A DNA stretch of 64,000 bases, taken from Isoetes taiwanensis (taxonomy: Eukaryota > Streptophyta > Lycopodiopsida > Isoetales > Isoetaceae). Shown piece by piece: positions 1 to 64,000 of this stretch. The notes beneath the pieces are model-generated. The model had not been told where the DNA came from. It saw only the letters and a list, made by a program, of their open reading frames with translations, and searched no databases. The stretch spans positions 18,164,746 through 18,228,745 of the forward strand of contig JAJEKV010000013.1 in NCBI GenBank assembly GCA_021234155.1, given 5' to 3'. The first letter of the stretch is position 1. Each line of letters begins with the position of its first letter. Both the position numbers and the translations under genes were made by a program.

Positions 1-330
1 TTGTAGGCACCCCGAAGATCAATCTCCATAAAATAGTGCACATGCTGGAGCGGCTCTAACAACTATGAAATTAGTGAAAGCGGATAGCAATTCGGCGGTG
101 TGATCTTGTTGGGGCCACGATAATCAACGACGAGGTGCAGAGAATCGTCCTTCTTTTTGAGGAAGAATATGGGTGCTTCAGCAGGGGACTGAGAATGTCG
201 AATGAAGCCAGTATATAATTTTCCTCAATATAATCTCGCAAAACCTTCAACTCAGCAAGAGATAGACCATATATCAGACCATATGACAGTATTGTCTCGG
301 GCTATAAATCAATAGGACAAGCATTAGAGG
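1..330 (-). mobile_element. Ty3/gypsy reverse transcriptase fragment, copy 1
   Basis: The minus strand holds the upstream part of a Ty3/gypsy reverse transcriptase. It aligns almost base for base with 8,961-9,290, where the frames can be pieced together as a gypsy RT: a stretch resembling LSxxELKVLREYIEENYI, then VDYR, then a leucine-rich helix and a DLRGAYN-like segment. This copy runs off the left window edge and carries many small GC-rich indels relative to the second copy, so no frame stays open. In an intact element this enzyme copies the RNA genome inside virus-like particles. Here it is only a remnant with no LTR, PBS or integrase in view. Confidence 0.75.
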
Positions 331-770
331 ACTATATATATAATCATCCCTTCCGTCAGAGTACTGTGTAATTATTATGGTCCGATCCTTAATTTTCAAT
401 GTTATCCCCTATGTTGGAATCAACCTTCAATACGCTTCAATAAAATAAATATAAAGTAGATCAAAATATAAAGATACAAATGGAACAATTTGCTCTAGCC
501 TCAAAGGGTTTATCCATTTGCCGATAATGTCGACATGTGGCACCTAAATGCGGTGATTCTATGACGCCAAATATGGCGTGGTGATCTCGCCAAAACAAAT
601 ACCCACGGGCGTGATTCCACGGGAGGGGATAATGGCATAAGATATTCCATCCGGCAAAATAGTTATGTGGTGATTCCCTTGGCAAAATCCCAGAATCAAC
701 GGCTCGATTACCTAGTTAAGCGCATCTAATCGAGATGGACTAAAAGTATTTGGCAAGTGTCATGTACCGC
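331..770. repeat. Dispersed repeat, paired with 9291-9735
   Basis: This stretch lies directly upstream (in minus orientation) of the gypsy fragment and is repeated, with the fragment, at 9,291-9,735. The shared block ends near the text GTGTCATGTACC in both copies; beyond it this copy enters the 455-bp tandem array and the other does not. It contains several GTGATTCC words (about 551-680) that recur elsewhere in the window. Short open frames here have no recognisable product. Confidence 0.8.
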
Positions 771-2425
771 TACCATGATCCCCCGTGGTAGAACGGGGAT
801 CGCGCCACTAGGGTCGGTGACGCTAGGTTGGCGATGCCCCTAGAGTTGCCCCCAGGATCCCAAAACTTCCTCAAGGTGGGATTTAATCCACGCTACAAAG
901 TGTGCATGTATGGCCAAAGTTTTGCCCAACGGATGTGTGGTGAGTTGGTATAGGCCTAGTAATGCCAAAATAAATGTGCACTTGGTGGGGGTTCAAACCC
1001 TCGCGGTGTATGTTTATATTTGGGAGTTGGTTCTTGGGGTTATCTGGCCATGATCCCCCCATGTGGTAGAACTTAAAAAGCCTATACATGTCCTCCACTT
1101 TGGCTGCTTTCGTTGGCGATGGGACAAAAACTAGCTAGATGCGTCAAAAGACTAGTCTAGACCGATAAAAGTTGGTTTTACATTCTTTGTGGCTGGTTTT
1201 TTCAGTTCTTGTCTAAAAAACCCTCACGGTCCTAAAAGTCATATGTGGCGGTGACACTAGGTGGTGGACGCTAGGTTGGCGATGCCCCTAGAGTTGCCCC
1301 TAGGATCGAAAAACTTCCTCAAGGTGGGATTTAATCCTGCCTACAAAGTGTGCATGTATGGCCAAAGTTTTGCCCAATCGGATGTGTGGTGAGTTGGTAT
1401 AGGCCTAGTAATGCCAAAATAAATGTGCATTTGGTCGGGGTTCAAACCCGGCCGGTGTATGTTTATATTTGGGAGTTGGTTCTTGGGGTTATCTGGCCAT
1501 GATCCCCGGCGTGGTAGAACTTAAAAAGCCTATACATGTCCTCCACTTTGGCTGCTTCGTTAGCGATGGGACAAAAACTAGCTAGTCTGTCAAAAGACTA
1601 GTCTAGACCAAGATAAAAGTTGGTTTACTGATTAAACGTGGCTGGTTTTTATCTTGTCTAAAAGCCCTCCTGGTCCTAGGATGCCCAAAAGTCATATGTG
1701 CAAAAGGCGGCACTAGGCTGGTGACGCTTAGGTTCGGGCGATGCCCCAGAGTTGCCCCCCAGGATCCTAAAACTTCCTCAAGGTGGGATTTAATCCACGC
1801 CTACAAAGTGTGCATGTATGGCCAAAGTTTTGCCCAATGGATGTGGTGAGTTGGTATAGGCCTAGTAATGCCAAAATAAATGTGCACTTGGTCGGGGTTC
1901 AAACCCGGCCCGGTGTATGTTTATATTTGGGAGTTGGTTCTTGGGGTTATACGGCCATGATCCCCACGTGGTAGAACTTAAACGCCTATACATGTCCTCC
2001 ACTTTGGCTTTCGTTGGCAGTGGGACAAAAACTAGCTAGTCTGTCAAAAGACTAGTCTAGACCAGATAAAAGTTGGTTTCTGGTCGTACCGCTGGTTTAA
2101 TTAAAGTTTCTTTGTCTAAAAGCCCTCCCGGTCCTAGGATGCCCAAAAGTCATATGTGGCGAGGCGCACTAGGCTGGTGGCGCTTAGGTTCGGGCGATAC
2201 CCCTAGAGTTGCCCCTAGGATCCGAAAACTTCCTCAAGGTGGGATTTAATCCTGCCTACAAAGTGTGCATGTATGGCCAAAGTTTTGCCCAACGGATGTG
2301 TGGTGAGTTGGTATAGGCCTAGTAATGCCAAAATAAATGTGCACTTGGTCGGGGGTTCAAACCCGGCCAGTGTATATTTATATTTGGGAGTTGGTTACTG
2401 GGGTTATACGGCCATGATCCTAATT
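771..2425 (+). repeat. Tandem array, about 455-bp unit, four copies, tRNA-like Pol III boxes
   Basis: The landmark AAACTTCCTCAAGGTGGGAT occurs near 863, 1311, 1769 and 2226, giving a period of about 448-458 bp. Each unit contains an A-box-like core (AGTTGG within TGGTGAGTTGGTA) and about 40 bases later a B-box match GGTTCAAACC (near 990, 1439, 1897 and 2355) inside a T-arm-like stem of CGGG against CCCG. This is the layout of a tRNA-derived SINE promoter. The last unit is truncated after the box region. Units also carry the palindromic AGACTAGTCTAGAC. Differences among units are mostly small GC-rich indels. No acceptor-stem pairing is seen, so these are not tRNA genes. Confidence 0.85.
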
Positions 2426-5400
2426 GCCTATCTAATGGTTAAACTAGATATGCTTAACATGATGTTTTTGCTTCAAACTTCAATTAATCTTGTTAATTAG
2501 AGTTGTATGTCCAAGTACCCAAATGAAACAATTCTTCTCATGAATACAATTCTCCAAAATCATTCTTGCTATAAAGCTCCAATGTTCTATAACCACTCCA
2601 TAAAGCTCATCAAATCATCACAAATCTGCACCTATGATAATGAATGATAGGTCTTGCATCTACATGGATGCCAAGTGGTTTCTGCTTAAAATGGCCATTC
2701 CTAGTTCTTATTTTAAGCAAATGCTATTGTTGCATCAGACCAAGTGGTAACATAGTTCCCATGGCCATTCTAAATCTTCTTTTTTAAAATGGTAAGGCAT
2801 TGGTATTTATGCCAGGAACGCCGCAGTGCAGACACATGCGGCGTTCCCTTTGCCCCTTGTGGGAGTATTTTGGGTGTATGTGTTTTCTCTGCTACCTCGG
2901 TACCTCCACAGGTTCAAATCGTGTTTGTTTTGCCGAAGAATGGTGTTCATTCTTTGCGATGGGTTATGGCTTATCTCGATTTCTCCCTCCGATGCTGGCG
3001 CTTTCCTTTCCCCGATGCGGGGCGATGGCGGCTTTGAGGATGCTAGATCACCGTTTTTCCCCAGCAATGCGGCTCCCGAGGTTCGCTCAACCTCTTGGAT
3101 CCCGGTTTGGGCTATTTATGTCCCTTAGACCCGCGACTTGGTGCTTTAAGCGTCAGGATCATAGCTGGGGCTGGAGCATTCATGCAAGATTAAGGTAACT
3201 CTTTTCTTCTCTCTTTTTGTTTTCTTTTCTAATATTTTGCAAATGTCTAAGCAAATAAGAATGTTCCCATTGTATCAGATACGCAATTAATGCTTTATCA
3301 AGGCGAGCATTCTCTGGTTATAAAGTCTGAGATGGTAAATGCATATTATGTTTTGATTTTTTTTTCATTTGTGGAAGGTACCAGGAGCATCTACCGAGTG
3401 TTTTGCAAGTATGTGCTTAACCTTGGGTAATTGCCATGTGAATCGTCCGACACTACATGCTGTAATGGCTCCAAATTTTGTTGAATTTTAAAGCTTCAAA
3501 TTCTTATTTAAGGTTTGTATAGACAACCTTCTCTGCTATAGTTGTGACTGGGGCCAAGTGCAATTTGTCCAAATGGTAGAAAAAACATATAATTCCTGGT
3601 TTGAGTCATCGTTGGAATGCACTCCTATATATCCATTATATTATCTCTACAGGCCAAACATGGGTGATCTACATGAAGAGAGAAAAAGAGTAAAGTGGAA
3701 GCTTATTCTTCAATCTCCAGCTCCACTGTAACAACTTCTAGCATTTGAAACATGGTACCAACTTCTAGCATTTGAAACATGGTACTGGCGTGTATTTTTT
3801 TAAGTCTCTTTGTTTTTTTGAAGCCCTTTACCCAAACATGTAATGCGCTATAGCATCCAAAGACATGAGAATTCCTTTCAAAATTCGTTTTGCATGCCTT
3901 AATATATTAATATTTATGTTCTAAAATCTACGTGATTTTTTCTTCCTTTGTAAATTTGGTGCGAGGAACGGGGCGGTGGCACCTTCTTGTACAACCCATC
4001 TTCCCAGCTATATTATTCGTATGTTCCTCCTATTATTTGCTTAGTTGAAGGGCTCATAAGAGCTTTACCATAACAAGGTCTTCATTTCAACGCTAATCCT
4101 TTCTTCCTTTGTAAATTTTGTGCAGAATGAGGGAGAGGAGGCATCTTATTTTTGCAGCCCATCCCGGCCAGGCCTTACATTTGCAAGATGGTTCAATCTT
4201 TCAACATGACTGGAGGTGAGGATTTTATCAAACATATGATTGTACCTATGGTCAAAAGCAAATGAGCTCTCTCAAATGGAGATGATAAACTTCGTGAAAG
4301 GAGCATTCATTAAATATCTATTCCCTATAAAAAGCAGACACTATCCAGCCATAGTTTTTGGGTTTTTATTGTTTAAAGCTCAAGACTCAAAGTACGTAAA
4401 AGTAGAGCATTTAGCATTAGCATCAGGTTCTTATCCAGATTCTCTGAGATATTCTACTAGCTTGACCGTGAATTCGAGAGAGAAGGTACTTTGCGACTAT
4501 TATTTGCACCCTAAGGGCATATAACGACTTTACCATGCAAAGGTCTCCACAACATACATTACACGAAAGTATTAGAAAGGACCCTCTTAAAAGAAACTAC
4601 ATCATCCACACGCAAATTGTTGCCTTAAAAACTTGTTCCGACCTTTTGTGAACACATTGAACTATGCTCAATAACTAGCCCTGCTCAATATTCCAATATG
4701 GACTGCATGCGATGTAAGTTAGAATGAGCATTTTGGGCATATGGGCTCACTTTTCAAGAACATGAATCTAGACAAGCTGTCCCAGTTATGCGAATCCAGC
4801 CTAATGTAGGTTGTTAACGAAATTTTCAGTTCAATTTCTCTTTGGCCTCATGTAGCATTATAACATTGCTTCATTTTTGTTTAGGATTCTCAATTTCTTT
4901 GGCCTTTCTCGTGAATAACATCTTAACTTTGCATAGAACTTCGGGTTTTAGCAGTTAGCATTTTTTTTCTACCTTTTGTCTTTTGAAAGAAGATGCATTG
5001 ATAATTACTTGCCTTTACCGATTCTTCTAGCCTTTTGTAAACGTAAGGGTAGCTATAAACGATTGCATATTTGTTGTAGCCGGGAGCTCCATAAGTTTGA
5101 TATTGTAAGTTTTCTTCATTTCAGTTTGTTGATCAATTCAATCCTTATCATTCAAGACAAGATATCATGTTCTATCCTTAGAACCAGATTTCATGTTCTA
5201 TTCATTTTGAAAGCAAGCATGTAATCCTTGCGGTACACTAAATTTCCAAGCTCAAGTCTTTATGATTTGTTATCTGAGGTTTATTGTGCCCGATCCTTGC
5301 GGAAGTACAGGTTTGAGGAGTATTGTCATTTTGGTTGATGCCTCATGTTGATATAAGTTAGACCTGATGTTTGTTCCTATTCCCGCCGGGTTTAAGCGCA

Positions 5401-5640
5401 ATTAAAAGGTAGCATAAAGAGTTACCCGACAAGCAAGACATAACTCTTTGATTACGGATGCTGTAACAAACCCCAAGCTTTTTGTTTTTGAATGCCCACC
5501 CTCTTGCAATAAAAACATTAAGCTTCTTTTGCATCAACAACTGTTATGTTAATGTAATCATTCCATCAATCCGGCGGTGGCAAAGTTCCTCTTCATAAGT
5601 AAGCAAGCAGTTGAGGGATCTGCTTGGTCAATAATTTCAA
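2426..5640. other. Unassigned stretch, no gene recognised
   Basis: No open frame here matches a family I recognise. The most GC-rich part (about 2,800-3,200) has overlapping open frames on both strands, including one of 132 codons at 2,800-3,198, without a known domain. Local duplications are visible: an in-place repeat around ACTTCTAGCATTTGAAACAT (3,735-3,785), and a block starting CTTCCTTTGTAAATTT at about 3,944 and again at about 4,109. These look like decayed non-coding or transposon-derived DNA. Confidence 0.5.
2815..2847. other. Perfect 10-bp hairpin
   Basis: GGAACGCCGC (2815-2824) and GCGGCGTTCC (2838-2847) pair perfectly around a 13-base loop. It stands at the start of the GC-rich part of this stretch. 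No CTRR terminus lies at the usual Helitron spacing, so its role is unknown. Confidence 0.7.
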
Positions 5641-6672
5641 AGTCTTATTGGTTGGAAGTCTTATCTGAGGAACCAAGTGTGTATGGGGCAGAGGTGTAGG
5701 GTGCGGTCATATCCCTCAACACTGGAATGACCTCGGCAGGCTGACGAAGGCCTTCTTGGCATGGGCCCCGGGGTGAAGTCCACAGCCCATACAGATCCTA
5801 CTCCAGAGAGACAAGCTACCCCTTCAACGGGCCGCATTGGAACGCCATCGTTTACTTCCAAAAGGTGGTCGCTATGGGCGATACACGCTTGCCTCACCTT
5901 TGCTTTGGCCACTTGATGGGTCCCCGGCCAAGTCCCTTGGAAAGACAAGCAAGCTCAATGGTTCTCACCGTTAGGGTGCAAACAAACAGATGCGTCTAGG
6001 TCGACAAAGAAAGATTGCAAGGCACTTAAGTCAGTACCGGATGCTACTTTCCTTCGCAAGCTTTCACGGGATGCGATGCTCGGACGCCGCGTTAAGGCTG
6101 GCGCACTATCAGCAAACAAGTCAATCCTAGGCTCACAAGAGGCCCACACGCATTTTGTACACCCAGTCGCCCATGAAGAAGCCAGTACTTATAGCTTCCA
6201 TTCGCGACGGTGCACATCGCCTCGATTGAAACAGGCGTTGGGCTCGGAAGCACGAGAGCAAAGACTTTGCCAGTGTTGCCACCAGGGCGCCATTGAGGAT
6301 GAATGTCATGCCCTCCAGGTCTGCCCAAAGCATTTGCCCATATCCGAGAGCGATATATTCGATTACTAGTGTACGGCCACCGTTGCATCGGTTATTGGCT
6401 ACGGCGTCGTTGGGTTTGTTGGGGTCATACCTCCGGGGAGGTTATGGATGCCGCGACTCATTTGTGTCCTGGCTGTGGGATTGGTATTGAACTGTCCCTA
6501 TACAATTTATGCGGTGTGCGGCATACTTATTACTTGCCAAGATTTTTCCCTCAAGACCGCTTCCGGTGGGGTTTTAAATCACGGGTAATACGCTTTGCTT
6601 TGCTCTCTTTTTGTTTGGGTCCCATAGGCCAATTGGTCTCCGTGGACGCTAAAAATCTATTCTATTCTTTTA
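5641..6672 (+). mobile_element. LINE 3' fragment: C-terminal coding end plus 3' UTR with TATTC tail
   Basis: A plus-strand open frame (6,076-6,369) ends with REQRLCQCCHQGAIEDECH and then a CP pair. This Cys-Cys-His-Cys arrangement after an acidic IEDE motif is typical of the C-terminal region downstream of the reverse transcriptase in non-LTR retrotransposons. Upstream, 5,641-6,075 reads as broken frames of the same strand with no RT motif left. The 3' UTR closes with GGGTCCCATAGGCC, GGTCTCCGTG and a tail TCTATTCTATTCT at about 6,656-6,668. The last block recurs at 7,040-7,136, marking the family's 3' end. The copy is 5'-truncated and dead. The exact clade is not determined. Confidence 0.6.
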
Positions 6673-6806
6673 TCATGAATAGAAAATGCATGTCTTGCCT
6701 CACTTTCATCTTCAAGTTCTTCCTTTTTATTATTTTCTTGCTCTCTTGCAATATAAATGCCAGTAGATCTTTCTCATTGTGTACTTGCATTTGTTCCTCC
6801 TCCTCT

Positions 6807-6830
6807 ATTATTATTATTATTATTATTTTC
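6807..6830. repeat. (TTA)n microsatellite
   Basis: About seven uninterrupted TTA/ATT triplets, giving a poly-Ile frame on one strand and a poly-Asn/Ile frame on the other. Not a coding signal. Confidence 0.9.
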
Positions 6831-7019
6831 CCTTCCTGTGCTTTTACTATAATCTTTTGATGTTGGACATTCTGCAGCTGCATGGCCTTTGCCATCAAGA
6901 GGTCATGGACCACCGGGATCAGCTCGGTCCTCGAGCACTTGCTTGATATATGTACATATTTATTTCTTTCTCCTCATAATAGATGCCTGTACAGTTTGAT
7001 AGCACTCTTATTCCTGTCA

Positions 7020-7137
7020 TGGTTTTCCCCCCGAAAATCCTTCAGGGTGGGAGTTTTATAAACCGGGCAGTAATGCCTTTTTGGGTCCCATAGGCCGATT
7101 GGTCTCCGTGAACGATAAAAACTCTATTCTATTCTAT
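7020..7137 (+). mobile_element. 5'-truncated second copy of the TATTC-tailed LINE 3' end
   Basis: From about 7,040 the text GGGTCCCATAGGCC, GGTCTCCGTG and CTCTATTCTATTCT repeats the end of the 5,641-6,672 LINE at its 3' terminus only. Sharing a 3' end but not 5' sequence is the signature of target-primed reverse transcription with 5' truncation. Confidence 0.65.
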
Positions 7138-7148
7138 AAATATTAAAC

Positions 7149-7860
7149 TTAGAGTTTAGTTTTGGAACAATTGTTTTTGAAATGACCAGATCTATAGCAA
7201 CACAAATATTTTCTATTTTCACTTGCATTTCTGCTCTTTTTTTCAGGTTGAGTCACATCATTTTCCTTCATGACTTTTCTTTGTTCAACTTCTGTTCTTA
7301 GAATATTTTCAGCTTCTTCTCTAGATTTGGCTTCATTTTTAAAAATAGGCCAGGTGTTCATTTTCAATCACTGACTTAGCAATGGAAGAACTTGATACCC
7401 TTTTGTTATGTTAATACCAACTGCTCCTGGATCTGTCATCGATGTCGTCGTCATCATGCAAATTTAGCTTGCCCCAGCCCTTCTTCAAGCAAATTTGAGA
7501 GGATATTCATTCCTCAAAATGTTTAAGAAATTTTGCATCTTCCTAGAAGATATATTTTTCAACCACAATAGAATAGTAGGACTAACCTTTGCCATAATAT
7601 CTCAAGCTTCGTTAAGCTTTTTAAAGTTAGACCCCCACTCCATCAATTGCAACTAACTATTGCAGAAGATCTTTCTGAACTTATATCATCCGAACTGATG
7701 GCTGCAATATTAATTTGAGCATTAGAAGATCATTTTATAATAGGCCTTATTGTAATGCTAATTTCAATTCTCGAATGTGCATAATCTCCTCCAGAAGGAT
7801 CAATAAGATCCCATAAATCTTCCACCTGCAGAATGTATGGCATCTTTTCAAATATGAAAG
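7149..7860 (-). pseudogene. Degenerate Ty1/copia gag remnant
   Basis: On the minus strand the end nearest 7,149 encodes a frame with EAENILRTEVEQRKVM followed by CCYRSGHFKNNC, a damaged CCHC zinc knuckle. The upstream part, read in broken frames, includes MPYILQVEDLWDLIDP near 7,845, like the start of a copia gag. Compare the better preserved gag near 57.2-58.4 kb (motif RTEFEQKKAF, then CX2CX4HX4C). Frameshifts and stops interrupt it throughout. No protease, integrase or RT follows, so this is an isolated gag relic. Confidence 0.5.
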
Positions 7861-8064
7861 ACTGACCCTTCCTTATACACAACCGTGCTGCTGCTCAGTA
7901 AGTTAGCATCAAACATGCTTGACATATTAAAAAGAGAAACAAAAATAGCTATAATACCAAATATTGAATTCAGTATGCACTTCAATAACTCAAGTTATAA
8001 CAAAATCTATGTAGTTAGCACTTCTAGTTAGAACAACTCGACAAATAATATTCAATATACGTTT

Positions 8065-8066
<2 letters not shown>

Positions 8067-8116
<50 letters not shown>
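8067..8116. repeat. (GATA)n microsatellite
   Basis: About twelve uninterrupted GATA tetranucleotides. Confidence 0.97.
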
Positions 8117-8204
8117 GGTTTTTATCATCCACTGAGACCTAATTGGCCATGGAACCCAAATATTAAAAGGGGCATGAAAGTCGAAAAAACACAAAGAAAA
8201 TATT

Positions 8205-8400
8205 TTTCTTTTTTTTTGAAGGATGACAAGCTTTATTTACCAATCAAAATTAAAACAACATAAAGTGCAAAGACAGGATTATAACCCTAGTGGACAAACT
8301 GATCCAACTGAGCATAACCACCTGTCTATGCATAAAAATGAATCTGAAGATAAGTATGTCAAATCAGTTTTTTCTTCTATTGATCAAGAGAAGAACAATT
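8205..8400 (-). mobile_element. Possible retroposon 3' end (T-tract then GAAGGATGACAAGC)
   Basis: A T-rich tract at about 8,205-8,217 is followed by GAAGGATGACAAGCTTTATT. The same layout, a T-tract followed by GAAGGACGAAAG and then TTTATTAA, marks the 3' end of the minus-strand LINE at 30,495. This is therefore probably the reverse-oriented tail of a related truncated LINE. No coding content is recognised beyond it. Confidence 0.4.
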
Positions 8401-8409
8401 ATAAGCTGT

Positions 8410-9290
8410 AATGTTTCATGGTAACGAAAGCAGTTTCTGCTTCCATACTCAATTCAAATGGCACATCCTTTGCCGTGTGGCGTGTCAAAGGAAGGATGAT
8501 CTCTGAATAATCCCGAATAAAACGTCAATAGAAGTTGGCAAATCCAAGAAAACACTGAACATCTCGGACGAAAGAAGGTGTTTGCCACTCCAAATTAGTG
8601 TGACCTTTTCGGGATCCATAGAGACTCCATGAGGAGTGATACGATAGCCAAGAAACTCCACAATATCCTCATCGAACTGACACTTTTCGAGTTTGGTATA
8701 CAACCCATGCTCACGAAACCTCTGGAGGACCCATCAAATAAGCCTTTCATGCTCTTCAAGAGTCTTAGAATAAATAAGAATATCATCCAAATAGATGATA
8801 AAAAAAATATCCAAGACCTCCCGGAAGACATCATTGGCCATATCTTTGGAATATCATTGAGCATTGGTGCTTGCCAAAGGACCTCAAACGTGTACTCAAA
8901 ATGGCCATATCTAGTATGAAATGCCGCTCTTCCACTCATCACCCTCTTGGATCCGGATGAGATTGTAGGCACCCGAAGATCAATCTCCATAAAATAGTGC
9001 ACATCTTTGCCGGAGGGCGGCTCTAACAACTATGAAATTAGTGAAAGGATAGCAATTCGGTGTGATCTTGTTGGGGCCCGATAATCAACGGCGGGTCAAG
9101 AGAGAATCGTCCTTCTTTTGAGGAAGAATATGGGTGCTTCAAATAGGGACCCAGAATGTCGAATGAAGCCGAAGATATAATTTTCCTCAATATAATCTCG
9201 CAAAAACCTTCAACTCGAGAGAGATAGACCATATATCAGACCATATGACAGTATTGTCTCGGGCTATAAATCAATAGGACAAGCATTAGA
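8410..9290 (-). mobile_element. Ty3/gypsy reverse transcriptase-RNase H fragment, copy 2
   Basis: Read on the minus strand, joining frames by eye, the order is: an upstream LSxxELKVL segment (about 9,235), AFHTRYGHFEY (about 8,925), the catalytic region YLDDILIYSKTLEEH (about 8,790-8,750), LEKCQFDEDIVEFLGY (about 8,690-8,640), FLGFANFYRRFI (about 8,550) and the first residues of an RNase H-like region near 8,420. LDD replaces the usual IDD. This order and the LEKCxF and FLGxxxYRRFI motifs are diagnostic of Ty3/gypsy RT. At least three frameshifts and an internal stop break it. Integrase, LTRs and gag are absent. The upstream end continues into a repeat shared with 331-770. Confidence 0.88.
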
Positions 9291-9735
9291 GGACTATATA
9301 TATAATCATCCCTTCCGTCAGAGTACTGTGTAATTATTATGGTCCGATCCTTAATTTTCAATGTTATCCCCTATGTTGGAATCAACCTTCAATACGCTTC
9401 AATAAAATAAATATAAAGTAGATCAAAATATAAAGATACAAATGGAACAATTTGCTCTAGCCTCAAAGGGTTTATCCATTTGCCCGATAATCTGACATGT
9501 GGCACCTCTGTCTGGTGATTCTATGACGCGAAATATGACGTGGTGATCTCGCCAAAACAAATACCCACGGACGTGATTCCACGGGAGGGGATAATGGCAT
9601 AAGATATTCCTTCTGGCAAAATAGTTATGTGGTGATTCCCTTGGCAAAAATCCCAGAATCAACGGCTCTGATTACCTAGTTGGGCAGACGACCGAGATGG
9701 ACTAAAAGTATTTGGCAAGTGTCATGTACCCGCCT
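9291..9735. repeat. Dispersed repeat, paired with 331-770
   Basis: Near-identical to 331-770 and in the same relation to the gypsy fragment, so the block duplicated as one piece of about 770 bp. After 9,735 this copy continues with more GTGATTCC-type words (to about 9,850) instead of the 455-bp array. Confidence 0.8.
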
Positions 9736-10681
9736 ACCTTTCTGTATTGTGGGGTGATTCCTTCTTAGAAGATTACGAGTGTGTGATTCTGTCTCGAGGA
9801 ATCACTTCCAAGTGATTCCTTGTGACGAAGGTATCACTTTGAAGGTATCACCACATTCAGGGTATTCTAGGTTCATGAACCTAAGACAATATTGGGAACG
9901 ATTGATTGCTTTGTAAAATGCTAGTTGTTCCGCGAAGAACTCATATGTTGACAATTGAATAAAGACATTTCGTGACGGTGGAAATGTAAAGAACCTTCTT
10001 CTCGTAGGCAACATCACATTTATGGCCACTTATAACACGACAGCACGGCACCCATTTTCTGCAAACATAAATTTAGCTCCAGACTTCCGGCCACTAGTTT
10101 AGCTGCAAAGCCAAGCATTTGAAGGGTCTTCCTCGAATTCGACCAAAATATAATTTTCTCAGTTAGGAGATACATGATTGGAGGTATTTGTTAGATTAGA
10201 AGGCTCTCATTTTCTATAGCCTTCTAGCTTAGTTCTACTTAGCTCGCCATGTTTATATTTACATCATCCGTAGCTTTACTTTGTTGTTTCAGGCTCCATG
10301 GACGCAGTATTTCTAAAGTGCCTATTTTAGTACATTTCTGATTGCATTCCATGCGCACAAAATATAAGTATTATAAAATGCACTGCGTCTGCCAGAATTG
10401 CAATTGCTTGCTTTATCAGTGGTCCAACCCTAAGTATTTATCTTCTTATTGATGCCACATATTGTTCAATCGCCAAACCTAAGGATTTTAACTGCTTATT
10501 AAGGCCATATATTCACATACCAATGTTTGGTTTACACCATACCACATTTTTCAGCGTCTCGCTGGACATATCAAGGTTTTTTATTGCAGCACTTTTCTGA
10601 ATTTTCCTATAAGTGGGTTTATGGCATGCATATGAGGCAGGCAGAAGCAGCATATGCTGGATTACTTGCCTTTCTTTCTCA
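9736..10681. other. 5' flank of the SWIM gene, no gene recognised
   Basis: The first 120 bases hold degenerate GTGATTCC repeats. The rest is AT-rich with no long frame of recognisable content. It would include the promoter and any 5' UTR of the SWIM gene; I see no convincing TATA box that could be placed relative to a transcription start. Confidence 0.4.
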
Positions 10682-13437
10682 ATGACTTCCTGCAGTGCAG
10701 AAGCAATGCAAGGCCAGAAATTGCCTGTTCAGCATCCAAAGACAGGGCCTTTCTCCTTTCATGATATTACCTGGCATGATTTTGATACTCCAACAAATAC
10801 AATTGGAAAAGTGAAGTGTGCATATATTCCTTATGATCGTGTTGGAGATTTCATCAAGGGCGAAGAGGCCAATAGTGATTGCCCAACCTATTTTCACAAA
10901 CGTAGCCAGCTGAAGAATGAATCTGGATCACTTTCCAGACCAAAAGCAGACTCATGGATATCAAACACTGTGTGAGCTCCATCTCAATTTTTTACATTTC
11001 TTTAGATCTCGTCTTTATGCAGCATGAACTAATTGCTGGATGTTTGTTAGTTATTGGTGCTCCTACGGTCCAACAGATAACAGGGGGGCAATATCTGCCA
11101 TGGTGATAAGTGAGGATAGACCCAAGGCTGGCCCAGGAAGTAGGCCTAAGCGTCTGAACAGCTCCATTAAAAGAGGTTGCCAATGTCACTTTGCAGTAAA
11201 GCGTTTATATCTGCATCCGAATGTTGCACTCATCTCATATCAGCAGGTTTTGCATGTTGACAAAAACACACAGCCTTGTCATGGGAGGTTAGATGCAAGT
11301 GTCTTAGGGATGCGGCCAATGCTAGCACCTAGAATATCTGACACACTTAGGCAGTGGGTTTTGTCAATGCTCTATGTAGGTCTACCTCCATCAGAAATTT
11401 TAGATGCACATATCAAAGTCGTTCGAGAAAGACAAGCAAGAGATGCTGGTTCTTTAAACAGAGATGACCTTCTACGTTCCAAGGATGTATTTAACCTTGC
11501 CCGGAAGGTGCAAAAAGGCACATTCCAATTACATGTTAATGACGAGGAAAGTGTTCGGCTATGGAGAGAGCAAAATGAGGATATGATATTTTTTTATCAG
11601 GACTGTGAGGGTTGTCTAGGCCCATTCACTTTGGGAATTCAGTCCATCTGGCAGCGAGAGATGCTTATTCAGTATGGCCACAATGGTATTATAGCATGTG
11701 ACTCCACATTTGGGGCAAAAGATATTAAGGTGAGATTTTACTGTGAGACGTTGATTCGTTAAAAAAGAATGCATTTAAGAGTTTATAAGTCTTATACATT
11801 TAATAATTTTGAATCAATGGCACTATCTGGTGCAGTATCCTCTGTACAGTTTGCTGGTATTTGATGAGTTTCAAAGTGCCCTGCCTGTAGCTTGGGTTAT
11901 AACATCAAGCTCAAAGGAAAAGGACATTGAAAACTGGATGGAAGCTTTAAGAGCACGTGCACTAGAACATTCACCTGATTGGTCGCCAAAAGCATTCATG
12001 ATTGACAATCCAACTTTTGACAGCAGTGTTATACGGTCTTGTTTCTGCACCCTTAGTATTATTTTGCAATCATAAACTCAACTCGTTTTGCCTTCTTCCA
12101 GGCGCGTCTTTGCCGTGGAAATGTATATCTGCTTGTGGACTGTAAGGGCAAGCTGGCTAAGACATCTCATGACAATGGTAAATTCTTGGAGTGCAAGAGC
12201 AGACATGCTAAAGAAGCTAGGTGAAATAATGTGCATGCACAAAGTCGCTTAGTCTTCGGAAAGCAGGCATCTATTTTGGTTCAAAGTTTTATGCAGCTTT
12301 ACCAACATGAAAATGCATTTTTGGTTTACTTTATGCAAGAATGGCTTCCTAATAATGGTGAGATATCATTAGCTATTGTTACCTACAGATGTTGAAGATC
12401 ATTCTAATAATGTTAACATATGTTTAAATGTCATAGAGCAATGGATTGAAACTGCAAGAAAGCTGAGACATGCAAGTCAAGGTGTCAATGCATCTGTAGA
12501 GGCATATCATAACACCATGGAGCAGCGATTTCTAGAGATAGGCCATATACAAGAGCATAGAGTAGATTGGTTGGTCTACAAGTTGACAACTGAAATACAA
12601 AGCTGCTACAGATACTTCCAGTTCCAAAAACAGCATGGTTTAATTTGCAGTTTGCAGCTGGATGGGATTATTGAAAATTCTTATAGGAGGGCATTGCAAA
12701 TATTGGATAATCAGGTCGAATTCTTAGATCTGGATGGGTCAATCGCTCGAGTTAGTAGCTGCTCGAAGCAGCATGTCATCTATACTGTTTATAATGTTGG
12801 ATCAGAATGCTCTTTCTGCGATTGTTTGTGGTCGCAGAAGGGCAACATATGCAAGCATGTTTTGAAGACCTACATGATGCTATATGGATCAACATGGCAC
12901 ATTTTTGATACACTGTCTCAGCCATTAACAAAAGCTGATAACAATCTTCCAATGTTTTTATCAGAAAACGTGGAGGGTGAACTTGCAATAGCCGGTGATA
13001 CAGTTCACTCAAACATGAATGCGAAATTGCTCTACGAAAAACTAGATTTGGAGTTGGAAATGTTCCGTTTAGAGTATTCAAATGATGTTGTTCTCATGGA
13101 AAGCATGCTCACAATGCTTCGGCAAGTCCGACATGAATTTCAGCAACTAAAATCAAAACGGGGTTTTAGCATGGTGCCATCCAAAGCTATAAGGCAACGG
13201 AGAGCAGATGAAATTAGTTCAAGGTTGAAACCAAAATCAGGAATAAGTAAATTTTCAGGGCGAAGACAAAAGGAAGTTATGATTAATGGTAGCCATCCAG
13301 GAATTATGCAATGGACCAGGTCACGGGCTCAAAAGAAAAGAACTATGCAACACGAAATAGATGTGGGCTTGGGGCAATGTCAAGGTTCATTCGATTGCTC
13401 TCTTGTTGATTATACAGATAGTTATTGTGGTACTTAA
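10682..13437 (+). CDS. SWIM zinc-finger / MULE transposase-derived protein, five exons, frame break in exon 4
   Basis: Host gene of the plant SWIM zinc-finger family (AT1G60560-like by recalled pattern), a protein derived from a Mutator-type transposase. Proposed exons: 10,682-10,971; 11,051-11,729; 11,836-12,035; 12,102-12,357; 12,437-13,437. All proposed introns are GT-AG and short (66-106 nt), and junction phases fit. Domains in order: an N-terminal region with CAYIPYDRVGDFIKGE; YWCSYGP across junction 1; GCQCHFAVKRLY; an MULE-like core with ACDSTFG, then YPLYSLLVFD, FMIDNPT and VEAYHNTM, which could keep a D-D-E set; RVDWLVYKLTTE; and the SWIM motif FCDCLWSQKGNICKH. Exon 4 starts in one frame and must end in another (break near 12,230), so this is either a damaged gene or a sequence error. 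The start could also be 10,706. The function is probably nuclear DNA binding, by family inference only. Confidence 0.8.
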
Positions 13438-14634
13438 CTGCCACGCTATACATATCCACTCTAAACACCATTTTTTCTCTTTTAATATGGGGGTTGGTCC
13501 GCATTATACTAGTTGCATCCTTGTCAAAGCTTTGGATGGTGCAATCTTTGCAAACATGTACCTTGATTCATGGCCTGCCAGATCTGAGTTGGTCTCAAAA
13601 GTAAAAAGGATACAACACTTGGTGAGGTCAAGGGCTGAAGGGCAACTGCAAATTGAGACTCCGGATCTGAATCTATCAGCCATACATATCGAGGGCATGC
13701 CTGGGAAGGCAGAAGAGTCCAATTAAAGTTGCCTGTTCCTGCGTCCTTATACATCTGGTGGAAAGGGAAGCAGTTTAATACATACGTCTAGTTTACAACT
13801 CTTGGGTATTGGATCTGCAATTTTTGTAGATATACACATACAATCATTTATAGATCCAGCCTATATGCATGACAACGATGGAGATTCTTTTGTGGATTCC
13901 GTTTTATAGTATGCCACTGATTCTACAGGAGCGGAGCGGGCTACAGACTTCAACAGTTTCCATGTCTTCATTGAGATTGGGCTCCTTCGGAGCGGGCTAC
14001 AGACTTCAACAGTTTCCATGTCTTCATTGAGATTGGGCTCCTTCAAATGTTTTCTTCTTGTACATTAAGCATGCAGCAGAAAAAGGAACTCTAAATACCA
14101 CCACGCTCATTTCTTTTATTCTTGAGGGTGTACCTTGCAGTACTCACTACTTTACCATCAACTTCTTTGTTGTGTCCATTGAAGTAGTTTTGCTGCAAAA
14201 TGCCTCACAGCAGCCCTTGTGTTCGATTTACTTGTAACTCCTGAGCGCCCTTAGCCGCAGCGCCCTTGTTTAAATGTGGCATAGCAATGTCTCTTTAACA
14301 TATCTATGTTTGAATTTATGAATTAACCTTTATGTGTATTGACTCACCATTTCAATGGAAAATGGATTGGCTGTAATATTTGGGGATGAGCGGAAACAAG
14401 TGTAATAAGTCAGGTTTTCAAAGCTCGAGCAACAGTACATGTGCACTCTATTGCACTTGAGAACTAAGTCAAGAAGAGTGTTGCTGACCTGTGTAAGATT
14501 AGATGCCTGTTTGTGGGGTTGACGCAACTTGCATATAGACCTGGTTCTCTGATTAGGCAAGTGTCATGATACGGTTTCTACATATTGTCAGTTTATGCAT
14601 TAAATTGAGCTGTATGTATAGGCAATTTAGTTAG
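13438..14634. other. 3' flank of the SWIM gene; possible extra 3' exon
   Basis: A plus-strand open frame runs to 13,726 with a plausible soluble sequence (ALDGAIFANMYLDSWPARSE) in a different frame from the upstream exon. It could be an alternative last exon joined by a splice near 13,480-13,530, or chance. No domain is recognised. The rest is AT-rich without a gene. Confidence 0.35.
13933..14044. repeat. 56-bp tandem duplication
   Basis: The 56-bp unit beginning GGAGCGGGCTACAGACTTCA occurs twice head to tail with essentially no differences. Confidence 0.93.
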
Positions 14635-17600
14635 ATAGTTAAAGAACAGGTTTTAAATCTCTATATACATGGAATCATTGGTTTGTATACTAATGTCATT
14701 ACTTGTGAGAATGTGGTATTTTCACGCATTCCCCTTTTTGCTTTTTTTTTTTTTTTTTTTTATAGATAGATGGGGCATCACACCGGAGGGTTCTGGCGAG
14801 CCAGGCAAAATTGCCTATCCTGGTACATTTTCACATTTTTTAACGTATTGGGGCAGAGGTTATTCAGGTTAGGATAGATTCCATAGGACAACAGTAGCAA
14901 AGTATAAAAATTTCAAGAAATTTCTTGTGTCCTTGAAGAGCTCAGGAAGAGGAGGCCACTATCACTTATAATCTGGGTCTGTAATTGCTCGAACATTACG
15001 TGGATGTTTCTAGAGGTCATTATCATCTGGTGAAATAAAGTACCTATCTATATATAATACTAAGATGATAGCTTGTACAAGATCTTGCCCGTTCATTTTG
15101 TTGTGTGTGAAAACTTTCATTGAGTCGTTAAATGATCAGTAATACACACCAGGCCAAGATTACTGTATTTTTAGCTTAAAATTATATGACGCACTTTTCC
15201 GCCTCGCTTTCTCATTCACGCCAATGTAAATCGTTTGTCTGCCCAAAGAAATTATTTTCCGCCGCCATTGTAGTTAGCCACGAGTTCAAGCATCTCCTCC
15301 GACCATCTTAAGGAGATCACCGATCTAAAGCAGTAGACCATCTAAAAAAAAACCACCGATCTAAAGCAGAGGCCATCTAAAAAACAAAGGGAAATAGAGG
15401 CCGAAATATGATGATGCGCCTATTTTTGTCCATTCACCATCTCGGCATACACCACTGTAATCGAAGCACCCGCAGCATCTCCATTCGAATCGTAGCACCG
15501 CAAGCATCTCGACCGGAATCAAGACACACCAACTGCTCGCAATCTTGGCCTCGAGGACTACGCCCTTCACGGGAGCAGCATCACGCCCGGTAGGGCTGGC
15601 GGCGCCAGCCAGGCGGCTGGCACTCTCGCCCGGGCCGTCGCCCGCCTCGGCTAGCTACAAGGCGCCGCCGAAGCCCTACTTCGGGGCGAATGTCTCTCTC
15701 CCGGAATTAATACGTAGTCCGTTATTATTTTGCCCCTATTGAGTGGGGAATATTTTCGTGAAAATCAGAAAAGCATTCTGGAAATGATGCACGATCTTTA
15801 CTATAGAATGTTTCCTGGTGCAGATTGTCTAGTTACCGGAACAGCCAGAGATAAGTTGATTTTGCTACTTTATTTTTATATGTCAAATGCGGCCGTTATT
15901 TTATGCCATTTGATTTCTTCCCTTTTTGGTTTGTTAGATGGAAAAAAGATCGGGTCTGTGCTTTCGGATGGATATCCCAGTCCACGCATCTAGCTTTAGA
16001 AGTTAGGTATTGCTCCACTTGTTGTTATTCATTGCTTTAGGTTTCCATAGCATCTGCACATTGATTTATACATGGAACAGACCCTTTTTGGGAGATAGGT
16101 CGACATCTTCTAATTGATTAGTGCCAGGGTTGTTAACGGCTAAATGTTCAATCCACCCATTTGAATTTGGGTCTTTACATATGTCGTCTGATCCTCTTCT
16201 TAAAATTATCGAAGCTTTATGTGATCTGGTGATGCTTATACGCTCATGAACTGCTGGTCCTCTATGGCAGTAACACAGAAGAATCTTGGCAAGTCCTTCT
16301 GATTCATGTAGCTATAATCAGTTGGTTCCTGAGCTCTTCCAGATTCTAAACTTGATCATGTTTACTAAATTACTTAATTTCTGATACATAACTCATGGTT
16401 TGGCACTCTGCAACAATCATTTTCTTATTAGCAACAACCATTTGCATGTAAGATGTTACAGATTAAGATGTTGTTGTAGTCTTTGTGTTTTTATTATTTC
16501 TATTTGTACGATTTGTTTCCTTAACGATTCTCCTTTGGATTAGCGGATCCAATGCAGAGTGGATGTACAGCATGAGAACTCAGATTTTGGCTACAACATT
16601 TTTATGCATTTAAGAGCTCACTATGATTTTGGGATATGTATTTAGATCGGGTCTGTGCTTTCGGATATATATCCCACTCCATGCATTGCTTCCTCACAAA
16701 ACACTGCGATTGCATTATCTGGCGCCAGCCAAGACATTATCCATTATTTTAGATGGTTGTGCAAAGGATGGTTGTGTATGCCTTTGCAATAGATGGAGAA
16801 TGGTAATGGCAATGGGTAGATTGTGAACAGAGGTTGAGTCCTTTACTAGAGGTTGCATACTGGAGGTTGAGTTGCAACGGGTCTCCGTCAGCAAATTTGG
16901 AAACAAGCAATGACCTAATTTTAGTAGGTAATGTTGTTTCACCAATGATGTAGGCAATAGTCTTTATTAAACACCTGGCAAGTTTGGCGTCTGCATGAGC
17001 ATCGGAAATGTAATTTGTCTTGACGACACTAGAAAGTCGAAGTCATTACACAGGCTTGTTATTTCCTAACAATGCAATGGAAGCTTTAGTAGGATAACAT
17101 ATATCATTAAAAACAATAAATGTAAACCCCTCATATCCACCATGCAAACAACCAAATTGCAGAGTTTTAGGTGGAATTAACAGCAGAAGCAGCTGATCCA
17201 AGCATATAACTTCAGACAAGATATAGTTGCTTGGTCAATTCTCAAATGTTGAAACCAAATGGTAGGTTAATGCACGTCTTTGGGATAGCCATATGCCCAT
17301 CTTGCATGCATCTTCCAGCACATTTCCCAGCACCTTGCAACATATTTGAAGAAAGAAGAAGCAAATATGTCCAAGAATGATTGTTGGCTCATGATTTGAA
17401 GAAAGAAGAAGCAAATATGTACAAGAGTGATTGGTGGCTCGGGCTTTTTTTTTTGCTTTAAAACATTTTTCCCGCCTTTCGTCAAGATAGCTATCATGGA
17501 TCCACCGTGGTGTTGGAAATCGGTAAATGATTTTCACTTTCGAGCTTCAGGCGCAGAAAAAGAGTACGTATGCTGGAGCCATGTATGCAACCATTTCACT

Positions 17601-17855
17601 TTGTTTTTGAGTAAGGTTGTTTCTTATTTTCTATTTGTTTATGCTGCTACCTTTCAGAATGCAGATGTTTATTCTTTTGCTACTTCATTTGCAGGTCCTC
17701 TCGAAGTTGTGAATATGACAGATTGAATATTGGATCAAACTAGACAGATTACTTTTACCATCAGCAAAGCCCTTTCTGTGGCCATATTTCTATCTTTTGT
17801 ACCAGAAAGCATGTGTTGGTATTTTGAGTTCAAAAAATGTCCAACTTACTTTGTA
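14635..17855 (+). repeat. Duplicated unit, copy A, left part
   Basis: Homologous in order and orientation to 37,482-37,882, 43,472-44,747 and 50,281-51,204. Shared text starts at ATAGTTAAAGAAC and includes CTCATTATCATCTGG-type landmarks near 15,025 and GAAATGATGCACGATC near 15,781. Copy A lacks the 5.6-kb Helitron of copy B and so preserves its empty site (TATCTATA joined to TATAATAC near 15,050). It also lacks about 462 and 5,050 bases present in copy B at 44,748-45,209 and 45,230-50,280. Short frames such as MFPGADCLVTGTARD recur in both copies but belong to no family I recognise. Confidence 0.88.
15140..15721. other. 582-bp segment present only in copy A
   Basis: Copy B reads straight from GATCAG to TTATTATTTTG; copy A has 582 extra bases between them. 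The right end is GC-rich, with a frame reading KAPPKPYFGANVSLPEL. No terminal inverted repeat, clean target duplication, poly-A or Helitron end is visible, so insertion here and deletion in copy B are both possible. Confidence 0.7.
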
Positions 17856-17866
17856 CAAGAAATTTA

Positions 17867-17890
17867 TCGCGGCGGCCTTGGCCGCCGCGA
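17867..17890. other. 11-bp stem hairpin at the Helitron-like 3' end
   Basis: TCGCGGCGGCC (17867-17877) and GGCCGCCGCGA (17880-17890) pair perfectly around a TT loop. The element end lies 7 bases beyond the stem, as expected for a Helitron termination hairpin. Confidence 0.85.
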
Positions 17891-17935
17891 ACATTTCTCT
17901 TTCCCACTTCCCTTGCATTTAGGGAAGTGAGTAGT

Positions 17936-18046
17936 ACATAGGGATATTTGTGGCATAGGATTTGAACCTAATTCTTTTGTTCGACTTGTTGGGATGTTTG
18001 TGGCATAGGATTTGAACCTATGCTAATTCTTTTGTTCGACTTGTTT
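17936..18046. repeat. About 50-bp tandem duplication
   Basis: Text beginning TTTGTGGCATAGGATTTGAA and ending TTTTGTTCGACTTGTT occurs twice head to tail with a small indel. A second such pair lies at 19,283-19,343 (ATATCGCTGATAATCTAGCA). Confidence 0.85.
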
Positions 18047-19665
18047 TCTAGTTTGAACTGTGATTATTGATTATCCAAGGTATTGCGAAGAAGTCTTAGT
18101 ATCAAGGATAACTAGTTTGAGAGCATTGTTGTGGTATAGCTTTTAGAATCTTTGGCTTCTATATGGCTCATGCATTATATGCAAGAAAGATAGACTATGG
18201 ATTTATATTTCACTAGGTAAGCAATATTGTTTCTTAGAGGTGGGTTATTATGCTTATCCATTGCCTAAGCATTATTGTTTTCTAAGCGTGGGTTATTAGG
18301 CTCATCGAGGACCAAGGGAAATGAAGCATTGGGATACCAAGGTACAACAATAGCCTTTAGATAATGGGTACCACGAGGTATTAAAAAGAAACAATGGTTG
18401 AAACCATTAAATAAATTTGTTATAAGAAAAAAACAATGGTTCCGAAACACTAAATAAGAATTTTGATTTATCTCTGGACTCATGACTTCCCTGTTATTCT
18501 GTTCTTCTTCACAATCGCTTGATTTCTTGCTAACCTCAGCTTCGTGGGTCAAATCGCTAAAACAATTGCTCTGAGAAGTAGAATTCACTCGCAGTATGCC
18601 CACTGGATCCCCTCGCATGCCATGTAGATGTATCATGCCATATGTGTTTCTCTAGGCCTATAGTCTATATGGTACATGGATTGTTAATAAGTATGAAATG
18701 GAGGCACGTGTACTCAAAATCAAGTCGGTGGAGATACAGCTATAAAATAAACAAATGTAACGAAGGAAAAAGGCAGAGGTGCAGCAGTAGAAGTCGACGT
18801 CCGGATTCGGCTTGTCAGAGGTGCAGAAGCCGACGTTGCTTTGTCGGCTGATCGGTTTTGCTGGTTTAACCTGCCGTGCAGGTATCGTGATTGCTTGTAG
18901 GCACATCTGAGCGAAGATCTTTCATGTCGGGTTTGTGTAAAGCGATGTTCTGAATCTGCTGTTCAGTACATCGGTTGCTTGTGCAGTACATCAGAAGCTT
19001 GGTTGCAGTTATCCAGAGTTTGCTGAGAGTTTGCTGAGCCTTGTAAACCTTGCTGGCCATTTGTTGCTCCGGTTTTTTTAACTGGAAGAGATTGTATTGC
19101 GGTGAATCACCTTGCTCTGGCTTTTCTAGCCAGAAAGTTATTTGTGCAGCGAATTGCTAATCACTGGTCCACAAAGGTTTGAAGTGATATTACAGTTGCT
19201 TTATTGCATCTTGTTATTTCTGTTTTCATAAAATGAAAGAGGGACGAACAGTGATGAGGAGATGAAGAAGTCGGAGAAAACATGATATCGCTGATAATCT
19301 AGCAAGTAAGAAATGATATCGCTGATAATCTAGCAAGTAAGAAATACAAAAGCACGTTATGTAGTCCATGTCATCTTTGTTGTACCATGCTCTTTCTATA
19401 TCTAGTATGACTTTCATAACAGATCAGATATATATTATGTACTCATGTTTCCCAGTAGTTCCGAGCTAAAATTATACACAGTTGCAAATATAGAAAAAAA
19501 ATGATGTTTACCATTTGGAGCAGCGATAAAATGAATTACAGCAGAAATAATGCTTGATGGATAAAAAACAACAGAAGACCCAATGAGAAACCTGATATGG
19601 AAAAATTAAAAACTTACATGGGATTTCTGAGTCGTTTCTGGTTAAAGAAACGCCTCCCTTAATGA

Positions 19666-20312
19666 CTTTGCTTCGTTTTAATGTATAGGGGAACTGCAGT
19701 TGGGATGGCATTCCGACACTTAGGGAGGGGCCCCGCGACCGGCCGGAATGCCAGACCAACTGCAGTTCCCGTGTGCCGGAATGCCAGACCAACTGCAGTT
19801 CCCCTACAATATAGAAGTTGGGGATTGATTTTGCTACAAGAACTCTGCTACAAGAAAAATTGAAGAAGTCGAACTTTGCAGCACTGCCGGAGTTGCATTT
19901 ACCTGTACTTTGAAGCACTGCCCGATTTGCATTTGCCAGGATCTGCTCGGATTTGCCCGGATCTGCCCGGTTTTGCTTGGTGTGTTTGCTCGGATCTGCT
20001 CGGCTTCTTATGCTGCTCGGATCTGCTCGGCTTCCTATGCTGCTCGAACTGGCATGCATTCTCTGTTTGCTCGGATCTTAGGCTTCCTCTTGCGGCAAAC
20101 AAGCCGTTTCCTCTTGCGGCGGTCGAAACCCTAACACAAGCCAGCCGGTCAGAACCCTAAAATAAAACACTGAAGAAAACCGGCAGAGCAGGTAACGCGG
20201 AATCAGGGGACCCGAATGGCATTCCGCGATATTGGCGTCGCCACGTGTCGTCGCCAAAATGCACCGTTGAGCAAAATTAAGACCCAACTTCTATATTGTC
20301 TTTGCTTCGTTT
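19666..20312. mobile_element. Composite foldback/TIR element flanked by 13-bp direct repeats
   Basis: CTTTGCTTCGTTT occurs at 19,666-19,678 and 20,300-20,312. Between them lie two nested inverted repeats. One is a perfect 17-bp pair, ACAATATAGAAGTTGGG at 19,806-19,822 with its complement at 20,283-20,299. The other is a hairpin whose left arm (19,685-19,715, GGGGAACTGCAGTTGG) pairs with two consecutive right arms (19,743-19,770 and 19,777-19,806). The direct repeats look like a target duplication, the 17-mers like TIRs, and the hairpin like a second small insertion at or beside the left TIR. No transposase frame exists. Confidence 0.6.
19985..20052. repeat. 27-bp minisatellite
   Basis: Units of about 27 bases, GCTCGGATCTGCTCGGCTTC plus TATGCT, occur twice, followed by a partial unit. 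Related CTCGGAT words continue to about 20,080. Confidence 0.8.
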
Positions 20313-20934
20313 CTTTCCTCCATAGCCAGTACCCATTTCCGATCTTAACAGCCCCTAATTCCTACTGTAAATCTTCATCAAGGCCAAAATGCAAGTGAAT
20401 CGAGCCTTCAATTTCGAAATCCCTGAGAACTATAGAGAGCTATATTGCCACCAAACAGGGCCTTCAAATCCTGGACATTTGCGTGCACGAAGCTATTAAT
20501 TATGGGTTTCGAGGCTCTGCCATCCTCTTCAGAGATGAATTTTCAAGCTTTAGGCACCCCATCGGGGTGGGAAATCATGGATACCGAATATTGAATAGAG
20601 GATACCAAAGGATACCGAAGGTTTAAACAGCTGTACCACGCCGGAACTAACTCGACCATTACAGATACATCACACTTGAAACCTTCGGCTACATCTGTTA
20701 CACTTGAAAGCTGCATCTGTACATTTCACATCACAGAGGTTGCTGGCCGCATCCAATTCATCACGGATCTAAATCCGATTGTTTTTTATTTGAACCACAA
20801 GTATTTGAGGACACGTGTTAAAAATTTAGCTTAAATGTGTTACAAACAGATAAGGTAACGTGTCAATAAATCAAATGAGAATTTGTATAGCATATTCTAA
20901 AAGAATCTTGCCTATCACAATTATATAGTTTAGA

Positions 20935-21995
20935 TAATTATTTTATTGAAGTGCGTTACTACTTTTATGGGCCTTGGAGCATTTCTACTCCAATGTGGTG
21001 TTTTCAGCTTTTGCAAAGTTGCTCTCTCTTTTATAACGATGATTGTGGAGCATCGTTGTTAGCGAATGACATGTGACACGCCACTACTCTTAGATGACTA
21101 GATATGCCACATATGTTGCTGACATGGCTCTTCTATAAAGCCATAGTCATGCTTTATAGTTCTTTATCCAGTTTACTCATAGCCTAGCTATATCAATCTC
21201 TTTCATTCTAGCATATATGGATACAAGATTTCTTCATGGTATCAGAGCTAGAATGCAGGATGAAATGAGCGTAGGAGATAGGATCAGTTAATGGTATCAG
21301 GTCTGATCAGAGGAATTGGCATCATTTCTCTTGCATTGTGCAAGAATTAGTCTAGAACGGGTCTAGAATGTGTTGCGGGTCTAGAATGGGTCTAGAATGA
21401 AAGCTCGAGAAATCTTTGCAGAGATTCCTCTAATCTTTCAAGATTCTTCGTCTGATTAGGTTGGGGTTGTGTTTGTGGTTTAATTGGTTTGGTCGAATCC
21501 GAAGATTGGTGAAGATCTGACGATTGGTAATCTGTTGGATATTTTCGGCCGGATTGATGCTTGACTGTTCAAAGTTGGATCGTGAGATTTGGGTATATTG
21601 CAGCCTCAGTTTTTCTTATTCTTTCTTTTCTTAACTTGCCCAGGCTCTCTGCAACCAGTATCAGCCCACGGAGCTCTTAACTTTTCCCTTCCCAACCTCA
21701 ACCATCGAATTTGAGCTCTGTTGCACCACACACCTCGGCTATTTTTGGACATCACAACAGCGAATTATCCTGGACCTGTATTTTTATTGCAAATCGGCAT
21801 CATTCCAGTTCTTTTCGGTCAGATATAGTTTTTTCATGCTAAAGTCTGTATAAGCATTTCTATTGATGTAGGGCTTCGTGAGGATGTTGGGCTTTTGTGG
21901 TATAGATCCATGTTCAAATTTGCTGTGGGGCAGTTTTAGTTTCCATTTGAATCATCTGCATATTTTTCTTGACACTTTTAGTTCTGATTGAATGC
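20935..21995 (+). repeat. Duplicated unit, copy A, right part
   Basis: Resumes the homology to copy B (51,205-52,218) immediately after the Helitron-like insertion and ends at GATTGAATGC. In copy B a 275-bp direct repeat follows; here the L1-type LINE region follows. Confidence 0.85.
20990..21248 (+). mobile_element. Ty1/copia LTR end with primer-binding site (copy A)
   Basis: TGGTATCAGAGC at 21,237-21,248 is the complement of the 3' end of initiator Met-tRNA used by plant copia elements. It directly follows a segment ending TTCA, as an LTR should. Upstream, CTTCTATAAAGCC (about 21,130) can serve as the LTR TATA box. A leader of about 750 bp follows, but no copia gag, pol or second LTR. The LTR start is uncertain. 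The same arrangement is present in copy B at 51,495. Confidence 0.65.
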
Positions 21996-22248
21996 CCGTC
22001 TTTCCTATATATATGATTAGTAGGAAAGAAAAGAAGTTTTCAGGCAAAAAAAAAATCCAAAAATCTTTTGGATGGTTCCTTTTGGCATTTATTTGGTAAG
22101 TTAATCCTTCTAGCTTCAAGTTAATCTCTTTCCTTGATTTCTTGTTTCTTGCTTAATTTCCATCATTTGCCTTTCTGTCATCTGCTCTGCTTTTTCTCCC
22201 CTTTCTTTCTCAGTTTCTCATTTTCACCTTTATCTTTTAATTGCATTA

Positions 22249-24498
22249 ATGGCTAAAATTCCTCAAAAAATTCAAATTTCTCCTTTAAACACCTCGGCTA
22301 CCCTAAACTTGCAATCTTTGGCTCTTCTTCATAACTATATGCTTCTTCCTGCTGATCAGAGATCCGAGCTCCTCACACAGTTAAGTTCTTTTAATTCTGA
22401 TCCCTCCAAAGTTTGGAAATTTGGAGATTTCTCTTACTTGGTTTACTCTGCCAAAGATATGCATCATTTCAGCACCTCTCCTCCTCAATGGGACAATCTT
22501 TCTAATGATCCTCCACTGGATGCCAATGGAGCTCCTTTACAAATGGTCCCGAGGCCTGCTGCTCCATTAATCTCTGATCAGGATCTTGCTGAAGAATTCG
22601 CCTTCCAGCAATCAAGGTCTCCAGTTAACACCCAACCATTCAGAGGTATTCAACTAAATTCCCCTCTGATTTCCTCCAGAATTGATTGTCTTTCAAAATG
22701 TGATGTTATCATCAAAGTCGATTCAGTGGGATTAAGGGTTGAAAAGCTTTGGGATCATTTGCTTAGGCTTCACAAAGGGATCATCATTAACTCTATCTAT
22801 TGGCTCAACTACCCTTATCTTCTAGCTGAATGTGGCTGTGAGAGAACCTCCAATTATTTTCTTAAGCTTGGCAAATCTACCTGTGACACCTATCAGCTTA
22901 CATTTCTTAAATGGTATCCCACCTTGCCTTTGAATGAATTCAGTAAATTTCATGTTGCCTCTGTTACCATGAGTGATCTCAATCCCATCTACTGGAATGT
23001 AGACTGCTTTTCAAAAATTTTCAACTCAATTGGCACATACTTGACAACTGAATTCTCACCTTACAGACCTCCAAAATGCTTTGCTCAAATTGATATATCC
23101 AAAACTGTCCCAACTTCTATAGCTATCACTGATTACTTTGGGAAACAAATTAACTTGCAGCTTAATTAGGTTGGTTTACCAAGTATTTGCCAAAAGTGTA
23201 ACCATAGACATAATCATCTTGAACAATGTGACAACGTGGTTGTTAACACAAGTGTGAAGGAGAACATCACCAATCAGACTGGTCTCCCTCAAGTCAAATC
23301 AATCTCAGGGAATCAGGAAAATAGGCAATCCACTCCTTGGAAAAGAATTAATGGGAGTCAGAAGAGAATCTCTAAGCAAAGAGAACTAAAAGCTAGGGAA
23401 GTTTCTCCCAAGGGTCTTGATGCTGCTCTACCTCAAAATTTCTCATATGCTCTTGACAGTCAGTCAAAGGTCAAGATTCTCAACAAAGGCATTCTTATAA
23501 AAGAAAATTCTGCAGCTCCACAAAATAACACAGGTGGTTCTGACACAAGCAAGAATTCCTTATATAATAGATCAGATTCTCTGAATTCTAGATTACTGAA
23601 AGAAAAGATGCCTTTGACTACAAAGAATTTTGATCTTCACGGTACTTTGAAGAATATTCTCAGCCATTCTAATTCAAAACGAGAAATATCAACAATTAAA
23701 ATATCGCCACTTTACGTAAATGGCAAGAAAAACTTTATTTCAAGATATTCTACAGGTACATCTTCAGATACAGATTATGAAGTTCCATTAATTATGGAAG
23801 GAAATACCAATATTTCTACTGATAAACAATGTAATTACACTATCAAGCTGGATAGCCAAATCAAAAACACAAGCTAGTATGGCAAAAGCAAATCTGACAA
23901 ATCTGGAATTTAAGTTTTGTCAATGTCTTCTGAGGAGGATCATGATATTATTTGCTCCAACAACTTCAGTGTTCTTGCAGACCTAAATGAAGACTACTTG
24001 GATGGTAATTTGGAATCAAACTTGGATCCAAATTTGTTCCCAAATAAGACTGTTCACCCCCCAGACCCTTCTCATATTATTTCCAAGAAAATTGATCTCC
24101 CCGAACCTTCAATTGCTCAATTACCTCAAGTTGACCTTATTGACCTCTCTCCCTCTTTTTCCACTGAACCAAATATCCTTCCTTGCCATAAACAGGATGA
24201 GATTATTTCCCCATACACTGAATCTTTGTTAAAAGAGTTAATTGTACCATCAGTTGGATATGAGGTTACAATCTCAACAGATCAGGCATATCAAACAAAA
24301 ATGGAAAATTTGAAAAGTTTTTTGGACAAAGAACCAGCAAAGGTTTCAGATTCAGCATGTGACAATCATATAAGCCAGGAGTTACTTATGGACACTTTCG
24401 AATATCTGAAAACAATCCTGCCTCAAGGAATTCTGAAGAAATTCAACATCAGAATATGCAGACTCAACTTTGTTCCAGGCAAGATCTTTCCTCTATAG
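22249..24498 (+). pseudogene. LINE ORF1 (RNA-binding nucleic-acid chaperone), in-frame stops
   Basis: One frame runs from ATG at 22,249 to 24,498 with stops at 23,167, 23,875 and 23,911. Residues 150-300 follow the plant LINE ORF1 pattern: a W-containing beta region (WYPTLPLNEF), NVDCFSKIFNSIGTYL, and FAQIDISKTVP. Just after the first stop comes ICQKCNHRHNHLEQC, a zinc-knuckle-like Cys/His cluster with slightly off spacing. The remainder is the low-complexity, Asn/Ser-rich linker usual after this domain. A shifted frame continues to 24,836. ORF1 protein would bind LINE RNA in the ribonucleoprotein. The stops show it is not made as one protein. Confidence 0.75.
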
Positions 24499-24982
24499 AC
24501 TTTAATTCCTTTCATTCTCAAGGTAAAAGCAAGTTTAATGCTATTAACTCTTGTGATAATTCTGAGTTAAATCCTAATATGGTTTCTTCTGATCCTAAAG
24601 CTTGCTGTAACTCTAAATTTTGGACTTGTCCTCATGCTACTAATACTGAATCTGACACTGATCTGGAAAAAGAAAATCTATGCCCTCAAGGTAACATATC
24701 TACTGATTCTTGGGATGATGATTCCTATTTAATCAATAATTCTATTCATACAACTCTGATAACCCGCAAAGGTAATCGATCACTTCTTCTACTTCTATTT
24801 CTCAAAGAAGACATAATAAAAGGAAAAAGAAATTGAAATCAGGCAAGCTCAAAGGGACCTCATATCTCTCAAGTACTCCAGCTGCTAATACAAGAAATAG
24901 CTTGAGAAGGATCACTAGGAGCCACTGCTCTTAATTTGTCTTTGGATCTGTCCTCCTCGACTTTATCTCCCTATCTTTCTTA

Positions 24983-27900
24983 ATGAAGATTCTCTCTTGG
25001 AATCTCAGGGGAATCAAAGGCCCTCTTAAGAGGAGAAGGGCAATTTCTCAAATCAGATCCTACAACTCAAGATATCATTCTTCTTGGGAGCTCGGGCTCC
25101 CAAACTTTGAGTGCTCAATCTTGGTGATTGGATTGGTCAAAGCTACTCCTCAATTTGATTGAGGCCTCGCACATTATCACAGGTATTTGTATTATTTGGA
25201 GGAATTTCATTCATGAAAATGTTTACAATAGTCCTTGCAGAACTTGGCAGTCTGTCATTCTTAAGCATGGTGATCTCTCCTTTGGTATTATCAACATCTA
25301 TGCCTCCACTGATTCTAGAGCTCGAGAAAAAACTTGGCTGGAACTCAATACATGGCTTCTCTCTCAAACCTGTCAAACATGGATTTTAGGTTTCAACAAT
25401 ACCCCTACTTGGGATCTTAAATGTGGCAAGAATCTTAACATGTTTGTTTCTGAGAGGACCAACTGGGATTATTTTCTGGATCAACATCTTTTTAATTATA
25501 TCCCCTCATCTACTGCAAGATTTACCTGGCCCAATAAGCAAACTGGAAATGCTAGAGTATTCTGCACCCTAGACAGATTCTATATAAATAATATTTCTAA
25601 TTCTTTCTGGGATAATTGTGTAGTTTTTTTTTTTTTTTTTTTTTTTGAAGAAATGGCAGATTTTTGTATTCATTAGATCATGAAATACATTAGGCTAGCT
25701 ATATAGTAGTAGCTAGTATAAAAAAGTAGTACCTCTCCTTTATAATATAGGAGTATGTAGTTACTGTTAAACAAAAACCTCATAGGCACTCGCCTTGAGT
25801 TTTGCAAAATATCTAACTTAATATAGACTATAAATAGAAGTCCCAATAAAAGATAAAAGATAAGTACTAAACTGTTTTAGTATCAGACTGTTTTATGCTG
25901 TTGCAAATAAAGAGTCCTGAGGTTGGCTTTTAAGACATGTCGACCTCTGCCTGCATAAGATCATCAACGGTGAACTCAGCAATAACCTGTCTCCCAAAGA
26001 TCTGCAACCAATCATCCAGCTCCTGTTGTTCAGTAGACTCATTGCTATTTCAATCCTCTGTCCTTGTTCCTTCTCGTACAATTTTTTGAAGATAGGTTTC
26101 AGTGTATTGTGTTCCCACACAGCCTCAGTTTTCAGAATCCTCTTGACTACCTTTGTGTAGTTTTCAGTGATGAATCCACATCTATATCTGACCACCAACC
26201 TCAATTCTTGTCTACCAAGCATAATATTATCATGAAAAGGTCAGGAAATATCCCCTTCAAGCTAAATTGTTCTCTTCTTGACTCTGACACATTCACTGCT
26301 GAATTTACATCATTCTACAATTCCTTGCCAAGAGTGAGAGCAGAAAACTCCATGAAAGCCTTTTATTCTAATATCAAGCTCTCTAAATCTTGGATAAAAA
26401 GCTGGTCCAAGAATCTTCATGACTCCAAAATTGCTGAGAAGAACAATTATCTCCAGAGAATGAAAGAAGTAAGATTAAATCTCCAAACTGATCCTTTGAA
26501 TTCTAATCTCCATAGGCTAGAGGAAAATCTTGAAATGTCCATTAGAGCTATAGAAGAACATGATGCCAAAGGTGCTGTTATCAGGAGTAAACTTAAATAC
26601 CATTCTTGTATGGACAGCAGTAATTCAAAAATTTTCTACAAGGTGGCCAAAAATAGGATCCTGAAAACCCAGTTATCTCATATTGTCAAGGATGATGGAT
26701 CCTCAATCTCAGATCATTCTGATATCTCCAATTTCTTCCATGACAAGTATAAGGATATCTTTGCTAAGCCATCTGATAATATTGCTCAATCTATCTAGGG
26801 AAATAATTTCAAAGACTTCTTGAGCAATCTGCCAAACACATATCCTATTTCCACTTCTCCTGACATTGAGAATCTCCCTCCGAAGGCGAGAAAATTCTAC
26901 TATACAATCTCTTGGGAAAAAAAAAAGCCACAGGTCTGATGGTGCGCCTATTGAATTCTACATTAAATTTTGGGATATCATTAAATGGACTGTTGCACAT
27001 GATTCATGGTTTTTGGAATCTCAATCACTTACATCCCTCTATCTGCTCTGGATTTATCACCATGATCCCAAAAGTTGACAACCCTTCCAAATTTATTCAC
27101 TGGAGGCCTATTTCCTTAACTAATTCTTCCTATAAGATCTGTGCTAAAATAGTTGCCAAATCTTGAGAAAGTTATCAGCTCATGCCAATACGCTTTCCTC
27201 CCTAATAGATTTATTCTTGATAACTATATTGCGACTATGGAGGGTCTTCACTTTGAATTCCTTGACTAAACAGCAATTGCATTTTGTTAAAGCCGGATTT
27301 CTCCAAAGCATTCGATCTTGTCGGATGGGGACTTCCTAGAATTTGCCTTAATTAAGCTTGGCTATCTCCGAAAGATTATTAAGCTCATTATTGGTCTCAA
27401 TCAAAGATCTCAATATGCCATCTTAATAAATGGATCTCCTCTAAATTCTTCCCTTTGGCAGAGGTGTTAGGGGTGTCCATTAGCTCCTATATTTATTTAT
27501 TGCGGTGGTGAAATGCTTACCTTTGCCATTCACTATTACCGAGAATGCATGCAATCTACATGGTCTCACTCTTCGACGACAATTCAACACTCACTATATC
27601 TCAATATGCGATGATACCTTCATTTGTTAAAAAATGATCCAATAAACATTGATTCTTTCTTCGGGATCATTGACTCTTTCGATCTTTGCCGGGGTTTATT
27701 TAAAACGAGGGGACAAGTGTGTCATAATTGGGGATATTTCGTGGATAGCATCTCCGGAATTAAATGCATTCATTCAAATGACTCTACCAAACTTTTGGCA
27801 TGCCCCCTATCCTCGAATCCATCTATTAAAGGTCTTTGGTCCCCAATTATTTCTGGATCAAGAAGAAGTTGTCAAATTATGGTTCTTGTCTTTCCTTAGT

Positions 27901-29716
27901 AGCTAGCGAACTATCATTGCCAACTTTCGGCCATTACCCGACTCCACATCTATTTTCATCTCAGCCCTCCTTGCCCCCAAAAATCTATCTATCAACAACT
28001 TGAAAGGATTATCGGGAATTTTATCCGGGGCAAACATCATATGGTAAATTGGAAATCTGTTTCTAAAAAGTAAAATTCATGGGGGGGCTTGGTTGCAAAA
28101 TCTTCTTCTCCAAGGTTATGCATTAGCGGTAAGTATGTATGGAGATCCCTGTTTCAATCAAATAACCACTCAATATTTATTAAACACGGCTATCTTTGTA
28201 GTTTTATAAAGGGCATCCCTCTGTGTCTCATCACCGCCTTCTTCGCGCCTTCTTCAATCTTTCTCGGCTCCAACACATCTCCTCCTGATGAGAACATTAT
28301 TCTAGCCCTGGAACCTATCTCATAGAGCCTTCAAACATGTTGACCTTCAAGCTTGCCATCTTAGATCTCTATTTTTACGGAATCCGCTTTATCCAATGAT
28401 ACTTCATCCCTCCGGCTATAATTCATCCTAGAATTTACAAGAAATGGAGTGAATTCAATTTCCTCACTTTGGGGATCTCGAGAGTCAACAACGGATGGAT
28501 CACTTGGACCCGCCTTCAAGAAAATTAGGGGAACAATTTCGTCCGGAATCTTTTCAAGCATATCTTTTTCGGAAAATTAATGAATCTAATTTAGACTCTA
28601 ATTCCATTTCCTCTCATGATTGGACCTTGAACAACAAACATACATACAAAAAGTTTCCCGATATACAAATTTAGAGTAAATCTGATTCAGCTTCCAAAGC
28701 TAAAATTTCCCGGAATATCTCCACTGACATCGAGCATAAATTGTTTCAAAGTGTTTGGAAATCCTTCTTATCTCCAAAGGTCAAATACTTTATTTGGCTT
28801 ATTGCAAATGGTAGTGTTCCAAACCTTCAATCTCTTGCCAGACATCAGTCTAGAAATGCAGTTCCTATTGATTCTCATTGTCCCTTGCAATGTAATGAAA
28901 TTGAAGATTTGAATCATATTTCTTATGTCCCAAGTTAAATTCCTTTTTTGCCTTTGTTTCCTCGCCAGAATTTACAATTCCCAAGCCCAATTGCCTTCTA
29001 AATTCCCTTCTAAATGATGATGCTTTTATTAACTCTTTAAATTTTATAGCATTATGGAACATTTGGAAACATAGGAATAGATGCTTACATGGCAAGCATT
29101 CAGTTTCATGTACCTGGATCAAATTGCATTTTATTTATGATCTAGAGCTGTCAGCCACTTATAACAAAAGGGAAACACATTTCGAGGAGAGATGGAATCA
29201 TTTGGGAGTCTTCAATGGTCACTTTAATTTGTTTAGATTACATTGTCATGATGAATTTGCTAACAGTGACATTTTATCTATCAGATTACATGATCAATTC
29301 AGGAGGGATCTAGAACATGAATATCAGATTTATGTTGAACAGCTGATGGACAATGATATTGAATCTTTGGACAGGTCTAGTTAGGGGCAGAACTGAGGTG
29401 GACATCCTTGATATTCCTGATAGTGAGCTTGATTGGACCATTGAATTCTGCAGAGGCACTTATCTAATGCATGAGTTATGGTGGTTCTTAGATAGATTTG
29501 GCAAAACAACATGTCGAAAGGCGGTTTGATTTCTACAGGGGATGCTACTATTATCATAGAGGAATGGCAGATGCTTATGGTTCTCTCATCCTTATGAGGG
29601 CCACTATTAACTCTGATACTCTGATTCAGGAACTTAACTGGGGGAACAATCGAATCCTCATCATTAAGCCAGATTACCCAGCTCATTTCAACTATCTTAA
29701 CTTTTACCATTTTTAA
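24983..29716 (+). pseudogene. LINE ORF2 (endonuclease-reverse transcriptase), multiply broken
   Basis: Starts MKILSWNLRGIKGPLKRRR, the classical N-terminus of the L1 APE-like endonuclease. Further endonuclease landmarks: FGIINIYAST, a decayed GFNNTPTWD (normally GDFN), and SDHQPQF at 26,183, which is separated from the first part by the retrocopy. The reverse transcriptase follows: IPKVDNPSKFIHWRPISL (about 27,065-27,120), QYAFLPNRFILDNYI (about 27,190), GCPLAPIF (about 27,475) and LFDDN at the catalytic position (about 27,575) where YADD is usual. The C-terminal zf-RVT-like region is at 28,741-28,938 (KVKYFIWLIANGSVPNLQSL, then C-P-L-Q-C). Frames change repeatedly, so the enzyme is dead. Confidence 0.8.
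25628..26152 (-). mobile_element. Retrocopy of an mRNA 3' end inserted in LINE ORF2
   Basis: A 525-bp insertion flanked by the 12-bp target duplication TTGTGTAGTTTT (25,616-25,627 and 26,153-26,164). Read on the minus strand it ends in a run of about 20 A. Before that lie about 270 bases of AT-rich 3' UTR and a coding-like C-terminus: QQELDDWLQIFGRQVIAEF then TVDDLMQAEVDMS and stop. Further upstream, after a one-base shift, is KKLYEKEQGQRIEIA. Removing insert and one duplicate restores the LINE frame through CVVFSDESTSISDHQP. The source gene is not recognised. This is a 5'-truncated processed pseudogene mobilised by LINE machinery. Confidence 0.8.
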
Positions 29717-30079
29717 CTTAGCCTTCCCAATCCTATCTTCTACCACTTTCCTTTTGTCTATCTTTTGGCTCCATAATTTACCATCTAAGCATCCTCTCAT
29801 GGTTTGAAATCCACTTGAATCTCGACTATCGGTTCTATTGCAGGTCTTCTATTATTCAAGCGTGGTTTTATCATGTTTTACCTTCATATCACTATTTCAC
29901 TCACTGTTGCTCCAGCAGACTCTTTGTGGATCCTCAATCCACATCTATGTTATAATTATTGTAATTACTGCTATTACCTACAGTTCTTTTGTCATGTTCC
30001 CACATTGACAATGAACTTTATTGTACTTTTCTTCTATAATTAATGGAAAAAACTTCATTCTCTCAAAAAAAAAAAAAAA

Positions 30080-30494
30080 CCCGTCACCAACTAGCATACG
30101 CTAGACCAGCATCTACCTCGGTCAATCCCTTGGTAGTATTATCATCCTACTATCTAAACTGAACAAGCCAGTCTAGACTAGTACCTCTTTTTCCAAAGCC
30201 TAAATAATTTGAAGACCATTGATAACTGACTACAACTTAAAGCATATGCCTGATGAGACTGAAACTCTTTTCCATATATTTAGACTGAGCCAAAAAGAAG
30301 AACTACATCTTTTAGACCTTTATCAACGTGTCACATCATATCTTGAATCATGTCATCTTTACGGATGAAATTAGATCATTCACCCTAAATACCTTCAATC
30401 ATATTTCATGTTTGAAATACAGAAGTATAAAAGCATTCTAGAAATGAAAGTTGACAATAATAACCGGTTTTGACTCTGTTTTACGTCATTAAGA
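30080..30494. other. Spacer between two LINEs, no gene recognised
   Basis: About 415 bases of AT-rich DNA lie between the poly-A end of the plus-strand LINE and the poly-T end of the minus-strand LINE. No feature seen. Confidence 0.5.
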
Positions 30495-33190
30495 TTTTTT
30501 TTTTTTTTTTTTTGAAGGACGAAAGCCAAAAAGTTTATTAATCGAGGAAAAAAGTACAAAATTTACATGTCTCATCTAACCGTGTAAGCACAGAGATGCC
30601 ATGGGAACACGAGCACGGAGCACAATGTACTTTACCCGTAATAGGAGACTAATGATAAGAATCAATTCAAGATATTGCCCGAATCCGATTATCGTTCCAC
30701 CGGTTTGTCAAAGGGGAAGAACACTTCGTGAGGGTCAATATCTTTTTCAGGCCACTATAATAACACTGCGGTAAAAAAATAAATGCCAACGGAACCAAGA
30801 TGAAATGCCCTTTGTTTAGCCGGAGGCCATGCGTTGGGATAGGGCGCCAAAGAATGCATCGGCCATCAATGTCTTATATTAAACAAACCTTTTTAGCCGA
30901 CCATCTTTGGGTTGAACCTCGGGACAATCAAAGCGACAATGCTCAAGAGTCTCAACGTCCGAAGGCTCCTCCCATCACTATGGGGATATGCGAGGGATCA
31001 TAAAGCGATGCCGAAGGCATGTCCCATGGACTTGTGGATAACACGCCACCCTACGGAGTATAGAGACTTTAGGTTGGAGCAACCTATCCCAAAGCCATCG
31101 CCATATTTCGACACAAAGTGGGTTGTGGAACATGTAGGTGCCACCCATCTGGCAACCAAGGGGTTGTGGTGCTAAAAAGAAGGCTTTATTCGATCGACAA
31201 ATTGCTTGCCTTTTGTGAATATTTTCATGAAATGATTTCATGGCACCCCTTCGAAGACCAACTTGCACTATGAGAGGCAAATTTTCATGCAACCTTCTCC
31301 CATAGAGATACATCCCAACGAGAGGCCTCGGACTTTGCCTGAAATTCAAAGCCAAGACAAGAAAACCCTCCTCATACCATGCTTTAAATAGAGACAACAC
31401 CGCAAGAACCCATCATCCTCTGTGTAGGGGATGAACCGGCTGCCAATGGAGTCTTGTGGGGAGAAGGCGGTGGTGCCACCACCATGGTCTCCATAGGGTG
31501 TGGATAGAGGGCAAGGCCGAAGAAAAGATGTCCGATCTGCCTCCCATTCTTTGCCAACAAGCCACGCTTTCCCGAGAAGCATGAAGGAAAAAGGCTCAAG
31601 TCCAAAATAAGGCCCAATTTAGGACTGGTTTGACGACCTTCTTGCCTAGAGGGACATGCGAGTGACCAAACTTGTCTAAGAAGGAACGTGAACCGAGTCA
31701 TCCTCACCATTCGAGTCTCAAAATGAACTTTGAAATAAGCACTTTGCTCTGCAGAAAGAAGTCCATCATACCCGGACCATCGCCCATTTTGGAAGGATGC
31801 GCCGACCAAGCCACCTTAACCATTAGACCTTCCATCCCCGATTCCTTAAATAAAGTTCGAACTATTGCAATAAGCTCAATGCACTTTGATTCGTGGTGCT
31901 AGCAAGATGGGATGCCATATAAACATGGGTACTACTAAGGACCGAATTTGGGCCTTTGTAATTTTACACTGCAAGAGACAACTTAGCAAAGTGGACCACC
32001 GAACAAGTGCTTCTCCAAACCCCTAATGATCTCCTCCCATGCAGCCCCCATGGTAACATGGATACCAACCGGAATCCCCAACAACTTGATGGCCTGTCCA
32101 TAAGTAATTTCCATGGATAATCGTTGAACACATGCGAACCGGATTATCCAATGTCCACAAAAATGTACATGCCTTGCCACCCACAAGAACAGGAAGCGAT
32201 GGAAAAGTGTCTAAAAAGCATTTTGGCAGCAACAAGATTTTCATCATTAGCGACTAGGAAGAGGAATGTCGTCACCGCATATTGATTGCAAACCTCTTGT
32301 GTGCGTTCTCCATTGAGACCATGGAGAAGTCCCTACGTGTCGTTGCAATGGTGAATAAGCTGTGACAAAGCCCTGCAACAATTGTGAAAACAATGGTGCT
32401 AAAGGGCATCCTAGCGAATACCACGACCAAGTGAAAGGCATGTGACGACTCACCATGGAGCAGGCGACGGTCGCCCCGCGTAGATATCTTCGACTTCATA
32501 ATATCGAGCGTGAATTGTTCCCCAAATCCCAATCTTAGCATACAACTTCGCATGAATTCCCGGTGACAAGTCATAAGCTTTTGCAAAATCAAAAGCTTAA
32601 GATATACAACCGGAAGGTTTTGCCCTACGTGCCCAATAAAATTCCCTCATAGCGCGGCGGCAACATTATTCAAAATGCCACCCGTTTGGAAGAAAAATCC
32701 ATGCGGGTTGTTGAGATGGACTTCTGCCAAGATGTCCTTTACCCGGCTGCAAAGCCTTGGAGAAGATCTTATATACGGATGACGCCAATCGAAATAGTCT
32801 GAGGATCCTTGACCTTGGGGATGAGTGAGATGGCACCTGTGTTTTAGAATTCTATCCAACGCGGGGACCTCTTTTTTTAAAGTCCGGAAAAGCATCATAC
32901 ACATATCTTAAAGCATTCCCAATACTCTTTTCCAACTCAATTGGCAAACCATCCAAAAACGGGCATTTGCCTCTTTTCGACCTCAAAGACTCCATGATTT
33001 TAAATCGTCACCGGTCATAACCACCTCTCTATTGACTTCATGTTGCTCACCGTAGATGATGGGGAAAATCCTAGATAAAACAGCATCTTGCATTTCTGAT
33101 TGAAAGGGAAGATGCTTCTCAGCAAAAAATGTCTGCTGACACCAAGCTTGTTTCCCAGCTACAGCTATAGTCTCTTTTCGAAATCTCCAT
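30495..33190 (-). mobile_element. Second L1-type LINE, minus strand, ORF2 remnant with poly-A end
   Basis: A run of 19 T at 30,495-30,513 is the poly-A tail in reverse. Going upstream on the minus strand the ORF2 remnant reads: ETLEHCRFDCP near 30,920 (zf-RVT-like end), LLGIPVGIHVTMGAAWEE (about 32,090-32,035), an ICGDD at the RT catalytic position (about 32,270), a decayed GxRQ segment followed by APLFSQLLQ (about 32,400), DFAKAYD (about 32,590 with a shift), a broken IPKVKDPQ region (about 32,810), GKCPFLDGLPIELEKS (about 32,965-32,920) and AEKHLPFQSEMQDAVLSR (about 33,125). The order matches an L1-clade RT domain. The frame changes at nearly every motif. ORF1 and endonuclease are not recognised upstream, so it is probably 5'-truncated. 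Confidence 0.72.
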
Positions 33191-36100
33191 CATTCTTGAA
33201 GCCTAGTCCAACTACAAAAGCAAAGGGAACAATGGGAAGAAAATCCCGCACTGCGATGTCAATCAAGACTCGTTAGCCGCGTAAAAGCAGATCAGGCAAG
33301 GGCCAAAAGGTACATTGGGATTTTCAGCTCTTCGCTGATTACCCATTGTGCCTTTTGCCCTGCCACTTAGAAAAAGCTAAAAGAATGAAAGGAGAAAAAA
33401 GCAACTGCGTAGACTCGTCCAATAAAAAATACAATGGCAAATTGACTTAGCTAAATTCTATGCCATTTCAGAAATATTTATGCATTTGCATATTAAATGA
33501 TGCCATCATGAGTATATAGGCCATCGAATCAGCTTATATCAATCTATCAAGATTTTTGAGTCTGGTACACTCAGCACCATCATCACACCATATGCACAAA
33601 CCTGTTCATAAAGATTACGTGACAATTTGAATATCCTCCCATGTAAGAGCAATGATAAGTCCATAAGACTTGTATAAGTAAAGGGTATTTTGCTGTAAGC
33701 TCATGTCACATGGACTTGGAAACAAATTTAACCTAAAAGTTCAGCTTGTAACATACTGCTGTAAGCAGAGATGCGAAGAAATAGAAGTATTATGGATGCA
33801 TTTTCCAGTATAAAGTCAAGTAACTGCATGCTAGAGTTTTATCTAACAACCAAAGCAGTAAGAAAATAGAAGGCTTTACTTAGCAAATCAATTGCATTCT
33901 CTGTATACATTTAGAAGACTGACTCCAAAAATATTTCATAAAACCTGAATGATTCTGGAAGTTGTCACTATGGGCAGTTGCAAGTCCTTCATGCAATTCG
34001 AACTGGAACTATGCTATACATGGCATCTGCACAGTCCTCCAAGCTTTCGCCTTGGATCTCTAGATGGTGAAGAAAAGCTGTCCAAAAAACTGGCTCTTCA
34101 TTTGAAGCGATAACCAGCTTATCGGCAAAAAACGTAGCTTATCCAGGCTTCTGTATTATGGAAAATTGGCTTTCATAACATGACCCAGAACTTGCTAAAG
34201 AACATGCTAAAGATCTGGCATAAGACTCATGCATCCCAACTTCGTACTTCCAAGGCATGAACTGTAGCTATAGAGTACAGTATTTCAGAGTTCTTTTTGG
34301 ATTGAAGTATTGCTACCAGAGAAGACATGAAGCAACAAAGCCTACTGCAAGAGAAGACATGAATCCGTGAGCCCATATTTGGGGCATATGTTTCGAGTCC
34401 TTGGAGATCCGGACTGGCTGTTGCATGTAGCCGCTCAAAACTAGGGCATCAGAGAAACTCTAAGACTTGCGTTTTCCGTTCAACCATTCCAGCTTTTCCC
34501 TAATACCTATTCTGGTCAAAGCACACTGCAAACTTGCAGCAAAAATTAAATTCAAAGCACCATTATAAATTTTGGCTGCCATTATTTATACCCATAGGGC
34601 TATCTTCACCATGTTGTACATAACCATAGCCAGTATTCCTTAGAAAGCCAAAGGAGAAACTTTCTATTAATATCAATCTATGCTCCATTCGAATATATCT
34701 ACCATGGTTTGAAAATACATCCGTATTTATCTAAAGAAGAACATTGCATTGTGTATCAAATAACTCCAATTGGTCCAAGTCTGGAATTTCTTAGGTCTCA
34801 ATTGCCTTAATGTGACCAAGGAACGTCCTAGTTCCAGCTTTTTGTCATAATTTTATTGCCATCACTTTGGCTCTAGCCAACACTTGGCTTACTCAAAAGC
34901 GTATATCCCACTGATCATAATTGCACACCATGTATCATTGCCATACAGTCTCCTAATGGATATTTGCTTTAGAATTGACAACAAAAAGACAAACATGCCT
35001 TGCTCAGTTGCCCATAATTGCAATAAAAAAAATAAATAAATAAATAAATAAATATTTCAGGCAAAAAAAAAAAACCAAAAATAATTACATTTGGCATCAG
35101 AAAGAGGGTTCTGGTGTGGACGCATGGGGATTGTTAGGAGCTCTAAATTCCAGGTTGTGGTCAGCGGCCAAATTTGGGCAGAAGCTTTGCTTTAGAGAGT
35201 CGCCTTCCAGGCCTCCAAAATTGTGGGCTATTTATCATATTTGGAAGCCCAAGTTCTGATTGATTCGGCCATTACACAGGGTTATAGAATCGGCTTCTGA
35301 GGAATTTTTTTCTGGGTATTCTTGCCCTCTTTGGTACTGGGATTTAGCTTCTTGAATCCTAATTGTGGAGCAACTCGTTTAGAATTTTGCACGCATCCAC
35401 GCAAAATCGGGGTAATCAACACTAATTGAGAGCTTTGGGGTGCTAAAATTTAAATGGAAACTAGTTAAGGCTTGCCAGGGCTAGTTTGAAGAATCAGCCC
35501 CCTCTATTATAGAATCCAAGCTTGTGCAACGGATTGAAGCAGATGGCCCTTCCCATTGAGCGAATCGGCCCCCCTGGCGCTGAGTACAGGAAAAAATACC
35601 AAAAATCTTGTGTAGTTTGTCTTATCACAGGCGTGGGGAGGGAGGCGGATTAGTTCAATGGAGGGACTCTACTGTAACTTTCCAGGCGGATACACTGATA
35701 GAGGGGGGCAGTTCAACCTCCCCCGTGAGCCAAACCCAAACAATTTAGTTTGGGAATTTCACTTCTTGAATTCTAGTTGTGGAACAGCTCTTTTAGAGTT
35801 TGATACGCATCTTGTCGTAGTCATTTGTCTCTAAATTCAAACTCTTTATTTGTTCTGGATTTGTATGGAATTAATTCTTTGTCAGTCAATTCAATTCAAG
35901 TCTTTGGATTGATTAAACAATTCCAGGTTCTTCACGCTTCCGATTTGCATGACATGGGTCCAAAGGATTAGTTCTATAAATTTGACGTCGGACTTCATTT
36001 GAAGCCCTGGCTATGCCCTGAGCACGCCCGCTCTGCACCAAAATTCCTGAGCAGCGGCTCAATTTCCGTCCTGACCCAGCTCTTCAAAGGCAAGCCGGAG

Positions 36101-36763
36101 CTCTATTATTTCCTTTTTGAAAGAAATGCCCCTGCTGGATTTCACATATGTCAAGGATATCGCTCCCGCTATACACAACTTTGCCGATTCGATTATGTTG
36201 ATAAAGAAAATAGCAAGCCCACGAATAGCTCTGCAGGCAAGGTTTTGCTGTGAAAAAGAAAAAAGGGGGCTCCGACGAGGATTTTATTAGGGTCTTTCTT
36301 TTATAGGTTCTTCTGCAATACCAATTTTCGCACATGGGAGCTCCAAATGCTCCTCACAAACTGAGGAATTCGAACCAAAACTCCAAATTGAGGTACAATC
36401 CTGTGCTCTGCCAAGAACAGGAAGTATAAAGATGGAGCCAAGTCCTGGGGCAAGATCATTCGACCAAATTTTGTAGCTCAGTTCTCTTTTCTGCCTTCCG
36501 GAATGCTTTAGAGAGCAGGTTTCAAGCCCTTTTCTGCTAAAAATCTTTTCTATTTGTTCATCACGTTTTTCTTGTGCAGAGAAGTGATTAAAGACAACTT
36601 ATTTTGTAATGGTAAGTGTCACTACTACTTTGACCTTCCTTAAATAAACTCTTACACCTCCTACAAACTAGATAACCTACAACTTTTTACTCTATGCTCA
36701 TTCAAACTTAGAGGAGACATATTAAAATTCAACTCCCATGGCGCGGGCTTCACCAGCCAAATT
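33191..36763. other. Unassigned stretch, no gene recognised
   Basis: Mostly AT-rich. A frame of 84 codons at 35,999-36,253 (FKGKPELYYFLFERN) has no recognised domain. A run of AAAT/AATA repeats lies at about 35,026-35,053. Nothing here supports a functional gene. Confidence 0.45.
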
Positions 36764-37475
36764 CTTGTAAAGATATACAATTGTTGGGCCATACACAATT
36801 TATATGTTTTTCATCTTTCTTATGAATGTAAAATGTGTAGATTTCTAAAGGTATTTGATCCTATTCATAAATGACATATAAGACCTGAATCATTTCTAGA
36901 TTGTTCCTGAATCGTAGAGGAGGCCCGGGGGGTTCACCTATACTATAGGCGGATATGCCATCTGCGTTACTCATGTAACCCAAAAACCTATTGTATACGA
37001 CACATTTATATCAAAAACCCCTTGTAATACGACTAGTCAATGGTAAGGAAATGCAACCCATATCATACATTTACATGCCAAATATGCATTACAAAGTAGT
37101 CCTTTCCTTATATATACGTTCTTTCCCTCCCCCCCAATCTTATTCGTATTATTACTACTATATCCTTATTAACAATAAATATTTATGATCTAACGAACGT
37201 GAACTTGTGATAGAACATAAATGCATCTAGTGAAGACAGACATGTTTAAACTATATTCCTTATTTTTTGGTAAGTATACGATACGACTAAACTAATAAAA
37301 AACCCCATATAGTTCATGCAGATGGTTCGTACGGCATATACTTGGTGCACCCCCTTGAGAGGAGGTGCTAAATTATTCCTAGAAGCGGTCGTCTTCATTA
37401 TTTCTTGCATTTATGAGTCTAACTAACATGGTTGATGCACAATTCATGCTGTTAGACGTCAAATCCTATTTGTCA
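36764..37475 (+). repeat. Direct repeat flanking unit copy B, left copy (contains a MITE)
   Basis: After removing the MITE this is about 270 bases nearly identical to 52,219-52,493, from TGTAAAGATATACAATTG to CCTATTTGTCAA. It abuts the left edge of copy B of the duplicated unit. It begins TG and ends near CA, as LTRs do, but no PBS follows and no polypurine tract precedes the right copy. Copy A of the unit has no such repeats. Confidence 0.75.
36924..37357. mobile_element. hAT-like MITE, 434 bp, 8-bp target duplication
   Basis: AGAGGAGG flanks the element at 36,916-36,923 and 37,358-37,365. The homologous site at 52,375-52,385 has it once, giving a direct empty-site comparison. Termini read inward: CCCGGGGGGTTCACCTATAC on the left and CAAGGGGGTGCACCAAGTAT on the right, imperfect inverted repeats. 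An 8-bp target duplication with short C/G-rich TIRs suggests the hAT superfamily. There is no coding capacity. Confidence 0.75.
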
Positions 37476-37481
37476 AGGTTT

Positions 37482-37882
37482 ATAGTTAAAGAACATGTTT
37501 TTTAATCTCTATATACATGGAATCATTAGTTTTTATACTATTGTCATTTCTTGTGAGAATGTGGTATTTTCACGCATCCCCACCCCACCCCTTTTTGTAT
37601 AGACAGGGCATACACTATCACACGGAGGGCTGGCGGCGAACCGGCAAAATTGGCTATCCTGATACATTTTCACATTTTTTAACGAATTGGGGCAGAGGTT
37701 ATTTAGGTTAGGATGGATTCCATTGGATAACAATAGGAAGGCAAATTCAAGAAATTTCTTGTGTCCTTGAAGAGCTCAGGAAGAGCCACTATCACTTATA
37801 ATCTGGGTCTGTAATTGCTCGAACATTATGTGGATGTTTCTAGAGGTCATTATCATCTGGTGAAATAAAGTAGCTATCTATA
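37482..37882 (+). repeat. Duplicated unit, copy B, first part
   Basis: Homologous to 14,635-15,049 of copy A with small indels (for example the T-tract at 14,742 is replaced by CCCCACCCCACCCC here). It stops at the Helitron's 5' end. Confidence 0.85.
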
Positions 37883-39667
37883 TCCTTTATTATAAAATTT
37901 TACTGTATGTCTGTCGGGTGCAAATATTCTTACCCTGGTTTTGGTGATTCCGGTGAATACTCTCCCCATGGAATCACCAATCGTCAGCGGGATCCGTTCC
38001 GAGGCCCCCGGTATTCGTACTCGCAGTCCGCGTGTACCTTACGATGGATCCCAACCATCCGCTCTGCAGCAGAGGTCCATCTGGCCGTCTATTTTTTATA
38101 CCTTCCGGTGGAATCACACGTTGAAAAATACCGCGACGACGGAATCACCGCCCTTTTATTCCACGGGGCCCGAATCACCATTCAAATATCCTAGTAAAAT
38201 TCAAATTTTTGGCGTCCCGTTCTTCTTAAGAACTAGTGCGGCTATGGCGGTTTGTTCCGGCGATAGATGGCGATTGAAAAAAAAGCCATCAATGGAGCTT
38301 TAATCAGTTAAATCTTTTAGTATAAGGTCAGATTTGGCTCCTTTTTATTCTAACCCTTTTTTTTACTGCTTTCCGAATCTACCCTAGTTTGCGCCAAGCT
38401 TTGCGATGGCCGGTTCGACTTTCGGCCGAGGATCCGAAGAAGACCGGAAAGGTGAGGTGTTCCAACAACTGGAAGGATTTGGATTCATAACTTCCGGACG
38501 ACGAAGGGGAACGTGATGCAGGAGGCAGAGTTTCTATTGCAGGCTTTGATTCGCGAGGTTTTCTTGGTGCAATGAGGTTTCTGTTTCTCTGTTTCCTCTG
38601 TTTTCCCTCTGTTTTCCCAGGGTTATGCCCCCTCTCCCAAATCAAATAAGAATCCCCTGAAGGAGAAAGCAAACCAGGGCCGAGGGAGACCTCTTCAGCG
38701 GCTGACTTGGGCCGCTAAATCCTCTTCTACATTTGGGTTCCTTATGTACCAGGCCCCATTTCAAGCCGGTCGGTAAGACCCAAGCTGCTTTAACATTTCC
38801 ACTGTTTTGAGTAAGGTTCAAGCATTCATTTCTTATTATACTTTTAGAATGAGCATGAATAGCGGTAGCGGAACTGTTGAAGCCCTAGATAAAGATGCAA
38901 AGACTCCGCATATCATGCAAAATCGCCTCTTCATTCTCCTCGCCGGTGAAGAACCAAAATCGAGTTGATTTTAATATGGAAGCTCCATAACGGATGAAGA
39001 CCCTAATTCGTCACGGCGAGTTTTGGGGCGGGGATGATCTTTCTAGCTTTTGCCTTGGCTGTTGATGCCACCACAGATCTTGAGGCCTCCCTTGAGATGC
39101 ATGGAAATATGAAGAAAATGAAGTGTTGCAGGCTTTTTGATTGCGGAGAGGTTTTTACGTTTTACGGAAAGTGAAGGGATTCAATTCTTTCGGACGGCTA
39201 CCTCATTCCAAATTCTTGTATTCCATACAAAGAGCCTCTCATCTTTTGACATACCTGAACTAACTCCCCGTTTCTTAGCTCCATTCATGCGGGTTCTTTC
39301 ATTTTGTTACATAATTTGAGCAAGGTTAGGTCATGTCGACATGTTCGGAAATACGGGGGTTTAAGCGGTTTTGTTTCTTGTTTCCTCTTCTTGTTTTTTG
39401 AAGCGACCCATGGCATTGCCGATATTGGCAAGGGGTTCAAATCCCCAACCAGAAATGTTATGGGCAGTGCAGAACATAACAATGGACATGCACACACACA
39501 GCTTGTTTTTTTTTCACCATTGGTTTAGTATTAATTTCATTCAGGATCTTCAAGTAACGTAGGCTTCCTTAAACCATCCTCAACCATTTTTTATGGAATC
39601 GGGCATAACCTTCTTCTGGGATTGGACTATCTGCCAATTTTTCCTCCCTGCCTGTAGTTATTACATA

Positions 39668-40035
39668 CTTAAAGGTCTCCAGGTGATTCCTTCTCGAGGA
39701 ATAGTACGAGGTGATTCCACGGCGGAGAATATTACCGCGGTGATTCCACGGGGGAGAATATTTACGTGGTGATTCCACAGGGGAGAATATTATCGTGCAT
39801 GATTCCACGGGGAAGAATATTACAGTATGCGGTGATTCCACCCCGCAGGATCAATTCCATGTGATTCCGTCGCGTAGAATAAAAGGTTGGTGATTCCATC
39901 CGGCAGTATTTCGCAGACGTGATTCCGCCGGAAGGTATAAAATGGAGCCTGTCAGGTACGGATAACGGGGCAGGTACGGATAACGGGGCAAGAGGGTACG
40001 GATAACGGGGCAGGAGGGTTAGTGATTCCGCGGGA
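39668..40035. repeat. About 29-bp minisatellite, GTGATTCC core, inside the Helitron
   Basis: About nine units of the form GGTGATTCCACGG plus GGGAGAATATTACG, with increasing divergence rightward. A second short array, three units of GGTACGGATAACGGGGCA, interrupts it at about 39,955-40,017. The GTGATTCC core is also seen, in both orientations, at 37,945-38,170 and outside the Helitron at 551-680 and 9,510-9,850. Confidence 0.88.
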
Positions 40036-41030
40036 GAGTTTCACCGCGATGGAATCAACCAAAACCAGGGTAAGGATATTTTCACCCATGTCTGTCTTGC
40101 GTGTTGCCCTAGATCGTGTGGCTGAGACTTACTACGACTCTGATCCACGGCGGCTACCGGACAAAAAAAGTCGTGGTTATGTCTTGAAGCATGTGGTTCT
40201 CACTTTCTACAATTTGGCGAGCCCTCCAGCGAGCATCAGCGCCACAGGAGATGCCGTAGAAACTGAAGCTTTCGGGTAGTAGCCAGGTGTGGCCTTGCCT
40301 TACGATGTCTTTTTTACACTGTGCTCTACAATCCCCCTTTGCATCCGTTTTACATACTTCAAATAGGAGGGCATACCCAGTGAGCACAACAAGCCCTTCT
40401 CCCTTATCTGTTTCGGAAGCTAAAGTAGGAGGAATGGTAGAGATGGGGCGCTTCTGTGTGGGTGCCCAGGAGTCTCTGGGAGATCCTTTCGCCATAGCCA
40501 GAAGCTAGAAAGCTTAATGAAAGCCAGAAAGATGTTCCAAGAAATATGATCCGGTTATGTTTTTAAGCTTTGGATCCGTTCCAGATATTGTTAGTTTCGA
40601 GTCCAAATGCAGCAAGGAGGTTTCTGCGATAAGCAGGTTATATCATGTTGAGTTTGCAGAAACTTCTACTATAAAGCTCGCCCATTGCAGTTTGTTAGGC
40701 AAGCCCATTAATCGCCCAAAAACCGAACTACTAATAAGGTAGTTCTGAGGTTGAAATTCTCTTCCTCTAAGCAGTTGAATGCTTCAGCAATGCTAAACTG
40801 ACACTTTAGGAACTCTCTGCATATATGTTACACCTGCAAGGCTGCTGTGTGTATGGAGCATAGTTGTGTATCAGAATTTAAGCTTCCAGAAGGAGGCATC
40901 ACAATGTGCATCTCAAATGTCTCCCCTCTCCGAGCAGAGTTTCTCTGTGGAGCATATCTGAGCCACTTACATACTTCAGTGTTTGGAGGAGTTCTGCTTT
41001 ATTTCCCTATCTCTCTTCTATCACGATCGA

Positions 41031-41108
41031 AGAGGCACAAGAAAGGGTTTAACCTCGAAAAGCAATCCTGAGGCACAAGAAAGGGTTTAACTTCAAAAAG
41101 CAATCCTT
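41031..41108. repeat. 38-bp tandem duplication
   Basis: GAGGCACAAGAAAGGGTTTA and the following 18 bases occur twice head to tail with two or three differences. Confidence 0.88.
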
Positions 41109-43444
41109 AGCAACTTCAAGTCCAAATCAAAGGCCACAAAATGTTGGGAAGATCATGCAGATCTCTGAAAGGTTTGTCATTTGTAGTTGTTTCCATTAAT
41201 TGTGTTCGAACTCCAGACAACATTGCTGAATGGAAACCTGTGATATCATTTTCAATGTGTTATCTTAAAGAGTATGATGAGTTTTGTTCTATGTTTGTTT
41301 GCAGTTATTAAAAGGATCTATTTGCAGGACCTAAGGCAAAGCTGCGCATGTCAGACTGGGCAAAACACGGGAGGAGCAGCTGGTTTATTAGCTTCATTGT
41401 CAACATGTTGATTGTGTCAATCTAGGAAACAGTCAAAAGATTACAGGAAGAGATATCTGAAGCATATCAGATCAAGGTGCATTTTGCACTTAGCATTTGA
41501 TGGACTCCACATGGAAATATGAAACTACGAAATGCACAATTTGCAAGCAACATCTTCATCAAGATGCAAAGTATTGTTAGTCATGTGCGTATAAAAAAGG
41601 TGAGAATTTTTTAATGTCTATATAATATTCTGCAAGAAGTCTACACAAATTGTCAAATGTATGCACATGGCCTTCACCACATTGAGAACATTATGCTGTA
41701 GATTTGATGCCTTTATCTGCACCTAATCCACCTCTGGCATTCCAACAGATAGAAGGCATCCTAGGTAAGAATTTTGGCAAGCTCTTTTTGTTGAAATGTG
41801 GCTTACCACAGATCCGAAGATGCACATATACTTCCCATATTTTTTCTTCTTGCATGGGTTCTTCTCATTCTGTGCAAATTCGATCTGTCTGCCATGGTTC
41901 CAAATTGTTCGAGATAAAGTTCAGCAATCTGTTCCAGCACTCAATGATATGAAAAGGGTCTCTGATCTTGCTGCCCATGGCCATGGCCAAAACTATAAGC
42001 TATTTGTTTTATGCTTTTGTTATATTTTGCTGGCAGTCTAAGAACTCATTTCTCTTTGCTGGCTCAGTATCTCATTTCTTGCATAAAAAAATCTTCAACA
42101 ATTGCTCGATTAGGTTTCATTTTGGGGTGATGTCCACATTTCCAGCATATGTGTTTGCCAATAGCTATGGGCTTCAAGTGTTTCGTGCTTCATATAGTTA
42201 GAGGTTTCTGTACACACACCTTTCAATCTCATCATCTCCTTCAACATTTCAGAGGCTTCCCTCTCTGTTTGTGAACGTGGAAATTGTTTTCTATATGACT
42301 GCATTTCTTGAAATCATCAATGTCCAGATCGTGCATGACAAGGCTGTGGAAGCCCAATTTGTTTCTGTCTGCTTAGACGAAGTATTCATTTAGAATCAAG
42401 AATAGAGATCTGTGGCTTTGTAACTGTAAGTTCTTTCTATATGCATCAGTATTTTTTTTTCCATATTTCCATGTCGTATGTGGATTCGCATTACAATTCC
42501 TGCATGTGTGAGGTGTTGGACAGAGTGAATATGGCAATGAAAACGATTGCCTGTTTAAATGTTTACGAAGAAATTCCAATACAGCAATAGTATTTCAGTG
42601 TCTTAGAGGCATCGCCATTTTGTAGGTTTGCTCTATAGATATAGATTGATATAGTGGTTGGATATAGTGGTTGGAGATGGCACCACCAGTTTCATAGTTG
42701 TTGCTGGTCGTCTGTCGAAACACTGCCTTTAAAAGGAAGTTCATCCTAGCATTAAATGTGAATATTATAAAGAGGACATTATAAAGAGTTTCTTCAAGAA
42801 GACACCATACAAATTACACATGCTAGGCATTTTTTCTCTTTAAGTGAGGCCATGCGAAGCCCATGCATTAGTTGATGGCTATAGTTGCAACTTAGATATT
42901 GATGCAAATAGAGCTATAGCAAATGGCAATGCTTCATGCATCACTTTTGCTATACTTTGACATTGTATGGTTATTCTATATAGATCCCTTGAACTTGACC
43001 ACCTATTTTTTAGATGGACAAGGGTTATGAGCACATCTCTACATATCTTATGCCTGACGAAAAGCGTTGTATGAAGATCTATATGAAAATTGGTATAGAA
43101 TTAATTATGAATCTTAGTTAGGTCATTCCAACCATAACACTTTTGAATTAGTTTTGGATTAAGACCCCTGTATGTTATTTATGTCTCTCAGTTAGGTCTA
43201 CATGTATATTAGATAGGGTTTAAAGCTGCATTTGTCATTGCCACTTCAAGGTTCAACTTCAGGGTTCTGCAACTTTCAGTTCCCTTCTACTGCCTCTTGA
43301 ACATTGCAAGCTGCCCAAAACGGCGTAGAAGTATAGCATCTACATCTTAAGGGGCTTCCAAACAACAAAAACTGTACCCCATACTTTAACGTCACTTACT
43401 CATAAACAACACATTAATATCCCAATCTTCATATCACATAGAAA

Positions 43445-43461
43445 GCCCACCAACGGTGGGC
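43445..43461 (+). other. Helitron 3' termination hairpin
   Basis: GCCCACC and GGTGGGC form a 7-bp stem with an AAC loop, six bases before the terminal CTAG at 43,468-43,471. Confidence 0.93.
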
Positions 43462-43471
43462 AATTTTCTAG

Positions 43472-45590
43472 TATAATACTAAGATGATAGCTTGTGCAAT
43501 ATCTTGCTTGTTCATTTTATTGTGTGTGACAACTTTCATTGAGTCGTTAAATGATCAGTTATTATTTTGCCCCCTATTGAGTGGGAATATTTTCGTGAAA
43601 ATCTGAAAAGCATTCTGGAAATGATGCACGATCTTTACTATAGAATGTTTCCTGGTGCAGATTGTCTAGTTACCGGAACAGCCAGAGATAAGTTGATTTT
43701 GCTACTTTATGTCAAATGCGGCAGTTATTTTATGGCATTTGATTTCGTCCCTTTTTGGTTTGTTAGATGGAAAAAAGATCGGGTTTGTGCTTTCGGATGG
43801 ATATCCGAGTCCATGCATCTAGCTTTAGAAGTTAGCTATTGCTCCACTTGTTGTTATCCGTTGCTTTAGATTTCCATGGCATCTGCATATTGATTTATAC
43901 ATGAAACGGACCCTTTTTGGGAGATAAGTCGACATCTTCTAATTGGTTAGTGCCATGGTTGTTAACAGCTAAATGTTCAATCCACCCGCTTGAATTTGGG
44001 CCTTTACATATGTCGTCTGATCCTCTTCTTAAAATTATCGAAGCTTTATGTAATCTGGCTGGTGATGCTTATATGCTCATGAAACTGCTGGTCCTCAATG
44101 GCATTAACACAGAAGAATCTTGGCAGGTCCTTCTGATTCATGTACCTATAATCAAAGCAGTTGGTTCCTGAGCTCTTCCAGGTTCTAAACTTGATCATGT
44201 TTACTAAATTACTAAATTTCTGATACATAACTCATGGTTTGGCACTTTGCAACAATCATTTTCTTATCAGCAACAACCATTTGCATGTAAGATGTTGCAG
44301 ATTAAGATGTTGCCGTAGTCTTTGTGTTTCTATTATTTCTATTTGTACGATTTGTTTCCTTACTGATTCTCCTTTGGATTGGCGGATCCAATGCAGAGTG
44401 GATACATTGTGAGAACCCAGATTTTAGCTACAACATTCTTATGCATTTAAGAGCTCACTATAATTTTGGGCATAAGTATTTAGATCGGGTCTGTGCTTTT
44501 GGATGTATATCCCACTCCATGCATTTCTTCCTCACGAAACATTGTGACTGCATTATCTGGCGCCTGTTATCCATTATTGTAGGCGGTTGTGCAAAGGACA
44601 GTTGTGTATGCCTTTGCAATAGATGGCGAATGGTAATGGCTATGGGTAGATTCTGAACAGAGGTTGAGTCCTTTACTAGAGGTTGCATACTAGAGGTTGA
44701 GTTGCAACGGGTCTCCGTCAGCGAATTGGGAAACGAGCAAATATGAGGTATACTTTCTTCTTTCGCATAGATTACCAGATTTAGAACTTAGATATTTTAG
44801 GTCCTTCTTTATGGGCAGCACCAGATGGGCGATTTTATGATTGTATCTTTTGGGTATCAATCTTTCTTATTAAATATCTTTCAATATGTTGAATTCTTCA
44901 TCACATGTTTCATGTTCTGATTTCTGGTTTTTTCTTAAAAAATGGTTAGTGCCATCCCCTGCGAATCGTGATTCATATTCTAACTTAATATATCTTGGAG
45001 AAAGTTTTGGTTGTCAGGTTTGAATTCACGAGACTTAATTCAGCACATTATAGTGCATTAGTAATATGCTTCATAGCACTCCTGCTCAACATATTTGCTT
45101 CAACGAATGGGGATGAAAAGTTCATTAATAGAGTAATAAGCTTCAATCCTCTGAATCTCATCAAGAAAAAAAAGGAAAAAAAAAACCATAATCCATTCAG
45201 CTGCTTCCTACCTAATTTTAGTTGGTAATGCCATCGATGCGAGCCATCGGATCGAGATTCTTGAATGGACGAGCATGCACCTCTCCCATGCATGCATGTA
45301 TTTTCTAGAGCTCTGGTTCGTTTAGGGATCGCTATTTCTTGCAGGTTCTTCATCGACTTTCCATCGGCGTTTTCTCCTCTCTCAGCAGTTCCTATGACTC
45401 CCACCCATCCTCTCTTAACTTGTATATTATTGTAAATGTTGTTTTTTGTCGCGTGGCACGCATGACCAGCCCCTCGCTTTTTTGACGTCTAAATATTGTT
45501 TTTTCGCGTGGCACGCGTAACCAGCCGCTTGCTTTTCGAGGTTTTTTCTCTATTGGTTTTTCGGTTGGTGATGTTCAGGTCCAGGGGTGA
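43472..45590 (+). repeat. Duplicated unit, copy B, middle part
   Basis: 43,472-44,747 matches copy A 15,050-16,920 (without the 582-bp copy-A segment). 44,748-45,209 and 45,230-45,590 have no counterpart in copy A. A short shared block, CTAATTTTAGTTGGTAATG, at 45,210-45,229 corresponds to 16,917-16,933. The two copies therefore differ by large indels as well as transposon insertions. No gene is recognised. Confidence 0.7.
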
Positions 45591-45632
45591 CACTACAAGA
45601 GAATGATGGTTAAACGTCAGAATAATCGTCAG
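45591..45632 (+). repeat. CACTA left terminal inverted repeat
   Basis: CACTACAAGAGAATGATGGT continuing through TAAACGTCAGAATAATCGTC. It pairs with 49,680-49,721 apart from about five positions. Confidence 0.93.
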
Positions 45633-45900
45633 AGAGCCTTTATAAAATGGACAACCGCCTCAGCCCTTATTCCGATTCGAATATACCGACGAGTTTTAAT
45701 ATACCGACGAATAATAGTTTTATTTAGTGACATAGTCGATAATAGTCAGTTGAATAGTCAGAGAATTAGTCATTTAAATAGTCACAAAATTCGTCATTTT
45801 GTTAGTCAGATAGTTCGTCAGTTAATCATAATATTAGTCATCGTACTAGTCAATTTATTAGTCAATTCAATAGTTAGAATATTGGTCATTTTATTGAAAA
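45620..45900. repeat. CACTA subterminal repeats, left
   Basis: About fifteen occurrences of NTAGTCA or CGTCA spaced about 12-16 bases, in mostly one orientation (for example AATAGTCAGTTGAATAGTCA). Such arrays bind the element-encoded regulatory protein in En/Spm-type elements; the role here is inferred. Confidence 0.85.
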
Positions 45901-46431
45901 TATTGCCAATACATAAAAATTGGTATTTTTCGTACTGCAAATAAATGAAAGGAGCTCCAAGGAATCGAACCTTGGTTAAACCATTATCTCCAACAACAAC
46001 TGATGTGTATAAAAGAATCATTTTTTCAGTCTACAAAAAAATCAATTTTTCAATTGCTCAGAACTTTGCTAGAAAAGAGAATTAACAAGATCAAGCTTTA
46101 ACTAATTATGATTACCTTGTTGATCTCCAATATGCATATACTCATTTTCGCACGTAAGAGGATCTTGTTGTAATTTCTATATATGACAGAGAGAGATTAT
46201 TAGAGAAAGAATGTACCAAGTACACATTTTCACCAAATCAAGTTGCACAAATCGTAAGAATAACATAAAATAATTAAAGCATCCAACAAACCTATCGTCA
46301 CTGTGGCTCACTCTTTTCTGCATTCCAATCAACTGCCAGCCAGAATTTAGGGATGCTGCGTCCCTGTTTTGCAGAAAATGCCCGGCCTGAAAATAGTCAA
46401 ATAATTTCTTGTTAGATCTTATGAACCTGCA

Positions 46432-47400
46432 TTAAAGCGCAATATAATTTACTAATAAGATTACCCAATCTACAAGCATGTCGCTTTCTTCACTGAAGGC
46501 CAGCTTTCCTGTTAAGATCTCAAGCAAGAGAACACCAAAAGAGTAAACATCTCCTGCTCGACTATATACTCCTTTGTGGACAACATCTGGATCCACGTAG
46601 CCACCAGTTTTCCGCACTACTGCAAGCTCTGAACTCTTTACAACAGGGACTCTCCCCAAGCCTGTCATCTGCAGAAATAATATGATATAATAGGTTTCAC
46701 GATTAAACTCTCAATAATTAATTGTTCTCCATACCGTGTAAGTTTTCAAAAAGAGACCCGTTTGGCGCATACTGAAAAATGAGCATTCTGAAGGAAAAAA
46801 ACTTCCAGATGAGTATATAAAGTTAGCCATAAACACGACCCTCAAAAGTAGACTAGACATAAACATGCATGTGGGTCTTCTCGTCACAAAATCCTATCAA
46901 GCTACTCAAGTGTTGATGATGAACACATGACATAAGTTCAACCTGTATTAACATTACTAACAAGAATTTTGACTCAAATGCACCCTTAAGGACACCTACA
47001 TACCTGAAATCTGAAACTGGCATCCACGTCTGAACTTTCAGCAATGCCTTTCTTTATGCTTTTTGTGGCAACCTCAGTTCCATCTCCTAAAATTCCCTTG
47101 TATACAAGATTAGTCGTGCCTTCTCCTATCAAATTACTGAATCCCTCACTCACCACTTCAATTTCCTGATACGTGAAACGGAAAACATGACCTGCAAAGA
47201 AATTTGAAACTTGTAAGTGCTCCTCTACAGGGGTAAGGAACACATTTCAAGGACATTTACCTCTTATAAGCCCCTTTGTGAAGACGGGTTTTCTAGCCTT
47301 CTGATGTGTAACAGGAAGCTTCTGTTTGCAAAACCGCTTGCGCAAAATCATAATCAGCCGCCTTGTCTGCAGTATTAAGCGGCCTCTGCCGCTTTGCCTC
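46432..47400 (-). pseudogene. Captured receptor-like protein kinase fragment
   Basis: Three minus-strand pieces, in kinase order, fit exons with introns retained. First is a basic juxtamembrane-like stretch (RKRFCKQKLPVTHQKARKP, about 47,345-47,285). Then come subdomains I-II at 47,243-46,986, with FRFTYQEIE and IGEGTTNLVYKG, where the glycine loop lacks its third G, and VATKSIKKG. Subdomains III-V near 46,940-46,860 read HHQHLSSLIGFCDE. Subdomains VIII-IX at 46,668-46,432 read GGYVDPDVVHKGVYSRAGD then VYSFGVLLLEILTGK. The HRD and DFG catalytic segments are not seen, so it cannot be an active kinase. Introns retained means DNA-level capture, not retroposition. Plant RLK/Pelle family, subfamily not assigned. 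Confidence 0.82.
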
Positions 47401-47720
47401 TACATATAATTAAAAATGCCATATCCTAATCCTGTCTTTTGCTGCATTCAAAAATTTGATAGTGCATTTCATTAGATTACTATGTAAAACATGTTACCTT
47501 GTGATCATGCGCCATATCGGTTTGCTGCTCTGCCAGACTCTGCAGTCCCTCCAAACCGCTCCGCCAGACTCTGCCGTTCCGGAACGAAAACTTAATGGCA
47601 ATGAAAACCTAAATCGAAATAATGGAAAGGGATTAAAAAACGAAATAGAAAATACTGAGGGAAAAAAGAACGGAGTTGAATGGGTATTTTGCACAGAGAT
47701 GCCTTGGATGTGGATAATCT

Positions 47721-48083
47721 CTACAAGCTACCTGTTCTAAGACCCATGATCAGACAACAATTCTTGTGTGCTATTATAAAGAAATTGCAAAGAAATCGCA
47801 AACTTACAAATACTCGCTCTCCTGTCACAAACAGATCCATAGAATCATCTTTATGTAGCTCATCTGAGTTAATTTTACAGGGATCATCCTCTAATATATA
47901 GCAATCCAAATCGACATCAGTAGCTTCTAAGATTCGTTGTTTCTTGTTTCCAACTGCAATCTCTTCCGAGTACGACCGCTTACTGATGGTCTTTGGAGAC
48001 AAGCAAATTAAATCATCATCATCATCATCTTCACTTGAAGAACTAATCTCCCACACTTGGGGTTCTTGCGACACCATCTTCAA
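47721..48083 (-). pseudogene. Captured exon of an acidic, probably nuclear protein (RIN13-like?)
   Basis: The minus frame starts MVSQEPQVWEISSSSEDDDD. It continues with SPKTISKRSY, a basic KKQR and DVDLDCYILEDDPCKI before running into likely intron after VTGER. The acidic serine run followed by a DCxxLxxDP motif recalls the N-terminal part of plant RPM1-interacting protein 13-like sequences, but I hold that only weakly. Its start methionine is placed by the first ATG in frame. It lies inside the CACTA element upstream of the kinase fragment on the same strand and is probably a second captured gene. Confidence 0.5.
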
Positions 48084-48807
48084 TTCAAATCCTTACCATG
48101 CCAAGATCTTTTTCACGAGCGAATAGCGGCAAGCAAATTATGCACTTCTACCATGCTTTCCTGAACTACATTAGGTCACATAACTCAAAACCACGAGAGA
48201 ACCCTCACTCTAATAAAAACAACTAGCTCATCAGGATCAATGTAGAAACCCTAAACCTGATACTTTGGAATTCTTCCGCCATAACAAACACCTCAAAATT
48301 CTGGACCTATCTGCGCTTGACCGTCGGACCTATTCTGGACCTTCACCGTCCGACCTAAATTTGCCGCTTGCAATTCAAACAACCCTGTTCAGCAACGAAG
48401 CCAAGCGTCCCAACAAATTTCCCGATCGGCTGGGGTTTTTTAGCTGGGGTTGAAAAGCTTAGGTAAGATGTAGTCTCTGTATGGGATACCGGGCCGATTT
48501 GCGTAAAAGTTGCTAAGCTTATAGTTGGTTTTTAGCAGGTTGCCTAACCCGAGGTGACCGATTTGCTGCCATTCTAGATGCCACGTGTTATGCCATGTCA
48601 GCTTTTTTTTTTTTTATCTCAGCCGTTAAGATTTAATTTATGAATCGACGGCTAGAAAAAATAGAAAACCCAGGTAATTCTTTCGGCCACCAGAAAAGCT
48701 ATGGAACTTAGTTACCGCCATTTCTACCAACGACAGTCTTCATTTCTGCCATGGAAATTGCTTCCTGCTCTTTGCTTGATTCAATCTAGAAGCTCTTTGA
48801 TTGCATT

Positions 48808-48990
48808 TTGGTGCTCTTCCTAACCATTATTTTGTTTAAGTTATATTTTGGACGGGATTGGGCTAGTGTTTATGGGGTCATAGCTGGTTATGCCCTAAGT
48901 GGTTTGTGTGTGGCTGTTGGTGGAGGGGTCTATACAGAAGCAGCAGATTTAGTTGGAAAGGTCGAGAAAGCCTCATATTTCATCGTTGAG
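48808..48990 (+). pseudogene. Captured vacuolar H+-pyrophosphatase exon fragment
   Basis: The plus frame reads VLFLTIILFKLYFGRDWASV, then YGVIAGYALSG, then [19 protein letters not shown]. This follows the plant membrane H+-pyrophosphatase from a transmembrane helix into the conserved [20 protein letters not shown] region that lines the pyrophosphate site. The block before VGGG and the VGAD residues are deleted, and the conserved lysine of YTKAAD is glutamate. The orientation is opposite to the two other captured genes. The intact enzyme pumps protons into the vacuole using pyrophosphate; this fragment cannot. Confidence 0.78.
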
Positions 48991-49289
48991 TATGATAGGA
49001 AGTTTTGGATATGTTTGGAGCATGTGCTTGTAATTTCAAAAAATTGCATGTGAGAGGAGAAACAAATTGTAGTAAACAACACCTAAACAAACACAAAATT
49101 TACTACCAACTCCTATTTCTCCATTGCAATGGAGTTGGTGAAACATGATCTCCTCAAATTACAAAACATTTGGACTCGATTAAATAGAGATGTTATTTGA
49201 TAAATCAGAAAGTCTAGATGCTTAATATATCACTTACATCGTTATATTAATAAAGAAACTAGGGAATAGCAACAACTACAATAGATATT

Positions 49290-49690
49290 ATGCATGACCA
49301 TTATTCTGACGAATATGGAAAGATAGTCAGCATAATAGTCACAAAAGTAATCAGTGTAATCGTCCACTTGTAAGTCATCTAATTAGTCAGATATTTAGTC
49401 AAACATTTGGACAGACAGATAGTCAGGTTATTAGTCAGACTCTTAGTCAGAAAAATCGTCAGAATTGATTCGTCCGACTATTCGTCAGCTCATTAGTCAG
49501 ATTATTAGACAACTAATTAGTCAAGCTAAACGTTAGTTTAATGGTCAGGTAATTCGTCAGATGCTTATTAGTCAGTTTATTAGTCATATTTTTCGTCAGA
49601 TCCAAACGTCAGTTTGTTAGTCAGATAAAAGCGTCATATTTATAGTCAAATACGCATTTGACAAACTATTTTAGACCCTTTGACGATTTT
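49290..49690. repeat. CACTA subterminal repeats, right
   Basis: More than twenty TAGTCA/CGTCAG words at about 12-16-base spacing (for example TTAGTCAGACTCTTAGTCAG). The array is longer than on the left side. Confidence 0.87.
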
Positions 49691-49721
49691 TCTGACGTTT
49701 AGCTGTCATTCTCTTGTAGTG
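49680..49721 (-). repeat. CACTA right terminal inverted repeat
   Basis: Reverse complement begins CACTACAAGAGAATGACAGC and continues through TAAACGTCAG. Followed by TGA at 49,722-49,724. Confidence 0.93.
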
Positions 49722-52218
49722 TGATGCGCGAATTCGGTATTCTCTATGGAGCGTGGGTTTTTTTTGTGGGAACGTTTAGCAGCCTTGCGTTGTCTAAGTC
49801 CCTTGCAGAGATTTTATCACTAGGGTTTTTTCTCGAAAACACGAAAGGGCGAGGCTTTTTAATCCTGGCAATAAGCTCTTGGCAGGTACACTAGCTGACA
49901 TCAGTAGCACACAATTTTATTTGGGGTCCAGGTGTTATAACTGGATATTCCCTATGTTTTTCATTTTTTGGGTAGCCTGCGATGTGCAGCTACCCACTCT
50001 ATACCATTGTAGAAAAACTGCTGAGATGAATGAAAAGCTTAGCTATTTCTCCTCTCTTAGCAGTTCCCTTGTCTCTCTGTTTTTGATACCAGGCAGGGGA
50101 GGGGCTTCTTCCTGCTTGGTTTGCCAGTTTGACGTCTTTTTCTATATTGTGACATGTTCTTCCCCAATCTTGTACCTTCTTTGGCCATCCTTCAACCTTC
50201 GACCTCGATCCCGTTTTGATAATGAAGTTCTCTTTTTGTCGGGAGCTTTTGTCTGTTTTCATGCGAGCCCTTATTCAAGAATGTTGTTTCATCAATGACG
50301 TAGGCAATAGTCTTTATTAAACACCTGGCAAGTTTGGTGTCTGCATGCGCATCGGAAATGTAATTTGTCTTGACGACACTAGAAAGTCAAAGTCATTACA
50401 CATGCTTGTTATTTCCTAACAATGCAATGGAGGCTTTAGTAGGATAACATATATCATTAAAAACAATAAATGTAACCCCTCATATCCACCATGCAAACAG
50501 CCAAATTGCAGAGTTTTAGGTTAAATTAACAGCAGAAGCAGCTGATCTAAGCATATAACTTTAGACAAGATATAGTTTCTTGGTCAATTCTCAAATGTTG
50601 AAACCAAATGGTAGGCTAATGCACGTCTTTGGCATAGCCATATGCCCATCTTGCATGCATCTTCCAGCACATTTCCCAGCACCTTGCAACATATTTGAAG
50701 AAAGAAGACGCAAATATGTACAAAAATGATTGTTGGCTCATGAATTGAAGAAAGAAGAAGCAAATATATACAAGAGTGATTGGTGGCTCATGCGTTTTTT
50801 TGCGTTAAAACATTTTTCCAGTCTTGGTCAGTATAGTTATTATGGATCTGTGGTGTTGGAAACTGATAAATGATTTTCACTCGGAGCTCAGAGCAAAAAA
50901 GAGTAGGTATGCTGGAGCCATGTATGCAACCATTTCACTTTGTTTTTATGTAAGGTTGTTTCTTATTTTCTATTTCTTTATGCTGCTAACTTTTAGAATG
51001 CAGATGTTCATTCTTTTGCTACTATGTTTGCAGATCCTCTAGAAGTTGTGAACATGACAGATTGAATATTGGATCGAACTGGACAGATTATTTTTACCAC
51101 CAGCAAAGCCCTTTCTGTGGCCATATTTCTTTTTTATTTACCATAAAGCATGTGTTGGTATTTTGAGTTCAAAAAATGTCCATCTTACTTTGTATAATTC
51201 TTTTATTGAAGGGTGTTACTTCTTTTATTGGCCTTGGAGCATTTCTACTCCAACGTGGTGTTTTCAACTTTTGCAAAGTTGCTCTCTCTTTTATAACGAT
51301 GATTGTGGAGCATCGTTATTAACGAATGACATGTGACACGCCACTACTCTTAGATGACTAGATATGCCATATATGTTGCTGACATGGCTCTTCTATAAAG
51401 CCAGTCATGCTTTATAGTTCTTTATCCAATTTATTCATAGCCTAGCTATATCAATCTCTTCCATTCTAGCATATATGCATACAAGATTTCTTCATGGTAT
51501 CAGAGCTAGAATGCAGGATGAAATGGGTGTAGGAGATAGGATCAAAACATGGTATCGGGTCTGATCAGAGGAATTGACATCATTTTTCTTGCATTGTGCA
51601 AGAATCAGTCTAGAACAGGTCTAGAATGTGTTGCGTGTCTAGAACTGGTCTAGAATGAAAGCTCGAGAAATCTTTGCAGAGATTCCTCTAATCTTGCAAG
51701 ATTCTTCGTCTGGTTAGGTTGGGGTTGTGTTTGTGGTTTGATTGATTTGTTCGAATCCGAAGATTGGTGAAGATCTGATGATTGGTGATCTGTTGGATCG
51801 TGAGATTTGGGTATATTGCAGCCTCAACTTTTTTTATTCTTCCCTTTCTTAACTTGCCCAGACTCTCCGCAACTAGTATCAGCCCACGGACCTCCTAACT
51901 TTTCCATTCCCAGCCTCAACCATCGAATTTGAGCTCAGTTGCACCACACACCTCGGCTATTTCTAGACATCACAACAGCAAATTGTCCTGGGACTTGGAC
52001 GTGTATTTTCATTGCAAGTCGGCATCATTCCAGTTCTTTTCGGTCAAATATAGTTTTTCATGCTAAAGTCTGTATAAGCGTTTCTATTGATGTAGGGCTT
52101 CGTGAGGATGTTAGGCTTTCGTGGTATAGATCCAGGTTCAACTTTGCTGTGGGGCAGTTTTAGTTTCCATTTGAATCATCTACATATTTTTCTTGCTATT
52201 TTTAGTTCTGATTGAATG
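49722..52218 (+). repeat. Duplicated unit, copy B, last part
   Basis: 49,722-50,280 is specific to copy B; a short minus frame here (about 50,000-50,262) is unrecognised. 50,281-51,204 matches copy A 16,934-17,855, and 51,205-52,218 matches 20,935-21,995. The join at 51,204, TTTGTATAATTC, is the empty site for the Helitron-like element of copy A. Confidence 0.85.
51240..51506 (+). mobile_element. Ty1/copia LTR end with primer-binding site (copy B)
   Basis: TGGTATCAGAGC at 51,495-51,506 follows a segment ending TTCA, and TTCTATAAAGCC sits about 110 bases upstream. Same arrangement as copy A at 21,237. The leader continues to about 52,218 with no gag. Confidence 0.65.
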
Positions 52219-52493
52219 CTTATAAAGATATACAATTGTTGGGCCATACATAATTTATATGTTTTTCATCTTTCTTATGAATGTAAAATGTGTAGATTTC
52301 TAAAGGTATTTGATCCTATTCATAAATGGCATATAGGACCTGAATCGTTTCTAGATTGTTCCCGAACCATTCGTAGAGGAGGTCCTAAATCATTCCTAGA
52401 AGCGGCCGTCTTCATTATTTCTTGCATTTATGAGTCCAACTAACATGATTGATGCACAATTCATGCTATTAGACATCGAATCCTATTTGTCCA
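52219..52493 (+). repeat. Direct repeat flanking unit copy B, right copy
   Basis: Matches 36,764-37,475 without the MITE; it holds the single AGAGGAGG empty site. It begins immediately after the end of homology between unit copies A and B. Confidence 0.78.
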
Positions 52494-53362
52494 AGTCTGG
52501 CTCCACATTGTTGTCCAGAGGCTATGAGAAGGTCAATGGTAGCATTACCATTTTTAATATTAAATTCTAGGTTTGAACTTCTGTTGTTATACACGTCAAC
52601 CACTTAATGTTCAACTTACAATTAATTCCTACGTTATTGTCAACCACCTCATTTTCATTTTCAAAATCAACTCTTCCAGTTACTGTTGAATATATCATGT
52701 TGTAATGACACCAAGTTATAGTTGCATGTTCTGTGATGATGATCACAAAGTCAGTATTTGATATTTGATGCATAAGTGATTATTAACCTATGTATAGAGG
52801 TTGATAACCTTAGGTTTTGGACTTGAAGACCATATGTGGTTCAGCATGTCAAACTACCTAAGGTCGAAGGGGTAAAATATATTATTAGAAAGGAAGCAGG
52901 ATATTGACACGAATGTAAAAGGTTAAGGGGGAAAACTCATTCAAAGTTTTGGATTGAAACTTCACGATAGGAAAGCTCGGAGGATTCGCCTTAACGGCCG
53001 GATCTGGGACTATATCTAAATTGAAGGAGTATAGACAGTTTATCTGCGCATTCTAACGGTGCTTGCAAAGAACGGAAGTGAAAGATCTGAGCATTTGAAT
53101 GTGAGTTGAAGGTCGGGTCAAACATGGTCAATGATCATAGCTACAGTAGATTCACTGTAGTAATTTCAATGGTTTAAGGATATATTATGTTTGAATGATT
53201 GAATGACTAGTAAATTGCTAAGTCATGTGAATGTGAGAATCATTGATTAAATGAAGTTGTGTAAAATTGCATAGTTAACATTGTAATCTGCCTAGTCTAT
53301 TGCATGCTTTATGATATTATAAAGTTGATTCTCTTAACTTGTGATTGTCTTAAATTCTTCAT
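52494..53362 (+). mobile_element. Outer copia element: region containing its 5' LTR
   Basis: The LTR end is fixed by CTTCA at 53,358-53,362, followed by a one-base spacer and the PBS. The LTR start cannot be fixed because the second LTR lies outside the window. No gene is seen in the stretch. Confidence 0.5.
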
Positions 53363-53363
53363 T

Positions 53364-53375
53364 GGTATCAGAGCT
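53364..53375 (+). other. Outer copia primer-binding site (tRNA-iMet)
   Basis: TGGTATCAGAGC, complementary to the 3' end of initiator Met-tRNA, lies one base after the LTR end. Confidence 0.88.
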
Positions 53376-53398
53376 ACAGATCCAAGGAAAACTCATCA

Positions 53399-53430
53399 TG
53401 TCTAGCAGATTTGGAGCAAATCTGCTTAAT
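53399..53430 (+). pseudogene. Outer copia gag, first 11 codons, then interrupted
   Basis: ATG at 53,399 opens MSSRFGANLLN, placed 23 bases after the PBS as in copia elements with a short leader. It is cut at 53,430 by the LTR of the inner minus-strand element. The rest of the outer gag resumes near 62,282. Confidence 0.7.
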
Positions 53431-54103
53431 TGTGAGTTTTAAGGCCTGCTTAACTAAGAGAAATTCACTAAGTTTATACTTGAGTTATTATTGTATGAGA
53501 CTAGAAGAACTTCCTTAACCAATATTCGATATCCAATGGTGAAATTATCTCCTTAGTTAAAGCCAAATTTTCTGAGTTCTATTCACGATCTCTGCCTAGT
53601 TACAAGTCTGTATATACCCTTCGATAGCCCAAGCAGCTACAGCAATCACAATTCGGCCGTCTTCCACAACCTGCCTTCCAATCCAAGTGTTATTTTCATC
53701 TGTGGTTTTTCTGTTAATGTCACCGAGCTGCCGACTCCGGGTTTTCTGATATATCTATTCCGGAATCATTTAATCTCACTTCGCCACCTGGTATAACCAT
53801 AGGTCTTTTTAACCATTATACACAATGTCCATTTTATAGCTTCATTAGCCCAATATGTTCAAGGTCTGCAAAGCTTCCTCATCTCATATACTGTTATACA
53901 ACTTATACAACTCGAACCCTAGAGTCAACCTTGAAATACTGTAGCATTAGAATCAGTGTTGAAATACTGAACTGCATTAGCTGCATCATCTTCATATCCT
54001 CAATTACATGCAATGTTGCTGCATCATCTTCATATGCTCAACTACATGCAATATTTAATTACCTTAACATTCAACCTGCTCATTACAAATATGTAACATG
54101 ACA
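53431..54103 (-). mobile_element. Inner copia element 1, 3' LTR (673 bp)
   Basis: Minus-strand LTR running TGTCATGTTACATATTTG to TTAAAACTCACA. On the minus strand it is preceded by the polypurine tract AAGGGGGAGTGAAAGGAA. It matches 58,442-59,115 with about eleven differences by eye (about 98% identity). Confidence 0.92.
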
Positions 54104-57100
54104 TTCCTTTCACTCCCCCTTCATGTTACTATATTTACAATTTAGTTTCTCCTTCATATAGCTAAACCTCCTGTCTGACAACGGTTTGGTGAGGATGTCT
54201 GCAACCTGATCAGCCGTATTGACATATTGCAGTTTTATAAAGTTTCTGCTCACAACATCTCTAATAAAATGCATTTCTAATTCCACATGCTTGGTTCTTT
54301 CATGTAAAGTTGGATTCTTAGTCATTGAGATGCAGCTCATACTATCACATTTCAGAATTATTGGATCACTTTGCCTCATCCCACATTCTGGAAGCAACCT
54401 CCTGCTCCATATTATTTCCTTAACAGCTAACGTAGTGGCGGCATATTCTGCCTCAGCAGAAGACATGTCAATTGACTTTTGTTTTCTACATTTCCAAGAT
54501 ACTGGAGCACCTCCAAGCATCAGCACAAAACCTGGCGTAGATTTCCTCTCGTCCAAATCACCTCCTCAGTCGGCATCACAATAAGCATTCAAGTTTAAAT
54601 CTTCTGAATCAAATACTAAACCATGATCACTCGTACCCTTAAGATACCTGAGTATTCGATTGGCTGCAATCCAGTGACCTCTGCCAGGATTTGTATTGTA
54701 TCTGCTGAGTATATTAACAGAGAAAGCTATATCAGGCCTTGTACTGTTAGCAAGGTACAACACGCAACCAATTAATTTCCGATACGGTACTCCTTCCATT
54801 TCTTGTTTTTCTTCAACTGTACTAGGACATAACATATTTGAGATCTTATTTCCTGCTATCATTGGTGTCTTTACTGCCTTACAGTCAACCATATTAAATC
54901 GTTTGAGCATGCCTTCAATATTCTGCCTTTGTGACAAGATCAGCACTTTGTTCTCTGTATCTCTTGTCATTTCTATCCCTAGAAATTTCTTTAACAGTCC
55001 AAGATCTGTCATTTTGAATCTGTCTTGAAGTATTGATTTACACTTATTCAGGATGTCATTGCTGCTCGCTATCATAATGTTGTCGTCTACGTACAATGCT
55101 ATGTAACAGTACTGCTCTTCTAGTTTGAATAAATAGATGTTTCCATCGTCCTTCAATTTTATAAATCCTTGTTCTTTCAAATAAGAATCTATGCAGAGAT
55201 ACCACTGTCTAGGTGACTGTCTCAAACCATATACTGCTCTTCACAATTTCCAAACCATGTCTTTCCCTCGAACCCAGGAGCCTGTTTCATGTATATTTCT
55301 TCTTCTAGTTTTGCATTTAAGAAGGCAGTACTTACATCCATATGATGAATTTCTAAATCTTTTGCATTTGCCATAGCCAATAGCATTCTGATACTAGTTA
55401 GTTTAACCAGAGGCGAAAATGTATCTTCATAGTCTATACCATATTTTTGTGTAAAACCCTGTGCTACTAACCTGGCCTTAAATTTGGGCTTATCTCCATC
55501 AGCTCCTTGCTTGATTTTAAATATCCATTTACATCCAACAACATTTTTATTTTCTGATTTCTTAACTAGTTCATAGGTTCCATTTCTTCCTTCATGGCCA
55601 TTTTCCAAGCTTCCGAATTAGGACTGTTCAAGGCATCATCAATATTCTGTGGTACATCGACATCCATTGTTGCTAAAATCTCTACTAGATCCATTTCTGA
55701 AACATCTATATGTTGCTGCTGCTGTAACCTTCTACTTTTACCGCTTGAACTTCTACCAAACAAGTCAACATTTACCTTTGATTCATCTTGAAGAATTTGT
55801 GCTTGACTTCTTCTTGTACGTACAGCTTTCTCAACTAGAGCATGATCGTCTTCTCCCCTTTTGACTGCCCTTCACATCTCTCCATGTTATCTCCTTCTAA
55901 GACTGTTGGTTGCTCCTCAAACTCGTCTGCAGCAATCACATCATGGATTTTCTCATCTGTGACACCATTTTTTTCTAGTTCATCTACTTCACTATCTTCG
56001 TCCAATATTGCAGCTGGAATTTCAACCCCTTCCTTTTTAAAACAAGAATCATCTTGCTTGTTGATAGATACCGGTTGTTGTACTTCTCTCTTGTACAACT
56101 GTTTTTCGTCAAACAATACATCTCTACTTATTATTATCCGTCTTCTTGCAGGGTCATACAACCTGTATGCTTTTGCATTGTCATCGTATCCAACCAGGTA
56201 AGTGATCCATGATCTATTATCCAGTTTCAATCTCTTTTCTTCAGGTACATGAGTAAATGTCAAGCAACCATAAACTTTAAGTCTATTATAATACGGTTTC
56301 TTTCCCGACCATAACATTTCAGGAATTGCTCCATTTATACTAGCCGAGGGCAGCATATTCTGAACTTTAACAACAGTATTAACCGCTTCCTCCCACAAAA
56401 AATTCGGCAATCCTGTATGTTTTAACATGGATCTTACTGCGTTAAGAATCGTTCTATTCTTTCGTTCCGCCACTCCATTTTGTTGTGGCGTACCACTGCA
56501 AGTCAACTGTCTTTTGATTCCATGATCGAGGCAATACTGTTTGAATGCTCCTGACAGATATTCGCCACCTCTATCAGATCTGATACACTTAATTTTTCTG
56601 CCAGTTTCAAGCTCAACTTCCTTAGAAAAATATTTAAAAGCCTCAAAGGCTTGATCCTTTGTTCTTAAGCAGTAAACTTTGGTCTTTCTACTGAAATCAT
56701 CTATGAAAGTGATAAAATATCTCTTGCCCGTTAAGCTTCTAATGTTTAATGGACCACAAAGGTCAGTGTGTATCAGATTTAGTACTCCATTTGCTCTTTT
56801 GAATGATCTCTTGAACGGCAGCCTTGTTTGTTTTCCCAACATACACCCAATGCATGTAGAATTTTTAGATTTTGTTTGACAAGCATCAATCAATTTTTGC
56901 TTTGCCATTAGCTCGACATTTTTCATATTTGTGTGGCACAACCTCTCATGCCATATAGTCAAGTCAGCAACTGTCACAGCATTAATAAGTGGCAAAACAT
57001 TATTGTTTAATCCAAAAAGATTCCCGACTCGTTTTCCAATAAATTTAACTTCATTATTCATCAAAACAGTACATTGAAGGTTGTCAAATACAACTTTGTA

Positions 57101-57202
57101 ACCCAAATCTACCAACTGACTGACCGATATCAAATTTCTAACAAGGCTAGGTACGCAAAGTACATCTCTTAATTTTAAAGCCTTTCCTTCTAAATCAAAC
57201 AA
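54104..57202 (-). pseudogene. Inner copia element 1 pol (integrase, RT, RNase H), broken
   Basis: Minus strand, order as in Ty1/copia. 57,202-55,835 carries the pre-integrase region (LWHERLCHTNMKN-type zinc residues) and integrase with HTDLCGP, SDRGGEYLSG and QQNGVAERKNRT, the D-D-E set. 55,763-54,566 carries RT with MDVSTAFLNAKLEEE and YVDDNIMIA. 54,556-54,110 carries RNase H with the ADILTKPL end. Breaks relative to element 2: a 1-base loss near 55,866, a 19-base deletion near 55,587, a 4-base deletion near 55,276 and a TGG to TGA stop near 54,570. It would copy and integrate the element's DNA if intact. Confidence 0.93.
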
Positions 57203-58427
57203 CTCTAATATTCATGTGTCTCTAACTGCTTGCAAGTCTCCATTTCCAAGTTTAACAAATCCTCCATTTCTTCCAGTGCATTCCTTCAGCAAGTTGCCTG
57301 ACTTAATCACTATCTTTTCTGCTCCACTATCTAGGATAAACATGTCATTATTATCAGTATCTCCATTTCCAATGGACAAAAGACTAAATTTACTTACCTC
57401 TGCATTTTCATCTTCCTCAACCAGCCCACCTTCAATTTCCTCAGTTAAGTTTACTGCTGTATTTTTGGCTGCCCCTCCTTGACTATAACCTTGTCTTCCT
57501 CGACCTCTTCCTCGGCCTCTCCCTGCACCTGCTGCTCTTCCTCTTCCAGCCTGTTTTGGACTAGAACACCTGCTTGCAAAGTGACCCCTCCCTCCACAAT
57601 TAAGGCACTCGTTATCTTTAAGTTTCGGACAATCGATCTTCAAGTGCCCTTGCATATTGCAATGAAAACATCTCCTGTCGTCCGACTGATATTTAAAGGT
57701 TCCCCCTCTAAACTTACCTTTGCTAGCATACATAATTTCCACATTTCTTGCATCTTCATCTTCAAATGCTTTCTTTTGTTCAAATTCCGTTCTAATCATT
57801 TCTTCTGCTGTCTCCCGTGTCTTTGCTACATTCCTAATTAATGTAGCTAATTGCTCATTATTGCCAACTGCCCTTGCAATGTAAAAACTTTCTCTTTGCT
57901 CAGAAGAAACACTCGAAACCCTCGAAATCAGCAACAACATTATCAAACTTAGAGAAAAAAGCTGTTAAATCATCATGTTCTCTGACCCTGAGCTTCCTCA
58001 GCTCTTTATCCAAAACATCAATTTGAGAAGAGGTTTTTTCCTCATAATGTTTAAGTATTTCCAAATCTCCTTTGGAGACTTACCTCTGACTTTCAAGAGA
58101 ATCGAAGATCCGACTTTGCTTGCCAGAATTGCATATGCTTCTCTAATCTTGGATTTATCCTCACTTTTCAAGCTCACACTTACACCACTAGTTGCAGTGG
58201 TATCAATTCCTCCCCAGCAAGGAGCCTTCTCCCCGCGTAGCACCCCTCCTTTGATGTATCTGTATCACCACTGTCCTCTTCACTTACCAATTCCCAAAGG
58301 TTCTCGTTCTCCAGTACATTTTTAATTTGTTCCTTCCAAATTTGAAACCCCGGTCCTCCTTGATACTCCTTCACATTGCTCAACAGTGAAGCTCCCAATC
58401 TGCTTGCCATTCTGAGATTGCAATACT
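57203..58427 (-). pseudogene. Inner copia element 1 gag and protease, broken
   Basis: The minus strand encodes a capsid start (MASRLGASLLSNVKEYQGGP at 58,410), a middle part at 58,243-57,998 in a shifted frame (SILLKVRGKSPKEIWKYL), and 57,946-57,212 with two CCHC zinc knuckles, CFHCNMQGHLKIDC and CLNCGGRGHFASRC. Between the knuckles and the protease lies a Gly/Arg-rich stretch. The protease has FILDSGAEK; the catalytic DSG is intact. A TGA separates it from pol near 57,205. Gag would form the particle shell and package RNA, and the protease would cleave the polyprotein. At least two frameshifts make it non-functional. Confidence 0.88.
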
Positions 58428-58440
58428 AGTTCTGATACCA
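58427..58440 (-). other. Inner copia element 1 primer-binding site
   Basis: On the minus strand TGGTATCAGAACTA begins one base after the LTR end. It matches initiator Met-tRNA except that GAA replaces GAG. Confidence 0.85.
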
Positions 58441-58441
58441 C

Positions 58442-59115
58442 TGTGCGTTTTAAGGCCTGCTTAACTAAGAGAAATTCACTAAGTTTATACTTGAGTTATT
58501 ATTGTATGAGACTAGAAGAACTTCCTTAACCAATATTCGATATCCAATGGTGAAATTATCTCCTTAGTTAAAGCCAAATTTTCTGAGTTCTATTCACGAT
58601 CTCTGCCTAGTTACAAGTCTGTATATACCCTTCGATAGCCCAAGCAGCTACAGCAATCACAATTCGGCCGTCTTCCACAACCTGCCTTCCGATCCAAGTG
58701 TAATTTTCATCTGTGGTTTTTTCTGTTAATGTCACCGAGCTGCCGACTCCGGATTTTTTGATATATCTATTCTGGAATCATTTAATCTCACTTCGCCACC
58801 TGGTATAACCATAGGTCTTTTTAACCATTATACACAATGTCCATTTTATAGCTTCATTAGCCCAATATGTTCAAGGTCTGCAAAGCTTCCTCATCTCATA
58901 TACCGTTATACAACTTATACAACTCGAACCCTAGAGTCAATCTTGAAATACTGTAGCATTAGAATCATTGTTGAAATACTGAACTGCATTAGCTGCATCA
59001 TCTTCATATCCTCAATTACATGCAATATTGCTGCATCATCTTCATATGCTCAACTACATGCAATATTTAATTACCTTAACATTCAACCTGCTCATTACAA
59101 ATATGTAACATGACA
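58442..59115 (-). mobile_element. Shared LTR between inner copia elements 1 and 2 (674 bp)
   Basis: Serves as the 5' LTR of element 1 (PBS on its left) and as the 3' LTR of element 2 (polypurine tract on its right). One LTR for two internal regions is the product expected from recombination between two copies. Confidence 0.9.
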
Positions 59116-60729
59116 TTCCTTTCACTCCCCCTTCATGTTACTATATTTACAATTTAGTTTCTCCTTCAGATAGCTAAACCTCCTGTCTGACAACGGTTTG
59201 GTGAGGATGTCTGCAACCTGATCAGTCGTATTGACATATTGCAGTTTTATAAAGTTTCTGCTCACAACATCTCTAATAAAATGCATTTCTAATTCCACAT
59301 GCTTGGTTCTTTCATGTAAAGTTGGATTCTTAGTCATTGAGATGCAGCTCATACTATCACATTTCAGAATTATTGGATCACTTTGCCTCATCCCACATTC
59401 TGGAAGCAACCTCCTGCTCCATATTATTTCCTTAGCAGCTAACGTAGTGGCGGCATATTCTGCCTCAGCAGAAGACATGGCAATTGACTTTTGTTTTCTA
59501 CATTTCCAAGATACTGGAGCACCTCCAAGCATCAGCACAAAACCTGACGTAGATTTCCCCTCGTCCAAATCACCTCCCCAGTCGGCATCACAATAAGCAT
59601 TCAAATTTAAATCTTCTGAATCAAATACTAAACCATGATCACTCGTACCCTTAAGATACCTGAGTATTCGATTGGCTGCAATCCAGTGACCTCTGCCAGG
59701 ATTTGTATTGTATCTGCCGAGTATATTAACAGAGAAAGCTATATCAGGCCTTGTACAGTTAGCAAGGTACAACAAGCAACCAATTAATTCCCGATACGGT
59801 ACTCCTTCCATTTCTTGTTTTTCTTCAACTGTACTAGGACATAACATATTTGAGATCTTATTTCCTGCTATCATTGGTGTCTTTACTGCCTTACAGTCAA
59901 CCATATTAAATCGTTTGAGCATGCCTTCAATATTCTGCCTTTGTGACAAGATCAGCACTTTGTTCTCTCTATCTCTTGTCATTTCTATCCCTAGAAATTT
60001 CTTTAACAGTCCAAGATCTGTCATTTTGAATCTGTCTTGAAGTATTGATTTACACTTATTTAGGATGTCATTGCTGCTCGCTATCATAATGTTGTCGTCT
60101 ACGTACAATGCTATGTAACAGTACTGCTCTTCTAGTTTGAATAAATAGATGTTTCCATCGTCCTTCAATTTTATAAATCCTTGTTCTTTCAAATAAGAAT
60201 CTATGCAGAGATACCACTGTCTAGGTGACTGTCTCAAACCATATACTGCTCTTCTCAATTTCCAAACCATGGCTTTCCCTTGTTCGAACCCATGAGCCTG
60301 TTTCATGTATATTTCTTCTTCTAATTTTGCATTTAAGAAGGCAGTACTTACATCCATATGATGAATTTCTAAATCTTTTGCATTTGCCATAGCCAATAGC
60401 ATTCTGATACTAGTTAGTTTAACCAGAGGCGAAAATGTATCTTCATAGTCTATACCATATTTTTGTGTAAAACCCTGTGCTACTAACCTGGCCTTAAATT
60501 TGGGCTTATCTCCATCAGCTCCTTGCTTGATTTTAAATATCCATTTACATCCAACAACATTTTTATTTTCTGGTTTCTTAACTAGTTCATAGGTTCCTGT
60601 TCTGTGGAAAGAATCCATTTCTTCCTTCATGGCCATTTTCCAAGCTTCCGAATTAGGACTGTTCAAGGCATCATCAATATTCTGTGGTACATCGACATCC
60701 ATTGTTGCTAAAATCTCTACTAGATCCAT
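59116..60729 (-). CDS. Inner copia element 2 reverse transcriptase-RNase H, open frame of 535 codons
   Basis: An uninterrupted minus-strand frame from MDLVEILATMDVDV to a stop at 59,122. Motifs: GCKWIFKIKQ and ARLVAQGFTQKYGIDYEDTF at the RT start (residues 65-110); MDVSTAFLNAKLEEEIYMKQ; YVDDNIMIA, the catalytic loop (about residue 225); TRPDIAFSVNILGRYNTNPG; then RNase H with YCDADWGGD, MSSAEAEYAA and DILTKPLSDRR. It is the best preserved enzyme in the window and shows the parent reading frame of element 1. It is cut off from its integrase by a 4-base deletion near 60,768, and its first Met is internal to the original polyprotein, so it is not a natural start. Confidence 0.92.
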
Positions 60730-60740
60730 TTCTGAAACAT

Positions 60741-62282
60741 CTATATGTTGTTGCTGCTGTAACCTTCTACTTCGCTTGAACTTCTACCAAACAAGTCAAC
60801 ATTTACCTTTGATTCATCTTGAAGAATTTGTGCTTGACTTCTTCTTGTATGTACAGCTTTCTCAACTAGAGCATGATCGTCTTCTCCCCTTTTGACTGCC
60901 TCTTCACATCTCTCCATGTTATCTCCTTCTAAGGCTGTTGGTTGCTCCTCAAACTCGTCTGCAGCAATCACATCATGGATTTTCTCATCTGTGACACCAT
61001 TTTTTTCTAGTTCATCTACTTCACTATCTTCGTCCAATATTGCAGCTGGAATTTCAACCCCTTCCTTTTTAAAACAAGAATCATCTTGCTTGTTGATAGA
61101 TACCGGTTGTTGTACTTCTCTCTTGTACAACTGTTTTTCGTCAAACAATACATCTCTAATTATTATCCATTTTCTTGCAGGGTCATACAACCTGTATGCT
61201 TTTGCATTGTCATCGTATCCAACCAGGTAAGTGATCCATGATCTATTGTCCAGTTTCAATCTCTTTTCTTCAGGTACATGAGTAAATGTCAAGCAACCAT
61301 AAACTTTAAGTCTATTATAATCCGGTTTCTTTCCCGACCATAACATTTCAGGAATTGCTTTATTTATACTAGCCGAGGGCAGCATATTCTGAACTTTAAC
61401 AGCAGTATTAACCGCTTCCTCCCACAAAAACTTCGGCAATCCTGTATGTTTTAACATGGATCTTACTGCGTTAAGAATCGTTCTATTCTTTCGTTCCGCC
61501 ACTCCATTTTGTTGTGGCGTACCACTGCAAGTCAACTGTCTTTTGATTCCATGATCGAGGCAATACTGTTTGAATGCTCCTGACAGATATTCGCCACCTC
61601 TATCAGATCTGATACACTTAATTTTTCTGTCAGTTTCAAGCTCAACTTCTTTAGAAAAATATTTAAAAGCCTCAAAGGCTTGATCCTTTGTTCTTAAGCA
61701 GTAAACTTTGGTCTTTCTACTGAAATCATCTATGAAAGTGATAAAATATCTCTTGCCCGTTAAGCTTCTAATGTTTAATGGACCACAAAAGTCGATTATT
61801 GTATCAGATTTAGTACTCCATTTGCTCTTTTGAATGATCTCTTGAATGGCAGCCTTGTTTGTTTTCCCAACATACACTCAATGCATGTAGAATTTTCAGA
61901 TTTTGTTTGACAAGCATCAATCAATTTTTGCTTTGCCATTAGCTCGACATTTTTCATATTTGTGTGGCACAACCTCTCATGCCATATAGTCAAGTCAGCA
62001 ACTGTCACAACATTAATAAGTGGCAAAACATTACTGTTTAATCCAAAAAGATTCCCGACTCGTTTTCCAATAAATTTAACTTCATTATTCATCAAAACAG
62101 TACATTGAAGGTTGTCAAATACAACTTTGTAATCCAAATCTACCAACTGACTGACCGATATCAAATTTCTAATAAGGCTAGGTACGCAAAGTACATCTCT
62201 TAAATTTAAAGCCTTTCCTTCTAAATCAAACAACTCTAATATTCCAAGTCTCTAACTGCTTGCAAGTCTCTAACTGCTTGCA
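60741..62282 (-). pseudogene. Inner copia element 2 integrase and pre-integrase, 5'-truncated
   Basis: 61,877-60,741 covers integrase from just after the first catalytic region to the long acidic linker, with SDRGGEYLSG and QQNGVAERKNRT intact. 62,233-61,796 covers the pre-integrase domain. The frames break at the first catalytic motif: instead of HTDLCGP the sequence reads IIDFCGP with a shift (about 61,790). Element 2 stops at about 62,282, where AGTCTCTAACTGCTTGCA occurs twice in tandem. Protease, gag, PBS and 5' LTR are missing, so it is a truncated passenger joined to element 1 through their shared LTR. Confidence 0.9.
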
Positions 62283-64000
62283 GCCATCATTTGTTGTAAA
62301 GTTGGACCAGTTATTAAGCTCAAGCTTAGAGGGCTAAGCCCTAGTGAAATGTGGTCATACATGGTGAAAAATTATGAAGCTAAAACGTCATCCCAGATAG
62401 ATGTTTTAGAGAAGCAGTTGAGAAAGTTGAAGCTGCATGACAAAGATAATATAACCGAATTCCTTGAAAAGTTTGATTCCATTGTAGCTGACTTAGAAGG
62501 AGCAGGGGTTATATTGAATGAGCAATATCAATTGCTGGCTATTTCCAGGGTTGTTTCTCACAATGCATACTTGGCAACTCTGCTAAGAAATATTGCCAGA
62601 ACTAAGGAACATGCCATACAAATGATAAGAATAGAATTTGAACAGAGGCAGATTGGCCAAGATGAAGATGAGCAAGCCACTAAAGTTCTTTTTGCAGGGA
62701 AACATAAAGAAAAGAGAGGTTTTAACAAGGCTGGCAGGGACAAAGTAGGACCTTGTTATAACTGCAATGCATATGGTCATTTAAAGGCTGAATGTCCAAA
62801 AGCAGGGAAGGAAATCATATGCTACAATTGTGATGGTAAAGGACACTTTGCTTCAAGCTGTCCTAGCCCGAGGGGTCAGAATTCTAAAGGGAAAAGCAGG
62901 GGCAGAGGTAGCAGGACATTTGTACAAAAGGGAAAAGGAAGTTCCAAAGATAATCCAACATTAAATCTAACTCAAGAGACTCGAAGTGAGGAGGACGAGC
63001 AAAATGAAGATGATGAGGTAAGTTATGCTAAATTATGCCATTTAATGCATGATAATGATCACAATATGATAATTATAGATTCAGGAGCTGAGAGGACAGT
63101 GACATCATCTTCAAAATTGCTTAAGGATTGCAAGGAAGTGAAAAAGGGGCATGTGCAACTAGGAAATGGAGAATTGCAAGAAATCAAAGACACAGGAATG
63201 CTCGAGCTTTATGATCTTGAAGGAAAAGCTGTCAAGTTAGAAAATGTGCTTTGTGTGCCAGGTTTAGTTAGAAACCTGATTTCAGTGTGTCAGTTAGTTG
63301 ATCTTGGGTATAAAGTTCTCTTTGAGAGATTGAAATGTAAAGTGTTCTTCAATAATAAATTAAAGTTTGTTGGAAAAAGAGTTGGCAACTTGTTTGGATT
63401 AGATTTAAATCACTATGTTCCAAGTGTTAATCTTGTGACATGCACAAGTACTAAAACATGGCACGAGAGAATGTGTCATGTAAATTCTAAAACAGTTCAA
63501 CTCATGATCAAGAAAGGACTGATTAAAGGCACTACTGAAGATAATGTGAAGCTTAAATGTGTTGGATGTATTTTGGGAAAACACAGTAAACTTCCTTTCA
63601 AGAAATCAGAAAAAAGGGCAAGAAATAAACTGGACTTGATACACACAGATTTGTGTGGGCCATTGAATGTAACCAGCATTTCTGGAAAAAGGTATTTTAT
63701 GACCTTTATTGATGATTATAGTAGAATGACCAGAGTTTACTGCCTAAGAACAAAGGACCTAGCTTTGGAAGCATTCAAGTTCAAACAGTACTGCTATACA
63801 CATGGCATCAAGAGACAATTGACATGTAGGTTTTCACCTCAGCAAAATGGAATTGCTGAAAGGAAAAATAGGACCATACTCAATGCAGTGAGAAGCATGC
63901 TCAAATACTCTGGTTTGCCAAACTTCCTTTGGGAAGAGGCTGTTAAGACAGCAGTATATGTACAAAATCAGTTGCCATCCATAAGCATTAAAGGAGAAAT
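62283..64000 (+). pseudogene. Outer copia gag-pol, open to the window edge, integrase internally deleted
   Basis: A single plus-strand frame (for example ATG at 62,349, but open upstream to the junction) runs off the right edge. Gag: EFLEKFDSIVADLEGAG and LLRNIARTKEHAIQMI, then two CCHC knuckles, CYNCNAYGHLKAEC and CYNCDGKGHFASSC. Protease: IIIDSGAERTV. Pre-integrase: WHERMCHVNS and CVGCILGKH. Integrase: HTDLCGP and FIDDYSR present, then RTKDLALEAFKFKQYC, where about 30 residues found in the inner elements (including SDRGGEY, the second catalytic Asp) are missing in frame near 63,779. QQNGIAERKNRT follows. It is related to but clearly distinct from the inner elements. Without that Asp the integrase cannot be active. 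Confidence 0.9.

Follow-up and report, generated by a model that had tools for sequence, protein, structure and literature searches.

Structure of the element and its ends

The window, by which we mean the whole 64-kb stretch of DNA analysed here, contains a CACTA element of 4,131 bp at positions 45591-49721, flanked on each side by the trinucleotide TGA. The two copies of this target-site duplication, identical in sequence, lie at 45588-45590 and 49722-49724. The sequence CACTACAAGAGAATGA begins at 45591, and its exact inverse closes the element at 49721. The terminal inverted repeats occupy 45591-45631 on the plus strand and 49681-49721 on the minus strand; their first 16 bases are identical and 37 of their 41 positions match overall, whereas the best match among 200,000 random pairs of 41 bases drawn from the window reaches only 29 positions. 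When we search the 64 kb for the 16-base end, allowing up to three mismatches, we recover two sites only, both of them exact and both of them the termini of the element. A pair of loose matches would in itself be unremarkable, since 27 of 100 shuffles contain at least two. A target-site duplication of 3 bp is usual for the CACTA superfamily, and inspection of the flanks reveals no duplication of 5 nt at the edges of the element.

Near each terminus is a subterminal array of the motif [AC]GTCA, with 12 motifs in the left array (45615-45864, plus strand) and 20 in the right array (49325-49648, plus strand), mostly in steps of 12 bp. Of the intervals between consecutive motifs, 9 of 11 on the left and 15 of 19 on the right are multiples of 12 bp, and at each end the observed periodicity was reached by none of 20,000 random placements. 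Aligning the copies within the arrays yields the approximate consensus ATT[A/C]GTCAGAT. Taken together, the element's ends carry 32 motifs on the plus strand and three on the minus strand (3 of 35). None of the three is at the left end; at the right end one lies at 49307 and the other two fall within the terminal repeat. The left array recurs on the right as a direct, not an inverted, copy, and because both arrays lie on the plus strand the left and right ends of the element can be distinguished from one another. The ratio of observed to expected CpG, computed here on short stretches, is 1.67 and 1.05 in the arrays and 0.32-0.53 in the gene pieces described below, compared with 0.55 in the window.

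Inverted repeats that start with CACTA, a 3-bp duplication of the target site (TGA on both sides), and subterminal arrays of a short motif with a 12-bp period are the features by which we assign the element to the CACTA superfamily. A preliminary description of this DNA, made from the sequence alone, had placed a complete Pack-CACTA element at 45588-49724, and its ends, target site, arrays, and captured pieces are all recovered almost to the base. Both the 3-bp TGA duplication and the dense TAGTCA/CGTCAG subterminal arrays that it reported are found. The inverted termini it described are likewise real, but the length of 42 bp assigned to them is not, as the good match extends over 41 bp.

Gene pieces in the interior

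A receptor-like kinase piece lies on the minus strand, and consists of six exon segments in succession with phase-matched introns. In the order of transcription these are E0 (47261-47366), which is juxtamembrane-like; EA (47004-47191), the start of the kinase domain; EB (46869-46942); EB2 (46735-46787); EC (46465-46668); and ED (46360-46386), within which the similarity stops. For segment E0 the support comes from splice sites, frame, and phase, and similarity adds hardly anything, because the match to the nearest relative starts only at residue 29 of the translation. If exon length and phase are kept, the donor site of EB is GC instead of GT. Joined together, the segments from E0 to EB2 form one frame that is open throughout.

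The nearest kinase relative among the candidates scored is P0008, a protein of 329 residues from the clubmoss Diphasiastrum complanatum (E 1.4e-74). The search covered 146 candidates, three of which matched at E up to 1e-20, and its limit on protein length kept long receptor kinases out of the candidate set. Residues 29-136 of the E0-EB2 translation match residues 21-128 of P0008 (67% over 108 positions), and EC-ED matches residues 180-256 (73% over 77 positions). The intervening 51 residues of P0008 (129-179) are missing between EB2 and EC, and a tblastn search of the whole window with P0008 finds no match to its residues 132-178. We take the missing stretch to hold the catalytic loop, HGDLRSRNV. 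Moreover, the phases do not agree across the gap (1 at the end of EB2, 0 at the start of EC), so that splicing the one to the other shifts the frame and encounters a stop. As it stands, the captured piece is predicted to be unable to make a working kinase. In Pfam, a join of the exons assembled by hand matches Pkinase with E 9.4e-17; the frame of EC alone scores 33.3 bits for the kinase domain, above the cut-off of 31.7, and the frame with EA only falls far under the cut-off (E 0.11).

The minus strand also carries the beginning of a conserved small plant protein, labelled PF27679, a family that we take to be RPM1-interacting-protein-13-like (RIN13-like). Exon 1 (47808-48077) keeps its start codon and joins in frame to exon 2 (47672-47731), which contains the conserved VACRDYPHPRHLCAKYPF block and is truncated by the capture boundary. 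Seven of 14 candidates in the protein search match, all of them labelled PF27679, with a best E of 1.3e-9; they come from Taxus and Amborella (the best matches), Rumex, Amaranthus, Daucus, and two other sources. The family assignment is that of the match labels, as the Pfam library fails to identify the family in the homologues P0001 and P0006.

The third piece, on the plus strand, is a 165-bp exon piece of a vacuolar H+-pyrophosphatase (48805-48969). Its 55 residues match residues 202-264 of a vacuolar proton pump in the PDB (6afy and relatives; E 1.6e-10), in an alignment that contains two in-frame gaps of four residues each. The 6afy pump is presumably that of mung bean, of type I. The corresponding Pfam match, to H_PPase (E 8.4e-5), scores 21.8 bits, short of the curated threshold of 29.7.

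The sequence at 48530-48800, situated between the RIN13-like piece and that of the pyrophosphatase, contains CCACGTG and is promoter-like by eye. Two frames within it yield nothing in Pfam, transposase or gene, that exceeds a cut-off, and the stretch may have been captured as well.

In all, the donor pieces total about 1,578 bp, which is some 48% of the 3,299 bp that separate the arrays (45951-49249). The unassigned remainder comprises the stretches 45950-46360, 47370-47670, 48080-48800, and 48970-49250. Over the same 3,299 bp the [AC]GTCA motif occurs three times on the plus strand and once on the minus strand. With so few motifs, and no third copy of the 16-base end, remnants of CACTA ends were not found in the interior. 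Nor does a Pfam scan of the open reading frames of at least 60 aa that overlap the element detect a transposase family in 16 of the 17, the one left out of the scan being the single frame that straddles the right end; 12 shorter frames of the 91 listed are equally without a match to a transposase family. Rfam returns no matches in the window.

These results agree with the earlier proposal that the element lacks a transposase, as far as the 16 of 17 frames are concerned, and that it carries pieces of three unrelated donors in both orientations, the kinase and RIN13-like pieces pointing one way and the pyrophosphatase piece the other, each with homologues of its own. The minus-strand receptor-like kinase fragment with introns is upheld by homologues and exon phases, with the correction that the catalytic-loop stretch is missing, and the plus-strand vacuolar H+-pyrophosphatase fragment by its homologues. 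What had been called an acidic protein exon on the minus strand is confirmed by homologues as well, but it is not single: a second exon, at 47731-47672, had been overlooked.

Genomic setting and origin of the element

The CACTA element sits among nested repeats. The segments at 43555-44740 and 50280-51197 show about 92% agreement with 15718-16910 and 16930-17858, and represent two copies of one repeat. Compared with the copy at 15718-17858, the copy around the element is longer by two stretches, 44741-45209 and 45231-50279. The second of these has AATG at both of its edges and includes the CACTA element.

Several other features occur elsewhere in the window. Two copies of a stretch with retroelement domains, at 53431-57240 and 58442-62270, have the same orientation and are 97.6% alike; the best protein relatives of this stretch include Ty1/copia-type proteins, and a more distant relative lies inverted at 62952-63778. 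For a Copia-type frame of the window, the best identity is 48% among the 120 listed of 4,175 matches. A tandem array with a unit of 457 bp (3.6 copies, 89% matches) occupies 802-2420. An open frame of 354 residues at 12373-13434 includes a SWIM zinc finger (E 7.1e-5), which we take to be as in MULE/FAR1-type transposases, and another of 343 residues at 22138-23166 has a weak match, under the cut-off, to DUF4283 (E 3.6e-5), presumably as in plant LINE-type retroelements.

Two simple sources for the gene pieces can be set aside. A single local gene, whose contiguous parts might have been mistaken for captured pieces, is ruled out because the pieces belong to three unrelated families and lie on both strands, within one matched pair of ends. 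Capture from processed mRNA is ruled out by the introns, which are kept and have matching phases; the pieces are therefore of genomic DNA origin.

With host gene pieces (kinase, RIN13-like, pyrophosphatase) inside and no transposase of its own recognised, the element is in our view a non-autonomous CACTA (En/Spm-type) transposon of the Pack-CACTA kind, in which at least three gene pieces have been assembled from genomic DNA. We assign this reading a probability of roughly 93%. It is important, nevertheless, to consider how else the same structure could have arisen. One alternative is a composite, in which host DNA or other transposons were inserted separately, at later times, into a CACTA element of the ordinary deleted type, so that the gene pieces never moved together. 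Two observations speak for it, the many nested repeats of the neighbourhood and the share of the interior, about half, that is unassigned. We regard such a history as very improbable, because the gene pieces are partial exons with introns rather than whole elements, and because the interior inverted repeats are short, the longest arms besides the ends being 24 nt and lying between motifs of the right array.

A different question is whether the same element acts as a new gene, transcribed from the RIN13-like start and encoding a chimeric protein maintained by selection. The preserved start codon and the in-frame junction of exons 1 and 2 would permit this, and the frame, continued past exon 2, totals 122 residues; however, it stops 12 residues beyond the capture boundary and the kinase frame is broken, and we consider a selected new gene extremely unlikely. 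We also think it very unlikely, if slightly less so, that the host is a non-seed, clubmoss-like vascular plant in which CACTA elements capture from several donors as they do in flowering plants and in which, in addition, transcription from the RIN13-like start yields a short chimeric protein. Most likely the Pack-CACTA element is a passive carrier of coding fragments; it might lend additional exons to a host transcript, or give rise to small RNAs against the donor genes.

In CACTA biology, a transposase and an array-binding partner use the ends and the subterminal arrays for cut-and-paste transposition. The ends and 12-bp arrays described here would thus be signals for such proteins supplied from elsewhere, and cut-and-paste movement would probably need the help of an autonomous CACTA element. 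That the element has been mobile is suggested by the target-site duplication and the ends of this one copy. Capture would have taken place at the level of DNA, and the gene pieces may have been incomplete at capture or may have decayed afterwards. One candidate is tandem insertion followed by aberrant excision, a proposed route of Pack-CACTA capture (PMC13317346, PMC8903248). Such a route might leave remnants of ends behind; since none were found in the interior, it is not favoured over others.

Comparison with known CACTA elements

The element offers a clean case, resolved to the base, of gene capture from genomic DNA, in which exon phases are kept and the catalytic-loop stretch has been lost. 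Among the pieces, only the nearest relative of the kinase suggests a lycophyte host; the best matches of the RIN13-like piece, Taxus and Amborella, disagree with it as pointers to the host. Were the host a lycophyte, Pack-CACTA capture would extend beyond the seed plants; a search of an open-access library gave no paper on CACTA gene capture in lycophytes. For general biology the element is one more instance rather than a new principle. Multi-donor gene capture with retained introns by CACTA elements is already published for Tgm-Express1 and Pack-CACTA.

Tgm-Express1, a CACTA element of soybean, is 5.7 kb long, holds exon and intron fragments from five genes, and is spliced into chimeric transcripts (PMC1947982). 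As in that case, the present element belongs to the CACTA superfamily, measures several kb, and combines exon and intron pieces of several unrelated host genes. It is shorter, at 4.1 kb against 5.7 kb, and has at least three donors against five. A host gene carries Tgm-Express1 within its intron 2, and the chimeric transcripts are demonstrated, whereas no host gene is recognised around the present element. With respect to the Pack-CACTA elements of Arabidopsis, maize, and rice, a 5-nt target duplication is given for the CACTA elements of rice and maize (PMC8903248), compared with 3 bp here.

The 12-bp unit of the arrays has a precedent in the CACTA class. In the Jozin CACTA-like elements of Chenopodium a 12-bp subterminal motif, which is TATTTGCGTCAC in two species, occurs in 19-23 copies, and captured gene fragments are reported in the CACTA-like elements of the same study (PMC8978399). 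The Jozin motif TATTTGCGTCAC and the array motif of the present element share the core CGTCA. The Jozin elements differ in having coding regions and in ends that start with CACTAGT (PMC8978399), whereas the ends of the present element start with CACTACAAG.
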